A DNA stretch of 64,000 nt from Pandoraea communis (GTDB lineage: Bacteria; Pseudomonadota; Gammaproteobacteria; Burkholderiales; Burkholderiaceae). Shown one piece after another: positions 1 to 64,000 of this stretch (position 1 is the stretch's first letter; every line of letters begins with the position of its first letter). The notes beneath the pieces were generated by a model, which saw only the letters and a program-made list of their open reading frames with translations, made no database searches and was not told the origin of the DNA. The stretch spans positions 186,001-250,000 of the forward strand of contig NZ_CABPSJ010000006.1 of assembly GCF_902459745.1 (NCBI RefSeq). Reading direction: 5' to 3'. Position numbers and translations under genes: made by a program.

Positions 1-218
1 GCGTCAAAAGTCGTTTGTAGAACGGGCACCTGCGCCGAGCTTTGTTCGTTATTGCCCACCATACGTCACAAACGTTTTCGCCGCGCGTCGAAACGTTTCG
101 AGTGTCGACGCATAGGCTGGGATATTCGGAAGTTGCTGAAACGCAAGGCTCAGCACTCCTGCGATGATGGATTCAGTCGTTAGCGCGGCTAAATCCATCA
201 ACATCTCAGGAGACTCTG

Positions 219-527
219 ATGAGTGATTCAAACAGGAGCGACGGGAAGGACGAAGGAAACGGTGGTCAAGGCGATGGCGGCTTCGACCTCCCCAAGTCGT
301 TGACGCGTGAAGGGCATGTTGTCTGGTTCCACGAATACAGGAAGTACCTCGGTTACGCTTGGGACGAGACCGCGGGAGAAATCAGGCGAGCGCATGTGTC
401 CGACCCTGAGCACGCGATTTACTTCGATACGTTCGCGGAGGCGATGGTAGCGACGGATAGGTTGATGGGGCCTCACGTCATTCTTCACGCGTCGAAGCAA
501 GGCGAGAAACCGCGATTGGTGCGGTAA
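219..527 (+). CDS. small hypothetical protein
   Basis: The function is not recognised. The 102-residue product has a Gly/Asp-rich, probably disordered start (about residues 1-25) and then a compact part with an aromatic stretch (WFHEYRKYLGY). There is no signal peptide, membrane segment or known motif. The ATG at 219 is supported by AGGAG at 208-212. It stands alone, followed by a weak hairpin at 537-560. It may be cargo of a mobile region. I am confident only that it is a translated frame. Confidence 0.6.
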   Translation: MSDSNRSDGKDEGNGGQGDGGFDLPKSLTREGHVVWFHEYRKYLGYAWDETAGEIRRAHVSDPEHAIYFDTFAEAMVATDRLMGPHVILHASKQGEKPRLVR

Positions 528-878
528 CCGTTGTTGCGGCCCATCCGATGCGGTGGGCCGTTATCCGCTACCTCCGGCCCCACCCCGCATTTCGTCAAGC
601 CACTACCGGCTAATATCTCTTATGTTCGTTTTCGGCGGTTGCTTGTACTTCAAATTCGGATAGACAGCGATTGGCGTCAAAACGGATGAGACGCACGCTG
701 TTGGCCTTCATCACCGCATTTTTCTCGTCGCGCAATGCCTGTTCGGACGTAGCTGGCGTCGGCGTCGCCTATCACGGAAAAGTTTAACTCTGCTTTCAAG
801 GGCTTTACGCGTCTCCCTAACGCGTACTCTTTGCCTCAGAGGAGGCCCCCCGGTTACCTACAGCAAGGAGGGCACAAC
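528..878. other. intergenic stretch with a weak hairpin and a gene scrap
   Basis: Just after the first gene there is a 7-bp hairpin (CGGCCCA 537-543, TGGGCCG 554-560) without a T-tract, so it is only a possible terminator. On the minus strand, 610-768 stays open and contains a 33-codon frame (ATG at 711, stop at 610) whose peptide ends FEVQATAENEHKRY. It looks like the tail of a decayed gene of unknown family. Nothing else is apparent. Confidence 0.35.
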
Positions 879-1586
879 GTGGCAAAATTCTTAAATACCA
901 GCGCGACGAACTACTTTCTCGAAGAGTTGATCAAAGGAGCGGTTGACCGCCTCATTTTGATAAGCCCATTCCTGAAGCTGAATGACCGTATCAAGGAGCT
1001 TCTATCGGACAAGAATCGTCTGAAAATTGACGTCAGGCTGATATACGGAAAGAGTGAGTTGCAACCGCAGGAAATCGAATGGCTTCGAGGTCTGACCTAC
1101 GTTCGTACCAGCTACTGCAAGAACTTGCACGCCAAGTGTTATATGAGCGAGGAGTTGTGCGTGGTTACAAGCCTGAATCTTTATGAGTTTAGTCAGGTTA
1201 ATAACAACGAGATGGGGATGCTCGTTCGAAGATCTGAGGATGCGGAGTTGTATCGAGATGTCTACGAAGAAGCCCAACGCATTATTCGTATCAGCGAAGA
1301 AGTCCGCATTTCGTTGGAACGTCCTGTCGAAAGTTGCGCAGAAGTGGTGGCGAAGGAGGATCGCGCTGCTAGCCTGACAATTGAAAAGCTCACGTCGTCA
1401 AAGCTTGGTAGACGTCTTGGCATGCGCACGAACGAACTTCTGGAACGTGCTGTCGCTGCCGGGTATTTAGCGTTACAACACGGCGAATATGTCCTCTCGA
1501 CTCAAGGGGCAAGTGCGGGCATCGAGTTTGTCGCGAAGTCCCGGCATGGCGCTTATTATCTGTGGCCCGAGAACATCTCACTCTGA
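879..1586 (+). CDS. phospholipase D-like domain protein with one catalytic motif
   Basis: This is a soluble protein of 235 residues. GTG at 879 is chosen as the start because AAGGAGG lies 8 bases upstream; an in-frame ATG at 831 has no such site. Residues 20-35 (VDRLILISPFL) and the H84-x-K86 motif in NLHAKCYM, followed by VVTSLNL and NNNEMG, match the single HxK half-motif of PLD-like proteins, which usually act as dimers on phosphodiester bonds. The C-terminal 90 residues are not recognised. Such proteins occur as nucleases in restriction and defence loci, but nothing next to this one fixes its role. A 9-bp hairpin follows the stop. Confidence 0.7.
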   Translation: MAKFLNTSATNYFLEELIKGAVDRLILISPFLKLNDRIKELLSDKNRLKIDVRLIYGKSELQPQEIEWLRGLTYVRTSYCKNLHAKCYMSEELCVVTSLNLYEFSQVNNNEMGMLVRRSEDAELYRDVYEEAQRIIRISEEVRISLERPVESCAEVVAKEDRAASLTIEKLTSSKLGRRLGMRTNELLERAVAAGYLALQHGEYVLSTQGASAGIEFVAKSRHGAYYLWPENISL

Positions 1587-1602
1587 CAACCGGACAGCAA
1601 AT

Positions 1603-1633
1603 GACGACGAGGTTTTACCTGCGTCTCGTCGTC
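1603..1633 (+). terminator. hairpin after the PLD-like gene
   Basis: A perfect 9-bp inverted repeat (GACGACGAG, 13-base loop, CTCGTCGTC) begins 16 bases after the stop codon. The run after it is pyrimidine-rich but not a clean T-tract, so termination is likely but not certain. Confidence 0.45.
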
Positions 1634-1936
1634 TTCCCTCCACCATGACTGAGCATTACGTTCGAAGGCGAGGCGTCAAAGTTACGCCAACCAAGTAGAT
1701 TCGGCAGGCGTTTAGATTTCCTATTTCGGAAAACTTGTCCGGACGACTGCCGTTTCACTTCATGCCGCTCATCGGCTTCACACCACGCGGCGCCCAACCA
1801 AAAGCACCAATATGGTGCAATTATGGAACTATGCGCCCATGTGATGGCCATTTATTGCAGATATTGCACTTATTGCATTTGAAAGAATCCTCAGCTAAGC
1901 CGGCTCACAAGAAGCCAGCTTAGCTGAGGCATCAGA
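1634..1936. other. intergenic region with palindromes before the toxin-antitoxin pair
   Basis: No gene is recognised here. GCACCA-ATA-TGGTGC at 1804-1818 is a short perfect palindrome of the kind used as an operator. A much longer hairpin at 1889-1929 is listed separately. Both lie where the promoter of the antitoxin-toxin pair should be. Confidence 0.4.
1889..1929. promoter_or_regulatory. long hairpin upstream of the antitoxin gene
   Basis: The arms CCTCAGCTAAGC and GCTTAGCTGAGG, extended inwards by GGCT/AGCC with one mismatch, form a stem of about 17 bp around a 7-base loop. It ends 7 bases before the first possible start codon of the antitoxin. It could be an operator for autoregulation, a structure in the leader RNA, or the terminator of something now lost. 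Confidence 0.4.
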
Positions 1937-2431
1937 TTGTTTTTTCGGGAAGAAAAATTATGCGAACCCGTAGATCGATTCCGCGAAGTGACGCCTCCGC
2001 CGACGACGGAGATTGAAGTCGAGATGGCGCGAGTGGCGCAGCGATGCATTATGGAAGCGTTGGATCACTCTCGCGCGGCCGCCATTACGCTTACGACGGA
2101 TAAGGGGGAGCATCCCACTGTTGAAGTGCCTCCGGCAGCGCTGAAGCTGATCGGCCAGTTACTAGGAGCGATGAGCGAAGGGCGTTCGATTCTCCTTAGC
2201 CCGGCTAACCGTGAGTTCACGACAGTTGAGGCGGCAAATCTTCTTAACGTTTCGCGTCCATTTCTCATAAAGGAAATCGAGGCCGGGAGGTTGCGACATC
2301 GAACGGTCGGGACTCACCGTCGAATCGCGTTTGAAGACCTCATGGCTTACAGAGACGATATGCGAAGCAAACAGACAACTGCCTTAGAACGGATGGCTGA
2401 TAACGCGCGTGAGTTGGGACTCGACTACTGA
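1937..2431 (+). CDS. excisionase-family HTH antitoxin
   Basis: Antitoxin and probable autorepressor of a type II pair. Residues 70-100 of the 164 are a family-conserved segment (LKLIGQLLGAMSEG), and residues 93-140 hold a MerR/excisionase-type helix-turn-helix (FTTVEAANLLNVSRPFLIK, then RRIAFEDLMAYRDDM). The start is uncertain: TTG at 1937 opens the frame, with GTG at 1988 and ATG at 2024 as alternatives. The stop overlaps the ATG of the PIN gene by one base (TGATG), so the two are translationally coupled. The antitoxin is intact although the toxin is not. Confidence 0.75.
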   Translation: MFFREEKLCEPVDRFREVTPPPTTEIEVEMARVAQRCIMEALDHSRAAAITLTTDKGEHPTVEVPPAALKLIGQLLGAMSEGRSILLSPANREFTTVEAANLLNVSRPFLIKEIEAGRLRHRTVGTHRRIAFEDLMAYRDDMRSKQTTALERMADNARELGLDY

Positions 2432-3012
2432 TGGCAGGATACGCACGCTATACGGCTCTTCTTGACGCATGTGTTCTGTTTCCGCTTGCAACGACTGACG
2501 CGCTGATGAGTTTGGCGACTGCTGGCTTCTTTGCTGCGAAGTGGACCCAAATGATTGAGACTGAATGGATCGCGTCGCTTGAAGAACAGCGCCCGGAACT
2601 CAAAGGCAAGCTTCAATTCTGCAGAGATTGCATGCGTGACGCAATTCCGGACTGGGAGGTACCGGAGGCTGCATGGACGCCTCTCATCGGGAGCTTTACT
2701 TTGACCAGACCCTGACGATAGGCATGTCCTCGCCGCCGCCATCGCCGGTCACGCAGATTGCATCGTGGCATCGAATCGTCGCGACTTCCCCGATGCAATC
2801 GCATCGGAATACGGTCTTGAGATAGTCGATCCAGACAGGTTCATCATCAACCAATGGGATCTGGATTCGGTTGGGGCAATGACGGCGTTAAGCAAATGCG
2901 TGCCAGACGTCGAAAGCCACAATCCAACGTGGAAGATTTCGCCCAAGCTCTGGAGCGCAGCGGTCTTCCGTCAACCGCTCAACGCATTCGTGACGCCGCG
3001 GACTTGCTCTGA
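2431..3012 (+). pseudogene. PIN-domain toxin gene with two compensating frameshifts
   Basis: The intact product would be a metal-dependent ribonuclease of the PIN_3 type. The first frame (2431-2715) gives the N-terminus with LDACVLFP and the downstream acid in ETEWI. It then ends early. A second frame from about 2705 carries DPDDRHVLAAAIAG and SNRRDFPDAIA, the expected second half of the active site. From about 2884 the reading returns to the first frame (VKQMRARRRKPQ ... GLPSTAQRIRDAADLL, stop at 3010). One extra base near 2704 and one missing base near 2886 explain everything. All family motifs survive, so decay is recent or these are sequencing errors. Confidence 0.85.
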
Positions 3013-3090
3013 CCCCGCGTGATCATGTGACAAAATAAACGGGCTTGTCGGCGGATTTGTAGAACTGCGGCGCATTTGTAGAACAAAAAA

Positions 3091-3118
3091 AAGCGGGTCC
3101 CATTTCTGGGACCCGCTT
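3091..3118 (-). terminator. rho-independent terminator downstream of the tRNA fragment
   Basis: A perfect 12-bp stem (AAGCGGGTCCCA / TGGGACCCGCTT) with a 4-base loop is followed, reading the minus strand, by an uninterrupted T-tract (A-run at 3084-3090 on plus). It sits 8 bases beyond the tRNA CCA end, the place expected for the terminator of the original tRNA gene. Confidence 0.8.
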
Positions 3119-3125
3119 CGGTGTT

Positions 3126-3173
3126 TGGTGCCGGCTGCAGGACTCGAACCCGCCACCTGATGATTACAAATCA
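3126..3173 (-). tRNA. 3' fragment of tRNA-Thr(TGT), an attachment-site copy
   Basis: Read on the minus strand, this is the 3' half of a tRNA: the anticodon loop TTTGTAA with part of its stem, the variable region, the T-arm GGGTTCGAGTCC, and the acceptor end CAGCCGGCACCA with an encoded CCA. The anticodon TGT makes it threonine. The D-arm and 5' acceptor strand are absent; the sequence beyond 3175 is unrelated. This is the structure left when an element integrates into a tRNA 3' end, and it predicts a complete tRNA-Thr copy at the far end of the element, to the right. Confidence 0.75.
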
Positions 3174-3299
3174 CCAAAACACTTCATTCATTGAAGTTGA
3201 TTGAGATACACGAAGCTCAGAAAACCCATGAAATAAAGCACTTTCCGTCGATTTCCGATGATACTTTCGTTGACCGAGATAGATCAAATACCACACAAT

Positions 3300-3336
3300 C
3301 TGGTTACATGACGGTTACATGGAGCAATGTAACCAG
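3300..3336. promoter_or_regulatory. repeats in the integrase control region
   Basis: Two direct copies of GGTTACAT (3302-3309, 3313-3320) are followed by an inverted copy ATGTAACC (3327-3334). The outer pair extends to the 10-bp inverted repeat CTGGTTACAT / ATGTAACCAG. The set ends 24 bases before the integrase ATG. It may be an operator for autorepression or arm-type recombinase sites. Confidence 0.5.
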
Positions 3337-3360
3337 AGCACAGCCCTCCCCTGATTGAAC

Positions 3361-4734
3361 ATGGCCAAGGTCAACTTCACTGCCGCGCGAATAGATTCAC
3401 ATCGATGCCCCGAAGGTAGAACACAAGCATTCCTGTGGGACTCTGCTTCGCCCGGTCTGGGACTACGCGCCACGGCAGGCGGAGCCAAGTCCTACATTTT
3501 TCAAGGCAAGATTCACGGACAGACGGTCCGTCTGACCATTGGAGACCCGCGAAGCTGGACTATCAGCAAGGCCCAGGAAGAAGCACGCCGGCTGCAGACG
3601 CTCGTTGACGCCGGTCACGACCCGCGAGAAGTGAAAGCAGAGCAACGCGCCAGTCATGAGGCCAGGCGAGTAGCGGTGATCCGGGAAAGCGTGACCGTCG
3701 CGGACGCTTGGGCCGACTATCTTAACGACCTTCGCACAAAGATTTCGCCGAAGACCAAGAAGCCGAGATCTGCGGGCTACATCAACGACCATATAAAGTT
3801 GACCGCTCCTGGCGGGAGTCGAGCTAAACGTGGCGGTAAGAAAACGGAGCGCGGACCGCTTTACTCGCTGATGGCACTAAAGCTTTCCAACCTCACCGCC
3901 AAAACGGTTGGTGCATGGCTAGAGGCCGAGGTACCTGTTCGACCGACTAGTGCCGCCTATGGCTTCCGCATGCTCAAGGCGTTCGCAAAATGGTGCGAAG
4001 GTGAGGACAAGTTCGCTGGCATTATTCCGTCGGATTGCTTCACATCTCCCAAGGTCACCGGGGCATTGCCGGGCACCAGCACCAAGGAAGGAGACAGCCT
4101 GCAGAGGGAGCAGCTCGCCGCATGGTTTTCCGCCGTCCGCGCCTTGCACAATCCAGTGCAATCCGCGTATCTGCAAGGCTTGCTCATCACCGGGGCGCGC
4201 AGGGAAGAACTCGCTGCACTGCGTTGGGATGATGTCGATTTCCAGTGGCGTAGCCTCCATATCGCGGATAAGATTGAAGACGGGCGTGAGATTCCCCTCA
4301 CCCCCTATCTAGCCGCCCTGTTGCTCGAGCTGAAGCATCGCAATGAAATACCGCCCAGCAGGCGCCGCTTGCGCAACTTGGAAGCCTGTGGACTCAAATG
4401 GGAGCCTTCGCCCTGGGTGTTTCACAGCCTCAACGCCGAAAAGGGGCGAATCGCCGAACCGCGCTACGCGCACAACCAGGCGATCAAAGCAGCCGGTCTG
4501 CCTCATGTGACGCTGCACGGGCTACGCAGGTCGTTCGGCACATTGTCCGAGTGGTGCGAGGTCCCCGTTGGCGTCGTCGCCCAGATTCAAGGGCACAAAC
4601 CATCGGCGCTAGCGGAGAAGCACTATCGGCGCCGCCCACTGGACATGTTGCGAATGTGGCACGACAAGATCGAGCATTGGATGCTCGATCAGGCCGGCAT
4701 TGTGCTTGAGCAAGCGCCGAAAGCAACGGAGTAA
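3361..4734 (+). CDS. P4-type tyrosine integrase
   Basis: Site-specific recombinase that inserts and excises the element at the tRNA-Thr end just upstream. The 457-residue product has an N-terminal arm-binding DUF4102 region (residues 1-90, SPGLGLRATAGGAKSYIF), a central SAM-like part, and a C-terminal catalytic domain. The active-site residues are present: Arg in ITGARREELAALRW, the His-x-x-Arg of HGLRRSFG, His in IQGHKPSALAEKHY and the nucleophile Tyr in KHYRRRPLDML. ATG 3361 is preferred over TTG 3355. A closely related but broken copy of its 3' half lies at 32884-33524. Confidence 0.92.
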   Translation: MAKVNFTAARIDSHRCPEGRTQAFLWDSASPGLGLRATAGGAKSYIFQGKIHGQTVRLTIGDPRSWTISKAQEEARRLQTLVDAGHDPREVKAEQRASHEARRVAVIRESVTVADAWADYLNDLRTKISPKTKKPRSAGYINDHIKLTAPGGSRAKRGGKKTERGPLYSLMALKLSNLTAKTVGAWLEAEVPVRPTSAAYGFRMLKAFAKWCEGEDKFAGIIPSDCFTSPKVTGALPGTSTKEGDSLQREQLAAWFSAVRALHNPVQSAYLQGLLITGARREELAALRWDDVDFQWRSLHIADKIEDGREIPLTPYLAALLLELKHRNEIPPSRRRLRNLEACGLKWEPSPWVFHSLNAEKGRIAEPRYAHNQAIKAAGLPHVTLHGLRRSFGTLSEWCEVPVGVVAQIQGHKPSALAEKHYRRRPLDMLRMWHDKIEHWMLDQAGIVLEQAPKATE

Positions 4735-5223
4735 ATAGGGTTTCGAGTAAGCCTTCCACGTGAAGTGCAGAGGCCTCTCACTATTTGAGGTTGCCTGCAC
4801 AGCTAAGCAGCCCACCAATCAATACGCATGATTATCAAGGGCGACCTGACACTTTGGCCTCCGAAGCCGAGGGCCACAGACTCGATTCCAGTCGGGCGCG
4901 CCAATCAAATCACATGCTTGCGTGAATTCTGTGGAAGCCCTACACGCAACGCATGACTACGTGTAGGCGTGACGTAGGCATTTCCGGTCGGCCTCAATGC
5001 ACGTAAATCCATCTGACAGCGGCGATTTTTTGCGTGATGATGTCAATAATCGCCGCTGTTGCGAGGCTCCCCTGTAATTCCCCGTATCGCGAGACCCTGA
5101 GTTGTCGACTGAGGCGACGACGCTCCATCGCTTTGTTCGCTTGACGTCGATGACGACATCGCTTTCTCCGGGCGCTTCTGTCGGCACGATCTGCATCGCC
5201 TCGGTTTTATCGACAAGCGAAAG
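4735..5223. other. gap after the integrase
   Basis: No gene is recognised. A tRNA-Arg-like 3' end at about 4869-4903 is listed separately. Codons 5113-5223 remain open in the frame of the following HTH gene and encode a plausible N-terminal extension (DLHRLGFIDKRK), but contain no good start and meet stops at 5098 and 5110. Confidence 0.4.
4869..4903 (+). other. possible tRNA-Arg 3'-end remnant (attachment site)
   Basis: The sequence CTCGATTCCAG followed by TCGGGCGCGCCA resembles a T-loop and the acceptor end of beta-proteobacterial tRNA-Arg, including CCA. The T-stem does not pair well and nothing upstream resembles the rest of a tRNA. It may be an old attachment site used by another element, or chance. 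Confidence 0.3.
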
Positions 5224-5451
5224 ATGCAGAAGTACGAGGCACTCTGCCTCGAACCCGTGCCGGAATACGATGCCGCGAAAATTTCCGCATTGCGAGCCCG
5301 GTTTCATTTAAGCCAGGCAGTGCTTGCAGCCGCGCTCAATACCAGTCCCTCGACGGTGTGCAAGTGGGAAATCGGCGACAAACGACCGAGCGGACCTTCG
5401 CAAAAGCTGCTGAACCTGATTGATAGGAAAGGACTCGAAGCAGTTCTTTAA
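5224..5451 (+). CDS. XRE/HigA-like HTH protein, probably N-terminally truncated
   Basis: DNA-binding protein of the antitoxin-like YiaG/HigA group. The 75 residues contain one helix-turn-helix (ISALRARFHLSQAVLAAALN, then STVCKWEIGDKRPSGPS) and the conserved ending KLLNLIDRKGLEAVL. Relatives carry about 25 more N-terminal residues; the upstream frame still encodes a matching stretch but has lost its start. No toxin gene accompanies it. It may still be made from ATG 5224, or it may be a remnant. Confidence 0.6.
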   Translation: MQKYEALCLEPVPEYDAAKISALRARFHLSQAVLAAALNTSPSTVCKWEIGDKRPSGPSQKLLNLIDRKGLEAVL

Positions 5452-5586
5452 GCTCGAGAGCAACTGTGCCGCCAGTGTCAGGCGGCATGCCTGTTCCCTC
5501 ATGCCCCCAGAAATGCCCCCAAACTGTTCCGGCACCAACAGAAATACCAACAAAAACCTGTGGTAGCGCAGTTCGAGTACCGCAAA

Positions 5587-5778
5587 CTTTCACGCCGCGA
5601 GCTCCATACCCACCTTGGTCGGCAAGCCCGAGTTGGCAATGTCGGTCTTCGCCCGGTGACGGATACCGTGGCTGCCAACGTGCGACACACCTGCGGCCTT
5701 GAGCACGCGCGTCCAGCCGCCGTAGTGCTCACCGTGGGTCATGTGCCGAGTCGGATAGTTCGGCGACGGTAACCTCAA
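5587..5778 (-). pseudogene. tyrosine recombinase fragment
   Basis: This minus-strand frame encodes HYGGWTRVLKAAGVSHVGSH, then GIRHRAKTDIANSGLPTKVGMELAA. It resembles the H-x-x-R box and following helix of a phage-type integrase unrelated to the intact one at 3361. The second His box and the Tyr nucleophile are missing, and both ends run into unrelated sequence. About 55 codons remain of a gene normally more than 350 codons long. Confidence 0.6.
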
Positions 5779-6001
5779 GGACGAATATTCGGAATCTGAT
5801 CCTAAACAGCAGTCGACCAGCGGATGGTGGATTTCTCCTAGAGCTTGGCAAAGGCTGCACCTTAGCCTACGGCAGCGTCGATTGCGTATCGGCTAGACAT
5901 GGTGCCGGGTGGGTCTCTACCGGCACCACTCTATCAAACCCTTTGGAGCGGCCCCACGTATCTGAGGACACAAGGACTCTCTTAAAATAACGGATAGTCT
6001 T

Positions 6002-6403
6002 GTGCCTATCAGTAAGCCTAGTCATTACGTGGAACCCATCGAAATTCTGACCGAGCCGGAGCGCCGTCGGCGGCGCACGGCGCAGGAAAAAATCGCCATC
6101 GTGCAGGAGACGCTGGCACCGGGAGCATCGGTGTCAGCCGTGGCCCGGCGGCACGGCGTGAACCCGAACCAAGTGTTCGGCTGGCGCAAGCAATACCAGG
6201 AAGGCAGTCTGGCGGCGGTGAAAGCGGGAGAAACCGTAGTGGCCGCATCGGAGTTGGCTGCAGCCATCAAGGAAATCAAGGAGCTGCAACGGCTGCTCGG
6301 GAAAAAGACAATGGAAGTCGAAATCCTGAAGGAAGCCGTGGAATGGGGCCGTTCAAAAAACCTGATTGCGCGCTCGCCCTTGCTGCCGGGGGACGACCAT
6401 TGA
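6002..6403 (+). CDS. IS3-family transposase OrfA
   Basis: DNA-binding subunit of the IS transposase. The 133 residues hold a helix-turn-helix ([17 protein letters not shown], then [20 protein letters not shown]) and a leucine-zipper-like region (about residues 78-115, [20 protein letters not shown]) for oligomerisation. The A-AAAAAC heptamer at 6355-6361 lies in the frame needed for programmed -1 slippage into orfB. Confidence 0.9.
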
Positions 6404-7236
6404 AAACGGTCTGCGAAGTTCTCGGCGTGGCGCGCTCTGTTGTGGCAGTGAAGCAGGCTCGTTCGTCTGACTGGCAAGACGGTCGCCGTGCCAAGCCCAC
6501 CGACGACACGGAACTGGTCGAGGAAATCCATGGCCACGTGGCGCATCTGCCAACCTACGGCTACCGGCGCATCTGGGCGCTGCTGCGCCGCAGTCGCGAG
6601 ATGGTCGGCGCACCGTGCATCAACCACAAGCGCGTGTATCGGGTCATGCGTGAGCACCATTTGTTGCTGCGTCGTCCCGGCGTGCGGCGAGACAAGCGGC
6701 GGCACGACGGTCGCGTGGCCGTGGATAGGAGCAATACCCGCTGGTGCTCGGACGGCTTCGAGTTCCGGTGCGACGATGGCACGCCGCTGCGCGTGACGTT
6801 CGCGCTGGATTGCTGTGACCGGGAAGCGATTAGCTGGGCTGCTACGACCGGCGGGCATAGCGGCGACGTGGTGCGCGACGTGATGCTGGCGGCCGTCGAG
6901 CAGCGCTTCGGCACCACGCAGACGGCGCAGGCCATCGAATGGCTGACGGACAACGGCTCGGCCTACATCGACCATCGCACGCGCAGCTTCGCGCGCGAGC
7001 TGGGCCTGGAGCCGCTGACCACGCCCGTACGTTCGCCGCAGAGCAATGGCATGGCTGAGTCGTTCGTGAAGACCATGAAGCACAATTACGTCGCCTATAT
7101 GGACAAGCCCGACGCGCCAACGGCGCTCTCGCGTCTGGCCATTGCGTTTGAACATTACAATGAGCGCCACCCGCACAAAGCCCTGAAATACCGCTCGCCT
7201 CGCGAGTTCAGGCGAGCAGCGGCGTCATCAACCTAA
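6343..7236 (+). CDS. IS3-family transposase OrfB (DDE catalytic part)
   Basis: Catalytic half of the transposase, normally made as an OrfAB fusion after -1 frameshifting. It has the HTH_21 region ([19 protein letters not shown]), and an rve integrase core with the acidic triad in [20 protein letters not shown] and [16 protein letters not shown]. The spacing and the ending ([15 protein letters not shown]) are those of the IS2 group. The frame is intact, so the element may be active. Confidence 0.92.
6355..6361 (+). promoter_or_regulatory. programmed -1 frameshift heptamer of the IS
   Basis: A AAA AAC in the orfA reading phase (codons AAA 6356 and AAC 6359) is a classic -1 slippery heptamer. 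It lies inside the 61-bp overlap of orfA and orfB, and orfB is in the -1 frame. Confidence 0.8.
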
Positions 7237-7593
7237 CGGTGTCCACGTGTCCTGAGTTACAGGGGCAACTCCACCCTTCTTTACCCAGAAGTGACATGAA
7301 CATGCTCGATGCTGGTGGATAGAGGGCGACATGGTTGGTCGCCCCCAGAAGTCTGTTTCGACAGACCACCGGGGGCGTCGATCCGGGTTAAGGGAAAGCG
7401 ATATCTGTACGCCACAACCGCCGGGGCAGCTCATACAAGCCCACTTCTTGACGCCGGTGTCGATGACCACCCACAGCTCTCCGGGCGGCAGGGCGTTTTT
7501 GCCCGGATGCTGCGCAACCGGATAAACGAGCAGATCGTAGCGCAGCCACCCGAGCCGGCGCAGCGCTCGCACGATAATTCGCTTGACGGTCAT
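7228..7593 (-). CDS. DUF6527 protein, C-terminus replaced by IS sequence
   Basis: DUF6527 family; from memory, this family recurs beside E1/E2/JAB genes in bacterial ubiquitin-like operons, where a peptidase role has been proposed. The start is ATG 7593, which overlaps the stop of the E1 gene (ATGA), so the two were co-translated. Visible motifs are CMSCPGGCG (zinc-ligand-like) and [20 protein letters not shown]. After [10 protein letters not shown] the last ten residues ([10 protein letters not shown]) are read from the terminal repeat of the IS ending at 7256. The family ends shortly after this point, so only a few native residues are lost, but activity is doubtful. Confidence 0.75.
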
Positions 7594-8852
7594 CCGATAA
7601 CGCCAAGGAATGGGTTGACATCGCCTCGCCCCCAGCTCGCCTGGCTGGCACAAACCGGGCAAGAAGCCACGGGTCGACAGGTCATCGCGCGATCTTCTAC
7701 GCGGTCGAACCGGCGAATCCTGTTGTGTGTCATGCCCCCCGAGCCGCGAAAGCTGGTCAGGCCCTGAATAAGCTCATCGACGGCTGCGCAGGCGATGGCC
7801 GTGGTGAACGTAACCACGGCGGGCGCAGGGTCGCCGCTACCATCCACATAGGCTTCCGCCTTACGCCGCTCGAACTCGGCCGGGTCGCTGCGCCGGAGTC
7901 CTTCGTTCGCAGCGCGGCGCGGATCAGCCACTCCCAAACACATGAGACAAGGGTTGCCAGGGCGAATCGTCGACACGCGGCCTGTCATGTCGTAGTCCGC
8001 GCCGCTGCGTGCCGGGCGCATCCGCAGGCCGATATCGATCAACGGGATGCCGTAGTAGTGCGCCAGGCGGTTGAGCGTCAGCCGCCCCTGATGGTCGTCG
8101 GTACAGCCGAACAGCACATCGCAGGAGCGCAGTAGATCGCGCAGATCAGGATGGCCGACCCACTCCTCTTTGGTGACGACCTGGGTGCCGAGACCCGCGG
8201 CGCGAATCTCGCGCGCGAGGATGTCTACCTTGGCCAAGCCGGCGGCCACATCTGTGGTGCGCGAGCCATGCACGCGGTTGAGATTGGTGACATCAATGAT
8301 GTCTTTGTCCATCAGCCCCAGAAAGCCGACGCCCAGCCGCGCCAATAGCATCGCGACAGCACTGCCCGTGCCGCCGCCCCCTACGACACCGACCCGCAGC
8401 CCGCGCACGACTGGATTGAACCCTTGGCCGAAGAGCGCGGCCTGCCGCGCCAGGAATTGATCTTCGTCAGCCGAAGCCACCGTGCGCGCGATCTTGATCT
8501 GGCTTCCTACCAGCGAGATCGAGGATGCCATGACCGTCTTGCCGGGTGCGGTCCAGAGCCTGCCCGCGATGGCGTCATCGCGGCCGAACACCATGCTGGC
8601 CAGGCCGGAAACGCCCCTATTGAACGTCGTCCGAGCCAGCTCCGCCTCGTTTCGGTCATCCTGGTCGGAGAAGAACGCTGCCGCGTTCGGATGCGTGTGT
8701 ACCAGACCCGCAACTAGGCCCCGTTCCTTCGCGATGCCGAGAGTGCGCATGAAGCCGCGGGTGGACCATGTGACGCGGACAGGCGATGCGGAGACCATTT
8801 CATCGGCAGCGACGGGGATGACTTCGTGCGAGATCAACCTGGTGCGAGGCAC
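7590..8852 (-). CDS. JAB (JAMM) - ThiF/E1 fusion protein, N-terminally damaged
   Basis: Ubiquitin-like activating enzyme fused to a deubiquitinase-like domain. The JAB part holds H52-x-H54-P and S62-x-x-D65 (HTHPNAAAFFSDQDDRNE), but the upstream catalytic Glu region is missing. The E1 part has the nucleotide loop VGVVGGGGTGSA (residues 154-165), D182 and NLNR (190-193), and two CxxC zinc pairs (CLMC, CPVC). The frame begins at GTG 8852. Upstream, ATG 8889 opens another frame reading MSFCLLK that would join naturally to NGPWSGVPRTRLISHEV if one indel near 8873 is corrected. The ubiquitin-like and E2 genes expected nearby are absent. Confidence 0.8.
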   Translation of the reverse strand: MPRTRLISHEVIPVAADEMVSASPVRVTWSTRGFMRTLGIAKERGLVAGLVHTHPNAAAFFSDQDDRNEAELARTTFNRGVSGLASMVFGRDDAIAGRLWTAPGKTVMASSISLVGSQIKIARTVASADEDQFLARQAALFGQGFNPVVRGLRVGVVGGGGTGSAVAMLLARLGVGFLGLMDKDIIDVTNLNRVHGSRTTDVAAGLAKVDILAREIRAAGLGTQVVTKEEWVGHPDLRDLLRSCDVLFGCTDDHQGRLTLNRLAHYYGIPLIDIGLRMRPARSGADYDMTGRVSTIRPGNPCLMCLGVADPRRAANEGLRRSDPAEFERRKAEAYVDGSGDPAPAVVTFTTAIACAAVDELIQGLTSFRGSGGMTHNRIRRFDRVEDRAMTCRPVASCPVCASQASWGRGDVNPFLGVIG

Positions 8853-8894
8853 TCCCGACCAGGGGCCGTTTCAGAAGACAAAACGACATCTTGT

Positions 8895-11800
8895 TTAAAG
8901 CCCGAGTGATCGTCGTTCAGCCTCCGTCAGTTGACTGCGAGCGAAGTCTCCGAGATGCGCGCCGCCCAAGACCTGAACCGCGCTACTCGACCGATAGCTG
9001 GTCGGCTTCTCCGCCTGGGGGTCTGCCTGCCTGTTGTCCGGGGCCGCCTCACCGCCGGTGCCGAGCATGCGTATCGAAAAGATCGACGACATGGCTTGGC
9101 GTGCTGAAGCGCGCTCACGCGACATCGCATCCTGCGCGGCCGTCGCCGCAGTGCTCGCCACCGCACTCGCGTTGGTCAGCGCCCCCACGTTCACGCTTGC
9201 CATCACCGGCAGCCCCGTCGACTTGCCCTGCACCTGCACGTTGGCCGCGTTCACCACCGCCAGCGCCGCGAAGTTCACGTTGCCCGAGACCCGAATCCCT
9301 GCCTCGCCTGCATCAATCGTCCCCAGCGGCGCCACCAGGTCAACGTCTCCTGCCGGCACCTCCGGAATCGGACTGAGCGTTGCAATACCCGCACCAGAGG
9401 ACGGCACAGTCGGCGATATGGTCACGTTGCTCATCTCGTCATAGACCCGCTTGGGTGGGGTGTATACCACCGTCGTCTTGGAACCTCGGCCCGCATTGAT
9501 GTCCCCTTCGGCCGACCAGCCCTGGATGCTGCCCCCAAACGTTGTCATGATGCGCGACAGACCCAGCAGGATCGAACCCTTCGAATACAGGTCGATGTTG
9601 CCCGTCCCCTGCGTGATCAAGCCTGCACCCGCGCCCGCTGGCACGCCCTCCACGCCGACGATCGTCTTGCCGCCCGGGTTGAGCATCTGGATGTCGCCAC
9701 CGAAGTTGGTGTGAATACCAGCGTCGGTGACGACGGGCACCGTCTGGCCATTCACCGTCTTCGAACCCGTAATACCGCTGAACATCGTGATGTCGCCCTG
9801 ATAGCTCATCGCATTGCCTTGGGCATCCGTCGACGGGAAGAGTGTAGCGACGGCCTCGCGACCGCGCAGGTAGCTGCCGTAGCGCGAGCTCGTCGGGTCG
9901 TTGTATTCACGCCCGCCCGCCAGCAACTCCTTGAAGTAGACCTGGCGCACGAATACACCCTGCTGTTCGCTGGGCAGCGCCAGGAAGTACGCCAGCGCAT
10001 CGGCCGACGTGCCGCTGTAGCCAAAGCGCTGTTGCAGCCAGGCGAATAGCTCCTCGTCGTACGTACGCGCAACCTTGCCGCTGCCCGCCAGCGGAATGCC
10101 AGTGCTCAACTGGTTCGCCGTATCGAAGTACAGTTTGGCGAAAGCCGTGTAGTCGGGGCCATTCGCGCCGACACCGGCCAGCACCGTGATGCCCGCACCG
10201 CCCGAGCGGTTCGACGGGTTGGCCACATCGCCCACGCTCGTCAGCGACCCGTAATAGCCTTGGTAGAGGTTGCGGCCGGCCTGCACCTGAAGCAGGCCGG
10301 GGCCGACAATATCAATCGACTGGTAGAAGATGTCGCGCCCGGCCTGTATCAGCGTGATGTCGTTGGCGTTCGTATTCAGAAACACGCTTGGCGTCGTGCC
10401 CGTCCCCACGATGTCCCGACCCGCAATCACCTCGAACGGCTTCGCGGCGGCGTACCACATCGCGTGGGTTGGGTGGAATCCCAGCGCGACGCTCTGATTT
10501 TGCGAGGAGACACGCCCAATAGTCAGATCCTGGATGTCGACACCCGCATAGACCATCGCGGGCTTCCTGTCCTGTGCATGCAGGAAGCCAGATGGCGTAT
10601 CCTCACCGAACGCGATCGGATCGTTATCGAACAGCAAGTATGGCGCCGTCGGACTCGCATTCGCACCGGCTATCGACTGGAACACGGGATGAACCGGCGT
10701 AGCTAGCGCGCTCATGTTGGAACCCGACATCGCCACCACCTGGCTCGTCCCGTAGATCGAACCCGCAGCGAGCAATTCGAATTGACCCAAGGGTGAGGGC
10801 ACCAGTTCGAGTACCCCAAACGACGCTGCGCTACCCGGCTCCGAGAAGCGGACGTCGCCGTTGGCTGCCGTGGCAATCAGGGTACCAGGATAAAAGTTGG
10901 TGCTGTAGTTGCCATCGGCAGTATTTCCAGTCAATGGGGCCACATCGCCGCCTGCTGCATATAGATTGATGGCCGTCGCTGGCGTCCACAACGTGAAGCT
11001 GGACAGTGCCCCCCGGGCAGTCCCGTAAGCCTTACCACTGGCGTCCGTCACCGTGTAGACCCCGCCTCGCCGATCCACGGGCGTCGCCATCGTAGCATCG
11101 CCAGCGCCACCAAACACCAGATCGCCGCGCGCCGTAATTCTGACGGTGCCATCGCCCGGCGTGAAGATCGGGCCGGGGGTCTTCTGCGAATGCGAAAAGA
11201 CGTTTGGATCGACGGCGCGCGGATCGTACGACGTCCATGAGGCGCTCCCGAAGAACTGAGCCACCGCGCCGACGGCGCCAGCGTTCACAGTGATATTACC
11301 GCGCAGATTGGTCACTGCGCCAAAGTAGTCAGAGGCGCGGTTCGAAGCTTGGCTGGCAGGCATTGGATTGAGCATGCCGCCGATCTTCATGATCAGGTCA
11401 CCACCACCAGTCTGCACCAATGTTCCATCTGCTGCCACCCGGCCCGTTGATGCCACAGCCAGATCCAGAGCGGTCGAGCTAGCGTTCGCTACGCCAGCAT
11501 TACGCCCGGCGATGAGCGTCAGGTTGCCACCGCCCAGCGTGCCGATTCCCTGGAATCCGACGAGTGAGCTGTCATTGGTCCAGCTGCTGGTCTTGGCGAT
11601 ACTGCCGAAATTGATCCACCACGCTGTCGGATCGGGGGTAACACCGCCCCCACCTTGGCGCCACAACCAGTTCGCCGTGCTATCCGAATCCACATAGCGG
11701 GTGACGTTGTCAAACAATTGCACCTTGGCGGAAACGTCCTGCTGCGCCATGAGCAGCAGATCACCGCCATGCTCCGGATACCAGGCATGGGTGGTGCCAT

Positions 11801-12869
11801 CCACGCCGATCAGGTCGTAAGGATTGCCGTCCGCGGCCAGAATCGGCGCGGCCTGCGTGCCGGCCGTGTAGACGCCATACGGGGTCGCTTCGCTGAAGCT
11901 GCCACCCGCGAGTAATTCGAGATTCCCGATACCGGTTCGCAGCACGCTAAAGTACGTGCCATTGCGCGAAGCGTTGTAGCTCGTGGCGCTTAGCGTAAGG
12001 TTGCCGCCTCCGTTGAGAGCCCGCATCGCTTGCAGCTCGCGCTGGTCTGCAGCGGCGAGATCGCCGCCAGAGACCAATCGGATAGACGCTGAGAGCAAGC
12101 CAGCCGAGAGCATTGACGCCATCGGCGCTGTAGGCGCCGCGCCGGGAATTGCGGGGCTCACCACAACTGCGACATTCGGCATGTTGCTAGGCTCGAATGC
12201 GAAGCCATAACTGTTACTGGCACTGATGATCGTGCCCGCCCTGATCGTGTCGCCCGGGTTATAGTAATTGTTTTTGCTGTCGACTAGGTTGCCCCACCAA
12301 TTAAATGTCCACCAATTATAGAAGGCATTGTCTGGAATGGTCCAATCATTCAGAACGATCACGTCTTCTTTCTGATCGAACCAGTATGTATAACTGTCAG
12401 CACCAACCTCAGTTTTTTTCTGAGCAAAGAACGAACTGTTCGTGACATCGATAGCTGCGACAGTGGCCGGTATTCCCGCTGACGCTTTGAACCCATCCGA
12501 GATGCTCCCCTTTATTGAGAGATTGCCACCGGCACGCACTACGAGGGCCATCGGCTCGCCGGCACCGTACGCTGGAGAGTTCGGGTCGCGATTGGCCCCG
12601 AGACCATAGCGATAGCCGGCCAGATCAATATCCCCCGAGGTCAACAGATCGCCGCTCGAGGTAATCTGCACGCCCGGGCGCAGATGATAGGCGTTGCCGT
12701 AAGCGGTCAGGCCCGCGAGCCTGCCTTGCAGGGCGCTGTTTGCCAGCGCGGCGCTGATGAACGCAGTGCTCGCGACGTCGTAGCCGTCCAGTGTCCCCTG
12801 GGTGATGGTGCTGCCGCCCGGCAGATTGTAGGTCCAGAAACCGTTGAGCGCGATGCTGATGTAAAACAA
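8895..12869 (-). pseudogene. C-terminal part of a DUF3739 filamentous haemagglutinin
   Basis: The intact protein would be a very large surface adhesin secreted by a two-partner TpsB pore. These 1,324 residues are beta-helix-type repeats (AGRDI, GGGNLTL, LLAGGS patterns), ending in the DUF3739 region near residues 1,200-1,310 (VQVQGKSTGLP, ALTNASAVASTAATAAQDAM) and a natural-looking tail. The N-terminal signal and TPS domain are gone: the frame is closed by TAA just before TTG 12869, inside a 20-bp tandem repeat that marks the break. No transporter gene is nearby. The fragment cannot be secreted. Confidence 0.85.
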
Positions 12870-12904
12870 TTAACTCCGTTACGGAACAATTAACTCCGTT
12901 ACGG
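12865..12904. repeat. tandem duplication of a 20-bp unit at the adhesin break
   Basis: AACAATTAACTCCGTTACGG occurs twice without a gap (12865-12884 and 12885-12904), exactly where the haemagglutinin frame stops matching coding sequence. It may be a duplication made when the gene was cut, or a remnant of a mobile-element end. Confidence 0.7.
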
Positions 12905-13454
12905 GATCCCGCTTCGGCGGCCCCATAAATACAGCGAATGCGCCTACGTGGTGCGCGCAAACGAGCCCTCGGTTGAATTGGCTCGCCGTCCCGAACGCCA
13001 TGGATTTCACCACTAAATTTGGCCGTTAACGACCCAAAGCGGAAAATGACCACCGTGTTCTAGATGTCCGCTTGCTTAAAAAAATCGGTCCGGCAACACA
13101 GTTCAGAGCCAAACGTTCAGAGAACTCAAGAGTCGAGCGACTCCACAACGATCCGAGTGGCGCGTTTCCGCCTTCCACGGGAAAGCTCACACGCGGAGTA
13201 CTCCGACAAATACCTTTGCGTGACGTTAAGCAAACTGGCTTCGCGTTGGTGCTCGATTTGCCGCCCGAGTTCGCCGTCAAGTAAGTGGCCGACCTGAACT
13301 CCTGCTTTCATATCAACAGTCGAGCAACTTACTTGGCCACGTCAACTCGATGCACTTGGCTCGTACGGCAAATGTACGGCGACTATTGACAATCAAGCCC
13401 CCTCGTCGCACGTGCGATTCGTCGGGCGGCACGTTATCGGCGCCGCCAATAGGG
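12905..13454. other. non-coding or decayed stretch between adhesin and catabolic island
   Basis: No gene is recognised. A 70-codon plus frame (13072-13284, ending ALVLDLPPEFAVK) and an overlapping minus frame exist, but neither has a convincing ribosome binding site or family motif. This is probably the left junction of the aromatic-degradation island. Confidence 0.4.
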
Positions 13455-14381
13455 TCAAGTCATGACAGTCAGAAATGGTTCATGCATTTCTCGGTCGTGA
13501 TAAAAGATAGCTGTCCCCGTTTCTTCGTGGGTCCACACAAGCGGCGTTTGGTCTGGATAACCAACAGCGGTTCCGCAGAATGTCTCAAATCGATTACCCG
13601 AGGGGTCGAATGCATAGATGGTCGCCCCTCTGGTGATGCCGTGGCGTGTCGGACCAATGTCTTTTTTGGCGCCGTGCATCGACATCAAATCGGCTGCTCG
13701 CAAGATTCGTTCCCAGCTTTCGAGCAAAAAGGAAACGTGGTGCAGTCTGCCCGGCGTGTCATGGCGAACTAGGGCGACATCATGCGCCTTGTTGGAACAT
13801 GACAGCCACACGCCCTGATCTCGTCCATCTTCCATCAAGAGGCGTTCGGTAACGTAGAAGCCGAGGACGTCAGTAAAAATCTCCCGAGCACCATCGATGT
13901 CGGTGCCGTTCAATTGCGCATGATCCATGCGCATGGGCGCAATTCCCCGCTCTGCGTCGGCACACCAAGGCGCGGGGTTTGTCACGGACATTGCCGTTCC
14001 CACCTCCGTTTTTTCCGCATAAAGCTCGATGACGTGGCCGCTGGGTACCTCGAACCGGATTCGGTCCCCCGTCTCAAGCATGTCGCCAGCCGGAACGGCT
14101 TCAGTGTGCACGCCCCACGCCCGCAAATCCGAGTCTAGGCGCATCAAAGTGGCGCGGTCGAGCACCTTGAAGCCAAAGAAATCAAGGCCTGGCTCAGTCG
14201 CGCACCGTAATACTAGGCTATGGTGATCTCGTTCATCCCAAGCCTTCAAGTACACTCGGCCGCTACGATCGCGACCGGTTTCTTTCAGCCCGAGAACATT
14301 TGTGTAAAAGTGGACGCAGTCCTCAAGATCGGTCACACGGATCTGAGCGTGCCCGGGCCTCAGTACGCCTGTGAGTGCCAT
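13455..14381 (-). CDS. xylE: catechol 2,3-dioxygenase (XylE type)
   Basis: Extradiol (meta) ring cleavage of catechol or a substituted catechol to 2-hydroxymuconic semialdehyde, in the cytoplasm, using Fe(II). At 308 residues it has the usual length and two glyoxalase-like halves. The iron ligands are H154 (MRMDHAQLN), H214/H215 (GRLHHVSF) and E266 (NRFETFCG), at almost the XylE positions. GDRIRFEVPSGHVIELYAEK and DIGPTRHGITRGATIYAFDP are family signatures. Two tautomerase genes precede it on the same strand, but the hydrolase, dehydrogenase, hydratase and aldolase of the lower pathway are not in this window. Confidence 0.93.
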   Translation of the reverse strand: MALTGVLRPGHAQIRVTDLEDCVHFYTNVLGLKETGRDRSGRVYLKAWDERDHHSLVLRCATEPGLDFFGFKVLDRATLMRLDSDLRAWGVHTEAVPAGDMLETGDRIRFEVPSGHVIELYAEKTEVGTAMSVTNPAPWCADAERGIAPMRMDHAQLNGTDIDGAREIFTDVLGFYVTERLLMEDGRDQGVWLSCSNKAHDVALVRHDTPGRLHHVSFLLESWERILRAADLMSMHGAKKDIGPTRHGITRGATIYAFDPSGNRFETFCGTAVGYPDQTPLVWTHEETGTAIFYHDREMHEPFLTVMT

Positions 14382-14469
14382 GCTTGTCTCCTATTATTTT
14401 AAGTGGTGAGGCGCACTTTCGCACTTTACGAAGGTGGGCTTCTGAAAATCTCTGCACTGAACTGCGACC

Positions 14470-14673
14470 TCAACGACCGATTCCCCTCCCCAGCGAGGCG
14501 GCCGTCGCGCCCCCAATCCCGAACTCGGTATTGGGTATATCTTTGATGAAAACTCGTACCGACTCAGCCCCCACGCCGAGGACTGTCACCACTGAGTCCG
14601 TCAGCCCAGCGATCAGACGAGTCTTCTGCTCGTCGGTACGGCCAGCGATAAGCACAACTTGAACGATCGGCAC
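14470..14673 (-). CDS. 4-oxalocrotonate tautomerase family protein
   Basis: Small tautomerase that would convert 2-hydroxymuconate to its oxo form in meta-cleavage. GTG 14673 is the right start: it has GGGAGG 5 bases upstream and places the catalytic proline directly after the initiator Met (PIVQVVLIAGR). The 67 residues end with NTEFGIGGATAASLG. A longer upstream frame would bury the proline and is rejected. A second, different tautomerase lies 80 bp upstream. Confidence 0.85.
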   Translation of the reverse strand: MPIVQVVLIAGRTDEQKTRLIAGLTDSVVTVLGVGAESVRVFIKDIPNTEFGIGGATAASLGRGIGR

Positions 14674-14752
14674 CTGAACCTCCCTTCGCATAAATGACGT
14701 CGCACACAGCATGAACGGTGTTGATAAACCAACCTCTCATGCCGCACCAGCG

Positions 14753-14944
14753 TCACATCGCTTCGCTTTCCACGGTTCTTCCGGCCACGCCAAAGTTATT
14801 GGCGGGGATCTCCGTCAACCAGATGCGGATTGAATCGAGTGGAGACGAGATAGCACTAGCGGTCGCTGCCGTAGCGGTCGCGATTAAGTCCGCCTTTTGC
14901 CGATCGCTGTATCCTTCCACGATAAATATTTCGATATTTGGCAT
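14753..14944 (-). CDS. second 4-oxalocrotonate tautomerase family protein
   Basis: ATG 14944 gives a 63-residue protein beginning PNIEIFIVEGYSDRQKADLI, with the catalytic proline after Met, and containing IRIWLTEIPANNFGVAG. It is only moderately similar to its neighbour, so the pair is not a recent duplication. The two may form a hetero-oligomer or act on different intermediates. It lies between the monooxygenase gene and the first tautomerase on the same strand, probably in one transcript. Confidence 0.82.
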   Translation of the reverse strand: MPNIEIFIVEGYSDRQKADLIATATAATASAISSPLDSIRIWLTEIPANNFGVAGRTVESEAM

Positions 14945-15023
14945 GTATGCCACCCGTGTGAATAACTGACGCACTGGACCGTAAGGCTCCTCTGCGGCGC
15001 CTTACGGTCAAGAATGTGCCGGC

Positions 15024-16208
15024 TTACGGATACGGGGTCACCGGCGGGACACCGGCAAACAAGGCGCCTGCGCTATCGTAGGTAGCCTCGCCCAAAAATG
15101 CGTGCTGTGTCACGACGAGCGAATCTCGCATGATCCACTGCAGCCGATTCGGCTTGTAAATGGCCGCAGTCCCGGCCAACCGGTAAGCCATCTGCACCAC
15201 GTCGGCACTGATTTGCGCGGCATACGTCGCGCTCAGGCGCAACAGATTCGCCTGCTCCGGAGTAACCGGTTTGCCAGACAGAATCCCGTCCCACACGGCC
15301 TCGGGAGCCTCGTAGAAAAACGCCCGGGCGCTGCGCAACATGGCTTCTGCCTTACCGAGCTCAATTCGATAATAGGCGCGGTCACCAAGACGCGGAGCGC
15401 CAGTCACCGTTTTCGTTCCTCCAGCCATCTCGGTGACCATGTCAAGGGCCGCTCGAGCGAGGCCCAAATTCACGGCGGCATGAACCTGTGCTTGATACGA
15501 AATCGAAGGATAGCGATACAGAGGCTCGTCAATCGTAGGCGCGGTGCCACGAGTGAATGTCCATGCCGTGTCTACACGCTTTTTATGCAGACGCAAATCA
15601 TGGCTGCCCGTGCCTTGCATCCCCACCACGTCCCAGTTTTCGACGATTTCCACTTCGGACGCCGGAAACACAGCTGTCAGCGGTTTTCCGGCTGCGGCAC
15701 CACCGCCGTTTGCAGCGGTACCGCCGATACCCACACCAAGCCACGAAGCGCCTTTGCAACCACTCGCAAAACGCCATTGCCCAGTCACTTCCCAGCCGCC
15801 TTCAACTTCGACTGCCGGCTGCAAGGGGTACAAGCCGCCGCCAAAAACCTGATCGGGACCGGTCGAATAGATCACTGCCTGGGTCTCAACCGGCAGCGCG
15901 GCGAGGTAGACGTTACCGGAACCGAAGGCTGCGACCCATCCCGTGGACCCGTCGACCTCCGAAATGCGTTCCACGACGCGCAAGAACTGTGCAGGCGGAA
16001 GTGCATCGCCACCAAAACGCTTCGGCGTGCTCGCACGGAAGATGCCGACGGCCTTCATCTTTTCCACCATGTCGCGAGGGACATGCGACAGGCGATTGAA
16101 TTCCTCTCGCCGATTTTTCACCTCGACCAGCAATTCGTCGAGCGCGGTCGCCGTGACCGGTTGGCGTTCGCTAGGCATGAGTAGTGCTTCGCTGGGTTCG
16201 ATTTTCAT
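15024..16208 (-). CDS. group D flavin-dependent monooxygenase (HsaA/indole-oxygenase-like)
   Basis: Oxygenase of a two-component system with the acyl-CoA-dehydrogenase fold; it hydroxylates an aromatic or indole-type ring with FADH2 or FMNH2 from a reductase. ATG 16208 follows GGAG and gives 394 residues; the longer frame to 16280 is not needed. Markers are AVGIFRASTPKRFGGDALPP, EVDGSTGWVAAFGS, WRFASGCKGASW and the C-terminal IMRDSLVVTQHAFLGEATYD. The partner flavin reductase is divergently encoded from 16441 across a palindromic control region. The substrate is not deducible; indole, phenols and steroid catechols are family precedents. Confidence 0.82.
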   Translation of the reverse strand: MKIEPSEALLMPSERQPVTATALDELLVEVKNRREEFNRLSHVPRDMVEKMKAVGIFRASTPKRFGGDALPPAQFLRVVERISEVDGSTGWVAAFGSGNVYLAALPVETQAVIYSTGPDQVFGGGLYPLQPAVEVEGGWEVTGQWRFASGCKGASWLGVGIGGTAANGGGAAAGKPLTAVFPASEVEIVENWDVVGMQGTGSHDLRLHKKRVDTAWTFTRGTAPTIDEPLYRYPSISYQAQVHAAVNLGLARAALDMVTEMAGGTKTVTGAPRLGDRAYYRIELGKAEAMLRSARAFFYEAPEAVWDGILSGKPVTPEQANLLRLSATYAAQISADVVQMAYRLAGTAAIYKPNRLQWIMRDSLVVTQHAFLGEATYDSAGALFAGVPPVTPYP

Positions 16209-16311
16209 TAGCATCTCCAAGTCAGACTCATTCGTCGAGCAGCCTCCAAAGTCGCAGCCCGCCGTAAAGAAATCAAACAAAGGATCTCGCTAGTCTAATA
16301 AATCGTCAAAT

Positions 16312-16341
16312 TATCAATTCGAATTCCGCGAATAATTGATA
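16312..16341. promoter_or_regulatory. palindromic operator candidate between monooxygenase and reductase
   Basis: TATCAATT (16312-16319) and AATTGATA (16334-16341) are perfect 8-bp inverted arms separated by 14 bases. They lie in the AT-rich divergent region, about 100 bases from each start. A dimeric regulator, perhaps the LysR protein encoded at 17815, could bind here and control both directions. Confidence 0.5.
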
Positions 16342-16440
16342 GTTATTCCACACAGAATGCGAAAGATCGAAGATAAAAATAATCACCACTAATAGCATCA
16401 ATTATTTATTTGAATTTGCTTGCAGCGAACAGAGCAAACT

Positions 16441-16986
16441 ATGATTCCCGTATTCATTGACACAGGTATCACGGACATGCAGATCAACGAATTTATGACG
16501 CAAGACTTCCGACAGGCGATGTCGCGACTGTCCGCGGCCGTGAATGTTGTGAGTACCAACGGGCCAAGTGGTCGATACGGCGTCACAGCTAGCGCAGTTT
16601 GCTCGGTTACCGACTCCCCGCCGACCGTGCTTGTTTGCCTGAACCGAAAAGGAGCAGCTCACGACGCGTTGCTAAGCAACGGAAGGGTCTGCATTAACAT
16701 TCTTCCTGGTCACCACGAAGCACTTGCAATGCAATTTGCCGGCATGGCAAACGTTCCCCATTTGGAACGATTTTCTGCGGACGCGTGGGAGGAGGGGGAG
16801 TTCGGTGTGCCCGTCTTGCGCGACGCGCTCGCTAGCCTCCAGGGTGTCATTGCCTATACGAAAATCGTCGGCTCACACACGGTGATTTTCATTGAGATCG
16901 CCCAAATTAGGATTGGCGATAGTGACGACTGTTTGACCTATTTCGGCAGAGCCTTTCACCGCCTGAGTCATCACGTCACGGCATAA
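16441..16986 (+). CDS. flavin reductase (HpaC-like)
   Basis: NAD(P)H:flavin oxidoreductase supplying reduced flavin to the monooxygenase encoded divergently. The frame opens with TTG at 16420; ATG 16441 is the likely start, giving 181 residues. Family features are FRQAMSRLSAAVNVVST, YGVTASAVCSVTDSPPTVLV, CLNRKGAAHDAL, and the ending LTYFGRAFHRL. It is followed 44 bp later by the EthD-like gene, probably in the same transcript. Confidence 0.88.
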   Translation: MIPVFIDTGITDMQINEFMTQDFRQAMSRLSAAVNVVSTNGPSGRYGVTASAVCSVTDSPPTVLVCLNRKGAAHDALLSNGRVCINILPGHHEALAMQFAGMANVPHLERFSADAWEEGEFGVPVLRDALASLQGVIAYTKIVGSHTVIFIEIAQIRIGDSDDCLTYFGRAFHRLSHHVTA

Positions 16987-17030
16987 CGCCTAACAGATAA
17001 AATTACGAACGCCTTAAAAAGAGGCTCACA

Positions 17031-17744
17031 ATGTCACTCTGCGTATTTCTTACTGCGACCACCAGGAATGGTGGCGCCGAACACGACAACACCGCCAGTG
17101 CCGCGTCGATTCACGACCTGCTAGATCTAGTTCCCGGCCTGCAGAAGCTCGCGATTCATCTCCCTGTCACGGCAAAAGCGGACGACCCCTTCATCCCGGC
17201 GGAGGATGCGCCAGCGTGCTCGTTGCAGTTGCATTTTGGTGGCATCGATACGCTTGAATCCGCTCTCACGAAAGGCGGCGCGTTGCATTCGTTACTCGAT
17301 CCTCATTCATTTCCATCATTTGCGAATTGCGACTGGGCACTTCAAGCAATGTTAACGCGCCGCTTTCCGGTTGATGAACCGAGTCAGACGTGTTCTTATG
17401 GCATTGAGAAATGTACCTACTTGGTTTCCTATGAAGGTCCGGCGGAGAACGAGAACGCTTGGCACGATCACTACATCCGGAATCATCCCCCTCTGATGGC
17501 ACAGCTGCCTGGCGTGCGTGAAATTGAGATCTATACCCGGATCGACTATCTCAGCAGCTTGCCTGTTGAGCGTGCGAACCACATGCAACGTAACAAAACT
17601 GTCTTCGACTCCCACCACGCACTGAGGCAAGCGCTCGCCTCTCCCATTCGACAGCGACTCCGCGACGACTTTCTGTCTTTGCCCACGTTTTCTGGCAGAA
17701 GCCCCCACTACCCAATGCAAACGCTGGAATACAGCATTTCTTAG
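17031..17744 (+). CDS. EthD-domain protein
   Basis: The C-terminal part (residues 125-235) is an EthD/dimeric alpha-beta-barrel domain with the characteristic NAWHDHYIRNHPPLMAQLPG and VFDSHHALRQALASP. Such proteins act on unstable quinoid or hydroxylated intermediates or assist oxygenases. The N-terminal half is a weaker second repeat of the same type (LDLVPGLQKLAIHLPV). ATG 17031 has AAGAGG upstream. Sharing a transcript with the flavin reductase suggests it handles the monooxygenase product. Confidence 0.75.
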   Translation: MSLCVFLTATTRNGGAEHDNTASAASIHDLLDLVPGLQKLAIHLPVTAKADDPFIPAEDAPACSLQLHFGGIDTLESALTKGGALHSLLDPHSFPSFANCDWALQAMLTRRFPVDEPSQTCSYGIEKCTYLVSYEGPAENENAWHDHYIRNHPPLMAQLPGVREIEIYTRIDYLSSLPVERANHMQRNKTVFDSHHALRQALASPIRQRLRDDFLSLPTFSGRSPHYPMQTLEYSIS

Positions 17745-17814
17745 ACTTGCCGGCATTGTTTTCCCGGCTGGTTGATCGCCGATCCAGGATGTGCGCGAGA
17801 AGTCCGAGAGCCCC

Positions 17815-18747
17815 TTACCAAGGGCTCTCGGAATTTGATGAAAATAGCTCGATGAGCACCGAGCGCAGCCAAGCGATACCGTCGTCCTCGGAAAATTGGT
17901 CGTGGCTGTAAAGGCCCACTGTTATCGTCGGCAGCGTAAGCGGAAGGCGTAGTAATCGGTAAATGCCATCGCGATTTACCTGCTCTGCGATCGGGTGCGG
18001 AAGAATAAAGGCAAGGTCGGTCATCGCAACAACCTGCGGCGCAATAGTAAATTGCGGAACCTGTAACGCAATACTCTGTTGAATTCCTGCTTGGCGAAAC
18101 GCGACCTCCATTACCGAGTTGTGGCCGGTGGTATTCGTGCACGAATGCACAAACCGCAAGCGATTCACATCCTCGATCGTCAACTCGCTGGCACGGAACG
18201 GATGTTCAGCCCGCAGCATGCACACAAACTCGTCCTCACGAAGCTTGTCAAAACGACATTCGTGACCTGGCTCAGCAAGGTACCCTAGGGCAAGATCAAT
18301 GTCGCCTTTGCGTAAGGCCGTGGTTATCAGATCCACAGGCAGTTGCTGGACCTGCACTTCTACATTGGGGGCACGTGTTGCCAGCACTTGCATCAGCGCT
18401 GGTAACACGTGCAGTTGAGCCATGTCCGACATTGCCAATCGAAACGTTCGTGACGCGGTCGCAGGCTCGAAACCAGCGTGCCTCACAAGAGCACCATGAA
18501 TGATGGTGAACGCTTCCTGAATGGGCAAATGTAATCGGGTTGCTGCGGGGGTCGGCTCCATCGACAATGAGCTTCGAACAAACAGCGGATCGTCGAAAAC
18601 CTCCCGCAGGCGGCGCAATGCGTGGCTAATTGCGGGTTGGCTGACGTGAAGCTTGTCCGCGGCGACAGTCAAGCTACGCCCCTCCCATATTGCAAGAAAT
18701 GTCCTGAGCAGGTTTAGATCAACGGTCGTCATGTTGACTTGCTTCAT
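17815..18747 (-). CDS. LysR-family regulator
   Basis: Transcription factor with an N-terminal HTH (DLNLLRTFLAIWEGRSLTVA, then KLHVSQPAISHALRRLREVF) and an effector-binding domain. ATG 18747 has GTAGG upstream; the frame extends to 18786. It is encoded convergently with the EthD gene and likely senses the aromatic substrate or an intermediate to control the monooxygenase-reductase operons. It resembles the NahR/NodD subgroup, as do the two other LysR proteins of the island, but is the most divergent of the three. Confidence 0.88.
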   Translation of the reverse strand: MKQVNMTTVDLNLLRTFLAIWEGRSLTVAADKLHVSQPAISHALRRLREVFDDPLFVRSSLSMEPTPAATRLHLPIQEAFTIIHGALVRHAGFEPATASRTFRLAMSDMAQLHVLPALMQVLATRAPNVEVQVQQLPVDLITTALRKGDIDLALGYLAEPGHECRFDKLREDEFVCMLRAEHPFRASELTIEDVNRLRFVHSCTNTTGHNSVMEVAFRQAGIQQSIALQVPQFTIAPQVVAMTDLAFILPHPIAEQVNRDGIYRLLRLPLTLPTITVGLYSHDQFSEDDGIAWLRSVLIELFSSNSESPW

Positions 18748-18799
18748 TGTGCCTACCCTACCGTTCGAACGTTCATTTACGGCCACGCATCTAAGAATA

Positions 18800-18876
18800 G
18801 GGACAGATGCCCTGACCCATCAGTTCGACGACAAACTATCACCGTGACCGAACTGATGGGACAGGGCATCCGTCCC
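18800..18876. repeat. 28-bp inverted repeat, probable terminator of the transporter gene
   Basis: Arms at 18800-18827 and 18849-18876 match at 26 of 28 positions (starting GGGAC.GATGCCCTG and ending CATCAGTTCG) around a 21-base loop. It lies between the stop of the MHS transporter gene and the start of the LysR gene, both on the minus strand. The stem is unusually long for a terminator and lacks a T-tract; a remnant of an element with inverted ends is an alternative. Confidence 0.65.
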
Positions 18877-18903
18877 GCGGCTAACCACGTAGCGGCAACG
18901 TCC

Positions 18904-20244
18904 TTAGGTCGATTGATCCCGAGTCCGTGCCTCTCTGGGGTAGGTTTCCGGTGCGATCAACGCCGCTATCACTGTCACCATGCCAAGCGCGGCAAGATAA
19001 AGAGCAATCGGGCCTATGGTTCGATAATGCGCGAGCAGTGCTGTCGCGATAACCGGCGCGAACCCGGCGCCTAATACCGAAGACAGTTCTCGTCCAATCC
19101 CAAGACCAGAATAGCGGAGTCTCGGCGGGAGCAATTCACTGATGAATGCCGGCTGTGAACCTTGCAGAATGCCTAGAACCAGACTATTCGCGAGGAGAAG
19201 TGCCGTCATCACAGCAACGGTCGTACCTTTTTGGAAGATCGCAAAGAACGGATATGAAAGTGCAACGATACCGACCGCGCCAATCAAATACACAGGCTTG
19301 CGGCCAATGATGTCGCTGACATATCCAGAAAACAAACACACGGGGATCGACAGCAACATCGAAACGATCAGCCCGCTGTAGACCAGCTGATCAGAAATTC
19401 CACAGAATTTTCCGAAAGCGATCGAGAAAGCAAAGAAGATCCACGATGCAGTCCCCTCACCCAAACGCAGCCCGAACACCATCAACACCCGGCCCGGGCA
19501 CGTCCGCAGAACTTCCAACAGCGGCGCATGTGCAACCTTTCCTTCCTTGCTGAGTTTCGCGAAATCCTCGCTCTCTGCGATGTGGGACCGGAGGTAGATG
19601 CCGATACCGATCATGATCACGCTAAGCAGAAAGGGAACGCGCCAGCCCCAAGTGAGAAAGCTTTCTCCCGACCAGCGTTGCGCCAGCATGAACGCACCGG
19701 TAGACAGTGCAAATCCGATCACCGCTCCGGAGGGGCTCCAGGCCGACAGACGGGCGCGTTTTCGCTGAGGTGCATTCTCGCTGATCAGCAAAATGCTGCC
19801 GCTCCACTCTCCGCCTGCCGCCAGACCCTGCACCAGCCTGAGCGCGACAAGAAGTACCGGCGCGGCAATACCAATTTGTGCGTAGGACGGAATGAGCCCC
19901 ATGAGAAATGTGCTGCTCCCCATTGCACCAAGGGTGAGCATCATCACCGCGCGGCGACCGTATCTATCTCCAAAGTGCCCGCACAAGATCCCGCCAATCG
20001 GCCGCGCGATGAATCCGGCCGCCAAGCCGCCGAATGCGGCGATTGTGCCTGTTAGTGGATCGACTCCGATTGGGAAAAATATCGTCCCAAAAACCGACGC
20101 TGCCGCTGTTCCATACAAGAAGAAGTCATACCACTCCAGTATCTGTCCGATCACCGAGGTCAAAACGGCTCGACGGATGCGCTTCTTATCGCTATCCGTC
20201 GTACTGACCTGCGCGTTGTCTGAAATTTCCGCCGCAATGCTCAT
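18904..20244 (-). CDS. MHS-family MFS transporter
   Basis: Proton-coupled uptake transporter of the inner membrane in the metabolite:H+ symporter group (ShiA/ProP/PcaT-like), with 446 residues and 12 predicted membrane segments. Motifs are ILEWYDFFLYGTAAA in the first segment, the loop GHFGDRYGRRAVMM, RLVQGLAAGGEWSGSILL, and a second copy FSGYVSDIIGRKPVYL. It probably imports the aromatic acid or amide used by this island. It is followed by a 28-bp inverted repeat. Confidence 0.88.
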   Translation of the reverse strand: MSIAAEISDNAQVSTTDSDKKRIRRAVLTSVIGQILEWYDFFLYGTAAASVFGTIFFPIGVDPLTGTIAAFGGLAAGFIARPIGGILCGHFGDRYGRRAVMMLTLGAMGSSTFLMGLIPSYAQIGIAAPVLLVALRLVQGLAAGGEWSGSILLISENAPQRKRARLSAWSPSGAVIGFALSTGAFMLAQRWSGESFLTWGWRVPFLLSVIMIGIGIYLRSHIAESEDFAKLSKEGKVAHAPLLEVLRTCPGRVLMVFGLRLGEGTASWIFFAFSIAFGKFCGISDQLVYSGLIVSMLLSIPVCLFSGYVSDIIGRKPVYLIGAVGIVALSYPFFAIFQKGTTVAVMTALLLANSLVLGILQGSQPAFISELLPPRLRYSGLGIGRELSSVLGAGFAPVIATALLAHYRTIGPIALYLAALGMVTVIAALIAPETYPREARTRDQST

Positions 20245-20373
20245 AGCCTCAAGCCTTATAAAAATGAACTGCCATCCTATGATTTCTCTTGATGAAAATT
20301 CGGGATTTCATGTTTCCCGAAACGCCGACCAACAAACCCCTGCGCACCGACCAATGGGTCAGAATCGAGATGA

Positions 20374-21546
20374 TTAGCTGTGTTGATGTTGCAGTTGCCT
20401 ATGCATCCTGAGCCGCGAACTCATCGATGCCTCCAGCAACTGAGCAATTGCACAAATCCTCTCGTCGGCACCGCGTCTACCAACAACCTGCAGTCCCGCC
20501 AGAACGACGTGGCCAAACACGGGAACGGGAATGCTGATTGCTGGATGGCCACTCAAATTGAACGGACGAATGAGGGAGGACAAGCCGATTACGGATGCCC
20601 CGCCCCGAGCGGCGTTTAGCGTTATCGGCGGCGCCGGCATCGTGGGCAGAACAAGAACATCGAACTGGTCGAGAGCGTTGTCGACCTCTGCCGTAAAAAC
20701 CTTTCGCACAACCTCCGCCGCAGCAATCGATGAAGGCGACTCACGGGAAGCGGACAGCAGGCGAGCCTCGATGTCCGGCCCTAGCAGGGCTTTCCCGCAA
20801 AGGTGTCCAAACGCAAGCCACGTCTCCGCGTTGATTACGGTGAGGCCAGCATTGAACGCGTCTGAGATTTTTAGGAGATCGAGCTCGGCGTGAGCCAAGC
20901 CACTTTCATAAATCGTCGTCTTGATAGCGCTTGTGATCGCCGAATCCGCTTGAGCCCGCACCATGCCCACGCGAACCCCAGCAGCGTTCACTCGCTTGAA
21001 GTCGGCTGCGTTGCTATCGAAATTCGGAGCGATTGCCGACATGACATCGGTAATTACAGACATCGATCGGGCAAAGGGGCCAACGCAGTCCAGAGATGAT
21101 TCCATCGGAAGCACACCGATACGGCTCACTCGACCAAACGTCGGCTTTAAACCTATAACGCCACAGCACGACGCCGGACCGCGAATGGAGCCACCAGTAT
21201 CGGTGCCGATTGCAGCCTGAGCGAGCCCCCGACCTACCGCAGCAGCGGACCCGCTTGACGATCCTCCAGGGATAAGTTCCTCACCTTGGGGGTTGGTCGG
21301 TGTGCCAGCGTAGTCGTTGATGCCAGTCATGCCGAACGCCAGTTCGTGCATGTTCGCTTTGCCCACGATTCTCCAGTTGGCATCGATCAAAAGATCGACG
21401 ATTTCAGCGTGAGAGGCGGCCGGACTATCGGACGCAAAAGCTCGACTCCCCATGGAGGTCCTCAATCCCTTGATATCGATCGAGTCTTTGATCACGATCG
21501 TGCGATCACCCGAGCCCAACGAAAATTCAGAGAGCAATTCATTCAC
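20374..21546 (-). CDS. amidase-signature hydrolase
   Basis: Hydrolyses an amide, possibly releasing an aromatic acid for the oxygenases. The Ser-cisSer-Lys triad is visible: Lys in VIKDSIDIKG, the GGSSSGSAAAVG loop and the nucleophile region GTDTGGSIRGPASCCGVIGLKPTFG. GTG 21546 follows GGGGAAGA and gives 390 residues; the frame continues to 21672 without support. At this length it is a compact member. It lies upstream of the MHS transporter on the same strand, suggesting import then hydrolysis. Confidence 0.85.
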   Translation of the reverse strand: MNELLSEFSLGSGDRTIVIKDSIDIKGLRTSMGSRAFASDSPAASHAEIVDLLIDANWRIVGKANMHELAFGMTGINDYAGTPTNPQGEELIPGGSSSGSAAAVGRGLAQAAIGTDTGGSIRGPASCCGVIGLKPTFGRVSRIGVLPMESSLDCVGPFARSMSVITDVMSAIAPNFDSNAADFKRVNAAGVRVGMVRAQADSAITSAIKTTIYESGLAHAELDLLKISDAFNAGLTVINAETWLAFGHLCGKALLGPDIEARLLSASRESPSSIAAAEVVRKVFTAEVDNALDQFDVLVLPTMPAPPITLNAARGGASVIGLSSLIRPFNLSGHPAISIPVPVFGHVVLAGLQVVGRRGADERICAIAQLLEASMSSRLRMHRQLQHQHS

Positions 21547-22078
21547 AACGAGTCTTCCCCATAAACTTAGTTTCCAGCGCCAAGGAAACGCCGCGTATCC
21601 GCTCCCAACGCAAGGTGCCTGGAGCCTCCGATAGCAGCCCCCTGATGCGCCTTCCCGTGGATTCAGTTGCACACTGGATAGTCATCGAAATCCGGCGATT
21701 CACGTGTCAGGTATCGATGAGCAAATTTTCGCGCCCACCCGCTAATTCAACAAATTCATCTAAAATCGCACCATCATCAGCGGGACGAATGTCTCATTCG
21801 ACAATGAGAGGGCTGCGATCGGACATCGGCCTTTTGACGGACCGTCAGCGATGTCACATAGCCCGCCGTACGCGGCTATTTAGGGAGCGCAGCACAATGG
21901 CGTCGGAGAGGCGATCGAGGCAAAATCAGTTCAGACGCTGCCCATTCCGGTCGCGAAAAATCCGACGGGCTAGGGGAAAATCCCAAGGTCGTTGCCTCGC
22001 AAAAGGTTCTGCTTGAGAATCGACTCCGCAAGCTATGTGTACCCAACGACATCCCACAGCTAAAAGCACAGCACTGCC
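21547..22078. other. control region between amidase and LysR genes
   Basis: No gene. It contains a 23-base segment (21751-21773) that matches 20 of 23 positions of a segment upstream of the other LysR/oxygenase pair (27177-27199), sharing ATCTAAAAT and CACCA. It also contains a CTCATT/AATGAG palindrome. It probably holds the divergent promoters. Confidence 0.45.
21793..21808. promoter_or_regulatory. small palindrome, operator candidate
   Basis: CTCATT-CGAC-AATGAG is a perfect 6-bp inverted repeat in the amidase-LysR intergenic region, 20 bases beyond the segment shared with the 27.2 kb promoter. It is a candidate LysR binding site, on position only. Confidence 0.35.
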
Positions 22079-22999
22079 ATGACGACGGTTGACAGTATCG
22101 ATTTGAATCTGCTGCGCGTTTTTGATGCGATTGCGAAGGAGCGTAGTTTGACGCGGGCGGGGGAGCGACTCGCGTTGTCGCAACCGGCAATTAGTTACTC
22201 GCTAAGCCGTTTGCGGCTTTTGTTTGGCGACACGCTTTTCGTGCGGACCCGTACTGGGATGCAGCCCACGCCTTTAGCGTTAGAGCTCGAGTCCCCGATT
22301 TCGCGTACGCTTCTGACATTGAGGGATGCGTTGCGCTATGGGGAGTCGTTCGACCCGATGCGAAGCGAACGCGCATTCAGACTCTCGCTGTCCGACGCAG
22401 GCGAATTGGTTTACCTTCCCCCGATCTGTAGCGCGCTCAATAGCCTCGCCCCGAACGTCAAGATCACGGTCGACCCGCTGCCTTACGATTTGGTAGAGGA
22501 TGGTCTGCGATCGAATCGCATCGATTTTGCGATCGGGAATCTACCTGGCCTGCGATTGAAGACTCGGGCGGAAGTACTGTTTGAAGAGTCGTATGTTTGC
22601 GTGACGCGATCACGCGCCGAATTGCCCCCGGGGCACATCGTTGACATCGACTATTTTTTAGCGGGATTCCACGTCCACGTCCCATCGCAGGAACACTATC
22701 GCCAGTCGGTCGATTCCGCCTACCGATTGCAAGGGGTGAATCGAAAGATAGCTCTTGAAGTGCCACATTTCTCGGCATTGCCGAAGATTCTGGCAGTGAC
22801 GGACATTTTTGCGACCGTGCCTCGAAGGCTTGCCAGTACCTTGGCGGCTAGAAATGGCCAGCTCAGGATCTACGAGCCGCCCGTTTCCCTTCCTAAGGCC
22901 GAGGTCTCATTGCACTGGCATGAGAACTTCCACGCCGATGGCGGAAACGTTTGGCTTCGCAATCTTTTATCTGAGGTGATCCGCAAGTCGTGTCAGTAG
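22079..22999 (+). CDS. LysR-family regulator (NahR-like)
   Basis: The N-terminal HTH reads IDLNLLRVFDAIAKERSLTR, then GERLALSQPAISYSLSRLRL; the rest is the substrate-binding domain (306 residues in all). It is closely related to the LysR protein encoded at 27220, with the same opening, the shared RTRTGM motif, and the same pattern in the effector domain (DAGELVYLPPIC; LHWHE). The two flank the Rieske oxygenase genes and look like an old duplication. It probably activates the amidase/transporter genes or the minus-strand SnoaL-reductase genes. Confidence 0.88.
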   Translation: MTTVDSIDLNLLRVFDAIAKERSLTRAGERLALSQPAISYSLSRLRLLFGDTLFVRTRTGMQPTPLALELESPISRTLLTLRDALRYGESFDPMRSERAFRLSLSDAGELVYLPPICSALNSLAPNVKITVDPLPYDLVEDGLRSNRIDFAIGNLPGLRLKTRAEVLFEESYVCVTRSRAELPPGHIVDIDYFLAGFHVHVPSQEHYRQSVDSAYRLQGVNRKIALEVPHFSALPKILAVTDIFATVPRRLASTLAARNGQLRIYEPPVSLPKAEVSLHWHENFHADGGNVWLRNLLSEVIRKSCQ

Positions 23000-23028
23000 A
23001 CATTGGGCTTGCGGATGCACTTATTGCT

Positions 23029-23541
23029 TCATTGTTGCGCAGCATGATCCAGCTGCACTGCCGGATTGAGCTGTGCAGGGGCATCGAAGAGGCGCTGCGT
23101 ACGGAAGTGCTGAATCAACCAGGTACCGTCTACCGATGGCTTGAAATCGATTTCCAACTTGGCACCAATCAATTCGGAATTTCCTGCGACGTACGCTGAT
23201 GTCTGCAGCATAATCCATCGACCCTTGGCAAACTCTGCATCAGGGTTCACCTCAATCGTTTCGGTCGTCAGAAAGTGCACGTTCAGCGTGAAGTGCGGCA
23301 CGGGAGGATGATATCGATTTAGCATCCCGATGATTTGCTCGTGCCCTTGCAAGTATCCAAACTTGTTCGCATAGTGGGGGCCAATCCCTTGCCAAATGGC
23401 ATCGCTCGCAAACAGGTCCTTTAGAGTTTCTCCTTCTACTCCGCCGTTAGGGACATCACAGAGCGCCATATATCGGGCCATCGTCCTGCGTACAGCGTGT
23501 TCGGCCTCGAGTACGGCAAGTCGTTTCATCATTGCGTCCAT
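23029..23541 (-). CDS. SnoaL-like (NTF2-fold) protein
   Basis: A 170-residue NTF2-superfamily protein (SnoaL_4 type) with the opening AEHAVRRTMARYMALCDVPN and DLFASDAIWQGIGPHY. The related family includes ring-hydroxylating dioxygenase small subunits and polyketide cyclases. ATG 23541 has GGAG upstream. It lies downstream of the PDR-type reductase on the same strand. A second, similar protein is encoded at 24678-25241, so the operon has two NTF2 partners besides the true beta subunit. Its role is unknown; isomerase, hydratase or subunit are possible. Confidence 0.72.
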   Translation of the reverse strand: MDAMMKRLAVLEAEHAVRRTMARYMALCDVPNGGVEGETLKDLFASDAIWQGIGPHYANKFGYLQGHEQIIGMLNRYHPPVPHFTLNVHFLTTETIEVNPDAEFAKGRWIMLQTSAYVAGNSELIGAKLEIDFKPSVDGTWLIQHFRTQRLFDAPAQLNPAVQLDHAAQQ

Positions 23542-23604
23542 GTGTTTTCTCCGGTATTCATCGTTTTTGGAAGGGAGGCTGCCGCGTCAATTCCTTCGCA
23601 CCCT

Positions 23605-24585
23605 CTAAAGGTCTAGGATCAAAAGCGGTGAGCGAGAGCGGGAAACGCAACTGCAAATTACTTTCCCGGATGCTCGTTCTTTCTTGCTCAAGCATTGGTC
23701 TCGATGCGATGGATCACCCTCCACGACATCGACAACGCAGGTCCCGCAGACTCCTTCGGCACACGAAGTGTCCACGTCTACCCCGATCGTCGCCAATGCT
23801 TCAACGATAGACACACCTTTCTCCACGCGCACTATCTGTCCGGTACTGGCGACCTTCACATTGAAGGTCTCAAGCTCGTTATCCTCAGATATAGGATCAG
23901 GTGCCACCTCGAAACGCTCAAGATGAACGGAGTCCGCGGCAACATAGTTTTCCGCGATCTTTTCCACCAACTCCATGAACGGCGATGGACCACAGGTGTA
24001 GACATGTGCACTTCCACCAGCTTGGTCTAACGCCTCATGCATCGTGCGTTCGATCCCGTCCCGCGGCTCATTGACGTGCATGTGAACATGTTGCGCGAAC
24101 GGAGGGGCAAGCAATATCTCTGAGAACGCTGCGTGTGCCTTGCTGCGAACGAAGTAATGCAATACGAACTTGCGTTGCAATCGCACTAGCCGATACGCCA
24201 TGTTGAGCAGCGGGGTAATGCCAATTCCAGCGGCAAACAGAACAGTGTGGCTGGCCAGAGACTCAAGCGCGAAGAGATTCCTGGGGCGACCGATCAGCAA
24301 CTGCGTACCGACCATCACATCATCGTGAAGGGATATCGAGCCCCCTCGCGATTTTTCTTCACGCTTTACGGCGAAGAGATATTCGTCGCGAACGTCGGGA
24401 TCACCGCATAACGAGTACTGGCGTGTTATGCCACTAGGGCTGGTAACGTCCACATGAGCACCTGGCTCATAGGGTTCCAACGGCAATCCGTCTACTCGAG
24501 AAACACGGAAGGATCGTATCCCCACCGCCTCTTCATTGATCTCGTTGACTCGCACCGTATAGGTTGTCTTGCCTGTCGATTGCAT
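23605..24585 (-). CDS. PDR/VanB-type ferredoxin reductase
   Basis: Electron-transfer component passing electrons from NADH through FMN to a C-terminal plant-type [2Fe-2S] cluster and on to the Rieske oxygenase. The ordered domains are an FMN-binding beta-barrel (EPGAHVDVTSPSGITRQYSL), a nucleotide domain (LFAAGIGITPLLNMAYRL; VYTCGPSPFMELV) and the cluster motif CAEGVCGTC with a distal Cys in GDPSHRDQCLSKKE. ATG 24585 is chosen over TTG 24591. The C-terminus (VSRSRSPLLILDL) is typical. It lies in the Rieske operon, so it is the natural partner of the oxygenase. Confidence 0.9.
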   Translation of the reverse strand: MQSTGKTTYTVRVNEINEEAVGIRSFRVSRVDGLPLEPYEPGAHVDVTSPSGITRQYSLCGDPDVRDEYLFAVKREEKSRGGSISLHDDVMVGTQLLIGRPRNLFALESLASHTVLFAAGIGITPLLNMAYRLVRLQRKFVLHYFVRSKAHAAFSEILLAPPFAQHVHMHVNEPRDGIERTMHEALDQAGGSAHVYTCGPSPFMELVEKIAENYVAADSVHLERFEVAPDPISEDNELETFNVKVASTGQIVRVEKGVSIVEALATIGVDVDTSCAEGVCGTCVVDVVEGDPSHRDQCLSKKERASGKVICSCVSRSRSPLLILDL

Positions 24586-24677
24586 AATCAAATTTCGCGT
24601 TTAAGCTTGGCAGTAACGTGGTAGAGGACCGCGGGCGTCAACGGACACATCGCGGCCCCTGCCAGGGGACCAATGGC

Positions 24678-25241
24678 TTACGCTGTCTCCATCAGAATCG
24701 ACGTGCTGGCGACGTTGGTCGCCCAATTGTTCGGAAGCGGCGCGATATAAACGTTCTCTGTGCGATAGCGCGACATCTTCCAAACACCGTCCACCTTCTT
24801 GAACGCGTTATTAATACGACTGGACCGAAGGACAGACGAACCATCCTCGAAGATCCACGGCTGAAAATGTACCCACTGACCCTCCGCCGTTTCGCCCCGG
24901 ACATGAATTTGCTCCGACGTAAGGTAGTGGCAGTTGAGAATCATCTTCGGATCGCGAGGCTCGAAGAACTTTGATAGATGTGCGTAAATCTGCTCGCGCC
25001 CGACGAAGCGTCCGAATTGCGCGTTGTAATGCGCGCCCACTCCCTCCCAAATCGCATCTTCGCTATAGAGGCTTACGATTTCCTTCACGCGATCCTCAAG
25101 CGCAACACCCGTGGCAGGCAAGGGGATATCGCACAGAAACATGTACCGTGCGACGATGCGTCGGATGTCCGCCTCAGCGGCAAGCTCGTTTACTGTGTTC
25201 CGCAAGGCGCGGACTTCCTCAATAAGATTTTGATCGTTCAT
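24678..25241 (-). CDS. SnoaL-like (NTF2-fold) protein
   Basis: Second NTF2-superfamily protein (187 residues from ATG 25241) with ADIRRIVARYMFLCDIPLP, YSEDAIWEGVGAHYNAQFG and the ending MSRYRTENVYIAPLP. It shares the ARYM.LCD and AIW.G.G.HY signatures with the protein encoded at 23029. It lies between the Rieske beta subunit and the reductase. Paired SnoaL-like genes inside an oxygenase operon suggest a heteromeric accessory enzyme acting on the ring-hydroxylation product. No catalytic assignment is possible. Confidence 0.72.
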   Translation of the reverse strand: MNDQNLIEEVRALRNTVNELAAEADIRRIVARYMFLCDIPLPATGVALEDRVKEIVSLYSEDAIWEGVGAHYNAQFGRFVGREQIYAHLSKFFEPRDPKMILNCHYLTSEQIHVRGETAEGQWVHFQPWIFEDGSSVLRSSRINNAFKKVDGVWKMSRYRTENVYIAPLPNNWATNVASTSILMETA

Positions 25242-25324
25242 TTTCAAGCATCGATAAGATTGCTAGTTAATGAGGGTTCCGCCGCCGGAGCGATTTCGTG
25301 CGCCGAAGGCGGAACATTTTTCAA

Positions 25325-25822
25325 TCAGAGCAGGAAGCTGATGGCAGCCAACGAGTCCAAAGAATCGACCAGCCGAACGATCTTCTGCACTAAGCGTGCA
25401 TCTTGGGTTGACACGTCGATCCGATGTTCCACCTCTGCAGCGAACAGCGAAGCATTTCCTTGGCGGTAAGCAACGACGATCTGCGCAGAACGGAGGTCGA
25501 CGATTCCATCCGAGTCGCGAACAACGTTGAACCGTGACACCGTCCGGATTGTCTTCGCCGCATTCGAGACTGACGGCGAGGATGTCGACATCAAACGTTC
25601 GACCCGCTTCTTCCGCATCTCATGGTCGTCCAGCGCATAGTTGAGCGTCGCGTAGAAATCACTGGTCGCGGGGTCGATCGGAATGACGTAAATCCCTTCT
25701 GCATTCCACAGACGCAGCCATTCCGCGTATTCTTTTCGATCCAGCAGCTCTGCTTCTTTCCAAACCAGCTCGATAGCGCGGGCCACGGTCGGCACGGCAA
25801 GTGACGTATTTTCTAGACTCAT
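25325..25822 (-). CDS. ring-hydroxylating dioxygenase beta subunit
   Basis: Small structural subunit of the Rieske oxygenase, forming the alpha3beta3 assembly. It is 165 residues from ATG 25822, which overlaps the alpha-subunit stop as ATGA; the longer frame to 25849 is rejected. Family features are AEWLRLWNAEGIYVIPIDPA, NYALDDHEMRKKRVERL and SRFNVV. Tight coupling to the alpha gene fits 1:1 stoichiometry. Confidence 0.9.
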   Translation of the reverse strand: MSLENTSLAVPTVARAIELVWKEAELLDRKEYAEWLRLWNAEGIYVIPIDPATSDFYATLNYALDDHEMRKKRVERLMSTSSPSVSNAAKTIRTVSRFNVVRDSDGIVDLRSAQIVVAYRQGNASLFAAEVEHRIDVSTQDARLVQKIVRLVDSLDSLAAISFLL

Positions 25823-27105
25823 TGTCCTTTCTCCATCAACTCCAGCCACTTTGCGTAGCCAGCGCGCATACCAGTTTCGTCGGTAGAGTGACCGTTAATG
25901 TCGCCATTCGGCAGCGTCACTTCACGATTGATGCCTCGGTTAAGAAGAATGGGGACGTCCGGGCCGGCGTAAGATCCTCGCTGGACACGCTCCCACGCTT
26001 CCGCATCATCAGGGCTGCCAAAGCCGAAGGGGCCTTGGAAGTTCTCGTGAATGCGCAGTCGCTCGCGATTTGCCTCTTCCGGCCCTCCGTCCATGGCCAA
26101 CGCGATGTGCCGAATTTCCGTTTCGTCGGCGGAAATAGGCCGAAGCACTCGGAAGAACGCCATCGAGAGCGCAAGATTAGGAAAGAGGTTAACGTTGAAG
26201 CCGACGCCCATCAGCGACCGAACGATGCGGCGAACCTCTTCTTCCGAATGGTTCTCACGCAGCGACTTCGCTAGCGGCTCGAACCGCTCAGGCAGGGGCG
26301 CCCCGTCGTCAGTCTCGATGTTCATGAGCTCTGGCACTTGCACCGCAATGCTGTGCCCATTGCCCAACGAACGACAGAAGGCCTTATCGCTCGAAATAAA
26401 GCTGGTCACTGCGGTGGCCGTCTCCTCATCGATCGAATCCATCCACGACTTGTGCACCACAGGGAAGTGATAAAGATCAGTGGTGTTCTCGAGCTGAATC
26501 TTCCAGTTTCCTTTGAACTTGAACTTGTGTTCACCGTTCGTCTTGATCGGATACCCGGCACCCTGCTTCATGAAGAGGTCGATCCACGGCTTCGCGTTGC
26601 CAAGAAAATCCTCGAGAGGCTCAATCTCGTGATTGAAACTCGCGAAAATCAATCCCTGATAGATGCCAACGCGTAGCGCCTTGAGTGGCAACTCTGACTT
26701 CTCAATGACTCCCTCATAACCGTCGCTGTACGGCAAACCTCGCAGTGCGCCGTCCAATCCGTACGACCAGCTGTGATAGGGGCAGGTGAAAGACTTCGCG
26801 TTCCCCTTGTGTTGCTCACAAACAGTAGCGCCGCGGTGTCGGCAACGGTTCTCAAAAACGTTGACGCTTCCGTTTTTGTCGCGCACCACGATCACCGGTT
26901 GGCGGCCAATCAAAGTGGTACGAAAATCACCCGGGTTAACTAGCTCGCTTTCATGCGCGACCCAAATCCAGGTCTTGTAGAAGATTCGCTCAAGCTCGGC
27001 CTCGAAGAGTGACGGATCGTAGTAAAGCGAAGGCAAAAAACGGTCCGCCTTCACGCGACGCTTCAGGTCGCTCACGTCGATGGTTTGATATGTAGGTTCG
27101 CTCAT
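25819..27105 (-). CDS. Rieske ring-hydroxylating dioxygenase alpha subunit
   Basis: Catalytic subunit that adds oxygen to an aromatic ring. The Rieske [2Fe-2S] ligands are C88-x-H90 and C108-x-x-H111 (CPYHSW); the mononuclear iron site is D210, H213 and H218 in LENTTDLYHFPVVHK. At 428 residues it is of normal length. It resembles the anthranilate/benzoate/salicylate groups more than biphenyl or naphthalene enzymes by its short length and sequence style, but I cannot name the substrate. Transcribed away from a LysR gene across a palindromic operator; beta subunit, SnoaL-like protein and reductase follow. Confidence 0.93.
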   Translation of the reverse strand: MSEPTYQTIDVSDLKRRVKADRFLPSLYYDPSLFEAELERIFYKTWIWVAHESELVNPGDFRTTLIGRQPVIVVRDKNGSVNVFENRCRHRGATVCEQHKGNAKSFTCPYHSWSYGLDGALRGLPYSDGYEGVIEKSELPLKALRVGIYQGLIFASFNHEIEPLEDFLGNAKPWIDLFMKQGAGYPIKTNGEHKFKFKGNWKIQLENTTDLYHFPVVHKSWMDSIDEETATAVTSFISSDKAFCRSLGNGHSIAVQVPELMNIETDDGAPLPERFEPLAKSLRENHSEEEVRRIVRSLMGVGFNVNLFPNLALSMAFFRVLRPISADETEIRHIALAMDGGPEEANRERLRIHENFQGPFGFGSPDDAEAWERVQRGSYAGPDVPILLNRGINREVTLPNGDINGHSTDETGMRAGYAKWLELMEKGQ

Positions 27106-27145
27106 TTTTGTCTGAGGAGTTGGGGGTGATGATTTGTCGATGCGG

Positions 27146-27168
27146 ATTCAAGTTTCAGTGACTTGAAT
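27146..27168. promoter_or_regulatory. LysR operator candidate upstream of the Rieske operon
   Basis: ATTCAAGT (27146-27153) and ACTTGAAT (27161-27168) form a perfect 8-bp inverted repeat with a 7-base spacer in the 114-bp divergent region between the Rieske alpha gene and a LysR gene. Size, symmetry and position fit a LysR recognition site. Confidence 0.65.
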
Positions 27169-27219
27169 ACATGCGTCAAATTGATCTAAAATTCCACCAA
27201 CATAAGCCAGCCGAATATC

Positions 27220-28146
27220 ATGAACTCGATCGACGGTATAGACCTCAATCTGTTGCGCGTATTCAAAGCGATTGTGGAAGAGCGAAGCCTTACGCGAGCA
27301 GGGGAGCGCCTTTCGCTTTCGCAACCGGCAGTCAGCCACTGTCTCGGCAGGCTTCGCACACTCTTCGACGACCCACTATTTGTTCGCACTCGAACCGGGA
27401 TGCGGCCGACAGCTGCGGCATTGGAAATCGCGACCATCGTTTCGAAAGCAATGGAATCCGTTCAAGTTGCACTGCGGTATGCCGAACGATTCGAGCCGTT
27501 GGTCAGCAGCCGCACGTTTCGGCTTTCGATCTCCGATGCCGGTGAGCTCGCGTACCTACCGGCTATATGTGAGTTGTTGCGCCAGACTGCGCCGAATGTG
27601 CGTCTTGGCGTTTTCCCGCTGCCGGCCGATGAGATCGAGGAGGCATTGCGCTGCAGCAATATCGATTTCGCTGTAGGTAATCTGCCCGCACTGAAATCTC
27701 GCACCCGCAGCTTGCCGCTTTTCGACGAAACTTATGTTTGCATCACGCGAAAGCGGAAAGGTTTGCCGGGCGGAAGAACGATACGCCTTCACACTCTAAT
27801 GGAGGCCAGGCACGTACAAGTGTCGTCTGCGGAGCACAGTCACCACGCTATAGACGCCGCATTCGTGCAGCAAGGAGTGAAGCGCAATGTCGTATTGGAG
27901 GTGCCGCATTTCGTGGCTTTACCGGACGTTTTGGCGGCCACAGATTTGTATGCCACGGTTCCTCACCATCTCGCGGCAGTATTCGCGCAAGACAGCGCAC
28001 TGCGCATTTACGAGTTCCCCGTTGAACTACCCCACGCAGCTGTCACCCTGCACTGGCACGAAGGTTTCGAATCAGACGAAGCGAACGTTTGGATGAGGCG
28101 ATTGCTGACCGATGTCATTCAGGGGTTCGATAGAAGTTGGTCCTGA
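27220..28146 (+). CDS. LysR-family regulator (NahR-like)
   Basis: 308 residues with HTH IDLNLLRVFKAIVEERSLTR, then GERLSLSQPAVSHCLGRLRT, and an effector domain (SISDAGELAYLPAIC). Divergent from the Rieske operon with a palindrome between them, the usual layout for an activator of that operon. It is closely related to the LysR protein encoded at 22079. A degenerate third relative (N-terminus only) lies at 29874. Confidence 0.9.
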   Translation: MNSIDGIDLNLLRVFKAIVEERSLTRAGERLSLSQPAVSHCLGRLRTLFDDPLFVRTRTGMRPTAAALEIATIVSKAMESVQVALRYAERFEPLVSSRTFRLSISDAGELAYLPAICELLRQTAPNVRLGVFPLPADEIEEALRCSNIDFAVGNLPALKSRTRSLPLFDETYVCITRKRKGLPGGRTIRLHTLMEARHVQVSSAEHSHHAIDAAFVQQGVKRNVVLEVPHFVALPDVLAATDLYATVPHHLAAVFAQDSALRIYEFPVELPHAAVTLHWHEGFESDEANVWMRRLLTDVIQGFDRSWS

Positions 28147-28324
28147 CACACTTCGCGCCAAGTAGTCTTGGAAGTGTGGAAAATCTGAACGAATTTCCGG
28201 CGCTGCGGGTGAAAAATCACGAGATCGATATCGGTCGCTGGTCGCAACATGCCAATGTGAATCGATGAGAGCCCCCCAGCACCTCAAGGATCACGCTGGC
28301 GAAATTGCGACCAGCGTCTGACGC

Positions 28325-29449
28325 TTAAAACTTGTGTCGGATGCCTGCGAGCAGCGCGGTCTGCGTGTTCGTGCTGGAGGCCGCCGCGGCAAGGAAGAGT
28401 ACAGCGGTCGCTCGGGAGCCCGATGCCCTCACATAATTGACGTAGGCATAAACGTCTGTGCGCTTCGACAAATAATAGTCCGCGCCTAATTGCACTTGAT
28501 TCCAGTGAGACGACGCATCGATCCCGCCATAGTGTCCCATCGAGTAGACGTAGGCCGCCGAGATATCGAGTGCCGGAGAAATGTTGTAGACGGCGGTAAG
28601 ATCGAAGTTATCGAGATGCAGGCTGGTGCCGTCCAGATAGGAATATCGAACATCAGAGATGATGCCACCAAGACGCACCCGCCCAAACGCATTCTCCGCA
28701 CCGCCAGCGAATACGCGTTGCCGCTGTACGCCGACATTGGGCGACAGCGGGCTGGTATGAAACAACTGGAATGCGCCGCCTGAGTAGTCGTTACTGACCG
28801 CACCTGACGAGTTGGTCGTGCCCGGCTGATCAATGTTCAGGTAGGTCAATGCGTAGCGTTGCGAGCCCCAGGCGTAATTGATACCGGCGCTGTATGCGCG
28901 ATTCTGTGTGAAGTCGCCAGCTTTGTTGCTGAAAGCGTAGAGCGCTTCAAACTCCAGCCCCTTCCACTCAGGGCTCTTGTACTTTACCGAATTGCTGTAG
29001 CGGAAATTGCCCTCAATGTTGTCGTTGCTGCCTATGCTAGTGGCAAGCCCTGGCCCCATTGCATGAGGTTCGATTCGGTCGAGATAGTCCCACAGCACGT
29101 CATACTGGCGTCCGATCGTGATCGTGCCGTATTCTCGACTTGACAGCCCGACGAAAGCTTGCCGGCCGAACATTCTTCCGCCTTGACCCAGCGACCCCTG
29201 GTTGATGTCAAATCCGTTCTCCAGCGTTGCGATCGTGGATATGCCGCCACCCAGGTCCTCATTCACACGAAAACCGAGACGGTTGTTCTGATTCGCGCCA
29301 CTGACAAGCCGGACGTTGGAATGCCCACCCTCGTTATTGAAGTATCCAATCCCATCTGAAATCACCCCGTAAATCGTGACTGAGCTCTGTGCGAGCGCGG
29401 AAAATGAAACCCCCATCAGCAATGCAACAAATCCATACTTGAAGCGCAT
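28325..29449 (-). CDS. Gram-negative general porin
   Basis: Outer-membrane beta-barrel of the Burkholderiales OmpC-like family. From ATG 29449 (the frame begins with TTG 29458) the product has a signal peptide (RFKYGFVALLMGVSFSALAQ), mature start SSVTIYGVISDGIGYF, then GRQAFVGLSSREYGTITIGRQYD and the terminal F (GIRHKF) needed for barrel assembly. At the end of the catabolic island it probably admits the substrate. Its control region is AT-rich with a run of A's near the start. Confidence 0.92.
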   Translation of the reverse strand: MRFKYGFVALLMGVSFSALAQSSVTIYGVISDGIGYFNNEGGHSNVRLVSGANQNNRLGFRVNEDLGGGISTIATLENGFDINQGSLGQGGRMFGRQAFVGLSSREYGTITIGRQYDVLWDYLDRIEPHAMGPGLATSIGSNDNIEGNFRYSNSVKYKSPEWKGLEFEALYAFSNKAGDFTQNRAYSAGINYAWGSQRYALTYLNIDQPGTTNSSGAVSNDYSGGAFQLFHTSPLSPNVGVQRQRVFAGGAENAFGRVRLGGIISDVRYSYLDGTSLHLDNFDLTAVYNISPALDISAAYVYSMGHYGGIDASSHWNQVQLGADYYLSKRTDVYAYVNYVRASGSRATAVLFLAAAASSTNTQTALLAGIRHKF

Positions 29450-30048
29450 ATCCAACACCTATTTTGTGGTTAGAAAAAAAATGCGAATGGCCTTCATTTG
29501 TGGCCTTTTATATGATATGCAGTACTAATTATTTGCTTATTATTTCGACCGTGAGCAATTGAGAGTGTGCAACAAATTCGGCAAGAATTCGGCATCTACC
29601 CACGGGAAATCGATGGGCTGATTGAACAGGAATTTGCCTCGCAAAAAGGCGACAATCCCGGCCTCGAGCGAATGCTGAGTCACGCTGCCGCGCCTACTCC
29701 GCGATCAATAAAAAGCAACTCCAGGTCGGCTTAGGCCCTTGACACCCGACATGTCGGCTCGGCCATGGTCGCAATGTGGCTACTCTCGCCATGTCGGCGA
29801 ATCATTTCGATGGAGTCTAGAAATGGGGGGAATATCCGTCAAATGCGTCGTAAATGCCGATACCATAAGTCAAATGAATATCATCGGCATCGACATGAAT
29901 TTATTTCGCGTCTTCTTGCTCGGTGCTCGACGAGTGCGGAATTTCACGCAAAGTGGATCCGAGGTAGCTAGGGACGTTGTGTCCGAGGGAACAATGTTCA
30001 ACTGCATCGGGGATGCGGACAAAATCTTGGACTACTTGGAGGTAGTTC
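29450..30048. other. decayed sequence between porin and transposase remnant
   Basis: No intact gene. A plus-strand open stretch at about 29568-29733 encodes FGIYPREIDGLIEQEFA and looks like a broken gene of unknown family. At 29874 a frame opens with MNIIGIDMNLFRVFLLGARR and VRNFTQSGSEVA, recognisably the first 25 codons of a LysR gene like that at 27220, before losing similarity. Confidence 0.55.
29874..29993 (+). pseudogene. LysR N-terminal remnant
   Basis: Codons from ATG 29874 give IDMNLFRVF, then RNFTQSGSEVA, aligning with IDLNLLRVF and RSLTRAGERLS of the LysR gene at 27220. The HTH is lost after about 35 codons. It suggests a partial duplication of the regulator, or the remains of another catabolic operon, at the island edge. 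Confidence 0.5.
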
Positions 30049-30222
30049 ATGTACACATACGAAGAGCACATCCGCGCCGTCAGGCTCTACATCAAGATAG
30101 GAAAGCGAGTCGCGGCGAGACTCGACCGCGGCGGCGAGGCACCGGGCGCCTTTGCGGCGATGTTTCGTCTCGTAACGGGAACCACGCCGAGCTCGTATTT
30201 CAGATTGTCCGAATTGGCGTAG
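30049..30222 (+). pseudogene. IS3-type OrfA start fused to an unrelated tail
   Basis: ATG 30049 follows TTGGAGG. The first 25 residues (YTYEEHIRAVRLYIKIGKRV) are a typical IS3-family OrfA beginning. From about residue 34 the frame continues as GAFAAMFRLVTGTTPSSYF, which resembles the second helix-turn-helix of an AraC-family regulator. The result is a 57-codon open frame made of two fragments. Confidence 0.6.
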
Positions 30223-30319
30223 GGCATGTCCTGACTTGCAGCGCAACACGCGCCTTACTTGCGTAACGTGAGACCTGAGCGCCAAAACTCGGGCGCACCT
30301 GATTCAAGAGGGATACGCA

Positions 30320-31227
30320 ATGGGACGTCAAAACGTGGCGTTTCTTTCAGAGGGCGCGCTTCTGCGCGGCTGATTCTATCTGCCCATTCAATCGCGGCGT
30401 GCGGGTGAACACCCGGCCATCGTGATGGCGCACGGGTTCTCGGCGGTAAAGGGGCAATATCTCGATCGTTATGCTGAGGCGTTCGCTGGCGCACGTTTTG
30501 CTGTGCTCGTCTACGGCCATCGCAATTTCGGTGACGGCGAAGGGATACCGCGCCAGGAAGTTGATCCGGCGTTGCAGAAACGGTGCTATCGCGACGCGAT
30601 TACCTACGTCTCGACTCGGGCAGACGTGGACGGCACACGCATAGGGATCTGGGGTTCAAGTTTCAGCGGTGGCAATGTGCTTGAGGTTGCGGCGGTCGAT
30701 CGCCGAGTGAAATGTGTGGTTTCGCAGCTGCCGCAGATCAATCTGTATCAATCGGCATTGCGTCGGACACGCGCAGATCACGTTACCGCGTTGTTAGGGC
30801 GTTCGAGGCGGACCGCGCGCAATGCTTCGTCGGGGGGCACCCCAGACATCTTGCCTGCGACGAGTGTCGATCCTGCAGAGCCACGCGCGATGGCGGGAGC
30901 CGACAGCCACGCATTTTATGCAGGCACAGCAGCGTTCGCGCCGCAGTGGCGAAACGAGGTGACGTTGCGCAGCGCAGAGCGATCGCGCGAAAACGAACCT
31001 GCGGAGTACATCACACGCATCTCCCCGACGCCGCTGTTGATGATCGAGGCCGACGCAGGCACGTTGACGGCCACCGATCTGTGCCTGCGTGCGTATGAGG
31101 ATGCGCTACCACCCAAACAACTTGCGATGATTTCACGAGGCACTTTACGCTCTATGCGAAACACTTCGAGGTGACGAGCCAGTGTGCTATGGAGTGGTTC
31201 GTTCGCCATCTATCTTTCGATGAATGA
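30320..31227 (+). pseudogene. alpha/beta hydrolase gene with stop and frameshift
   Basis: The intact product would be a dienelactone-hydrolase/acyl-peptidase-like alpha/beta hydrolase of about 300 residues. ATG 30320 (upstream AGAGGG) gives GRQNVAFLSEGALLRG, then TGA at 30371 where FYLP follows, probably a former Trp codon. The frame continues with AIVMAHGFSAVKGQYL, the nucleophile elbow GIWGSSFSGGN and TPLLMIEADAGT. Near 31135 it shifts; the true ending (HFTLYAKHFEVTSQCAMEWF) is in another frame to TGA 31225. It could once have served the adjacent aromatic pathway. Confidence 0.8.
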
Positions 31228-31507
31228 CGCAATCAACCCGCATATTCGAAGTGTTTTTCAATCGATTGGCCTGACTGTTTGCCCTGAGACACTTGGCGGG
31301 CGCTTGAGCGCGAACAAGGTAGGTCTGCTGCCGGTTGGTTGCAGTCCGCCCTCCGTTGGACGCTTCCTACTGAAAACGGACACATACAACGTGAGGCCAG
31401 ACGTCCGCTTCGGGCCGTAAGCGGCCGAAGGACTACGGCCGCCATCGGCCTGAAGCGGATGCCCGGAGCCGTGCCTCAAACGCATAGCGCGCGGTGACCT
31501 GACGGAT
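31228..31507. other. non-coding stretch before the IS
   Basis: No gene is recognised; open frames here lack ribosome binding sites and motifs. It contains a palindromic CGCTTCGGGCC/GGCCGAAG region near 31408-31430. Confidence 0.35.
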
Positions 31508-31526
31508 ATTTTCGTACCACGGGTGT

Positions 31527-32378
31527 CTAGAGAATCACAGCCCCGGTGGTTGAACTACATTCGCTAACCCGACGGAATTCAGCCGGGGTCAGGTACTGCA
31601 AACTCGAATGCGGGCGCACTTCGTTGTAGTGAGTGCGCCAGTCCTCGATCACGATCTTCGCCTCGATCCGATTGCGAAACCACTCCATCGCCAAACATTC
31701 ATCACGAAATTTTCCGTTGAAACTCTCGTTGGTGCCGTTCTGCCATGGTTTGCCGGGGTCAATCAGTGCCGTCTCAATCTGCTCCTGGACTGCCCATTTC
31801 AACAGCGCTGTGCTGACAAACTCCGGCCCGTTGTCTGAGCGCAGATAACGTGGCGCGCCGTGCACGCTAATTAACCGGCTCAGCACTTCAATGACTCGAC
31901 GCGAGCGAATCGATCCCGCCACATCAATCGCCAGGCACTCCCGCGTATATTCATCGACCACCGTCAGGCATTTAACTTGCTGGCCGTTCGCACAGGCATC
32001 GAATACGAAGTCATAGCACCAGACCGAGTTGCGGGTTGCTGGCGCATGGGGTCTTGGACGACTGCCTGCCACGCGGCGTCTACGACGTTTCATTGGTACT
32101 TGCAGGCCGGCCTGCGCCCAGAGCGAAGCACAACGGTCTCGACCGACCACGATGCCTTCACGCCCGAGCAATACTCGAATGCGACGCGAACCGAAGCGCG
32201 GGAATTGCCCCGACAATGCTCGCATCGCATCGATCACTGGCGCGTTCTTGCTCGGCATCTTGAGCTCGTAACCCAAGCTCGAACGGCTGACCTGCATCAG
32301 CGTGCACGCTCGCCGTTGGCTCAAGCCCCTTGCCATCGCAAACCGGGCTTGCTCACAGCGAGCCTGCACGCTCACCAC
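31527..32378 (-). CDS. IS3-family transposase OrfB (DDE catalytic part)
   Basis: Catalytic transposase half, 283 residues. It has the HTH_21-type start (ARGLSQRRACTLMQVSRSSL) and the rve core with acidic residues in WCYDFVFDAC, YLRSDNGPEF and GTNESFNGKFRDECL, and ends YNEVRPHSSLQYLTPAEF. It is made by -1 frameshift from orfA; its own first codon is a GTG inside the heptamer. The frame is intact. Confidence 0.92.
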   Translation of the reverse strand: MVSVQARCEQARFAMARGLSQRRACTLMQVSRSSLGYELKMPSKNAPVIDAMRALSGQFPRFGSRRIRVLLGREGIVVGRDRCASLWAQAGLQVPMKRRRRRVAGSRPRPHAPATRNSVWCYDFVFDACANGQQVKCLTVVDEYTRECLAIDVAGSIRSRRVIEVLSRLISVHGAPRYLRSDNGPEFVSTALLKWAVQEQIETALIDPGKPWQNGTNESFNGKFRDECLAMEWFRNRIEAKIVIEDWRTHYNEVRPHSSLQYLTPAEFRRVSECSSTTGAVIL

Positions 32379-32635
32379 TTTTTTGCGCCGATCTCCTTCA
32401 GGACTTGGATATCGAGCGCCTGGTCGGCGACCAGCTTCTTCAGTCGGACGTTCTCCGCTTCGAGTGCCATGAGGCGCTTGATGTCATCGCTGACCATCTC
32501 ACCGAAGCGCTTTCGCCAAGCGTAAATCGACGCCTCGCTCACGCCGTGGCGCTTGGCCACCTCAGGCACTGTGTCTCGATCTGCCTCGCGCAGTATCCGC
32601 ACAATCTGTTCGTCGCTGTACCGGCTTTTCTTCAT
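32372..32635 (-). CDS. IS3-family transposase OrfA
   Basis: 87-residue DNA-binding part: KKSRYSDEQIVRILREADRD, HGVSEASIYAWRKRFGEM, then a short leucine-rich coiled coil (LMALEAENVRLKKLVADQAL). The last codons (GCA AAA AAG TGG TGA) contain the slippery heptamer that shifts ribosomes into orfB. The opening and length are those of the IS407 group. Confidence 0.92.
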   Translation of the reverse strand: MKKSRYSDEQIVRILREADRDTVPEVAKRHGVSEASIYAWRKRFGEMVSDDIKRLMALEAENVRLKKLVADQALDIQVLKEIGAKKW

Positions 32636-32692
32636 ACCAACTCCTCATCTGAGCTGAGGAGCCATTATCTCTAGATTTCTTTGGTACGAAAT

Positions 32693-32883
32693 TTCACGGA
32701 CAGGTCAGGTGCGCGAGCAACGCGCGTCGGCAGGGTTTGTCGGTGCCACCGCGCCAAGGGGTTGCCCTCGCCACGTCCATTCCAGGTGGACCGCGTAGCC
32801 GTTGAAGTCCGTGTAACGGGTGAGCAGGTGATGCTCGTAGGCGTAAGTGCGGACGTGATCGAGCGCATCGCGCTGCGCGTCCA
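32693..32883. other. unassigned coding-like scrap between IS and integrase remnant
   Basis: On the minus strand one frame reads DALDHVRTYAYEHHLLTRYT, then DFNGYAVHLEWTWRGQPLGA. It looks protein-coding but has no start or end here and I cannot name a family. It replaces the N-terminal half of the second integrase. Confidence 0.35.
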
Positions 32884-33524
32884 GTGCAGTCCGCGTATTT
32901 GCAGGTCTTGCTTATCACCGGCGCGCGCCGGGAGGAACTCGCTGCCCTGCGCTGGGAAAATGTCGACTTCCAGTGGCGAAGTCTTCAGATCGCAGACAAG
33001 ATCGAAACCGGGCGTGTAATTCCCCTCACGCCCTTTCTGGCCTCCCTATTGCTCAATCTGAAGCAACTCAATGAAACGCCACCGAGCAAACGCCGCCTGC
33101 GCAGCCTGGAAGAACGCGGACAGAAATGGGAGCCATCCCCTGGGTGTTTCACAGCCTCAATTCGGGGAAGGGACGGATTGCCGAACCGCGCTACGCGCAC
33201 AACCAGGCTATCGAATCCGCCGGTCTGCCTCATGTAACGCTACACGGCCCGCGCCGATCCTTCGGCACACTATCCGAATGGTGCTAGGTTCCCGTAGGCG
33301 TCGTGGCACAGATTCAGGGGCACAAGCCGTCAGCGCTGGCTGAAAAGCACTATAGACGCAGGCCGCTCGACATGTTACGAATGTGGCATGACAAGATTGA
33401 GTTTTGGATGCTGGCGCAAGCGGGAATTGAGCCTCCCCAAGCAACAACAGCGACCGAGGAAGCCCACTTTAGCACTGCACAGCAAACCATCTCGAATCAA
33501 ATCGCATCACCTCGTGCTTACTAA
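32884..33524 (+). pseudogene. 3' half of a second P4-type integrase, frameshifted
   Basis: Closely matches the C-terminal half of the integrase at 3361: ITGARREELAALRWENVDFQ, DKIETGRVIPLTPFLA and AQIQGHKPSALAEKHYRRRP, down to the Tyr nucleophile. A one-base deletion near 33138 (cccatCCCCtggg against tcgCCCtggg in the first gene) shifts the frame, and a TAG replaces the Glu codon near 33285. The N-terminal arm-binding part is missing. Two related integrases about 29 kb apart suggest two elements of one family were once in tandem. Confidence 0.88.
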
Positions 33525-33677
33525 CAACTGAAGCAGGTCGGCGAGCCATTTCTCGTTCGGTGTCGCTGCGCCGAAGTCACGATTGACGATGTTCTCTGGT
33601 GCCAGCCCGATCTCGCGCACATAAGAGCCGCATCGGCGTCGTTTCGGCGCGGCAACCGCCAATCGCTCCTGCTTCAT
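33507..33677 (-). pseudogene. IS3-type OrfB fragment
   Basis: ATG 33677 on the minus strand opens KQERLAVAAPKRRRCGSYVR, then ENIVNRDFGAATPNEKWLAD, the linker between the HTH and rve domains of an IS3-family OrfB. It runs out of similarity after about 50 codons and overlaps the end of the integrase remnant. It differs from both complete IS elements in the window. Confidence 0.6.
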
Positions 33678-33687
33678 CAAACCAGAC

Positions 33688-34476
33688 TCAACTTACCGAG
33701 TTAACCTGGGCCTCGCGCAATGCAATCCTAATGTCCTCAGCCTCACCCGGCCGAGCGACGAAATGAGTGCGCCTCGACGGAATCTCGTCGAAGATATTTT
33801 CGGAGGCAGTGTAGTAGTACGTCGCAAGGGAGCGCCGGGAGCGGTTCGACGGGCAGCTCAGCGGATCAGGGTGACCATGAAACGAACAGTCGTCCGTCGC
33901 AAAAATAACGCATCGGTTCATCACGGGTGCGACCTTCTGCACACAGCGCTGCATGTCGCGGCTCCACAACTCCAGGTCCCCACCAAACCCGGACTCCCAG
34001 CCTTCGTTCAGATACAGGATGACATTCAACCTTCGGAGCAAAGAAAGGCGCTTATGGATGCGGAAATCGCGGTGAATTCCCAGTTTCCCGCCGGGCAATA
34101 TTTCATGGAAACCACCCCCTTCGAAGTACGGATCTCCAAGGACACCCGAAATACCCGACACGGCGCCGAGAAACTCCAGAAATGGCGCCGAATTCAATAA
34201 CTGAAAAAACTGCCGGCAAAAAGAACTGCAATTTTCTGGCGAGTACTGTCTTTTCAAACTGCCACGGTAACCAATGTCATAAAGATAATGATCTACCTCG
34301 GCGGAGGGAAATTCCCGGCACAAGCGCGCTACGATGTCCGGCGGGAAAAGATCGTCCACCACAACATGCGGATAAGGTGTGGCGAGCTGATAGGCATCCG
34401 CCAACGGCGTGCCATAGTCACGCGCTCCCTGGATGTCCAGACGGAACCCATCAAGATATGTCACGGGCAAATACAT
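33688..34476 (-). CDS. 2OG-Fe(II) oxygenase (prolyl-4-hydroxylase-like)
   Basis: Probable hydroxylase using 2-oxoglutarate and Fe(II). The double-stranded beta-helix ligands are H-x-D in LGIHRDFRIHK and the distal His in DCSFHGHPDPL, with the later RRSLATYYYT carrying the 2OG-binding basic residue. The N-terminal PYPHVVVDDLFPPDIVARL is the usual opening of this family, often found on glycan or small-molecule loci. ATG 34476 is preferred (GAGG upstream) over GTG 34488. It is the last gene of the 39.6-33.7 kb biosynthetic operon. Confidence 0.82.
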   Translation of the reverse strand: MYLPVTYLDGFRLDIQGARDYGTPLADAYQLATPYPHVVVDDLFPPDIVARLCREFPSAEVDHYLYDIGYRGSLKRQYSPENCSSFCRQFFQLLNSAPFLEFLGAVSGISGVLGDPYFEGGGFHEILPGGKLGIHRDFRIHKRLSLLRRLNVILYLNEGWESGFGGDLELWSRDMQRCVQKVAPVMNRCVIFATDDCSFHGHPDPLSCPSNRSRRSLATYYYTASENIFDEIPSRRTHFVARPGEAEDIRIALREAQVNSVS

Positions 34477-34491
34477 CAAGGGCCTCACGTG

Positions 34492-35376
34492 TTACAAGAA
34501 TTTGAATAGAAAGCGGCTTCCCGGCCAGCTTCGCCAACGCTCAATACGCTTGGCTCTGCGCAGAAGCCGGGCAAGGCGTACAGGCAAGTCGCTACGGATG
34601 AACGGGCCAACCGTCTGAGCTCGGAACCGTAAACGTCGGACGACCTCCCGGTCCACATACGCCTCCTCCTCCCAATACTGATGATCGCGCCATCGGCAGC
34701 GTAATAGCATCGCCTGCCAGCGTGTGAATGGCCTAAGTGTGCTGCTACGCCCGAGGGAGGCATTCCGCCCATGCCGTCGGATAAGTTGCAAAGGCTGCGG
34801 GTCGATCTGACGTGCATCCAACGCCAGGGCCAGCGCATGGATCCACACGTCATGACTGATCTGGTCGGGCAGCGGCTGGGCCAGCGTGGCCAAAGGCCTC
34901 CTGATCACCGTCAGCGATCCGGTAACGAATCTCTCCGGCGCATACAAGGCCTTTACCTGTCCAAGCTTGCATGCGCCTTGCCATATCAGATTCTCGTCCA
35001 CCAGTTTCCCGTCATGGATCACCAGCAGAACATCGTCCCGGGACTCCATTTTTTGCACCACAGATGCAATTTTCTCCGGAAACCAGACATCGTCCTGGTC
35101 ACAGAAAAACAGAATCTCTCCTTGCGCCATTTCCAGACAGCAACCGAAATTCCGGGAATAGCCCAGATTTTTTTCATTCCGCTGCATCCGTACGGCAAAG
35201 GGAGCGCACGCTGCATAGCGTTCCAGTATGTGCCAACTGGCATCCGTGGATGCGTCATCGCACACAACCAGCTCATCGGGCAACATCGACTGCGCAGCAA
35301 GGCTTTCCAACTGCTGCGACAGGAACGCTTCTCCGTTGAAAACGGCGAGCAGCACCGAAATACGGGGGCGTGTCAT
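34492..35376 (-). CDS. family 2 glycosyltransferase
   Basis: Transfers a sugar from a nucleotide donor. From ATG 35376 it has 294 residues, a GT-A fold with ISVLLAVFNGEAFLSQQLES, VVCDDASTDASW and the metal-binding DQDDVWFPEK, plus VTGSLTVIRRPLA and DQISHDVWIHALALAL typical of rhamnosyl-type GT2 enzymes. The start overlaps the stop of the nucleotidyltransferase gene (ATGA); the longer frame to 35475 is rejected. The C-terminus is basic with no membrane segment. In this operon it may glycosylate the small product or attach it to a glycan. Confidence 0.87.
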   Translation of the reverse strand: MTRPRISVLLAVFNGEAFLSQQLESLAAQSMLPDELVVCDDASTDASWHILERYAACAPFAVRMQRNEKNLGYSRNFGCCLEMAQGEILFFCDQDDVWFPEKIASVVQKMESRDDVLLVIHDGKLVDENLIWQGACKLGQVKALYAPERFVTGSLTVIRRPLATLAQPLPDQISHDVWIHALALALDARQIDPQPLQLIRRHGRNASLGRSSTLRPFTRWQAMLLRCRWRDHQYWEEEAYVDREVVRRLRFRAQTVGPFIRSDLPVRLARLLRRAKRIERWRSWPGSRFLFKFL

Positions 35377-36134
35377 GGCATAGGCACCGATTGACCGGGA
35401 TCGCAGGGCACGGGAGCCTCGAAAATCAGAGCAAAAATCTCTCTCAGTGTTTGCGGGCGGAGTTGTCTGGCGCAAAGGTATTGGTCCAGCCGGTCATGCA
35501 ACAGCGGGTCGCTGACCGCCAACGCACCCCACCATTGGCTAAACGACGTGGTATGCATGCCACGCACGTGCGCATGGAACTGCGGTATGGCGGCAATCAG
35601 CCGTGACGACAGCAGCCAGGCTTTCCCTTCATCCACGGGAGCCAGCTTCTCCAGCCGACGGATCAGTCGCTCAGCCCAAACCTGATTGCGCAAACGATCC
35701 ACCTCGTTCCACTCGGGCCGGTGAGCGCTCTTCCAGGCTCGCAGCGTGCTTTGCCATTGCAGCAGTTCGGGTGGCCTTGCGTCCCAGAGAATTCGCGCAT
35801 CTGCGTAAACCCAGTTTGACGCGAGGTCAGCCAGTGTCGCAGCGCGCGTTTGCACATGAAGATCCACCTGAACCTCCTGTGCAAAACCGAAAATACCGCC
35901 GTGGGCAGGCTCATCGGTCAGCAGCAGCAAGTCGACATCCGAGTCGCCGAATTCCGCCGGCAACGGACGCCGCGCCAGGCTGCCATACAGCACCACCCCC
36001 GAAAAGGGGATGGGCATCAAGACCCGGAGTTGCGCCAGCAATTGCTGCACATCGGCGTGGACAAAATACTGATGCAGTGCGTCCGCCAGCGCGGGCCCAA
36101 GCACCGGCCCGACCGCAACCGGCCGGGAGCTCAT
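35373..36134 (-). CDS. nucleotidyltransferase-domain protein
   Basis: 253 residues with the polymerase-beta-type motif VLYGSLARRPLPAEFGDSDV, then DLLLL, and a third acidic residue in VQVDLHV. It most likely adenylylates or otherwise nucleotidylates a small molecule or protein. The C-terminal half is helical and resembles the partner region of aminoglycoside-type nucleotidyltransferases (ERLIRRLEKLAPVDEGKAWL). Coupled on both sides by ATGA overlaps (LeuA-like gene upstream, GT2 downstream), so it belongs to the pathway rather than being a stray toxin. Confidence 0.78.
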   Translation of the reverse strand: MSSRPVAVGPVLGPALADALHQYFVHADVQQLLAQLRVLMPIPFSGVVLYGSLARRPLPAEFGDSDVDLLLLTDEPAHGGIFGFAQEVQVDLHVQTRAATLADLASNWVYADARILWDARPPELLQWQSTLRAWKSAHRPEWNEVDRLRNQVWAERLIRRLEKLAPVDEGKAWLLSSRLIAAIPQFHAHVRGMHTTSFSQWWGALAVSDPLLHDRLDQYLCARQLRPQTLREIFALIFEAPVPCDPGQSVPMP

Positions 36135-37384
36135 GACGACGCTCCCGCCGGGGATGACGCCTCGTCCCGAAGCAATTGCTCGACGACGAAGCGGATCTCA
36201 TCCACGCCCGTCAGACAGCCCTGGCGGCTACGGCAATACGCCCAAAGACGCGCGACCCGTTCCGGCTGCACGTCCACACCACAGACATGCAACGCATACT
36301 CCACCGCGGCGCGACCGCTGCCCGGCCCCAGCAACAAAGCCTGCTCGCGACCGAGCGCGCGCGCCGGCACGGCCGAGTAGACCAGGTCCTCATATGCCTC
36401 ACCGAAGTCGCGGCTCTTGAGAATTGCGGCGACATGGGTGCCCGTGGAAGTACTGAAAGCATCGGCGCCGACCAGCGGCGCCTGCGGGGCAATGCCGATG
36501 CCCGCGGATTCGGCCAAAAGGGCACATAAGCTAGCCATGGGCTCCAGAGCGAAGTGGCTATTGCCGGCTTCCCGCAACAACCAGATGAACTGCTCCAGCG
36601 GCGTATTGCCGGTGCGCTCTCCGACGCCCAGAAAAGTGCCGCTTATCATTGACGCACCGCTCGTGGCGGCCGCCCACGCGTTGGCCAGACTCAAGCCTTT
36701 GTCATTGTGGCCATGCCAGCCCATTTCCACGGAGGAATGGATCCGTGCGAGCACATTCATCACGAATTCGGTCAGGCGCCGAGCCCCTTCGGGAACACAG
36801 TCACCCACGGTGTCGCAAATCACGACGATGAGGGCACCCCAGCCGGTCGCCGCTTGCAGCCCCCGGGTCAGCGCTTCCGGCCCTGCGCGGGAAGCATCTT
36901 CGTACGACACCCGGAACGGCAAGTTTTCCCGTGCGGCCAAAGCACACGCTTTCTCGAGCTTTTGCAGTGCTTGTTCGAACGTCCAGTGTTCGACCCGCAG
37001 CCGTAAATCGCTGATGCCGATAAAAATGTCCGCAGCCATGGGGGCCTGCGTCGCGTCGCGGATCGCCAGAATCGCCTGAACATCGGCCTCCACGGCGCGG
37101 GCCATGAACACAGGTTCTATCGGCAACTTCCGGTCATGGACATGCCGGGCCAGCGCTGTGCAGCGGGCGTACTCTTGTGGTGATGCCGCCGGAAATCCCA
37201 GAAAGGCATGTTGCACGCCAACCGCGGCGCTTAATTCGAGCAGACGGATTCTTTCCGCAAGCGCAGGCTGCCGCAAACGTACGCTTTGCAAGGCGTCGCG
37301 GATATCCTCTTCCAATCGGACATGTCGCAGATGATGCGCCGGAGCAGGGTTCCAGGACGCCAACAGATTGCATACCTCGGACAT
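36131..37384 (-). CDS. LeuA/homocitrate-synthase-like DRE-TIM metallolyase
   Basis: Likely condenses acetyl-CoA with a 2-oxoacid (Claisen-type), as LeuA, CimA and NifV do. About 417 residues from ATG 37384, 6 bases after the aminotransferase stop. The metal site HGHNDKGLSLAN and the GVGERTGNTPLEQF segment are intact. The first-strand motif, normally LRDGEQ, reads IRDALQ: Arg and Asp are kept but Gly-Glu is changed, so substrate or geometry may differ. There is no LeuA regulatory domain. Placement next to an aminotransferase suggests building a non-standard amino acid. Confidence 0.82.
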   Translation of the reverse strand: MSEVCNLLASWNPAPAHHLRHVRLEEDIRDALQSVRLRQPALAERIRLLELSAAVGVQHAFLGFPAASPQEYARCTALARHVHDRKLPIEPVFMARAVEADVQAILAIRDATQAPMAADIFIGISDLRLRVEHWTFEQALQKLEKACALAARENLPFRVSYEDASRAGPEALTRGLQAATGWGALIVVICDTVGDCVPEGARRLTEFVMNVLARIHSSVEMGWHGHNDKGLSLANAWAAATSGASMISGTFLGVGERTGNTPLEQFIWLLREAGNSHFALEPMASLCALLAESAGIGIAPQAPLVGADAFSTSTGTHVAAILKSRDFGEAYEDLVYSAVPARALGREQALLLGPGSGRAAVEYALHVCGVDVQPERVARLWAYCRSRQGCLTGVDEIRFVVEQLLRDEASSPAGASS

Positions 37385-37389
37385 ATGCT

Positions 37390-38496
37390 TCAACCCTCAG
37401 CCGTCAGCAGAGCACGCAAGCGGGTACAGGCCAACTGGAACATCGCAGGATTGCGCTGGAGCGCCACGCGCAGGTATTTCTCACCTGCGTGAGGATGGGC
37501 CCAGTAAAATTGCACGCCAGTGAGTACGGACAGGCCGTGTTCCGCCATCAATGCCTGCCACTGCGTGGCCGTGCGCGGCCCTGTGACCTGCAACCACGCG
37601 ACGCTCATGCGCCCCCCCTCTTGCAGACAGAGACAGGTTCCTTCCAGCGCCTCCTGCAAGGCCAGACGATTGGCAGCAATGACGGCGTGCACCTGCTCGG
37701 TACCCAACGCGACAAAATTCCGCAACAACTCGATGGCCACCGGCGATACGTGCAGGATAAAGTCGGAGTAGATATGCGCGATGCGCGGCGCCAGCCCCAT
37801 GGAAACGCTAAAAAAGGGCGCCTTGATTTCCTTGGTTGGCCAAGTTTTGCCCGTATCTTCGATCAGGATGCAATCGATCCCGGAGCGCGCGAGCATGGCG
37901 TATTGGTCATAGACTGCCCCGGGCCGCTGAAAGAAGCGGAAGGTCGCATCCAACACCAGCAGGCATTTTTTCTTTTCGCAGAAATCAATCACGACCTGAA
38001 GGTTTTCCTGCGGCAGCTCCATTCCGCTCGGATTGTTAGGCGCAACCAGAAACAGCACATCCGCTTCAAGGCGCTCCAGATGCATTGGCAATTCATCAGG
38101 CCGGCTTTGCATCCAAGCCTCAGGGAATACCTGCAACGGAACGTCATGGCGACGCAGGATGTCATGCAGATTGTCGAAGCAGGGCTCGATCAACGCCGCG
38201 GTGCGCTTTTCCAGGCGAAGGTAGTTCGCCACGACTTCCAGGCCGATCGACGCGGTGAAGCACATGAAGTACGACCAGGCATCGTGGTCACAGGTCTGGC
38301 GCGCCGCCCCGAGAAAGGTTTGCACATAGGCCAGCTCAATTTCCCTCTGTTGCATGCGATCGACTTGCATGAAGATGCGAGGGAGATTCTGAATAATTGC
38401 ACTTTCCTCCGCACTCAATTCACGATAGGCATGACCGTCCGCCAGATTCAATTGATTGGACAGAGCCGATATTTGTTCTTCTGTAAGATTGTGCAC
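37390..38496 (-). CDS. PLP-dependent aminotransferase class I/II
   Basis: Fold-type I aminotransferase of 368 residues. It has DVLFLVAPNNPSGMELPQEN (substrate and PLP contacts), VLDATFRFF (Asp for the pyridine nitrogen) and the PLP lysine in IEDTGKTWPTKEIK. The start is GTG 38496. It is divergent from biosynthetic aminotransferases such as HisC and resembles those of specialised-metabolite operons. It could aminate the 2-oxoacid made by the LeuA-like enzyme, or act as a cyclase/decarboxylase variant. Confidence 0.82.
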   Translation of the reverse strand: MHNLTEEQISALSNQLNLADGHAYRELSAEESAIIQNLPRIFMQVDRMQQREIELAYVQTFLGAARQTCDHDAWSYFMCFTASIGLEVVANYLRLEKRTAALIEPCFDNLHDILRRHDVPLQVFPEAWMQSRPDELPMHLERLEADVLFLVAPNNPSGMELPQENLQVVIDFCEKKKCLLVLDATFRFFQRPGAVYDQYAMLARSGIDCILIEDTGKTWPTKEIKAPFFSVSMGLAPRIAHIYSDFILHVSPVAIELLRNFVALGTEQVHAVIAANRLALQEALEGTCLCLQEGGRMSVAWLQVTGPRTATQWQALMAEHGLSVLTGVQFYWAHPHAGEKYLRVALQRNPAMFQLACTRLRALLTAEG

Positions 38497-38519
38497 AGCA
38501 GTCAGATAACTATTAAAAA

Positions 38520-39653
38520 TCAGCGTTTGCTTCCGATGGAATGCAGTTGCTCCGCGAGGAAGGCATGGCGGGCATGGAATTCATCGCGCATCACATTGGT
38601 CTGTCGAATCAGTCGCTCCGTTCGGAACGCGGTGCGACCATGCAGAACGCGCAGATTGTCAAAAACCATGGCGTCACCCGCTTCCATGGGATACCAGACG
38701 GTATAGGCACCGGAATAGGCAATCTCCAATGCCTTGCGCAATGCTGCATAGACGGCATCCATCTGCTCCGGGTCGATGCGCAGGGCAGACATGGTGCGCT
38801 CGTTAAGACGCACCTCCGTCAACTCGCCCGCCGAGTCCCTCATAAAGGCGGGATGATTCGAGACAATGATTTCGTTGCCGGCGCGTCGCGCATGACGAAT
38901 AGGGGTCTTGCACAGCACTTCGTACGCCGCAGCGTCGAGAGTTTGCAACTGTTTCGCGCAGGCGTGACTGTCCGTCATCGAAGACACGCCACCGCCATCG
39001 CGGCTGGGCGTTATGCAATGAAAAACATTGATGCCGGTGGGCACAGGTCGGTACGTTTCATCGGTATGCGGCAGGATCTCGACCGGGAAATCGGACAAAT
39101 GGCTGCCTTGTTCGCGCAGTTGCAGATCGGTGATGGCGCCAAAATGCGTGTCACGCGTATAGCCAAGCATCCGGGTCAACGCGGCGGTTTCTGCGGGATC
39201 GGTCCCGACATTCTTCACCACCACGAAGCCATAGCGAACCACATGATCGAGTAACCGGTATCGCTCGCGATCGTCGTGCAACGCCAGCCGATAGTCGGCC
39301 GTGGGAATCTCGGGCAAGGTCATGTCCCAGAGAGTCTTCTGCGTATGCGACGTGGCTTGCACGTGGCAGTTGCTCCGCAGCCATGCAAGGGCGTACCGGG
39401 ATCGATGGTCACCATCATCCCAGACGACATCGAGGCAAGCGCCGTCCCATGCTACGTGGCGCAACGTCACGTCCTGCGGAATCTTCAGCCACGACTGAAA
39501 ACGGCTGCCGCTTTCATGATCGCCGCAAATCTCGCACGCGCAATTGTCACGCAGCCAAAACTTGCTGTAACGGCTGACACTCCCGTCGCGCCAAGCCACG
39601 TCCATAAAACGCGAACCCACTTCAACCGTGACAATGTCGTTGATCTTATGCAT
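38520..39653 (-). CDS. gamma-butyrobetaine-hydroxylase/TauD-like oxygenase
   Basis: 2-oxoglutarate-Fe(II) dioxygenase, 377 residues. The N-terminal GBBH-type domain carries a CACEIC cysteine pair and a WLRDNC signature; the catalytic domain has H-x-D in ILPHTDETYR and the distal His in DNLRVLHGRTAF, followed by the 2OG-binding Arg region. It is the first gene of the minus-strand operon, starting 67 bases from the divergent hypothetical gene. The substrate is probably an amino acid or betaine-like compound, given the family. Confidence 0.86.
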   Translation of the reverse strand: MHKINDIVTVEVGSRFMDVAWRDGSVSRYSKFWLRDNCACEICGDHESGSRFQSWLKIPQDVTLRHVAWDGACLDVVWDDGDHRSRYALAWLRSNCHVQATSHTQKTLWDMTLPEIPTADYRLALHDDRERYRLLDHVVRYGFVVVKNVGTDPAETAALTRMLGYTRDTHFGAITDLQLREQGSHLSDFPVEILPHTDETYRPVPTGINVFHCITPSRDGGGVSSMTDSHACAKQLQTLDAAAYEVLCKTPIRHARRAGNEIIVSNHPAFMRDSAGELTEVRLNERTMSALRIDPEQMDAVYAALRKALEIAYSGAYTVWYPMEAGDAMVFDNLRVLHGRTAFRTERLIRQTNVMRDEFHARHAFLAEQLHSIGSKR

Positions 39654-39720
39654 TTCTACCGATATCGAAATCTGAAATAAAATACGAATTCATCCAAATT
39701 TGCAGTCGTCGCCCTTGGCA

Positions 39721-40308
39721 ATGAATGCTACGCACACGCTGGAATCGCCTATTCAGACCATGGATGATCTGGATAAAAAATTCTTAAAATCGTACGTCAG
39801 ATCGAACATACGCTTTCCCCAGACACGCTTTTATTTCATTTTGGATTTCTGTGGGAAATTGCATTCCGACGATATCCCAAGACTAAACGGGTTCGATGGC
39901 CTGTCGGCAACGTCCGTCAGCGCAGATGCGTTGGTACGGCTGGCACAGGCGCAACATCGCCGGCGTTCGGTCAGAAAGGAACCGGATGTTGCCGAGATCG
40001 CCCGCGACATCTCAAAAACGGTAGCAGCCATGCGCGAGTTCCTCGATCGATGCCGCGTGGAGGAAGGCATGCCTGCCGCTGCACTACAGAGTTGGATCGA
40101 ACAATGTCGACAACTGACTGCCTGGATCGACGCCTCATCCTTGTCGCGGGAATACCTGGACTTCCTGTCGCCACGCCAACCCGGCGTGGCCGGGAACGTC
40201 GTGCGCATGGTCAGTCCTCTGGCAGTCGCAATGCAGTCTGCACCCCGCCTTGGCGTTCTGGAGACACTCTGGCAGGAAATTGACAAGGAGGTCTGGGTCA
40301 TCCGATAG
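39721..40308 (+). CDS. hypothetical protein divergent from the biosynthetic operon
   Basis: Not recognised. About 195 residues from ATG 39721 (TTG 39700 is an upstream alternative). It is mostly helical, with a basic stretch (AQAQHRRRSVRKEPD), no membrane segment and no signal peptide. It ends 29 bp before the 3' end of the convergent methyltransferase gene. It could be a regulator, a carrier-like helper or an immunity function for the operon's product; nothing in the sequence decides. Confidence 0.6.
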   Translation: MNATHTLESPIQTMDDLDKKFLKSYVRSNIRFPQTRFYFILDFCGKLHSDDIPRLNGFDGLSATSVSADALVRLAQAQHRRRSVRKEPDVAEIARDISKTVAAMREFLDRCRVEEGMPAAALQSWIEQCRQLTAWIDASSLSREYLDFLSPRQPGVAGNVVRMVSPLAVAMQSAPRLGVLETLWQEIDKEVWVIR

Positions 40309-40337
40309 ATCGGGGTGCCGTCCATGGGCTTGCTATG

Positions 40338-40976
40338 TCAGATTTTCTCAAAGAGGAATGTGACCAGCCTGGGCGGACGCCCAGCATCGCGGTCATGCCA
40401 GGCCTCATCCATATCCACCAGGCGAAGCTGATGTTGCCGCGCCGCCTGGAGAAAGTGGCTGATCTGATGGTCAAACGCAGGCACCGTCAGGTCCTCGCTA
40501 TTGCGGACATAGCGCGCCATGCTGCCCTGATACTTCTTTATGGGATGGAGCTCACTGATGAAAAAACGACCTCCCGGCTTCAGGCAGCGCCGCACCTGAG
40601 CAAACACCGCGTCGAGTCGTTCCACGTGCTGCAACACCAGGTTGCAACTGATCAGATCATGTGAAGCACTGTCCACCGGCCACGGCTGGCTGATATCCCA
40701 CTCCAGGAATGCGACGTTTGGCCGCACCGCTTTTTGACGTGCGATACCGATCATTCCCGCAGAAAAATCCATTCCCAGAACGCTTTCCGCACGCGCCGCA
40801 AAAAATGGAATGTTCTTTCCCGTGCCACAGCCGCAGTCAATGACCGCTTGAAAAGCCTGATTCGCAAACTGCTTCTCTGTCACCCAGGAGTCGAGGTCAC
40901 GTGTGATGTTTTCGTCGTTGTCGTACGTGGTGGACCACGTATCGTAGCCGGCTCGAATTGACATAATCGAATGCAT
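40338..40976 (-). CDS. class I SAM-dependent methyltransferase
   Basis: Methyltransferase with the SAM motif VIDCGCGTGKNIPFFA, acidic loop LGMDFSAGM, and the later LISCNLVLQHVE and LKPGGRFFISELHP. About 212 residues from ATG 40976; the start is uncertain because no site is strong (the frame runs to 41021). UbiE/BioC-like architecture. It lies outside the main operon, separated from it by the convergent gene at 39721, but on the same strand as the operon. It may modify the pathway product. Confidence 0.82.
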   Translation of the reverse strand: MHSIMSIRAGYDTWSTTYDNDENITRDLDSWVTEKQFANQAFQAVIDCGCGTGKNIPFFAARAESVLGMDFSAGMIGIARQKAVRPNVAFLEWDISQPWPVDSASHDLISCNLVLQHVERLDAVFAQVRRCLKPGGRFFISELHPIKKYQGSMARYVRNSEDLTVPAFDHQISHFLQAARQHQLRLVDMDEAWHDRDAGRPPRLVTFLFEKI

Positions 40977-41119
40977 TTTTTTGCGAGCGCGGGAGGAGCG
41001 CTCGTTGTGCAACAGTCCCAATGGGCAGGAACACTTAAGTGCAGTACGTTACAGCATATCTTGAGGCATTCCCAGATGGATTCCGAGCCTAATTACGCGC
41101 CTCCCACACTCAGGCCGGA

Positions 41120-41908
41120 TTATTGCTCGGCCAACACGTTGCCCTGACGATCGACCAGCGCCACCTTGACGATTTGTGCCTTGACAGACTTGTTCGACAT
41201 GTCGGCGGATTGCGTGTAGCCATAGACCACCAGCGTCGGCGCCGCGCCACGCGCGCGCATCGACTCGATGTTTCGGGCTGCGTCTTCATTGGCAACCGCC
41301 AGATAACGGAAGCCATCTCCATTGCTGAAACTCAGACGGTACTCGCCGTTATCGTAGAAATAACGGAACGAGCCGCTCTCCCACAACGAACTGTCGAGCG
41401 GGAAGCTCTTCCTCTCGAAGTCGTACTTCTGAACAGGATTGCTCACGGTAATGCGGAAGTAGCGCTGTGCCTTGGCCTGCGCAACCGCCTGATCGATTCG
41501 TGGCTTGAGGGCTGCAAGCAGATCGCGCTTGCGGAACTCGTCGTTCGCGCCCGCATAGTCACGCGACATGCGATTGGCGATCTGATCGTAGTCGACCGGC
41601 ATGTCGGCCAGCGCGAGGTACGCGAACATCAACTGATTGCCGCTGTTGTATTCGACATAGCTCGATGCAGGCGTAGCCGGATCTCCGTTGGGCAGCGCCG
41701 CCTGCGCGGCCTGCTGCTGCGCCTGTGCCACGGCCCGCAGCGAAGTCGCGTCTGCCAGATTCGGCGTTGCGGGGGCGGCGTCGGCGGCGGGCTTGCCCTG
41801 CGGCGCCTTGTCGCCACAGGCCGACAATCCGACCGACGCTGCGGCGAACGCCACCGTCAGCACAAGATGTTTGAAACTACGTTGCAGAGCGAGCGTGTGC
41901 GTATGCAT
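41120..41908 (-). CDS. DUF4852-type lipoprotein
   Basis: Exported lipoprotein of 262 residues. A signal peptide with lipobox GLSAC (acylated Cys near residue 32) precedes a low-complexity Ala/Pro linker and a folded domain (QYFRITV-like strands, then PLDSSLWESGSFRYFYDNGE). ATG 41908 has AAGGA upstream. It is the last minus-strand gene of the sigma-factor locus and has the same cell-envelope theme as its neighbours. Molecular function unknown. Confidence 0.75.
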   Translation of the reverse strand: MHTHTLALQRSFKHLVLTVAFAAASVGLSACGDKAPQGKPAADAAPATPNLADATSLRAVAQAQQQAAQAALPNGDPATPASSYVEYNSGNQLMFAYLALADMPVDYDQIANRMSRDYAGANDEFRKRDLLAALKPRIDQAVAQAKAQRYFRITVSNPVQKYDFERKSFPLDSSLWESGSFRYFYDNGEYRLSFSNGDGFRYLAVANEDAARNIESMRARGAAPTLVVYGYTQSADMSNKSVKAQIVKVALVDRQGNVLAEQ

Positions 41909-41998
41909 GATGGGCATCCTTATTGAGGAATACTCGGGATTCGAGTGCGTTCATAGGTGGGAATAACGCGTGAAGTCGATGTCGGTCGACGGTGCGAA

Positions 41999-42775
41999 TC
42001 AGCGCTTGGCCGCCGTCCAGCCGAGCACGCCGGTTGCCGCGAGATACAGGCTCACCAGCACGGCGAGATATCCCCCCAGCCCGATCGACACGGCCTTGAG
42101 CGCTTCACGAACGAGTTCGCTGGCGAAGTCTGCCGCCTGCTTGCCGCCGAACATCGTTGCCGCGCCCTGAGCTTGCGAAATGCCGTCGCTGATGTTCATG
42201 TAGATGCCGGCCATCAGCACCCCCATGAAGAGGAGCGGCAACAGGTTCGCGAGATGCGCGCGCGGATCGCGCACGAAGTAAGGGGCCAGCGGCGCGAACA
42301 GTGCGACTGCGGCCACTACACCGTACACACCTGCGCTGCCGCCGTTGCCGCCCAGCGCGTTGATCATGCCGCCCGGCGCATTGATCAGGCCCAGCAACTT
42401 CCACAGCGAAATGCCGACCTTGTAGTTCGACGACACCTGCACCGTGATGGTGTTCAGGAAGAACCAGGACACGGCCAGCAAGCCCATCGCGCCAAGCGTG
42501 CGCGCCCCGAAGCGGGCCACGAGCGCATTACCGCGCTGCTTGACTGCGGAGAGTGCCTCGTCAGTCGCCTCGCGGGCGAGCTGGCTATCGGAGACCGCAC
42601 GCAGTTGCGCCAACTGGCCTGCTTCGTCGATCAGCGCATCGACCGTCATGTTCACAGCGGGGGCCTGCTCCGATTGCCACACACCTTCCAGGGTGAACGG
42701 ATATTGGTGACCGCCAATGCTGACAAGGCCGGGGCCGGTGCTCGTGTCGCGCAAAATCTTGCCACGTTGGTTCAT
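41999..42775 (-). CDS. inner-membrane protein, about four membrane segments
   Basis: ATG 42775 follows GGAGA and gives 258 residues; the 5' extension to 42883 is not coding. The N-terminal 90 residues are soluble (PGLVSIGGHQYPFTLEGVWQ), then hydrophobic segments near residues 95-115, 150-175, 185-205 and 235-255. No transporter motif is recognised. Its place in the sigma/anti-sigma transcript suggests it belongs to the regulon. Confidence 0.7.
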   Translation of the reverse strand: MNQRGKILRDTSTGPGLVSIGGHQYPFTLEGVWQSEQAPAVNMTVDALIDEAGQLAQLRAVSDSQLAREATDEALSAVKQRGNALVARFGARTLGAMGLLAVSWFFLNTITVQVSSNYKVGISLWKLLGLINAPGGMINALGGNGGSAGVYGVVAAVALFAPLAPYFVRDPRAHLANLLPLLFMGVLMAGIYMNISDGISQAQGAATMFGGKQAADFASELVREALKAVSIGLGGYLAVLVSLYLAATGVLGWTAAKR

Positions 42776-43049
42776 CGTTTCTCTCCAGTGCTTGGTGTCG
42801 CATCTGCGGCACGCTGAGGGGTTGGGTCGAGCGCACGGCCGTCTCACGGGCCCGCGCCGTTGCCCGCCGGGCTCATCGAGCATCGCGGCGGATACCCCCT
42901 ATTCGGAGCGCCCCGGCAAAACCGGAAAAGAATCTGAGAAATATTTTCGCGGGCGAAATCCCCGCGCGACGCGACAGGCGCGCGGACAAAAACAAAGGGG
43001 GCCGAAGCCCCCTTGATCCTGCGTGTCGATGCGCGGCAGCGCCCCCCGG
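42776..43049. other. intergenic region with a probable terminator
   Basis: No gene. Near 42998-43014 the sequence GGGGGC-cgaa-GCCCCC forms a short GC-rich stem followed by TTGATCC, a possible terminator of the sigma/anti-sigma transcript (A-rich side at 42990 on the minus-strand downstream end). Confidence 0.4.
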
Positions 43050-43697
43050 TCAGTGCAGGTCGTCCACCACTTCGCCGTATGACAGCAGCCCCGTCGCCTT
43101 GAGATCCGTGAGCGCCTTCACAGCGTTCCCCGCGGGCACTGCGAGCCAGATCATGCCGTCCTCGTCGGGACCGCGCACGATATCCAGTTGCAGATCGCCG
43201 ATCGCCTTGCGCAGTTGCGCGACGGTCGTGCCGTCTGCGAAGATCACCTGAAGCATTGGCACACCCGGCGCCGGAGACACCGGTGCGCCACGCATCGCGC
43301 TTGCGCCATTGTCTTCAGACGTCGATGTCATTTCGGCCAGACGCATCGTCTGTGTACCGGCCACCAGCACCAGCGCGGCAAGGGAGGCGAACGCCCAGCC
43401 GCGCGGTATCGGACGCGTCCACCACGCACGCAAGCGCTCCGCCAACGACAGCGCGCCGCGTTCCGGCGCCAGCGTAGGCAACTCGTCGAATGCCACCAGC
43501 GGACGACGCTCGGCGTAGCTCGAATTGATAGCCTCGCGGGTCGTGTCGGCGAAGCGCTGCTCCTCGTCGAGCGTCGCCTGCCATTCGGGATGCGCAGTCA
43601 ATTTCTGCTTCATCCATGCCGACTCGGTGTCGTCGAGCTTGCCGCAGACATACAGCAGAGCCAACGCACGGAAGCGTTCCTGATCGTCGTTCGTCAT
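43050..43697 (-). CDS. putative anti-sigma factor, single-pass membrane protein
   Basis: 215 residues from ATG 43697, which overlaps the sigma-factor stop (ATGA). A cytoplasmic N-terminal part (RFRALALLYVCGKLDDTESA) of the anti-sigma type lacks the zinc ligands of classic ZAS domains. One membrane segment follows near residue 110 (GWAFASLAALVLVAGTQTM), then a periplasmic domain LQVIFADGTTVAQLRKAIGD ... IWLAVPAGNAVKALTDLKAT. A domain of the same pattern occurs in the small protein encoded at 48688. Gene order and coupling support the anti-sigma role. Confidence 0.75.
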   Translation of the reverse strand: MTNDDQERFRALALLYVCGKLDDTESAWMKQKLTAHPEWQATLDEEQRFADTTREAINSSYAERRPLVAFDELPTLAPERGALSLAERLRAWWTRPIPRGWAFASLAALVLVAGTQTMRLAEMTSTSEDNGASAMRGAPVSPAPGVPMLQVIFADGTTVAQLRKAIGDLQLDIVRGPDEDGMIWLAVPAGNAVKALTDLKATGLLSYGEVVDDLH

Positions 43698-44458
43698 GCG
43701 CGCGTCTCCTTTTGATCCGTGGCCATGCCGCCTCGCTTCGGACGCGCCCAGCCGAGTTTTGCAGACACACACCGACGCATACGCTGCGTGGCCGCCCGGA
43801 CCCAGCCGCGCACCTGCTCGGCATTGATGAGAACCCCGGGCGGAGTCTGTTCCTGCAAACGCACGGTCATGTCTGCGTAGCTCAGTTCGTCCTCCAGCGT
43901 GAGCTCCATCGCCAGCCGGTAGTTCGGCCCGTCACCGGTCGGCAACATGTTGAGACAGTCTCGCATCACGCGCTCGAGTTGCGAACCGTAGGCACGGTCT
44001 TCAGGTGACGGCAGGTCGCAGGCGGTCTCGTCGGGATCGGAAACAGGCTCGAGCCAGTGGCTCGCACTGGTGCGGCCCGCGGTAGCGTCGCCGTCGGCGT
44101 CAGCCGACGCGGCATCCTCATTTGACAGGGAGGTATTGCGATTGTGCTTGTAATGCTTGCGCAATACATCGATCGCACATTTGTACGTGATGTCTTTGAC
44201 CCATGTCTTGACCGTAGCGCGCGCCGGATCGTAGGTCTCGGCCTTGCGCAGAATGCGCAGCCAGGCGTCTTGCACTGCGGCGACGGCCAGATCTTCGTTG
44301 TAATTGGTCGCCTGCAATGCCTGCCGGTCTAGCACGCGGGCAATATGGTCGTAGAACTTGCGGTGCGCCGCAAGCGCCTCGCGGCTGCGGTCTCCGGCTT
44401 TGCCGAACTTGCGTAGCAGGCGCGTCAGTTCTTCGTTATCGATGTCGTCGCTTTTCAT
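43694..44458 (-). CDS. ECF-type RNA polymerase sigma factor
   Basis: 254 residues. Region 2 contains NEDLAVAAVQDAWLRILRKA, then TVKTWVKDITYKCAIDVLRK; a long acidic linker (ASADADGDATAGRTS) separates it from region 4 (DELSYADMTVRLQEQTPPG, then VRGWVRAATQRMRRC). The linker is longer than in ordinary ECF factors. It is coupled to its anti-sigma partner downstream. It probably drives the envelope genes around it, possibly including itself. Confidence 0.85.
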   Translation of the reverse strand: MKSDDIDNEELTRLLRKFGKAGDRSREALAAHRKFYDHIARVLDRQALQATNYNEDLAVAAVQDAWLRILRKAETYDPARATVKTWVKDITYKCAIDVLRKHYKHNRNTSLSNEDAASADADGDATAGRTSASHWLEPVSDPDETACDLPSPEDRAYGSQLERVMRDCLNMLPTGDGPNYRLAMELTLEDELSYADMTVRLQEQTPPGVLINAEQVRGWVRAATQRMRRCVSAKLGWARPKRGGMATDQKETRA

Positions 44459-44520
44459 GCGGGCAGGGCGTAGTCCAGCGCGAATTCTACGTGATCCGCG
44501 CCGTACCGTCCCCGCCGGAA

Positions 44521-44955
44521 TCAGTGATTCAACCGTAGTGTCTCATTGGCCCCACGGGCCTCCTCAACCGAGATCCGCATCTGCTCCGCAAACCGGAACA
44601 GCGCATGCGACAACGCCCGTACCGCACGCGGCAGGTGCACCGCCCAATCGGCCTGATCGACAAGCCACATCTCCACGGCAAGCCACACCTGGTCGTCCAC
44701 TGTGTGGATCTTGATCGCCTTGTAGCGGCGATTGATCTCGTTCATGGCGTGCAACACGAACGCCCGCTCCTCCGGCGTATCGACACACCACACGTTGGGC
44801 AGCAGCAATTTGGAGAATTCCGGGTCCTCGCGATCAAAACACAAGGCGTAATTCATGCCTTCGCGCTTGAAGACGATGTCGCCGTCGTCGTCCACATGGG
44901 CGACATAGCCCTCGCGCTTGAAGTAATCGAGCAGGGTCGGAATGGCTTGGTGCAT
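44521..44955 (-). CDS. YbjN-like protein
   Basis: 144 residues from ATG 44955, supported by CAGGAG; the open frame runs far upstream through non-coding sequence and inside the next gene's shadow, and is rejected. The protein (TLLDYFKREGYVAHVDDDGD, KREGMNYALCFDRED) has the fold pattern of YbjN/type III chaperone-like proteins. It is soluble, with no catalytic motif. It probably binds a partner protein of this locus. Confidence 0.72.
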   Translation of the reverse strand: MHQAIPTLLDYFKREGYVAHVDDDGDIVFKREGMNYALCFDREDPEFSKLLLPNVWCVDTPEERAFVLHAMNEINRRYKAIKIHTVDDQVWLAVEMWLVDQADWAVHLPRAVRALSHALFRFAEQMRISVEEARGANETLRLNH

Positions 44956-45098
44956 GGCTGGCTCCTGAGGATCCGCAAGGGATCCGAATGCGATCGGGAT
45001 GGACCCGCCGGGGGTGACCGGCGGGCTGGCGGCAAGGCGCCGACATCCCCTATTCGCAGCAGAAGCGGGAAACCGGAAAGGTATTACGTCACGACGAC

Positions 45099-46031
45099 TC
45101 AGTGCAGGCCGGTGGTGCTCGCAACGCGACGGCAAAAAGCGTCGGCGTCGCCATCGATCACCGCACCGCTCGGCAGTTTCCCGGTGCGCGCGTGCGCCCG
45201 GCCGATGGCGTCCGCTAGCGCGGCGTCGCCCTGCACCGCATAGGCGAAGACAGCCAGCCGTGAGGCCGTGGCGTCCGCCAGCAGATCCGGGTTGGCGTCC
45301 ATGGTACGCGCGTCGACGTGAATGCCGGCTGGCAGGCCCAGCTCGGCGACCAGCCGGTTCATCCAGTTCCGGTCGAGCACAGGGGCCTTGGCGTGCTTCG
45401 CAATCATCTTCGTCCAACGGTTCGACGCCGCCGCTTCGGCGTTGCGGCCATCGAACACGATCAGCCCCATGTACCCCTGGGCATCGGCCGTGCGCGCGCA
45501 GCGAAGGTTCTGCAACAGCCCGGACGTCAGGAACCAGTTGCCATGCGGTATGCCCTGGCGCATCTGCGCCACCAGCCCCTGAATCGGTGCGCAGTTGTCG
45601 ACGACTTCCTTGATTTCCGCGTTGAGCGTCTTGCCCGGATAGCCGCTTGCGATGGCAAGGGCATCGGACAGAAACGGCGGCGCCTCGGCAGTCGGCCTGC
45701 CGTTGAGCGTCATGCGTGCGGCGCGCCACTCGGCACTCGTGAGCTGCGCCACCGGACGCGGTGCGCCCGCGAGCACCGAGCGGCCCGTGCGCAAGTCGTG
45801 ATGCAGCACCCAGGTGCCGTCGGACAACTGCTGCATGTCGGTCTCCACACCGTCCCATTTTCCGGCGTAGCCGCTGCGCAGCGCACTGCCGGAATTCTCG
45901 GGGTCGGCGGCTGAGCCGCGATGCGCGTGAATCTGCATGCCGAGACAGGCGGCATACGACGGCGAGGTCATCGCCGCCAGCACCGTCAGCGCAAGCGCGG
46001 CGGTGCTAGTGCGCAGCCGGGTGATAGCCAT
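45099..46031 (-). CDS. secreted glycerophosphodiester phosphodiesterase
   Basis: Exported GDPD-family enzyme, 310 residues with a signal peptide (about residues 1-28, cleaved after SYA). Active-site residues: H37-R38 in HAHRGSAADPENS, E63-x-D65 in GVETDMQ and H77-H78 in VLHHDLRTG. It would cleave glycerophosphodiesters in the periplasm. The start overlaps the end of the upstream membrane-protein gene by 26 bases, implying coupling. Its presence ties the locus to phospholipid turnover. Confidence 0.87.
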   Translation of the reverse strand: MAITRLRTSTAALALTVLAAMTSPSYAACLGMQIHAHRGSAADPENSGSALRSGYAGKWDGVETDMQQLSDGTWVLHHDLRTGRSVLAGAPRPVAQLTSAEWRAARMTLNGRPTAEAPPFLSDALAIASGYPGKTLNAEIKEVVDNCAPIQGLVAQMRQGIPHGNWFLTSGLLQNLRCARTADAQGYMGLIVFDGRNAEAAASNRWTKMIAKHAKAPVLDRNWMNRLVAELGLPAGIHVDARTMDANPDLLADATASRLAVFAYAVQGDAALADAIGRAHARTGKLPSGAVIDGDADAFCRRVASTTGLH

Positions 46032-47574
46032 AGTTCAGCCCTTGCAGAACATCCTTGCGAATCGCTTCGTTGAGCGGATAGCCGTAGCCCTGTCCCACCA
46101 CGACGACATGCGCGATGTTGGTCAGCGCACGACCGCCCGAGGCCCCCGTGCGCGCCCACGACATCATCTGGCCGAACAAGTCGCTGCGGGTAATGTCGTT
46201 CGACGCCATCGACAGGATCGTCCACACCCCGATCATCGCGCAGAAGAGCACGGCAAGCGCCGTGCGCGAGGCTCGGCGGCTCAACTCGCCGTCCGGGCCG
46301 GTGCGCATGAGCATCAGGCACTTGGCGCTCAGGAACAACAGCTTGGAGAAGTGTGCGATGGCGCCCAGCAGCGAGAAGAACAGCGCGACGGCGGGCACGA
46401 TGGCCGCCCGCGTGGCGTCGATGCCTTCCTGCGCGTACTTGCCGCCATCCTCGAAGTCGGCCGGCTTCGCATCGTATTTGCTCATCTGCAAGCGCGCCTG
46501 CTCGTCGGAGAAGGCGTCGAACAACTGGCCGAATGCTTCGGTGCTGGCGTACGACGGCTGCACCGTGGCGCTCGCGGGCAGACCTAGCGATTTGCGCAGT
46601 TCCTTCTGCACGCCCGCACGGGCCACGAACGCTTCGTACGAGAGCCCCGGCGGAATCGTCTCGCCGCCGACCTCCACGCTATGAACCTTGCGCGCAGCCG
46701 CCTGACGGTACTTCACCGCAACCGCACGATAGAACGACACGATGTCGCTGGGATGCCAGTTGCCGGGGAGCGCAGGCAGATCTCGGCGAACGCTCGCGCT
46801 CACCTTGCCGCGTGCATAGAACGGCACCGTCTCCGGCTGCCAGCCACGGCGCGACAAGCGGGCGCGATAGTCGTTCCACGCGCGCTGTTGCTCGGCGAGC
46901 AAACCTGAATCGCTGTCGGGGATGATCGCAGCGTACTTGCTCCAGTCGTCGTGCAGCCGCTTCATCGCGTCGCGATAGTTGTCGTAGTAGCCCTTCGCGC
47001 CGCCGATCTCGCGGCGCACCGCTTCTCGCACCAGCGTCGCCTTGACCGCGCGGGTCTTCTCGTCGAGCCGGTCGACCGATACGGCCAACACCGGGAACAG
47101 CGCCAGAAACGCCTTGCCCTGCGGTTTGGCGAACACCATGTCGCTGCCCGTCAGCCCGTCCAGTTGCAGACGTCCCTCGACAAGCGAGCGTTGTAACAGA
47201 ATCGTGTTGGCTGCAATGCGACGGAACTCGGCGTCGCGCGTGGTCACCAGCACGTCGACGAAGGTCTTGATGGCGAAATACACCACGACGATGGTCACGA
47301 GGCACGCAATGCCGATGGTGCGCAAGCCGGGCGACTTCTTGCCGCCGTCCTTGCCGCTCTTCGTACGCTTGCCCATGAGCCATTGCAGCACGAACAGCGC
47401 CGCCGCAATGCCCGAGAGCGTGCGCCCGTAGACTTCGATGTGATGCACATCGTCGATGGTTGCGGTGCCGCCCACCACGTCGAGCAGGCGCCCGTTGAAG
47501 CCGAGTTCGAAAGTCAGGTAGACCAGCGTGAGGGCGATCAGAAACGCCGTCTGTTTCAGCAGGGTATTGCGCAC
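46006..47574 (-). CDS. large inner-membrane protein
   Basis: 522 residues from GTG 47574, two bases after the stop of the lipoprotein gene. Membrane segments are near residues 9-28, 55-72, 86-108, and again in the last third (AAIVPAVALFFSLLGAIAHF, TALAVLFCAMIGVWTILSMA). The middle 250 residues are soluble and charged, probably periplasmic. I do not recognise the family. The coupled order lipoprotein, this protein, glycerophosphodiesterase suggests an envelope complex. Confidence 0.72.
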   Translation of the reverse strand: MRNTLLKQTAFLIALTLVYLTFELGFNGRLLDVVGGTATIDDVHHIEVYGRTLSGIAAALFVLQWLMGKRTKSGKDGGKKSPGLRTIGIACLVTIVVVYFAIKTFVDVLVTTRDAEFRRIAANTILLQRSLVEGRLQLDGLTGSDMVFAKPQGKAFLALFPVLAVSVDRLDEKTRAVKATLVREAVRREIGGAKGYYDNYRDAMKRLHDDWSKYAAIIPDSDSGLLAEQQRAWNDYRARLSRRGWQPETVPFYARGKVSASVRRDLPALPGNWHPSDIVSFYRAVAVKYRQAAARKVHSVEVGGETIPPGLSYEAFVARAGVQKELRKSLGLPASATVQPSYASTEAFGQLFDAFSDEQARLQMSKYDAKPADFEDGGKYAQEGIDATRAAIVPAVALFFSLLGAIAHFSKLLFLSAKCLMLMRTGPDGELSRRASRTALAVLFCAMIGVWTILSMASNDITRSDLFGQMMSWARTGASGGRALTNIAHVVVVGQGYGYPLNEAIRKDVLQGLNYGYHPAAH

Positions 47575-47576
47575 GA

Positions 47577-48473
47577 TCAGTTCCGGAGGTCGACTCGAAC
47601 GGGTTTGACTTCTTCAGCGCCAAACGTCAGCCCCGCGCCGGGGGCACTCGGCAACCCCGGCACGGTCCGCCCGAACGACGCCACGGTCGTGGGCGTATTC
47701 GGTGCCGGCGCATTATTGGTCGGTGCGGCCGTCCCGGTGTTGCGCGCCTGACGGCGTGCGGGCGCATGACGCCCGGGTTGTGGATTGCTGTTCGCCGCCG
47801 CTCCCGCCGTCTGCGGTGGCGCAGGAACGAAGCGGTTGGCGTCTGCCGGGTCGTCGACGGCCTTGAGCGACGCATCGGCGAACGGCTTGCGACGAACGTC
47901 GACACCCGGCGGCACCGGGATGGCCGATTGCAGCAAACGGCTATCGGTATAGGTGTGGCGCACGAGGCGGCCGTTGCCCGGGAAGTCGAACACGAGCGCG
48001 CGTCCCTTGTCGATCAGGTCGGCACGCGGACGGTCCGCGCAGTTGCCGAACGTCCACCCAAGTACATCGCTGTCCTGAATGGCATACAGCACATACTTGA
48101 ACGGGCAGTTGCGCTCCTGCGTTTCAACCACCACAACGGAGCGGTCGCCGACCACTTCGCTGCGCACCACGCGTGCGGTGATCGCGTTTTGCAACGGCAG
48201 TACGCGCATATAGCGTTCGAGCTTGAGTGAGTACTGACCGTTGCTGCGGCGCAGATTGCCTTCCGAGCCGTCGGCCAGCTTGAACGTGTCGACCACCGTG
48301 CCGAAAAGGCTCGCCTGATCGATGCCGTAGACCGTGTTGCCCTGACTGTTCTTCGTCACGGCACAACCGCCGAGCGCGAAAGTCATGACCATGGCGCTCA
48401 GCAGTCCTGCGCGCCGCATTGCCGTGCGGGCACCCCAGCCCGCACCGCGCTTCCCGTGTTCAATTCGTGTCAT
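47577..48473 (-). CDS. lipoprotein with proline/alanine-rich tail
   Basis: About 298 residues from ATG 48473 (48419 is an alternative start). Lipobox ALGGC follows a hydrophobic core (LLSAMVMTFALGGC). The folded part (residues 40-200) has beta-rich segments such as ALVFDFPGNGRLVRHTYTDS; the last 90 residues are low-complexity (Pro, Ala, Asn, Thr). First gene of the minus-strand set; its promoter faces that of the gene at 48688. The open frame extends to 48767 but that part overlaps the divergent control region and is rejected. Confidence 0.72.
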   Translation of the reverse strand: MTRIEHGKRGAGWGARTAMRRAGLLSAMVMTFALGGCAVTKNSQGNTVYGIDQASLFGTVVDTFKLADGSEGNLRRSNGQYSLKLERYMRVLPLQNAITARVVRSEVVGDRSVVVVETQERNCPFKYVLYAIQDSDVLGWTFGNCADRPRADLIDKGRALVFDFPGNGRLVRHTYTDSRLLQSAIPVPPGVDVRRKPFADASLKAVDDPADANRFVPAPPQTAGAAANSNPQPGRHAPARRQARNTGTAAPTNNAPAPNTPTTVASFGRTVPGLPSAPGAGLTFGAEEVKPVRVDLRN

Positions 48474-48687
48474 TCTTGTTGTTTGATGTCTGAATCTGGC
48501 GCCTGATTCTCTCACATCGAAACTACCAAAACGATGACGAGACGGACTGGGCGCTCCGCCCGTGTTGTGCACGCAACGGTATTTTTCGGCCTCGCATTCT
48601 CTGCTATGCTCGGCGCACTCAAAACAAGGCGCCAACCGTGCTCTCACGCCATGCGCGCCACTGCCGCGCTGCTTGGGGAGAGTGAAC

Positions 48688-49062
48688 GTGTTCGATACGA
48701 TTGCCGACTGGATCAACAGCAAGACCGCTTTCGTGCTTGCCCTGCTGCTGGCACTCGCCGGCCTCACCCTCGGTCTCGGTCACGCGGTCGCGACATTGAG
48801 TGGCAGCCACAGCGAAGCCGCCCGGCGCGGTGCCAGCGACGGCATCTGCGGTGAAGTCCAGGCCTGGTTCGGCCCGCAGGCTTCGCTCGCCAACCTCAAC
48901 GAGTTCCTGACGCAATACGGCGCCGTGGTCACCTACGGGCCCAACGAAAACGGCGCGTGGCAGTTGCACTTCCCTGCGCTGCCGCTCGACGACGCTCTGC
49001 AAGCCACCTCGCGCGCCAACGGCGTTGCCCGTGTGGCTGCCAACCCGCAATGCCGCGCATGA
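48688..49062 (+). CDS. small membrane-anchored protein of the caspase operon
   Basis: 124 residues from GTG 48688, with GGGGAG 7 bases upstream. One membrane segment (FVALALLLALAGLTLGLGHA-like, residues 14-35) is followed by a periplasmic domain: LANLNEFLTQYGAVVTYGPN, then NGAWQLHFPALPLDDALQAT. The pattern matches the periplasmic end of the anti-sigma protein encoded at 43050, suggesting a shared sensing or inhibitor-like fold. It is coupled to the SulP gene by ATGA. Confidence 0.68.
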   Translation: MFDTIADWINSKTAFVLALLLALAGLTLGLGHAVATLSGSHSEAARRGASDGICGEVQAWFGPQASLANLNEFLTQYGAVVTYGPNENGAWQLHFPALPLDDALQATSRANGVARVAANPQCRA

Positions 49063-50855
49063 GCGCGCCGCGACCCCGGGTGCGTTGGGGTCTGGAGGCA
49101 CTTGCCGCGCTGGTCGTCACGCTCGGCTGCACCACCGAATACATCGCCCTCGGCGCTCAGGCCACGTCACCGTTGCCCGGTCCTCAAGCGGCCGCGTTCG
49201 GCATTTTGCTCGGTATCCTGACGGCCGTGATCGGCATCGCCCTTGCCGCGCTGGGTGCCGGCACGCGACCGATGGTATCGGGTCCGCGCGTCGCGTCGAC
49301 ACTCTTCCTATCGAATTTGGTAGGTGCACTGGTAGCCGATCCGGCGATGGCAGCCCAGGGCATGCGACCGATCCTCGCGCTGGCCGGGGTGGCGGTGCTG
49401 ATCTCCGGGCTGATGCAGATGATCATCGGCCTGCGTCACGGCGGGTCGTATGTGCGCAAGGTGCCCGCGCCGGTGCTCTCCGGTCTGATCTTCGGCGTGG
49501 CCGGGCTGGCCGTGGCCGATCAGGTCAACTTCCTCGTGCGCTGTACGCTCGACTGGGGCGTCGTCACGCTGGCGATTGCCGGACTCGGCATTGCTAGCCA
49601 TTTCGCGTGGCGTGCGTTCGCGCAGCGTATGGCACGCACAGGACGCAGGCTCACGCTGCCCGCAGGTCTGTCGTTGTTCATCGCCATGCTGGTCGCGGCC
49701 GGCACGTACTATCTGGCGCTGCGCGTGCTGCCGGCGCCCTCGCCTGCCTGTCGTCTGATCGGCGTGGCCGGGCTCGATTTCGCGGCATGGCGCCCCGTCG
49801 ACACCGACGTGTGGCTCGACCTGCTGCACGGCGTGAGCCCGCATGCGCTGGCCCTGACGATCGGTTACGGCCTCGTGATCGGCTTCGTGTCGTCCCTCGA
49901 CACCGTGATTGCGGTCTCGTCCATCGAGTCGCTCACGCTGCGACGCGGGACCGTCGACCGCGACCTGCTCGCGTTCGGTGCGGTAAACACGTTGCTCGGC
50001 ACGCTCGCCCTGCTGCCCAACGTCGGTTCGGTCACGCGCTCAAACATGGCGATTACCAGCGGCGCGCAAACGCGTTGGACCGCCGTCATGCACGCGGTAC
50101 TCGTCTGTGTCGCGCTCACGGCCGGTGTCGGACTCGTGGCCATGCTGCCGAAGCTCGCGGTCGCCGTGGTCGTGATCGTGATGTCGCTCGACATGATCGA
50201 CGAGGGCGCGCGCACCATCACGCGTCACGCCTTCTCCGACGCGCGGCCACGCCGGTTGTTCGGCGCCGCGATGTGGCTGTTCACGCTCGAACTTGTCGCC
50301 ACGCTCGCGTCGGGCCAGCCGCTGGTCGGCTTTGGCGTGGGCGCCGTTTTCGGTACTCTCGTCGCCTGGCCCGCGCCGCGTCGCCTGACCATTACGGTGG
50401 CCACGAGCGACGAACATGACAACGGCCTCGTCGCCAAGCTCGGCGGCGCCCTGCTCGCCTACAACGTCGACAGCGCCGTCGTCGAACCCCTGCTCGCGCA
50501 GGTGGACAAGGCCAACGCGGCACGCGAGCGCGATCACCCGGGGGTGGCGCTGAGCGCGCTGCCGCCGCTGCCCGTTGTACTCGACCTCACGGACGTCGTC
50601 CGCACGGACCTCACGGCATGCCGAGCACTCGCCCAGTTCGCCCAGTTCTGCACTGCACGTCATGCGGATGTGCGATTCCGGATCCCGGCGGAGCGCGACG
50701 CAATATCGCGTCCCTCGCTTCCATTTGCGCCGGCGCATCCGATGACGCAGGCACTACCGCACTTCGTAGGCCCCTCGCGTCTGATCGTCGTGCCGCGGCC
50801 CGGGGCGCCCGCGGTGGCCGATGGGCTTGCCGCCCCGCAGCCGCTCACGCCCTGA
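49059..50855 (+). CDS. SulP/xanthine-uracil-permease-like transporter with STAS-like tail
   Basis: 598 residues starting at ATG 49059 (ATGA overlap with the gene before); the frame upstream is shadow. The membrane part has about 10-12 segments with the SulP-like opening GLEALAALVVTLGCTTEYIA, PMVSGPRVASTLFLSNLVGA, and SLDTVIAVSSIESLTLRRG. The C-terminal 130 residues (LPVVLDLTDVVRTDLTACRA) look like a degenerate STAS domain. The substrate is unknown. It is transcribed with an exported caspase-like protein, an unusual pairing. Confidence 0.8.
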   Translation: MSAPRPRVRWGLEALAALVVTLGCTTEYIALGAQATSPLPGPQAAAFGILLGILTAVIGIALAALGAGTRPMVSGPRVASTLFLSNLVGALVADPAMAAQGMRPILALAGVAVLISGLMQMIIGLRHGGSYVRKVPAPVLSGLIFGVAGLAVADQVNFLVRCTLDWGVVTLAIAGLGIASHFAWRAFAQRMARTGRRLTLPAGLSLFIAMLVAAGTYYLALRVLPAPSPACRLIGVAGLDFAAWRPVDTDVWLDLLHGVSPHALALTIGYGLVIGFVSSLDTVIAVSSIESLTLRRGTVDRDLLAFGAVNTLLGTLALLPNVGSVTRSNMAITSGAQTRWTAVMHAVLVCVALTAGVGLVAMLPKLAVAVVVIVMSLDMIDEGARTITRHAFSDARPRRLFGAAMWLFTLELVATLASGQPLVGFGVGAVFGTLVAWPAPRRLTITVATSDEHDNGLVAKLGGALLAYNVDSAVVEPLLAQVDKANAARERDHPGVALSALPPLPVVLDLTDVVRTDLTACRALAQFAQFCTARHADVRFRIPAERDAISRPSLPFAPAHPMTQALPHFVGPSRLIVVPRPGAPAVADGLAAPQPLTP

Positions 50856-50889
50856 CGGCGTTATCCCAATCGAACGCATTCCAGTCACC

Positions 50890-52374
50890 ATGTCCATGAC
50901 CTCCTTGCTGCGGCGCGGCCTGACCCTTGTCCTGCTGGCCGCGTCTTGCTTCGCGCCGCCCCTGAGCCAGGCCGCCCCGGCACCTCAGCCCGCGCGCAAG
51001 GTTGCGCTCGTCGTGGGCAACAGCAGCTACGACGGTGCCGACCGCCTCGTCGCCCCGGCGAACGACGTCAAGCTCATTGGCGATACGCTGCGCCAGCTCG
51101 GCTTCGAAACGCGCGTGACGATCGATGTATCGCAGGAAGAATTCAAGACCGCAGTGGCCTGGCTGGCGCAGGCGTCCAAGGGGGCGCAGGTGTCACTCTT
51201 CTACTTCGCGGGTCACGGCTTCGAGTCGGGGGGCGACAACTTCCTCGTGCCTGTGCATGCCGGGGTACCCATTCGCGCGATGACTCGCCCCATTCTGCTC
51301 GAACGCGCTCTTCGGCTGGGCTATGTGCGCAGCAAGGTCATGCCGTCGGCTCCCACGTCGTTCATCGCGGTGATCGACGCCTGCCGCGTTCCCTCGCGCG
51401 GCAATGCCGGTCCGGGACTCAAGCCCGAAAAAGTGGGACAAGGCGAATTGATTGCCTTCTCTACGGCAGATCAGGCACGCGCTTACGATTCCATGCGCAA
51501 CTTCGGCAGCGCTGCCGACAACAGTCCATTCGCCTACTACCTGGCGATGAACATGAAGACGCCCGGCGCCACGATCAAGCACACGCTTGACCTCGTGCAG
51601 CAGCAGGTGGCGGAGCTCACGGGCGGACAGCAGCGCCCGTGGATTTCGAGCGGCCTGATCGGCGACGTGCCGCTTGGCGCACAGTACCTTGTCGCGTCCA
51701 ACGTGCCTGCGGGCAAGTCCGCCGATGCGACACGCGGCGGTGCAACACGCGGCACCGCCCCCGTCGCTCCCGTCGCCCCGCCGGGCAGCATGGGCTCCGT
51801 CGCCCACGTGCCACCGTATCTGGTCGATCAGTTGGCGAAGGTTCGCGAGAACGCGAATGCGCAACCGGCGGCACCACCGCAGCAAACTCAGGAGACACCG
51901 CAGACACAGCGCGCCAACGCCTGGGACGACGCCGAATTACGTATCACGCAGGCCGCGCAGCGCGCCGACCGCAACGACATTGCCGCGCTGCTGAAGCGCG
52001 GCAATGACGCGGCAGCGCTCACCACGCTCGGCATGATCTACGAGAACGGCCACGGCATACCGCGCGACGGCAACTCCGCCATCAACTTCTACAAGCGCGC
52101 GGCGAGCACCGGCTATCCGATTGCGCAGACGCTGCTCGGCGAGATCTACTTCGAAGGCAAGCTCGCACAACGTGACTATGCCGAGAGCGAGAAGTGGCTG
52201 GCGCGTGCGGCGTCGCAAGACTACACGCGCGCGCGCCTCGATCTGGCGCAAGTGCGTGCAACACGCGGTCAGGGCGGCGCAAACGGCATGCAAAACTGGG
52301 CCGATGCTGCATCGATCATGATCGACTCGCTTCGCCGCCAACAGCAACAGACGCAGCGGCAATACGGCCATTGA
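50890..52374 (+). CDS. exported caspase-family (peptidase C14) protein with Sel1 repeats
   Basis: 494 residues with a signal peptide (residues 1-28) and a caspase-like domain (about 36-290). The catalytic dyad is intact: H109 in FYFAGHGFE and C165 in AVIDACRVP. A Pro/Ala/Gln linker leads to Sel1-like repeats (ALTTLGMIYENGHGIPRDGN; AQTLLGEIYFEGKLAQRDYA). Arg/Lys-specific metacaspase-like cleavage is likely by family but the target is unknown; export suggests a periplasmic role. Third gene of the plus-strand operon; 34 bp after the SulP gene. Confidence 0.87.
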   Translation: MSMTSLLRRGLTLVLLAASCFAPPLSQAAPAPQPARKVALVVGNSSYDGADRLVAPANDVKLIGDTLRQLGFETRVTIDVSQEEFKTAVAWLAQASKGAQVSLFYFAGHGFESGGDNFLVPVHAGVPIRAMTRPILLERALRLGYVRSKVMPSAPTSFIAVIDACRVPSRGNAGPGLKPEKVGQGELIAFSTADQARAYDSMRNFGSAADNSPFAYYLAMNMKTPGATIKHTLDLVQQQVAELTGGQQRPWISSGLIGDVPLGAQYLVASNVPAGKSADATRGGATRGTAPVAPVAPPGSMGSVAHVPPYLVDQLAKVRENANAQPAAPPQQTQETPQTQRANAWDDAELRITQAAQRADRNDIAALLKRGNDAAALTTLGMIYENGHGIPRDGNSAINFYKRAASTGYPIAQTLLGEIYFEGKLAQRDYAESEKWLARAASQDYTRARLDLAQVRATRGQGGANGMQNWADAASIMIDSLRRQQQQTQRQYGH

Positions 52375-52481
52375 AGCGTCCCATTAAAAACGAATTACAA
52401 ATGCCATCCGTTTCTATGTTCAGCGTGTTAGCGCTGGGTGTAGGGGTGCTCGCTTGCCGTTGAAACCCGCCACGCATCCTT

Positions 52482-53070
52482 ATGTTCTACGGCTCGTCGC
52501 GCGAGCGCTCGTTGAGCCGCCTGATGAGCGAAGAAGCCACCCGGCTGCTCACCGCGATGGGCGCCGAGGTGCGCACGTTCAACCCCAGCGGCCTGCCGCT
52601 GCCCGATGACGCCCCCCCGTAGGCGGCCGAGCTGCGCGAGTTGGTGCAGTGGTCGGAGGACATGGTCTGGTGCTCGCCGGAGCGTCACGGCGCGATGACC
52701 GGCATCATGAAATCGCAGATCGACTGGATTCCGTTGTCGGCCGACGCAGGGCAAGACACTCGTCGTCATGCAGGTCAGCGACGGCTCACAGTCGTTCAAT
52801 GCCGTCAATGAGATGCCTGTGCTAAGGCGCTGGGTGCGGATGCTGACCATCCCGAATCAGTCGTCGGTGACCAAGGCATTCCAGGAGTCCGACGAGGCCG
52901 GCCGCATAAGGCGGTCGGCCTATTTCGATCGAGTGGTGGACGTGCTGGAAGAGCTGGTGAAGTTCACATTGATCACGCGCGATATCAGACCCTATCTCGT
53001 CGACCGCTACAGCGAGCGCCAGGAAAGTACCGAGGCCCTGATGAAGCGCGTGAATCAGGGCAGCATCTGA
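52482..53070 (+). pseudogene. arsH: arsH-type NADPH:FMN reductase, broken
   Basis: ArsH confers resistance to organoarsenicals. The remnant shows [34 protein letters not shown] then TAG at 52620, [20 protein letters not shown] in the same frame, and after a shift near 52750 [20 protein letters not shown], then [13 protein letters not shown] to TGA 53068. Several codons are also missing near the stop and near the shift. It lies against the right edge of the caspase locus. Confidence 0.82.
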
Positions 53071-53073
53071 CCG

Positions 53074-53277
53074 ATGTCACGTCCCATGTCTGATCGCGTG
53101 CCTGACGGGAACGCATTCACCTGGGCGCTCGCCATGGCCCAGCTCGTTGCCTGGGGCGCCGTCTACTGCGCGTTTTCGCTTTTCGTCGCCCCGATGGAGC
53201 AATCCCAAGGCTGGGGCCGTGCCTCGACAAATGCGGCACTGCCACTCGGCCTGCTGGTGTTCGGATTGGCCGCCTAA
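53074..53277 (+). pseudogene. MFS transporter N-terminal fragment
   Basis: 67 codons ending at TAA 53275: WALAMAQLVAWGAVYCAFSL, FVAPMEQSQGWGRASTNAAL. This is the first membrane segment and loop of a major facilitator transporter like those next to arsH in some operons. The remaining 350 codons are absent. Confidence 0.65.
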
Positions 53278-53657
53278 GGCGTCAAGGTAAGACCGATCGA
53301 GTCAGCGCAGCGATATCCCCCGGACGCCCATAGAGGCAGATATTCGATTCTCACGCTCACACATCCTAGGATGATGGGCCGGCCGGATGACTGAAACTGT
53401 AACACGCTGGCGAGGTACTTTTTCTACTCGGGTTCACCGAACAAAAACCGCGTACCCGTGCGTTTGGCACGCAGTTTTGGCCGCGTACTTTGGTTATGGT
53501 GACCGACTGCTTTTGCCGAAAGAACGTCGAAATAATTGAAGTCGCGGTCCCATTCACGATTCCATATTTTTTGAATCACATATCACCCACTTGAGCCCGT
53601 GATTGTGCGGTCGCTCCCTTCGCGCAATCCCGCCCGAAGGCAGCCTTTGGAGGATAT
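53278..53657. other. junction between decayed genes and an integrative-element module
   Basis: No gene is recognised; short open frames lack motifs. Base composition becomes more AT-rich near 53390-53600 than on either side. This is a plausible boundary of the element to the right, but no attachment repeat is visible. Confidence 0.4.
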
Positions 53658-54263
53658 GTGATCGCGAATTTTCTCTACCCGGCACTGTTTTTCTGCGTCG
53701 TCATGATGTGCCTCGCCACCTGGTTTATCTCTGCGCAAGTGCGCAGACACTACCACCCCCTTCGACTCGAACTCACGGCGCAAACACTCGACGCCGAGGT
53801 TATAGACGAAAAAATCCTGGGTGGCGACCCGGGCTATTACACGTACTCGGCAATTCACAAGGAGCGGAGTGACAGCGGCAGTGATGCCGAAGCCTCTACG
53901 TTTCAGGAAGCCCCCGATCCCCCTTCGCCCCACAACCATCCGTTATGCCCTCGGTGCGGATCCGACCACGTTGAAAAGCGCAATCAGGCGCGTAAGGCGG
54001 GCAGCACCATTGGCGCTGTCGCTGGGGCCACGAGTGGTGTCGCCATGACACTATCGGGCGCAGAAGTCGGCGCAACGGTGGGACTCATCGCGGGCCCCAT
54101 CGGCTCCGTGTTCGGAGGCTTAGCTGGAGCAATTCTCGCCGGACTCGCTGCCAGTGCGGCGGGCTGCGCTGCGGGTGCCGCCATGGGGGAAGTCATTGAC
54201 GAGAACGTTCTCGACAACCATCGCTGTGTGGCCTGCGGGCACACATTCAGCGCTTCGGTTTGA
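53658..54263 (+). CDS. split-zinc-ribbon, glycine-zipper membrane protein
   Basis: 201 residues from GTG 53658 (GGAGGAT upstream). An N-terminal membrane segment (residues 2-25) is followed by a linker, then CPRCGSDHVE, a Gly/Ala-rich zipper of about 80 residues (GSTIGAVAGATSGVAMTLSG, VFGGLAGAILAGLAASAAGC), and CVACGHTF. The two CxxC pairs on either side of the zipper form one split zinc ribbon when the hairpin folds. Such proteins accompany integrative elements and plasmids; the function is unknown. Confidence 0.72.
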   Translation: MIANFLYPALFFCVVMMCLATWFISAQVRRHYHPLRLELTAQTLDAEVIDEKILGGDPGYYTYSAIHKERSDSGSDAEASTFQEAPDPPSPHNHPLCPRCGSDHVEKRNQARKAGSTIGAVAGATSGVAMTLSGAEVGATVGLIAGPIGSVFGGLAGAILAGLAASAAGCAAGAAMGEVIDENVLDNHRCVACGHTFSASV

Positions 54264-54273
54264 CAGAGCATCA

Positions 54274-54408
54274 ATGATCCAACCGTCCCCGTTCGAATAT
54301 CTGATGGCGTTCGCCATCGCCTTCCTTGCCGGAGCACTCTGGTCCGCGCTTCTCAGTCACCTCCCACGACGTACCACCAGCATTGAGAGGGTCTGTCCGG
54401 CGAGCTAA
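54274..54408 (+). CDS. very small membrane protein
   Basis: 44 residues from ATG 54274, ten bases after the previous stop: YLMAFAIAFLAGALWSALLS forms one membrane helix, followed by HLPRRTTS. The ribosome binding site is weak (ACAGAG). It could be a holin-like or accessory membrane peptide. Moderate support from position only. Confidence 0.45.
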   Translation: MIQPSPFEYLMAFAIAFLAGALWSALLSHLPRRTTSIERVCPAS

Positions 54409-54561
54409 TACTGCCATTGCTGTTCCGACCTCAGTTCCTGCCTGTTGAGCCCGCTTCGGTGCTCGTCTCCCGCATTCCCTTTCCATATCCGTCATAACAC
54501 CCGGCTTGCGCCGGGTCATATGCCGTTATCTGCCTTTGTCTATCTCTAACAGGAGAAATCC

Positions 54562-55530
54562 ATGCATCTCGTTCAATCCATGGCCTACGTCGGCGCCACG
54601 CCGTGGCACGGTCTGGGCAGTCGCCTCGCCCCGAAACAACCGCTCGACGTTTGGGCCAAAGCCGCCGGTATGGACTGGCGTATCGAAGAAGCCGACGTGC
54701 GATTTGTCGCCTCCAGCAACGGCGATCTCGGCTCCATCCACGCATTTCCCGACCAGAAGGTCCTCTACCGCTCCGACACCAAGGCCCCGCTGTCCGTGGT
54801 GTCCTCTCGGTACCAAGTCGTTCAACCCGCTGAAATCCTGGACTTTTACAAGGATCTGACCGAAGTCGGCGGCTTCGAGCTCGAAACGGCAGGCGTCCTC
54901 AAAGAAGGCCGCAAGCTGTGGGCGCTAGCCCGCACAGGTCAGAGTGGCATGCTCAAGGGCCGAGACGAGATCAAAGGCTATCTACTGCTCGCCACCGCCT
55001 GCGACGGCACGCTCGCCACGACGGCGCAATTCACCTCGGTTCGCGTCGTGTGCAACAACACGCTGGCGATCGCGCTGGATAACAACGTCAGTGCCGTCAA
55101 GGTCCCACACCGCTCGCAATTCGACGCGCAAGCCGTCAAGCGCCAACTCGGCATTGCCGTCTCCTCGTGGGATGCGTTCATGGTCCGTACCAAGGCATTG
55201 GCGGAACGCAAAGTCACCGAGACCACTGCAGAAGCCTTCTTCCGACGTGTGCTGACCTATTCGGCGAGTACTGCAACCGAACGCGATGCCATTGCGGTCA
55301 ACGAGCGCGCCGTCAAGGCAGTTGAGCAGCTGTATGCCGGTCGCGGCAAGGGGGCGACGCTGGCCTCGTCGGCCGGCACCGCATGGGGCCTGGTCAATGC
55401 CATCACGGAACACGTTGACCACCACCGACGTGCGCGCAGCGATGACCACCGACGCGATGCCGCCTGGTTCGGTGCAGGTGCGGCGCTCAAGCAGAAGGCC
55501 TGGGACGAAGCCATGAAACTGGTGGCGTGA
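54562..55530 (+). CDS. DUF932 phage/plasmid-like protein
   Basis: 322 residues, strong ribosome binding site AGGAGA. Typical DUF932 features: GATPWHGLGSRLAPKQPLDV, VLYRSDTKAPLSVVSSRYQV, YLLLATACDGTLATTAQFTS and RVVCNNTLAIAL. The family is common in phages, plasmids and integrative elements next to exonuclease/annealing genes, where it is thought to assist recombination or replication; its activity is unproven. Confidence 0.87.
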   Translation: MHLVQSMAYVGATPWHGLGSRLAPKQPLDVWAKAAGMDWRIEEADVRFVASSNGDLGSIHAFPDQKVLYRSDTKAPLSVVSSRYQVVQPAEILDFYKDLTEVGGFELETAGVLKEGRKLWALARTGQSGMLKGRDEIKGYLLLATACDGTLATTAQFTSVRVVCNNTLAIALDNNVSAVKVPHRSQFDAQAVKRQLGIAVSSWDAFMVRTKALAERKVTETTAEAFFRRVLTYSASTATERDAIAVNERAVKAVEQLYAGRGKGATLASSAGTAWGLVNAITEHVDHHRRARSDDHRRDAAWFGAGAALKQKAWDEAMKLVA

Positions 55531-55613
55531 ATCGCTGTTCACCACACCGTCATGTCGTCATAGCGCCCGGCCGGGATCTTGCCCGCCGGGCTTTCTTATA
55601 TTAGGAGGTTGCC

Positions 55614-56609
55614 ATGCCACACCCCGAACCGGTCATACGTGAACGGCACCATGCCGCCCTGCGGCTGGTCGACACTGTATCCCTGTCCCGTGAGGATTGG
55701 CTGTCGGTGAGAAAAACAGGTATCGGCGGATCGGATGCCGCGGCCGCCGTGGGCCTGAGTCCCTACATGAGTCCGCTGGAACTGTGGATGATCAAGAGGG
55801 GCCGAGATGCTGATCTGCCCAAGCCTGATCCCGATGACACCACCGATCCGGTGTATTGGGGAACACTGCTCGAGCCGGTTGTCGCGGCGTCCTATACGAA
55901 GCAGACCGGGCGGCGCGTGAGGCGGATCAACGCGGTGCTGCGCCATCCCACCATTCCCTGGATGCTCGCCAATATCGACCGTGAGGTCATCGGTGCGCCG
56001 GAAGTCTCGATTTTGGAATGCAAAACGGCGGGCGAGTTCGGTGCGCGCCTCTGGCGCGAGGGTGTACCGGAATACGTACAGATCCAGGTCCAGCATCAGC
56101 TCGCCGTCACTGGCAAACCGGCAGCCGATGTGGCGGTACTGCTGTGCGGGCAGAAGCTCGAAGTCCACCGAATTGTTCGCGATGACGCGCTGATTGCCCG
56201 ACTGATCGAACTCGAAGCGGCGTTCTGGCGCTACATCCAGACTGACACGCCCCCGCCAGCCGACGGCTCCGAGTCGGCCGACCGGGCGTTGCGCTGTCTT
56301 TATCCGGGCACTGGCGGCACCGTGGACTTCACCGACGACCGCGCATTGTCCTCGACGTTCGCCGATCTCGTTTCGGTACGTGCCCAGATCGAATCCCGCG
56401 AGGCGGTCGAAGCGCAGTTGAAACAGACGCTCACTCAGGCCATGGGGGAAGCCGACCGGGCACAGTTCGAGACCGGTTCTGTTTCCTACAAACGCAGCAA
56501 AGACGGCACTGGCATCGACCTCAAACGATTGCTAGCCGATCAGCCAGAACTCGCTGCACGGTACGCCATCACGAAACCCGGTTCTCGCCGGTTTCTTGTC
56601 CAAGTCTAG
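55614..56609 (+). CDS. YqaJ/lambda-type exonuclease
   Basis: Viral-type alkaline exonuclease for single-strand annealing recombination. 331 residues. Catalytic motifs: GIGGSDAAAAVGLSPYMSPL, WGTLLEPVVA, an Asp in MLANIDRE, the E-x-K of ILECKTAGEFG and the Q-x-x-x-Q of YVQIQVQHQ. ATG 55614 has AGGAGG upstream. It follows DUF932 and precedes the directionality-like factor; a Bet/RecT annealase gene is not present in this window. Confidence 0.9.
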   Translation: MPHPEPVIRERHHAALRLVDTVSLSREDWLSVRKTGIGGSDAAAAVGLSPYMSPLELWMIKRGRDADLPKPDPDDTTDPVYWGTLLEPVVAASYTKQTGRRVRRINAVLRHPTIPWMLANIDREVIGAPEVSILECKTAGEFGARLWREGVPEYVQIQVQHQLAVTGKPAADVAVLLCGQKLEVHRIVRDDALIARLIELEAAFWRYIQTDTPPPADGSESADRALRCLYPGTGGTVDFTDDRALSSTFADLVSVRAQIESREAVEAQLKQTLTQAMGEADRAQFETGSVSYKRSKDGTGIDLKRLLADQPELAARYAITKPGSRRFLVQV

Positions 56610-56702
56610 GTCTCAGATTTTCTCCGTCTGTATTCCTGTGCGGCGCACCCATCGTATTCCCCATCCCGTTTTCATTTCTCAAATCTCCACCAGGAGTTCC
56701 TG

Positions 56703-57629
56703 ATGCTCAAAGGTCTTGCGATTACGCCGCCCGTCATCGGGCGGATCTCCATCGGTCGTGTCGTCGAAAAGAACGGCAAGCGCCTTCCCGAGAAGGACGA
56801 TCAATTTACTCTGACCACCCAGATTCAGCAGCGCGACGGCTGGATGCTGCACCCGCTTAACGAATCCCTACGCAAAGCCAATACCGGCAAGCTGCGGGCA
56901 ATTCCTGTCCAGTTCCTGTTCAATGATCCGGACCTGAATCTTCGTGCCGAGTATGCGTGCTTCGACCGCGAGTCGGGCCGCCCCACGTGCGTCGGCAATG
57001 GCGAGACATGCCGCCGCGCCGGCGAAGCAGGTGTTACGGAGTTACCGTGTCCGTCTCCCGACGGATGCTCTTTTAGCCAGGGCGGTGCCTGCAAGCCGTA
57101 TGGGCGACTCAATGTGCTCATTGGTGACGAGGACGAGATGGGCTCGTTCATTTTTCGGACCACCTCGTACAACTCGATTCGCACGCTTGCCGCACGCCTG
57201 TATTACTTCAGCGCCGTATCAGGCAATCGGCTCGCGTGTCTGCCGCTGGAATTGAAGCTACGGGGCAAGTCGACCACACAAAGCTACGGATCGGCAATCT
57301 ATTACGTGGACATCGGCGTGCGCAGTGGCAGTACGCTGGAGCAAGCCATCACCACAGCAACCGAGCTGGATACTCGGCGAAAGGCGGTTGGGTTCGATCA
57401 GACGGCACTCGACGCCGCGGCGCATACCGGATTCCGCAACGGTGCCTTCGAAGAGTCCATCGAGGACAGTGCCGCCGTGACCGAGGAGTTCTACCCGGCG
57501 CAGTCCCGCGACGATGTACCGAATGGCAATAGCGGAGCGCTAAACCCCACCGGGCCCTCTCGTCTCAAGGATCGGCTGGATCGACAGGCGGCATTGCTGG
57601 ATACCAAACAGGGAGACATGGCAGCATGA
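56703..57629 (+). CDS. recombination-directionality-factor-like protein
   Basis: 308 residues of a family often labelled hydrolase or metal-binding protein in integrative elements and related to phage directionality factors. Features: ITPPVIGRISIGRVVEKNGK, a Cys cluster (PTCVGNGETCRRAGEAG, PCPSPDGCSFSQGGACKPYG) that may bind zinc, and SFIFRTTSYNSIRTLAARLY. ATGA overlap with the next gene. It may control the direction of integrase action, but no integrase is adjacent. Confidence 0.8.
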   Translation: MLKGLAITPPVIGRISIGRVVEKNGKRLPEKDDQFTLTTQIQQRDGWMLHPLNESLRKANTGKLRAIPVQFLFNDPDLNLRAEYACFDRESGRPTCVGNGETCRRAGEAGVTELPCPSPDGCSFSQGGACKPYGRLNVLIGDEDEMGSFIFRTTSYNSIRTLAARLYYFSAVSGNRLACLPLELKLRGKSTTQSYGSAIYYVDIGVRSGSTLEQAITTATELDTRRKAVGFDQTALDAAAHTGFRNGAFEESIEDSAAVTEEFYPAQSRDDVPNGNSGALNPTGPSRLKDRLDRQAALLDTKQGDMAA

Positions 57630-58624
57630 CCCGGGATCGTCCCGCCTTGTGGCTCGCCGTCGCGGCAACGTCCACTGCCATCGGTATCTCGGTGATCGCC
57701 AGCGAGCAACGTGGCGGCACGCGCGCCGAGCGGGTCGTATGGGTCACGCTCGGTGTCGTCCTGGTACTCAGCGCTCACTTACTACCCGCACTCGTGCGAG
57801 GGGTTCCCAGGCGAGTCCGGCTAGCCGGCTATCTGCTGTGGGGCGCATGCATGCTCACCGCAATCAACAGTCACGCCTATTTCTTCCTGTTCGCTGCGCA
57901 GCATGCCGCACAGCGACGTGCCGAAGCTGCGCCCGTCGTCCTGGCTGAAATCACCGGCCGCAGCCTTACCGTCGTCATGCGAGAGCGGGCCGAAGTCTCG
58001 GCACGACTGGCGACGGCCAATGCTCAGTCGTGTTCTGGCAAGTGCCCGACGCTAGAGGCCCGTCGCGTCACGCTGACCGCCAGGCTCGAGGCGTTGAACG
58101 CGGAGGTCAGTGACATCCGTCGTGCGCAGGACTTGGACGACCGAGCGATGACCCGGCACGACGCAAGGATGGCTGATCCCGTGACTGCGCGACTCGCGAC
58201 GTTACTCGGCACGGCGGGAGCCCGCGTCGACCTGCTGACCGGACTGGCATTTGCCTCAGTCCTAGAAGGCGTCGCGTGCCTGCTCTGGAGCGTCGCACTT
58301 CACCCGAGGTGCAAACCCTATGTCGAGGCGGTCGCGCCCACAGTCGCTCATGAAGTCAGGGAGAGTCACGATGACGCCGACGGTGACTGTGACGGCCACG
58401 CCATGCCAAACCAGTCCGTCACGCCGTTCTCGATAGCGTCACAGACGCCTGAGGCCATCGATCACGACGCCGCGCAACTCGCTCAGGACATTGCTGCCGG
58501 ACGGTTACGCCCCACCGTCGCTGACATTCGCCGTCACCTCGGTTGCTCGCAGGCACGGGCTATCGCCTTGCGTCGCCAAATAGTTCAAATGCGCTCGGCG
58601 GCTGTCCGTAACACTACGGCATAG
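57626..58624 (+). CDS. membrane protein with C-terminal HTH-like region
   Basis: 332 residues, starting in the ATGA overlap. Membrane segments near residues 8-25, 36-58 and 66-90, a coiled coil with paired Cys (QSCSGKCPTLEARRVTLTAR), another segment near 195-220, and a cytoplasmic C-terminus ending in a helix-turn-helix-like stretch (RPTVADIRRHLGCSQARAIA). Unknown family; it is a common kind of companion in integrative elements. The HTH suggests DNA contact at the membrane. Confidence 0.68.
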   Translation: MTRDRPALWLAVAATSTAIGISVIASEQRGGTRAERVVWVTLGVVLVLSAHLLPALVRGVPRRVRLAGYLLWGACMLTAINSHAYFFLFAAQHAAQRRAEAAPVVLAEITGRSLTVVMRERAEVSARLATANAQSCSGKCPTLEARRVTLTARLEALNAEVSDIRRAQDLDDRAMTRHDARMADPVTARLATLLGTAGARVDLLTGLAFASVLEGVACLLWSVALHPRCKPYVEAVAPTVAHEVRESHDDADGDCDGHAMPNQSVTPFSIASQTPEAIDHDAAQLAQDIAAGRLRPTVADIRRHLGCSQARAIALRRQIVQMRSAAVRNTTA

Positions 58625-58690
58625 CTGCCGGGGCTTTCCCCGGCGACTATGCCCTCTTTTCACTCTAGTTCCCATCCCTCACCATGAAAC

Positions 58691-59497
58691 ATGGACACCA
58701 CCGACCTCGTCAAAAGCATCAGCATCGCCAACCTCACCAACCAGCGCACCGCCATCGTCGAGCGCATCCACGCCGCACTCGACCTGCTCTGCGAAGCTCA
58801 ACAGCTAGCCAGCTCAGCGCATCTCCGATTTCCCCGACTTGTCCTCGACGAAAGTTACGGATGCCGAGGTCGGCCCAGCGTGACGGGGGACTATGCCAAG
58901 CGCGACGAAGCCCAAACCGCCATGGTTCGTCTCATCGACGCTCACGGCTGGAATTACTTGCTGTCAGAGTCTGGCATGCGCACGTTCATGGACGCAAAAG
59001 CGCGCGAGCAGTGGAGCCGGCAGATCGCAGAGGGTGACGTGCCAGAGCTTACCGCCGCCAACATTGAGGCCACATTCACCCAACTCTATGGTGCACGGGG
59101 TGACATGTTCGAGCGTGGCGTAATTCAGTGCTTTCGCAGACTATCGTGGGACTACCGCGCTAATCAACCGTTCCGGTTCGGCAAGCGGATCATCGTCAAG
59201 CACCTGCTGTCCCAAGGTAGTCTGAATCACCGCGTCACCGACGAACTCGACGACCTGATTCGGGCATTCTGCGTGCTGGACGGCCAGCCCGAACCAGATC
59301 ATCGACATGGCATATACGGGCTCGTCTCGGGCGCCCAGCAAAAGCGTGAGAGCGAGACCGTGCACGCCTACTTCCACTTACGCTGGTTCAAGAACGGTAA
59401 CGGGCACCTGACGTTTTCCCGCCCCGACCTAGCCGACGCGATGAACAAGATTCTCGCCAAGCATTACCCCAACGCGCTCGCCTCCGAAGCGCGCTAA
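58691..59497 (+). CDS. DUF4942 protein
   Basis: 268 residues. AKAREQWSRQIAEGDVPELT, LYGARGDMFERGVIQCFRRL and FRFGKRIIVKHLL are DUF4942 marks; many family members carry a methyltransferase domain at the C-terminus, which this one lacks. It occurs in plasmids and integrative elements, with unknown function. ATG 58691 has only a weak ribosome binding site. Confidence 0.82.
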   Translation: MDTTDLVKSISIANLTNQRTAIVERIHAALDLLCEAQQLASSAHLRFPRLVLDESYGCRGRPSVTGDYAKRDEAQTAMVRLIDAHGWNYLLSESGMRTFMDAKAREQWSRQIAEGDVPELTAANIEATFTQLYGARGDMFERGVIQCFRRLSWDYRANQPFRFGKRIIVKHLLSQGSLNHRVTDELDDLIRAFCVLDGQPEPDHRHGIYGLVSGAQQKRESETVHAYFHLRWFKNGNGHLTFSRPDLADAMNKILAKHYPNALASEAR

Positions 59498-59615
59498 TCG
59501 TCGTCTACGGACGCGTCCTGCGTCTGCCATTTCCCATCGATGCCATTCAACTGTGCACCCGATTCGCTCGGAGGCCACGGCACGTCCCAATTCGTCTCTA
59601 TCTAGGAGAACTTTG

Positions 59616-59912
59616 ATGAATTCCACTTTGCCCATTCGGCGAGCTCGCCTGCCGCTCGGTCGCTTGTTGGCAACGCCCGCTGCCGTCGATGCTATCCAAT
59701 CGGCCGGAGCCTCGATCTACGCTTTGGTCAACCGGCATGCTTGCGGTGATTGGGGGGATCTACCGGAAGCCGATCGGGAGCAAAACGACCTATCCGTCGT
59801 CTCAGGACGACGTGTGCTGTCCTGCTATCCACTGGGCGGCGAGCTGAAGGTATGGATCGTCACCGACGCTGATCGGTCGACGACTACGATCCTGCTGCCC
59901 GAAGAATATTGA
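59616..59912 (+). CDS. conserved element-associated small protein
   Basis: 98 residues from ATG 59616 (AGGAGA upstream). The segment HACGDWGDLPEADREQNDLS, then KVWIVTDADRSTTTILLPEE is a very conserved plasmid/integrative-element protein of unknown function. It is soluble, and its stop overlaps the next start as ATGA. Confidence 0.82.
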   Translation: MNSTLPIRRARLPLGRLLATPAAVDAIQSAGASIYALVNRHACGDWGDLPEADREQNDLSVVSGRRVLSCYPLGGELKVWIVTDADRSTTTILLPEEY

Positions 59913-60553
59913 CCATGCTGATTCGGAAATTCCATCCAGCACTCCGCCTCGGACAGCAGCCGGTCGTCTCCACAACAGGTAACCCGCTGTTCAGCCGTCA
60001 GGGGCACTGGGACGGCGGCAGTACGCTGCACTGCGTTGCCATGGCATTGGCACTCCTTGGCAAGCTGACCGATCCAGTCTATCTACCGTATCACGGCTGT
60101 GGGCCAGAACAGAACTTTTGGGATGACGCGTGGCCGCACTACCTGAACGGGATGACTTTGCCCGAACTCGCTAGCTTTATTGCGGAGTTGAATCTCGGGG
60201 TACGACCTTCGACGTGCACGGCCTCGGGACAAGACCTGCTTCGCTTTGTGCAACGCGAGCTCGATGCGGGCTGGCCAGTCATCATTGGTTGGCAGCAACG
60301 GCACCTAGTGAAATGGCGCGCCGCGCTGGTGGTCGGCATCGAAGGACGCCAGAGCAGTCGGGTTTTCGATACGCAAGCACTGCTGCTGATTGATCCGGCG
60401 GGAAATGAACCCGGACTTGCCGGGTTCAATGCACGTCTGGCCCGACACAACGACACGCAATTTCGGTATCAGTCACCGTCGACCTCGAGAGGCGTCAAAT
60501 TGCTTTGCGGCGTGTCGATCCGCAATGTCGTCAGCGCAAACGTTGACGCTTGA
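59909..60553 (+). CDS. hypothetical protein with cysteine-peptidase-like pattern
   Basis: 214 residues, translationally coupled to the gene before. The arrangement GGSTLHCVAMALALLG, VKWRAALVVGIE and LLLIDPAG recalls papain-like C39 proteins (Cys helix, then a His strand, then Asp). The position of the usual His reads Arg, so it may be an inactive member or not a peptidase. The C-terminus overlaps the convergent XRE gene by 23 bases. Confidence 0.6.
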   Translation: MTMLIRKFHPALRLGQQPVVSTTGNPLFSRQGHWDGGSTLHCVAMALALLGKLTDPVYLPYHGCGPEQNFWDDAWPHYLNGMTLPELASFIAELNLGVRPSTCTASGQDLLRFVQRELDAGWPVIIGWQQRHLVKWRAALVVGIEGRQSSRVFDTQALLLIDPAGNEPGLAGFNARLARHNDTQFRYQSPSTSRGVKLLCGVSIRNVVSANVDA

Positions 60554-60863
60554 TTTCTGGCGGGGTGGCCGCATTCGCCCGGCGTGTCCCCGTCGGTGCC
60601 AAAGACACCTTGGCAAGCGGCTCGAATAGCTCGGCAAGCGTCACACCCAACACATGGCAAATGTTGGCGATCGTCTCAATCGACGGGTTTGCCACGCCAC
60701 GTTCGATCGCAGAGATATACGTGCGATCTACGTGCGCCTCGAACGCCAGGGTTTCCTGAGATTTCTCCGCTTCGTGCCGACATTGCTTGATCCGTTTGCC
60801 CAAAGCAAGCGAAATAGGGGCCGGTTGGCGAGCGGCAGTGGCTTCTTGGCGTTTGGCAGTCAT
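60531..60863 (-). CDS. XRE-family regulator
   Basis: About 110 residues from ATG 60863 (frame to 60911). One HTH: LGKRIKQCRHEAEKSQETLA, then HVDRTYISAIERGVANPSIE. The tail is basic. Encoded against the element genes, a usual place for the regulator of an integrative element. The AT-rich region upstream (60912-60960, ATATACTACAAATATAT) could hold its operator. Confidence 0.8.
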   Translation of the reverse strand: MTAKRQEATAARQPAPISLALGKRIKQCRHEAEKSQETLAFEAHVDRTYISAIERGVANPSIETIANICHVLGVTLAELFEPLAKVSLAPTGTRRANAATPPEIKRQRLR

Positions 60864-61056
60864 GAACGGCAGGATGCCCGTCTGATGACTGATTAACGAC
60901 GCTGTAAACACATCAATTAATGATGACTATATACTACAAATATATTCTGATCCTTTGGTGCGTCAACCCGCCATGACGCGATTGGCATTTGACGAGTTGA
61001 TGTACGCCCATCTTTGCAGAGTAAACACGACAATCACTTAGGGAGAAAATGGCTTC

Positions 61057-61608
61057 ATGACGGATTCATGGCATTACGAAAAGGATGGCCGGCGCATCGG
61101 CGCCATCAGCGCCGCCGAGGTCGGGGAGTTGATTCAGAACCGCACTATCGACGGGAATACGCTTGTCTGGTCGCAAGGCCTGGCAGACTGGACACCACTC
61201 GCGGAGACTGATCTCGCTGTGCATTTGCGCCAAGCGAGCGCACCACCAGTGCTTCCCGCGACGCGCATTGGCCACACAATTGTGTGGATTCTCGCCTTCG
61301 CTCCAATCATCGGGGTACTTCTTGAGGCGATCTTCGCCGCTGCTATTGTCCCCGACTACATGGCCAGTGCAGCGGCTACCGCAGCGTTGCGGTCAAACCA
61401 GTACTGGTACATCACGCTGTTGGTCAACATCGGTTTGAGCTTACTGGACGACCGGCAACTCAAGCGGGCAGGCGTCAATACGTCGGCTTTCGGCAAGTTT
61501 GCTTTCATCGTGCCCGTGTACTTGTGGAAACGGGCCGCCTCTCTGCGCCAGCCTAAAGCGTACTTCTGGGTTTGGATCGCAACGTTCATGCTCGTTGGAC
61601 TTATCTAA
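61057..61608 (+). CDS. GYF_2-domain membrane protein
   Basis: 183 residues. The N-terminal GYF_2 domain (WHYEKDGRRIGAISAAEVGE, LVWSQGLADWTPLAET) binds proline-rich or peptide ligands; then there are four membrane segments (TIVWILAFAPIIGVLLEAIF; YWYITLLVNIGLSLLDDRQL; FAFIVPVYLWKRAAS; FWVWIATFMLVGLI). The GYF_2-membrane architecture is widespread with unknown role. ATG 61057 lacks a strong ribosome binding site. A small secreted-protein gene follows. Confidence 0.78.
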   Translation: MTDSWHYEKDGRRIGAISAAEVGELIQNRTIDGNTLVWSQGLADWTPLAETDLAVHLRQASAPPVLPATRIGHTIVWILAFAPIIGVLLEAIFAAAIVPDYMASAAATAALRSNQYWYITLLVNIGLSLLDDRQLKRAGVNTSAFGKFAFIVPVYLWKRAASLRQPKAYFWVWIATFMLVGLI

Positions 61609-61665
61609 CCGCCTCAATAAAAGACGAATCGGTACATTTCTTGCCCCATCATCCCAAGGAAAACC

Positions 61666-62022
61666 ATGAAGAAGATCACCGCAATTATGGCTATCGCCAT
61701 CGGCCTTGCCTGCTCGGCGACTGTATTTGCAGCGAATCACATCGGACAGTGCGTGTTTCCCAAGACAAAGGCCGGCGCGGGAGGCCGGCTTGTCATGAAA
61801 TCGCAAATCAGTCTCGCCGACGCACCGAACACCAGCGCAAACAAACGCGCGCTCACTTCGCTGGAAGCGTTCACCATCAAGGCGCAGGCGCCTGGTGGTT
61901 ACGTCCAACTTGTGACGGTGCCGGACTACGATAAGCCGAATCCGAATCAGAACGCCGGGCGTATTGTCGGGTGGGCTAAGTTGAGCGACTTTGATTTCCA
62001 GGATCAACGCAACTGTAATTGA
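61666..62022 (+). CDS. small secreted protein
   Basis: 118 residues with a signal peptide (KKITAIMAIAIGLACSATVF, cleaved after AAN or VFA) and two Cys in the mature part (GQCVFPKTKAGAG; DQRNCN at the end) that could form a disulphide closing the domain. AAGGA lies upstream of ATG 61666. A strong palindromic terminator follows. It forms a probable two-gene unit with the GYF_2 protein: a periplasmic partner of that membrane protein is possible. Confidence 0.7.
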   Translation: MKKITAIMAIAIGLACSATVFAANHIGQCVFPKTKAGAGGRLVMKSQISLADAPNTSANKRALTSLEAFTIKAQAPGGYVQLVTVPDYDKPNPNQNAGRIVGWAKLSDFDFQDQRNCN

Positions 62023-62026
62023 CATA

Positions 62027-62064
62027 CATAGAGGGGGCGTGCCAATTGGCACGCCCCCTCTATG
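62027..62064. terminator. perfect 38-bp palindromic terminator
   Basis: CATAGAGGGGGCGTGCCAA and its exact complement meet without a spacer in the sequence, and a T-tract follows near 62073-62080. It ends the GYF/secreted-protein transcript; being symmetric it would also stop transcription coming from the HEPN-like gene on the minus strand. Confidence 0.85.
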
Positions 62065-62205
62065 CAACATATCTGTTTTTTCTTTAACTCGGGGATGCTG
62101 CCCGAGCATCACGCAGCGCAAATGTACTGTGGCAGTCCCCGTCAAATCCCCCCCCCCCCGCAAGCAAGAATCCGCCCAGCGACGACTGATTCAGTCCGAA
62201 GAGCG

Positions 62206-62727
62206 TCAACGCTCCCACATCGGCTTGAGATCCGAGTTTGTGACTAAGGCGTATAGAGCAACACTCGCCTCATGGACCTTGGCAGTGGCCTCCTTAATGT
62301 CCGCGAGACGTACGAGCTCCACCGATGTCTTAAGCACGCCGCGTGCCGACATGTACGAGATGGTCACCTGACCGTCGTCATTCACCGTTAACGCATTGTG
62401 GGCATACTTGTTGCGCGCCGACTGCGCTGCCCTGATCTTTTTGACGACCCCCTCATACGTACGCAAGTGAGAAAAATCGTTTACGAGCTGCACACACAAA
62501 GCGCTCACAATGTCCACACGCTGCTGAAAATTGCTATGTGCCACCATCGTCAATGCACGCAAATCCAGAGGGGAGTCATAGCCGGCCAACTTGGCGATTG
62601 CCATTGCGATTGTTGATTCTAGAGACCCCCAGACGCTCACCATGCGGCCGAGCTCCATCAGATAATCATCAGGCACTGGCCAATTCGCGTTGAACTCGCC
62701 TCGTTTGGATGTCTTCTGTATCGTCAT
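62206..62727 (-). CDS. HEPN-motif-bearing hypothetical protein
   Basis: 173 mostly helical residues with no close named family that I recognise. The segment KIRAAQSARNKYAHNALTV contains R105-N-x3-H110, the Rx4-6H motif of HEPN RNases, preceded by long helices (VWGSLESTIAMAIAKLAGYD), as in HEPN/MAE_28990-type proteins. It could be a toxin or RNase. Encoded divergently from a PIN-like protein across 150 AT-rich bases. ATG 62727 is the first start. No antitoxin gene is obvious beside it. Confidence 0.6.
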   Translation of the reverse strand: MTIQKTSKRGEFNANWPVPDDYLMELGRMVSVWGSLESTIAMAIAKLAGYDSPLDLRALTMVAHSNFQQRVDIVSALCVQLVNDFSHLRTYEGVVKKIRAAQSARNKYAHNALTVNDDGQVTISYMSARGVLKTSVELVRLADIKEATAKVHEASVALYALVTNSDLKPMWER

Positions 62728-62877
62728 TGCTGCATCTGATCAATTCGTTTGGAAACCAACATATACTATCCTGATATATATACTCGACTACGCCTAGGGT
62801 ACCCGCTATCTACCGTGCGAGCTGTCGTACACATAGTCGACGCATCCTGATTGCGTCATACCAAATTGCATAGAAAT

Positions 62878-63933
62878 ATGGCAAACATGGCCCCGTTCAT
62901 AGCAAGACCATTGTCCTATTTTGACCGCGCTGGTGAATGTAACTTCCCGTCCCCAGACCTCATTCGCGCTAACGCCCGGCAGGGTGTCGTCACAGCGCTA
63001 GTCTTAGACGCGAACATTTGCCTCAATTTGTCAAATTATTCGCGAGGCCAGAAGGACCCTGACAAGGAGTCGACATTCCGTCAGTTTCTCCTGGCAGTCG
63101 AGCTAGTCAATGTGGATGTTGTTCCGTATTTTGGATGCTTGGAACTGGCATCATCACGCGAAAGCGATCTGCTCGACACGGACAAATTATTGAGCATCAC
63201 CTCAAACGTCGCACGCGCGCTCGCGCAAACTGAAGAGTCGTTGGCGATGGGGCGCAGCGCACAAACCAAAATTCTCGACACGTTGACGTTGGACGACACA
63301 TCCATATCGGAGGTACGACCCTTACTGCGCTATGCATACTGCTGCTTTCTAAAGATATTCGAAATTCGATCGCACGGTTTTCTGAAGGATAGGGCGGTCA
63401 AGAACTTCATTGCGTTCTTCGACTGGTGCGAATCGATGAACTGCCACATCGCACTGATTTCACAGGCCGCACTCGCACTCTTTGGTGGAGCCAGTGACGC
63501 AAACAAACTTCTGAGTCTTCGCAAGGGAAAAACCCCGCTTGATGCAGCGTGGGGAGCGGCATGGGATATCTGGCATTGCTGGATGGTCCAAAACTATCTT
63601 CCGACGCTACCCGTGGACGGGGTATCGCAGCACCCGATCTTCGTCACTGATGATGCGGCGGCCGCATATATTGCAAAACTATGCGTTCCTCGCGCATTGA
63701 TTCTGGATTCCGGCCAACCTTTCTTGTCTGCCTCTGCCGTAGACTACGATTTCCCGTTTTACGCTGACAAGCGTGAGCGCCTAAATGAGCTTCTAAAGGG
63801 GAGGAATTCGGCGCGATCAAGACGCGTACTAACGAGCATGCTCGAGGGGGCGAAGGTTGATAACTCCCAGATTGAGGAAGAGATCGAGCGATTGGAGAAG
63901 AGCATTCTCACCTCGTGGAACGATGCCGCGTAG
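62878..63933 (+). CDS. PIN-like-domain protein
   Basis: 351 residues from ATG 62878. D44 in ALVLDANICLNLSN, acidic residues in FGCLELASSRESD, and VTDDAAAAYIA near residue 262 follow the order of a PIN-like nuclease, but the insert between them is unusually long (over 200 residues). The C-terminus is a charged coiled coil (SQIEEEIERLEKSIL). It is much larger than VapC toxins; large PIN-like proteins are known in RNA metabolism and in defence islands. It is divergent from the HEPN-like gene. Confidence 0.6.
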   Translation: MANMAPFIARPLSYFDRAGECNFPSPDLIRANARQGVVTALVLDANICLNLSNYSRGQKDPDKESTFRQFLLAVELVNVDVVPYFGCLELASSRESDLLDTDKLLSITSNVARALAQTEESLAMGRSAQTKILDTLTLDDTSISEVRPLLRYAYCCFLKIFEIRSHGFLKDRAVKNFIAFFDWCESMNCHIALISQAALALFGGASDANKLLSLRKGKTPLDAAWGAAWDIWHCWMVQNYLPTLPVDGVSQHPIFVTDDAAAAYIAKLCVPRALILDSGQPFLSASAVDYDFPFYADKRERLNELLKGRNSARSRRVLTSMLEGAKVDNSQIEEEIERLEKSILTSWNDAA

Positions 63934-64000
63934 GAGAACCGTCACGACCACAAGTTGAGCAAATGCAATCGCTCGAATGGCCTTCATTGCCCGACTTGTG

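What the first reader, a model, noticed from the sequence alone, without database searches (positions are those of the whole stretch)
33688..40976. Unassigned biosynthetic operon: two 2OG oxygenases, aminotransferase, LeuA-like synthase, nucleotidyltransferase, glycosyltransferase, methyltransferase
Six minus-strand genes are tightly packed, three junctions being ATGA overlaps. Chemically the set could extend a 2-oxoacid with acetyl-CoA, aminate it, hydroxylate it twice, activate or adenylylate it, glycosylate and methylate it. There is no NRPS, PKS or ribosomal precursor and no transporter, so standard cluster detection may miss it. I know of no described pathway with this combination.
Basis: partly seen in the sequence, partly recalled or inferred. 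Interest (0 to 1): 0.85.

Follow-up and report, generated by a model that had tools for sequence, protein, structure and literature searches.

The report
Cryptic Pandoraea amino-acid tailoring operon
An accessory six-gene operon in the bacterium Pandoraea probably oxidises an arginine-like amino acid, extends it with acetyl-CoA and hydroxylates it to build an unknown small molecule; the three core genes also sit together in a Streptomyces.

Summary
The operon is real. Six minus-strand genes lie head to tail (33688-39653); the methyltransferase is outside that run, beyond a plus-strand gene (39700-40308). The 'aminotransferase' belongs to the O2-using PLP arginine-oxidase family (MppP/RohP). 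The PLP gene is in 3 of 32 Pandoraea genomes held, in one with a truncated operon. A Streptomyces genome (G1275) has the PLP, LeuA-like and TauD genes within 4.6 kb at 47-49% identity, followed by NRPS condensation and adenylation domains and an MFS exporter. Both PLP enzymes have Gln where 78 of 79 aligned relatives have the Glu matching MppP Glu15. The nine other Streptomyces LeuA-like loci found, and a Streptomyces plasmid, have an aconitase-like neighbour; none is detected at the two cassette loci. Best reading: amino acid to oxidised 2-oxo acid, to a 2-substituted malate that is hydroxylated rather than fully homologated. The TauD enzyme keeps its metal sites but has Asp at a quaternary-ammonium cage position in both lineages. 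Product, substrate and the roles of nucleotidyltransferase, glycosyltransferase and second oxygenase are unknown; no enzyme was assayed. No described pathway was found in the open-access searches made.

The parts
38520..39653 (-). TauD/GBBH-like Fe(II)/2OG oxygenase (P0006), first gene of the operon
   Evidence: Pfam TauD 124.6 bits and GBBH-like_N 58.8 bits; TmpA, DfmD and BBOX are the nearest solved sequences; 48% identical to the G1275 copy
37390..38496 (-). MppP/RohP-type PLP enzyme (P0005), predicted O2-dependent amino-acid oxidase
   Evidence: TIGR04462 MppP 159 bits, below its cut-off of 450; four PDB sequences of the family at E 8.7e-62 to 3.6e-50; residue and clade analysis
36131..37393 (-). 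LeuA/homocitrate-synthase-like (HMGL) enzyme (P0004), predicted acetyl-CoA condensing enzyme
   Evidence: Pfam HMGL-like 130.9 bits; homocitrate synthase 6ktq E 5e-33; motif comparison
35373..36134 (-). nucleotidyltransferase-like protein (P0003)
   Evidence: GS..SDVDL motif read by eye; weak matches only: HalB E 0.046, PDC-M70A E 1.6e-4 over residues 28-93; no Pfam match at E 0.1
34492..35376 (-). family-2 glycosyltransferase (P0002, from its ATG; the listed ORF runs to 35475)
   Evidence: Pfam Glycos_transf_2 94.6 bits; homology to P. nosoerga ends inside it
33688..34488 (-). 2OG-FeII_Oxy_3 oxygenase (P0001), last gene
   Evidence: Pfam 59.9 bits; not matched in the P. nosoerga locus
39700..40308 (+). 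orphan gene P0018, divergent from the operon, no known family
   Evidence: codon-position composition; no Pfam, NCBIfam or PADLOC match, no plasmid match; 95.5% identical in P. nosoerga
40338..41021 (-). class I SAM methyltransferase (P0008; the finding ends at 40976), separate unit, membership uncertain
   Evidence: Pfam Methyltransf_11 76.7 bits; CysG/BelI not among 39 PDB matches
31527..33461 (.). left edge: transposase-type rve ORF (IS3 label recalled) and tyrosine-integrase remnant
   Evidence: Pfam rve, HTH_21 and Phage_integrase; 33300-33461 is 77% identical to the end of the integrase gene at 3355-4734
41119..42883 (-). right flank: DUF4852 gene and the next gene, where homology to other Pandoraea resumes

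Best explanation
An accessory biosynthetic operon built on a three-enzyme core. (1) The MppP-type PLP enzyme uses O2 to deaminate and oxidise a basic or arginine-like L-amino acid to a 2-oxo acid, with or without a 4-hydroxyl or a double bond. (2) The LeuA-like enzyme condenses that 2-oxo acid with acetyl-CoA to a 2-substituted malate. (3) Instead of an aconitase and a dehydrogenase completing a homologation, the TauD-like 2OG oxygenase hydroxylates the compound. In Pandoraea the product is then probably glycosylated (GT2), hydroxylated again (P0001) and nucleotidylated (P0003, tailoring or self-protection); in Streptomyces the corresponding building block is probably loaded on a small NRPS. 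Shown: genes, families, kept catalytic residues, recurrence of the core. Inferred: every reaction, the order, the substrate and the product.
For: The core trio recurs in Streptomyces G1275 at 48.8, 46.7 and 47.9% identity within 4.6 kb, PLP and LeuA-like genes overlapping by 4 bp. P0005 keeps Lys217, Asp214 and His22 (79 of 79 relatives each) and Asp20 (78 of 79), the counterparts of MppP Lys221, Asp218, His29 and Asp27 in the printed alignment. P0004 keeps R32, D33, H227 and H229, and shares its altered motifs with the KN37 and G1275 homologues. All ten other LeuA-like loci of this subfamily looked at (nine of the ten; and KN37) have an aconitase-like neighbour, and the four with enough DNA (L120, L150, L151, L152) also a dehydrogenase-like one; tblastn with two sets of these proteins finds none in the window (64 kb) or in 51 kb around the G1275 cassette. 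P0006 keeps HTD, the distal His, three cysteines and a His of the Zn site, and the Arg aligned with TmpA R288.
Against: No enzyme was assayed. P0005, P0004 and P0006 fall below NCBIfam equivalog cut-offs. Gln8 speaks against arginine itself. Host leucine enzymes could still complete a homologation. In P. nosoerga the glycosyltransferase is truncated and P0001 unmatched, so the distal genes may be dispensable or the operon decaying there. The trees do not put the cassette PLP enzymes together: one clade in 0% and 4% of bootstrap trees, though one clade is not rejected (p-AU 0.278), and the tool warns of long branches.
Confidence: 0.5

Rival explanations
1. The LeuA-like step starts a full one-carbon homologation completed by housekeeping LeuCD and LeuB, giving a homologated amino acid that is then hydroxylated and decorated.
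For: The ten other LeuA-like loci of the subfamily looked at carry an aconitase-like neighbour, so the subfamily seems used for homologation elsewhere.
Against: Such genes are undetected at both MppP-linked loci, in two phyla; no second, ordinary aminotransferase gene is in the run to re-aminate the product.
Confidence: 0.2
2. The operon decorates a surface polysaccharide or glycan: GT2 and P0001 belong to a saccharide module and the core trio makes an amino-acid-like substituent.
For: Of five neighbourhoods of P0001 relatives examined (44 plasmid records matched), two lie among glycosyltransferase genes and one beside KpsF and sulfotransferases.
Against: The other two lie beside a polyketide synthase or in no clear context. 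No flippase, polymerase or sugar-nucleotide gene was noticed beside the operon (translations and scans; not every gene was scanned). The Streptomyces relative lies beside NRPS domains.
Confidence: 0.15
3. A phosphonate pathway of the FR-900098/fosfomycin/pantaphos kind, in which a homocitrate-synthase-like enzyme extends phosphonopyruvate.
For: LeuA-like enzymes do this in those pathways (PMC12871164, passages); P0006 resembles TmpA and DfmD, which act on a phosphonate; the genome has a PEP mutase motif on another contig.
Against: None of the 7 PEP-mutase-family matches lies on the contig that holds the operon; an MppP-type enzyme has no role there that I know of; P0006 departs from the cage residues.
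Confidence: 0.04
4. A beta-lactone or malate-ester compound of the cystargolide/belactosin kind: LeuA homologue plus O-methyltransferase, no NRPS or PKS.
For: Those clusters lack NRPS/PKS genes and use an isopropylmalate synthase homologue and an O-methyltransferase (PMC11408123, passages); P0008 is a methyltransferase near the operon.
Against: None of the ten proteins scanned in each matched an ATP-dependent ligase or beta-lactone synthetase family; CysG/BelI are not among the 39 PDB matches of P0008, and P0008 is not in the gene run.
Confidence: 0.04

Closest known systems
MppP / RohP / Ind4 PLP-dependent arginine oxidases (mannopeptimycin, azomycin, indolmycin)
   Same: Same family by sequence; catalytic Lys, Asp and His counterparts kept
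   Different: In a clade of seven with 100/100 support apart from the other sampled relatives (no named RohP or Ind4 row in that tree); Gln8 in place of the Glu15 counterpart; coupled to a LeuA-like enzyme, not seen at the 79 other loci kept
LeuA-like enzymes of Streptomyces with aconitase-like partners (e.g. Streptomyces sp. KN37 plasmid)
   Same: 32-45% identity to P0004; Leu for both the Glu of LRDGEQ and the Asn of NGxGER in KN37, and in the two others read, L150 and L151
   Different: No aconitase- or dehydrogenase-like neighbour detected; PLP oxidase and TauD partners instead
Cystargolide/belactosin pathways
   Same: No NRPS/PKS; a LeuA homologue whose malate-type product is used directly (PMC11408123, passages)
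   Different: No ligase match among the proteins scanned, different methyltransferase, extra PLP oxidase and oxygenases
Gamma-butyrobetaine hydroxylase / TmpA / DfmD 2OG oxygenases
   Same: Domains, facial triad, Zn site
   Different: The BBOX Tyr194 counterpart is Asp188 in Pandoraea and Asp in Streptomyces; the Trp181 counterpart is Thr175 in Pandoraea but Phe in Streptomyces

Membership tests
MppP-type PLP arginine oxidase | sequence homology over the whole enzyme | tested here: met
   four PDB sequences, E 8.7e-62 to 3.6e-50, residues 2-365
MppP-type PLP arginine oxidase | catalytic Lys, Asp218 and the likely signature His29 | tested here: met
   K217, D214, H22; 79 of 79 relatives each; His29 as signature: PMC6411801 passages
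MppP-type PLP arginine oxidase | Glu at the MppP Glu15 position (its role in guanidinium binding is recalled, from no call) | tested here: not met
   Q8 in P0005 and P. nosoerga; of 79 other rows 78 have E and L055 has Q; G1275 also Q
MppP-type PLP arginine oxidase | NCBIfam equivalog cut-off TIGR04462 | tested here: not met
   159.1 bits against 450
MppP-type PLP arginine oxidase | O2-dependent oxidation of L-arginine | not testable with these tools
   needs an enzyme assay
LeuA / homocitrate synthase | HMGL domain with Arg-Asp and HxH motifs | tested here: met
   R32, D33, H227, H229
LeuA / homocitrate synthase | Glu of LRDGEQ and Asn of NGxGER | tested here: not met
   both Leu, as in KN37; the host's own LeuA-like protein L002 has the canonical residues
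LeuA / homocitrate synthase | C-terminal LeuA regulatory domain (LeuA only) | tested here: not met
   only HMGL-like and a weak HCS_D2 match
Gamma-butyrobetaine hydroxylase (quaternary-ammonium substrates) | HTD...H iron triad and N-terminal Zn site | tested here: met
   alignments to BBOX and DfmD and invariant columns of A4; Zn ligand identities recalled
Gamma-butyrobetaine hydroxylase (quaternary-ammonium substrates) | aromatic cage at BBOX 177, 181, 194 (numbers recalled, consistent with the printed chain) | tested here: not met
   F171, T175, D188 in Pandoraea; Tyr, Phe, Asp in G1275, i.e. two of three aromatic there; a fourth cage residue lies outside the printed alignment
Phosphonate pathway | PEP mutase gene in the cluster | tested here: not met
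   7 PF13714 matches in the genome, none on contig C6
Cystargolide/belactosin pathway | CysG/BelI-type O-methyltransferase | tested here: not met
   not among the 39 PDB matches of P0008
NRPS/PKS cluster | condensation, adenylation or ketosynthase domain beside the core genes | tested here: inconclusive
   none in the ten frames of the Pandoraea locus scanned; condensation and AMP-binding domains beside the core in G1275

The most novel reading that the evidence does not exclude
The Glu-to-Gln change shared by the two LeuA-linked PLP enzymes marks O2-using PLP oxidases that act on a neutral arginine analogue (for example a ureido or amide amino acid) and feed a Claisen step giving hydroxylated alkylmalate amino acids: a class of natural-product building block not previously described, made in both a beta-proteobacterium and an actinomycete.
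Probability: 0.25. Interest if true: 0.8.

Novelty: new variant of a known kind. Interest (0 to 1): 0.55.

Why it matters
It joins O2-using PLP oxidases to LeuA-like acetyl-CoA condensing enzymes, a pairing not seen at the 79 other PLP-gene loci kept from a genome scan, and gives a testable marker (Gln at the Glu15 position, with LeuA-like and TauD neighbours and no aconitase) for finding more such loci. The Pandoraea version showed no NRPS, PKS or precursor peptide among the frames scanned and could be missed by rule-based cluster finders.

Tried and rejected
Rejected: plain aminotransferase; methyltransferase as part of the gene run; the 509-aa plus-strand ORF as a gene; phosphonate pathway; anti-phage system (weak nucleotidyltransferase-type matches for P0003, and a generic 2OG domain model for P0001); trimethylammonium substrate for P0006 (less clear for the G1275 copy). 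Led nowhere: viral contigs; plasmid searches with P0003 and P0018; direct repeats as island ends; P0003 in 321 genomes of the class, found only in the window's own; paper searches. The P0003 structure job was accepted but had not finished at any poll, so no fold search was made. Not examined: 183 of the 263 PLP-gene relatives that one search did not keep; DNA beyond 4.2 kb at six of the ten loci; many other genes of the window. The scan did not return G1275, although its PLP gene contains one of the two patterns, so that collection is not complete for this question.
Full report
Where it lies. The window is part of a 5.7-Mb genome, contig C6. G016, listed as of the same genus, has the locus on a contig of the same length and at the same position as L040, which is named Pandoraea nosoerga LMG 31109; I therefore take the genus to be Pandoraea. 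DNA identity of that locus to the window is 96-97%. P0005 occurs in 3 of 32 genomes of the genus and in 1 of 349 sampled genomes of the order, the window's own. Operon DNA matches only G000, G003 and G016, while homology to six genomes (G003's second copy, G015, G019, G022, G024, G026) starts at window 41118-41119. To the left are a transposase-type ORF and a tyrosine-integrase remnant, whose end is 77% identical to the end of the integrase gene at 3355-4734. GC3 is 0.63-0.71 in the six genes and 0.75 and 0.80 in two genes of the right flank, but two genes farther left are also low (0.66 and 0.61), so composition does not single out the operon. The presence pattern and the flanks make it accessory, probably horizontally acquired. 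In P. nosoerga homology stops at window 34954, inside the glycosyltransferase, and P0001 has no match at the locus.

The genes. Pfam and NCBIfam give TauD/GBBH-like, an MppP-like PLP enzyme, HMGL/LeuA-like, nothing firm for P0003, GT2, and 2OG-FeII_Oxy_3. P0003 carries a GS...SDVDL motif, read by eye, and weak matches. The plus-strand ORF 39700-40308 separates the run from the methyltransferase and fits coding composition in its own frame.

The PLP enzyme. Its nearest solved sequences are 6c3a (recalled to be RohP), 7n79, and two MppP sequences. A scan of one genome collection found 263 relatives, of which 80 were kept. tblastn of P0001-P0004, P0006, P0008 and P0018 against those 80 loci found the operon only in P. 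nosoerga (L040), with one weak stray match each in L109 and L110. In the alignment of 81 rows, His22, Asp214 and Lys217 are in 79 of 79 rows other than P0005 and L040, Asp20 in 78; position 8 is Glu in 78 and Gln in one, L055. The printed MppP alignment puts position 8 at MppP residue 15; that Glu15 contacts the guanidinium group is my recollection, from no call. A tree of 84 rows places P0005, L040, the G1275 copy, L041, L042, L043 and L056 in one clade (100/100) with a long stem. Within it the three cassette rows are together in 0% of bootstrap trees, and in a 17-row tree in 4%, with one clade not rejected (p-AU 0.278); the tool warns that long branches meet here. The four other clade members keep Glu and show no LeuA-like or TauD partner in the DNA held. 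L042 lies beside two P450s, two aminotransferases and a methyltransferase; L041 has the PLP domain in one ORF with a 2OG-Fe_Oxy_2 domain, beside a polyketide synthase.

The LeuA-like enzyme. Of 349 genomes sampled in the phylum only the window's own has a match at E 1e-38. A plasmid search found a 35% relative in Streptomyces sp. KN37, in an NRPS/PKS neighbourhood with aconitase- and dehydrogenase-like genes, sharing the altered motifs. A profile search found such genes in 10 of 295 Streptomyces genomes, 32-47% identical to P0004; in 1 of 296 of the class, G1275 again; and in 8 of 199 relatives of G1275, all among the ten. Nine of the ten have an aconitase-like gene next to the LeuA-like gene; in L150, L151 and L152, fetched with more DNA, a dehydrogenase-like gene follows. 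The tenth, G1275 (L149), has instead homologues of P0005 and P0006, then come an FAA-hydrolase-type gene in two frames (between the LeuA-like and TauD genes), a condensation domain, an AMP-binding protein and an MFS transporter. KN37 and L150 aconitase- and dehydrogenase-like proteins have no tblastn match (E 1e-4) in the window or in 51 kb around the G1275 cassette. My first motif patterns for HxHND and GERTGN failed on L150 and L151; they read HGHDD and LGLGERAGN, so the Leu at the Asn position is kept but the rest varies. The G1275 PLP enzyme also has Gln at position 8.

The TauD-like enzyme. Alignment to human BBOX (HTD at 202-204 of the chain) puts F171, T175 and D188 of P0006 at BBOX 177, 181 and 194; TmpA has Tyr, Phe, Tyr and DfmD Phe, Phe, Phe there. 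G1275 has Tyr, Phe, Asp. So the cage is broken at one position in both lineages and at a second in Pandoraea only. That BBOX, TmpA and DfmD share aromatic residues for the trimethyl group, and that TmpA R288 binds the phosphonate, is from PMC9296572 (passages); the aligned Arg is R286.

How it works. The PLP oxidase would supply a 2-oxo acid, the substrate type of LeuA-like enzymes, and the TauD gene stands where aconitase-like genes stand beside the other LeuA-like genes. I therefore favour a hydroxylated 2-substituted malate over a homologated amino acid. A LeuA homologue whose malate-type product is used directly has a precedent in cystargolide and belactosin biosynthesis (PMC11408123, passages). 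The roles of P0001, P0002 and P0003 are guesses; P0001 relatives lie in mixed contexts (five of 44 plasmid records examined). No product can be named.

Literature. Read as passages: PMC10367076, PMC7497351, PMC6411801, PMC12144892 (pandorabactin siderophores, a different, NRPS cluster), PMC9296572, PMC11408123, PMC12871164. All other titles were seen in search listings only. No described pathway combining an MppP-type and a LeuA-like enzyme appeared in the listings of searches, nor this operon in the listing of one search on Pandoraea (15 of 24 papers listed).

Noticed in passing
39700-40308 (+): Orphan gene P0018, 202 aa, no family; coding-like composition, 95.5% identical in P. nosoerga.
   Followed up: partly
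L041 9299-11848: Gemmatimonadaceae MAG: MppP-like domain in one ORF with a 2OG-Fe_Oxy_2 domain, beside a polyketide synthase.
   Followed up: no
L009 6097-16136: Bartonella kosoyi plasmid with an MppP-like enzyme, NAD(P)-dependent oxidoreductase, ATP-grasp protein and MATE exporter: a possible separate small-molecule cluster.
   Followed up: no
L132 381-3270 (G000 contig C10): An ORF with the PEP mutase motif EDKxxxxxNS followed by a possible phosphonopyruvate decarboxylase (judged by eye): the same genome may make a phosphonate.
   Followed up: no
L011 11954-13648 (P. nosoerga): The glycosyltransferase reading frame runs on into unrelated sequence after the point where homology to the window ends.
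   Followed up: partly
30422-31174 (+): ORF with a match to UilS-type quorum-quenching lactonase below its cut-off (87.9 bits, cut-off 400).
   Followed up: no
G003 C1:538739-540854: G003 holds a second copy (79%) of the DUF4852 block that flanks the operon; the same search listed none in G000.
   Followed up: no
25819-27105 (-): Rieske-type ring-hydroxylating dioxygenase alpha subunit.
   Followed up: no
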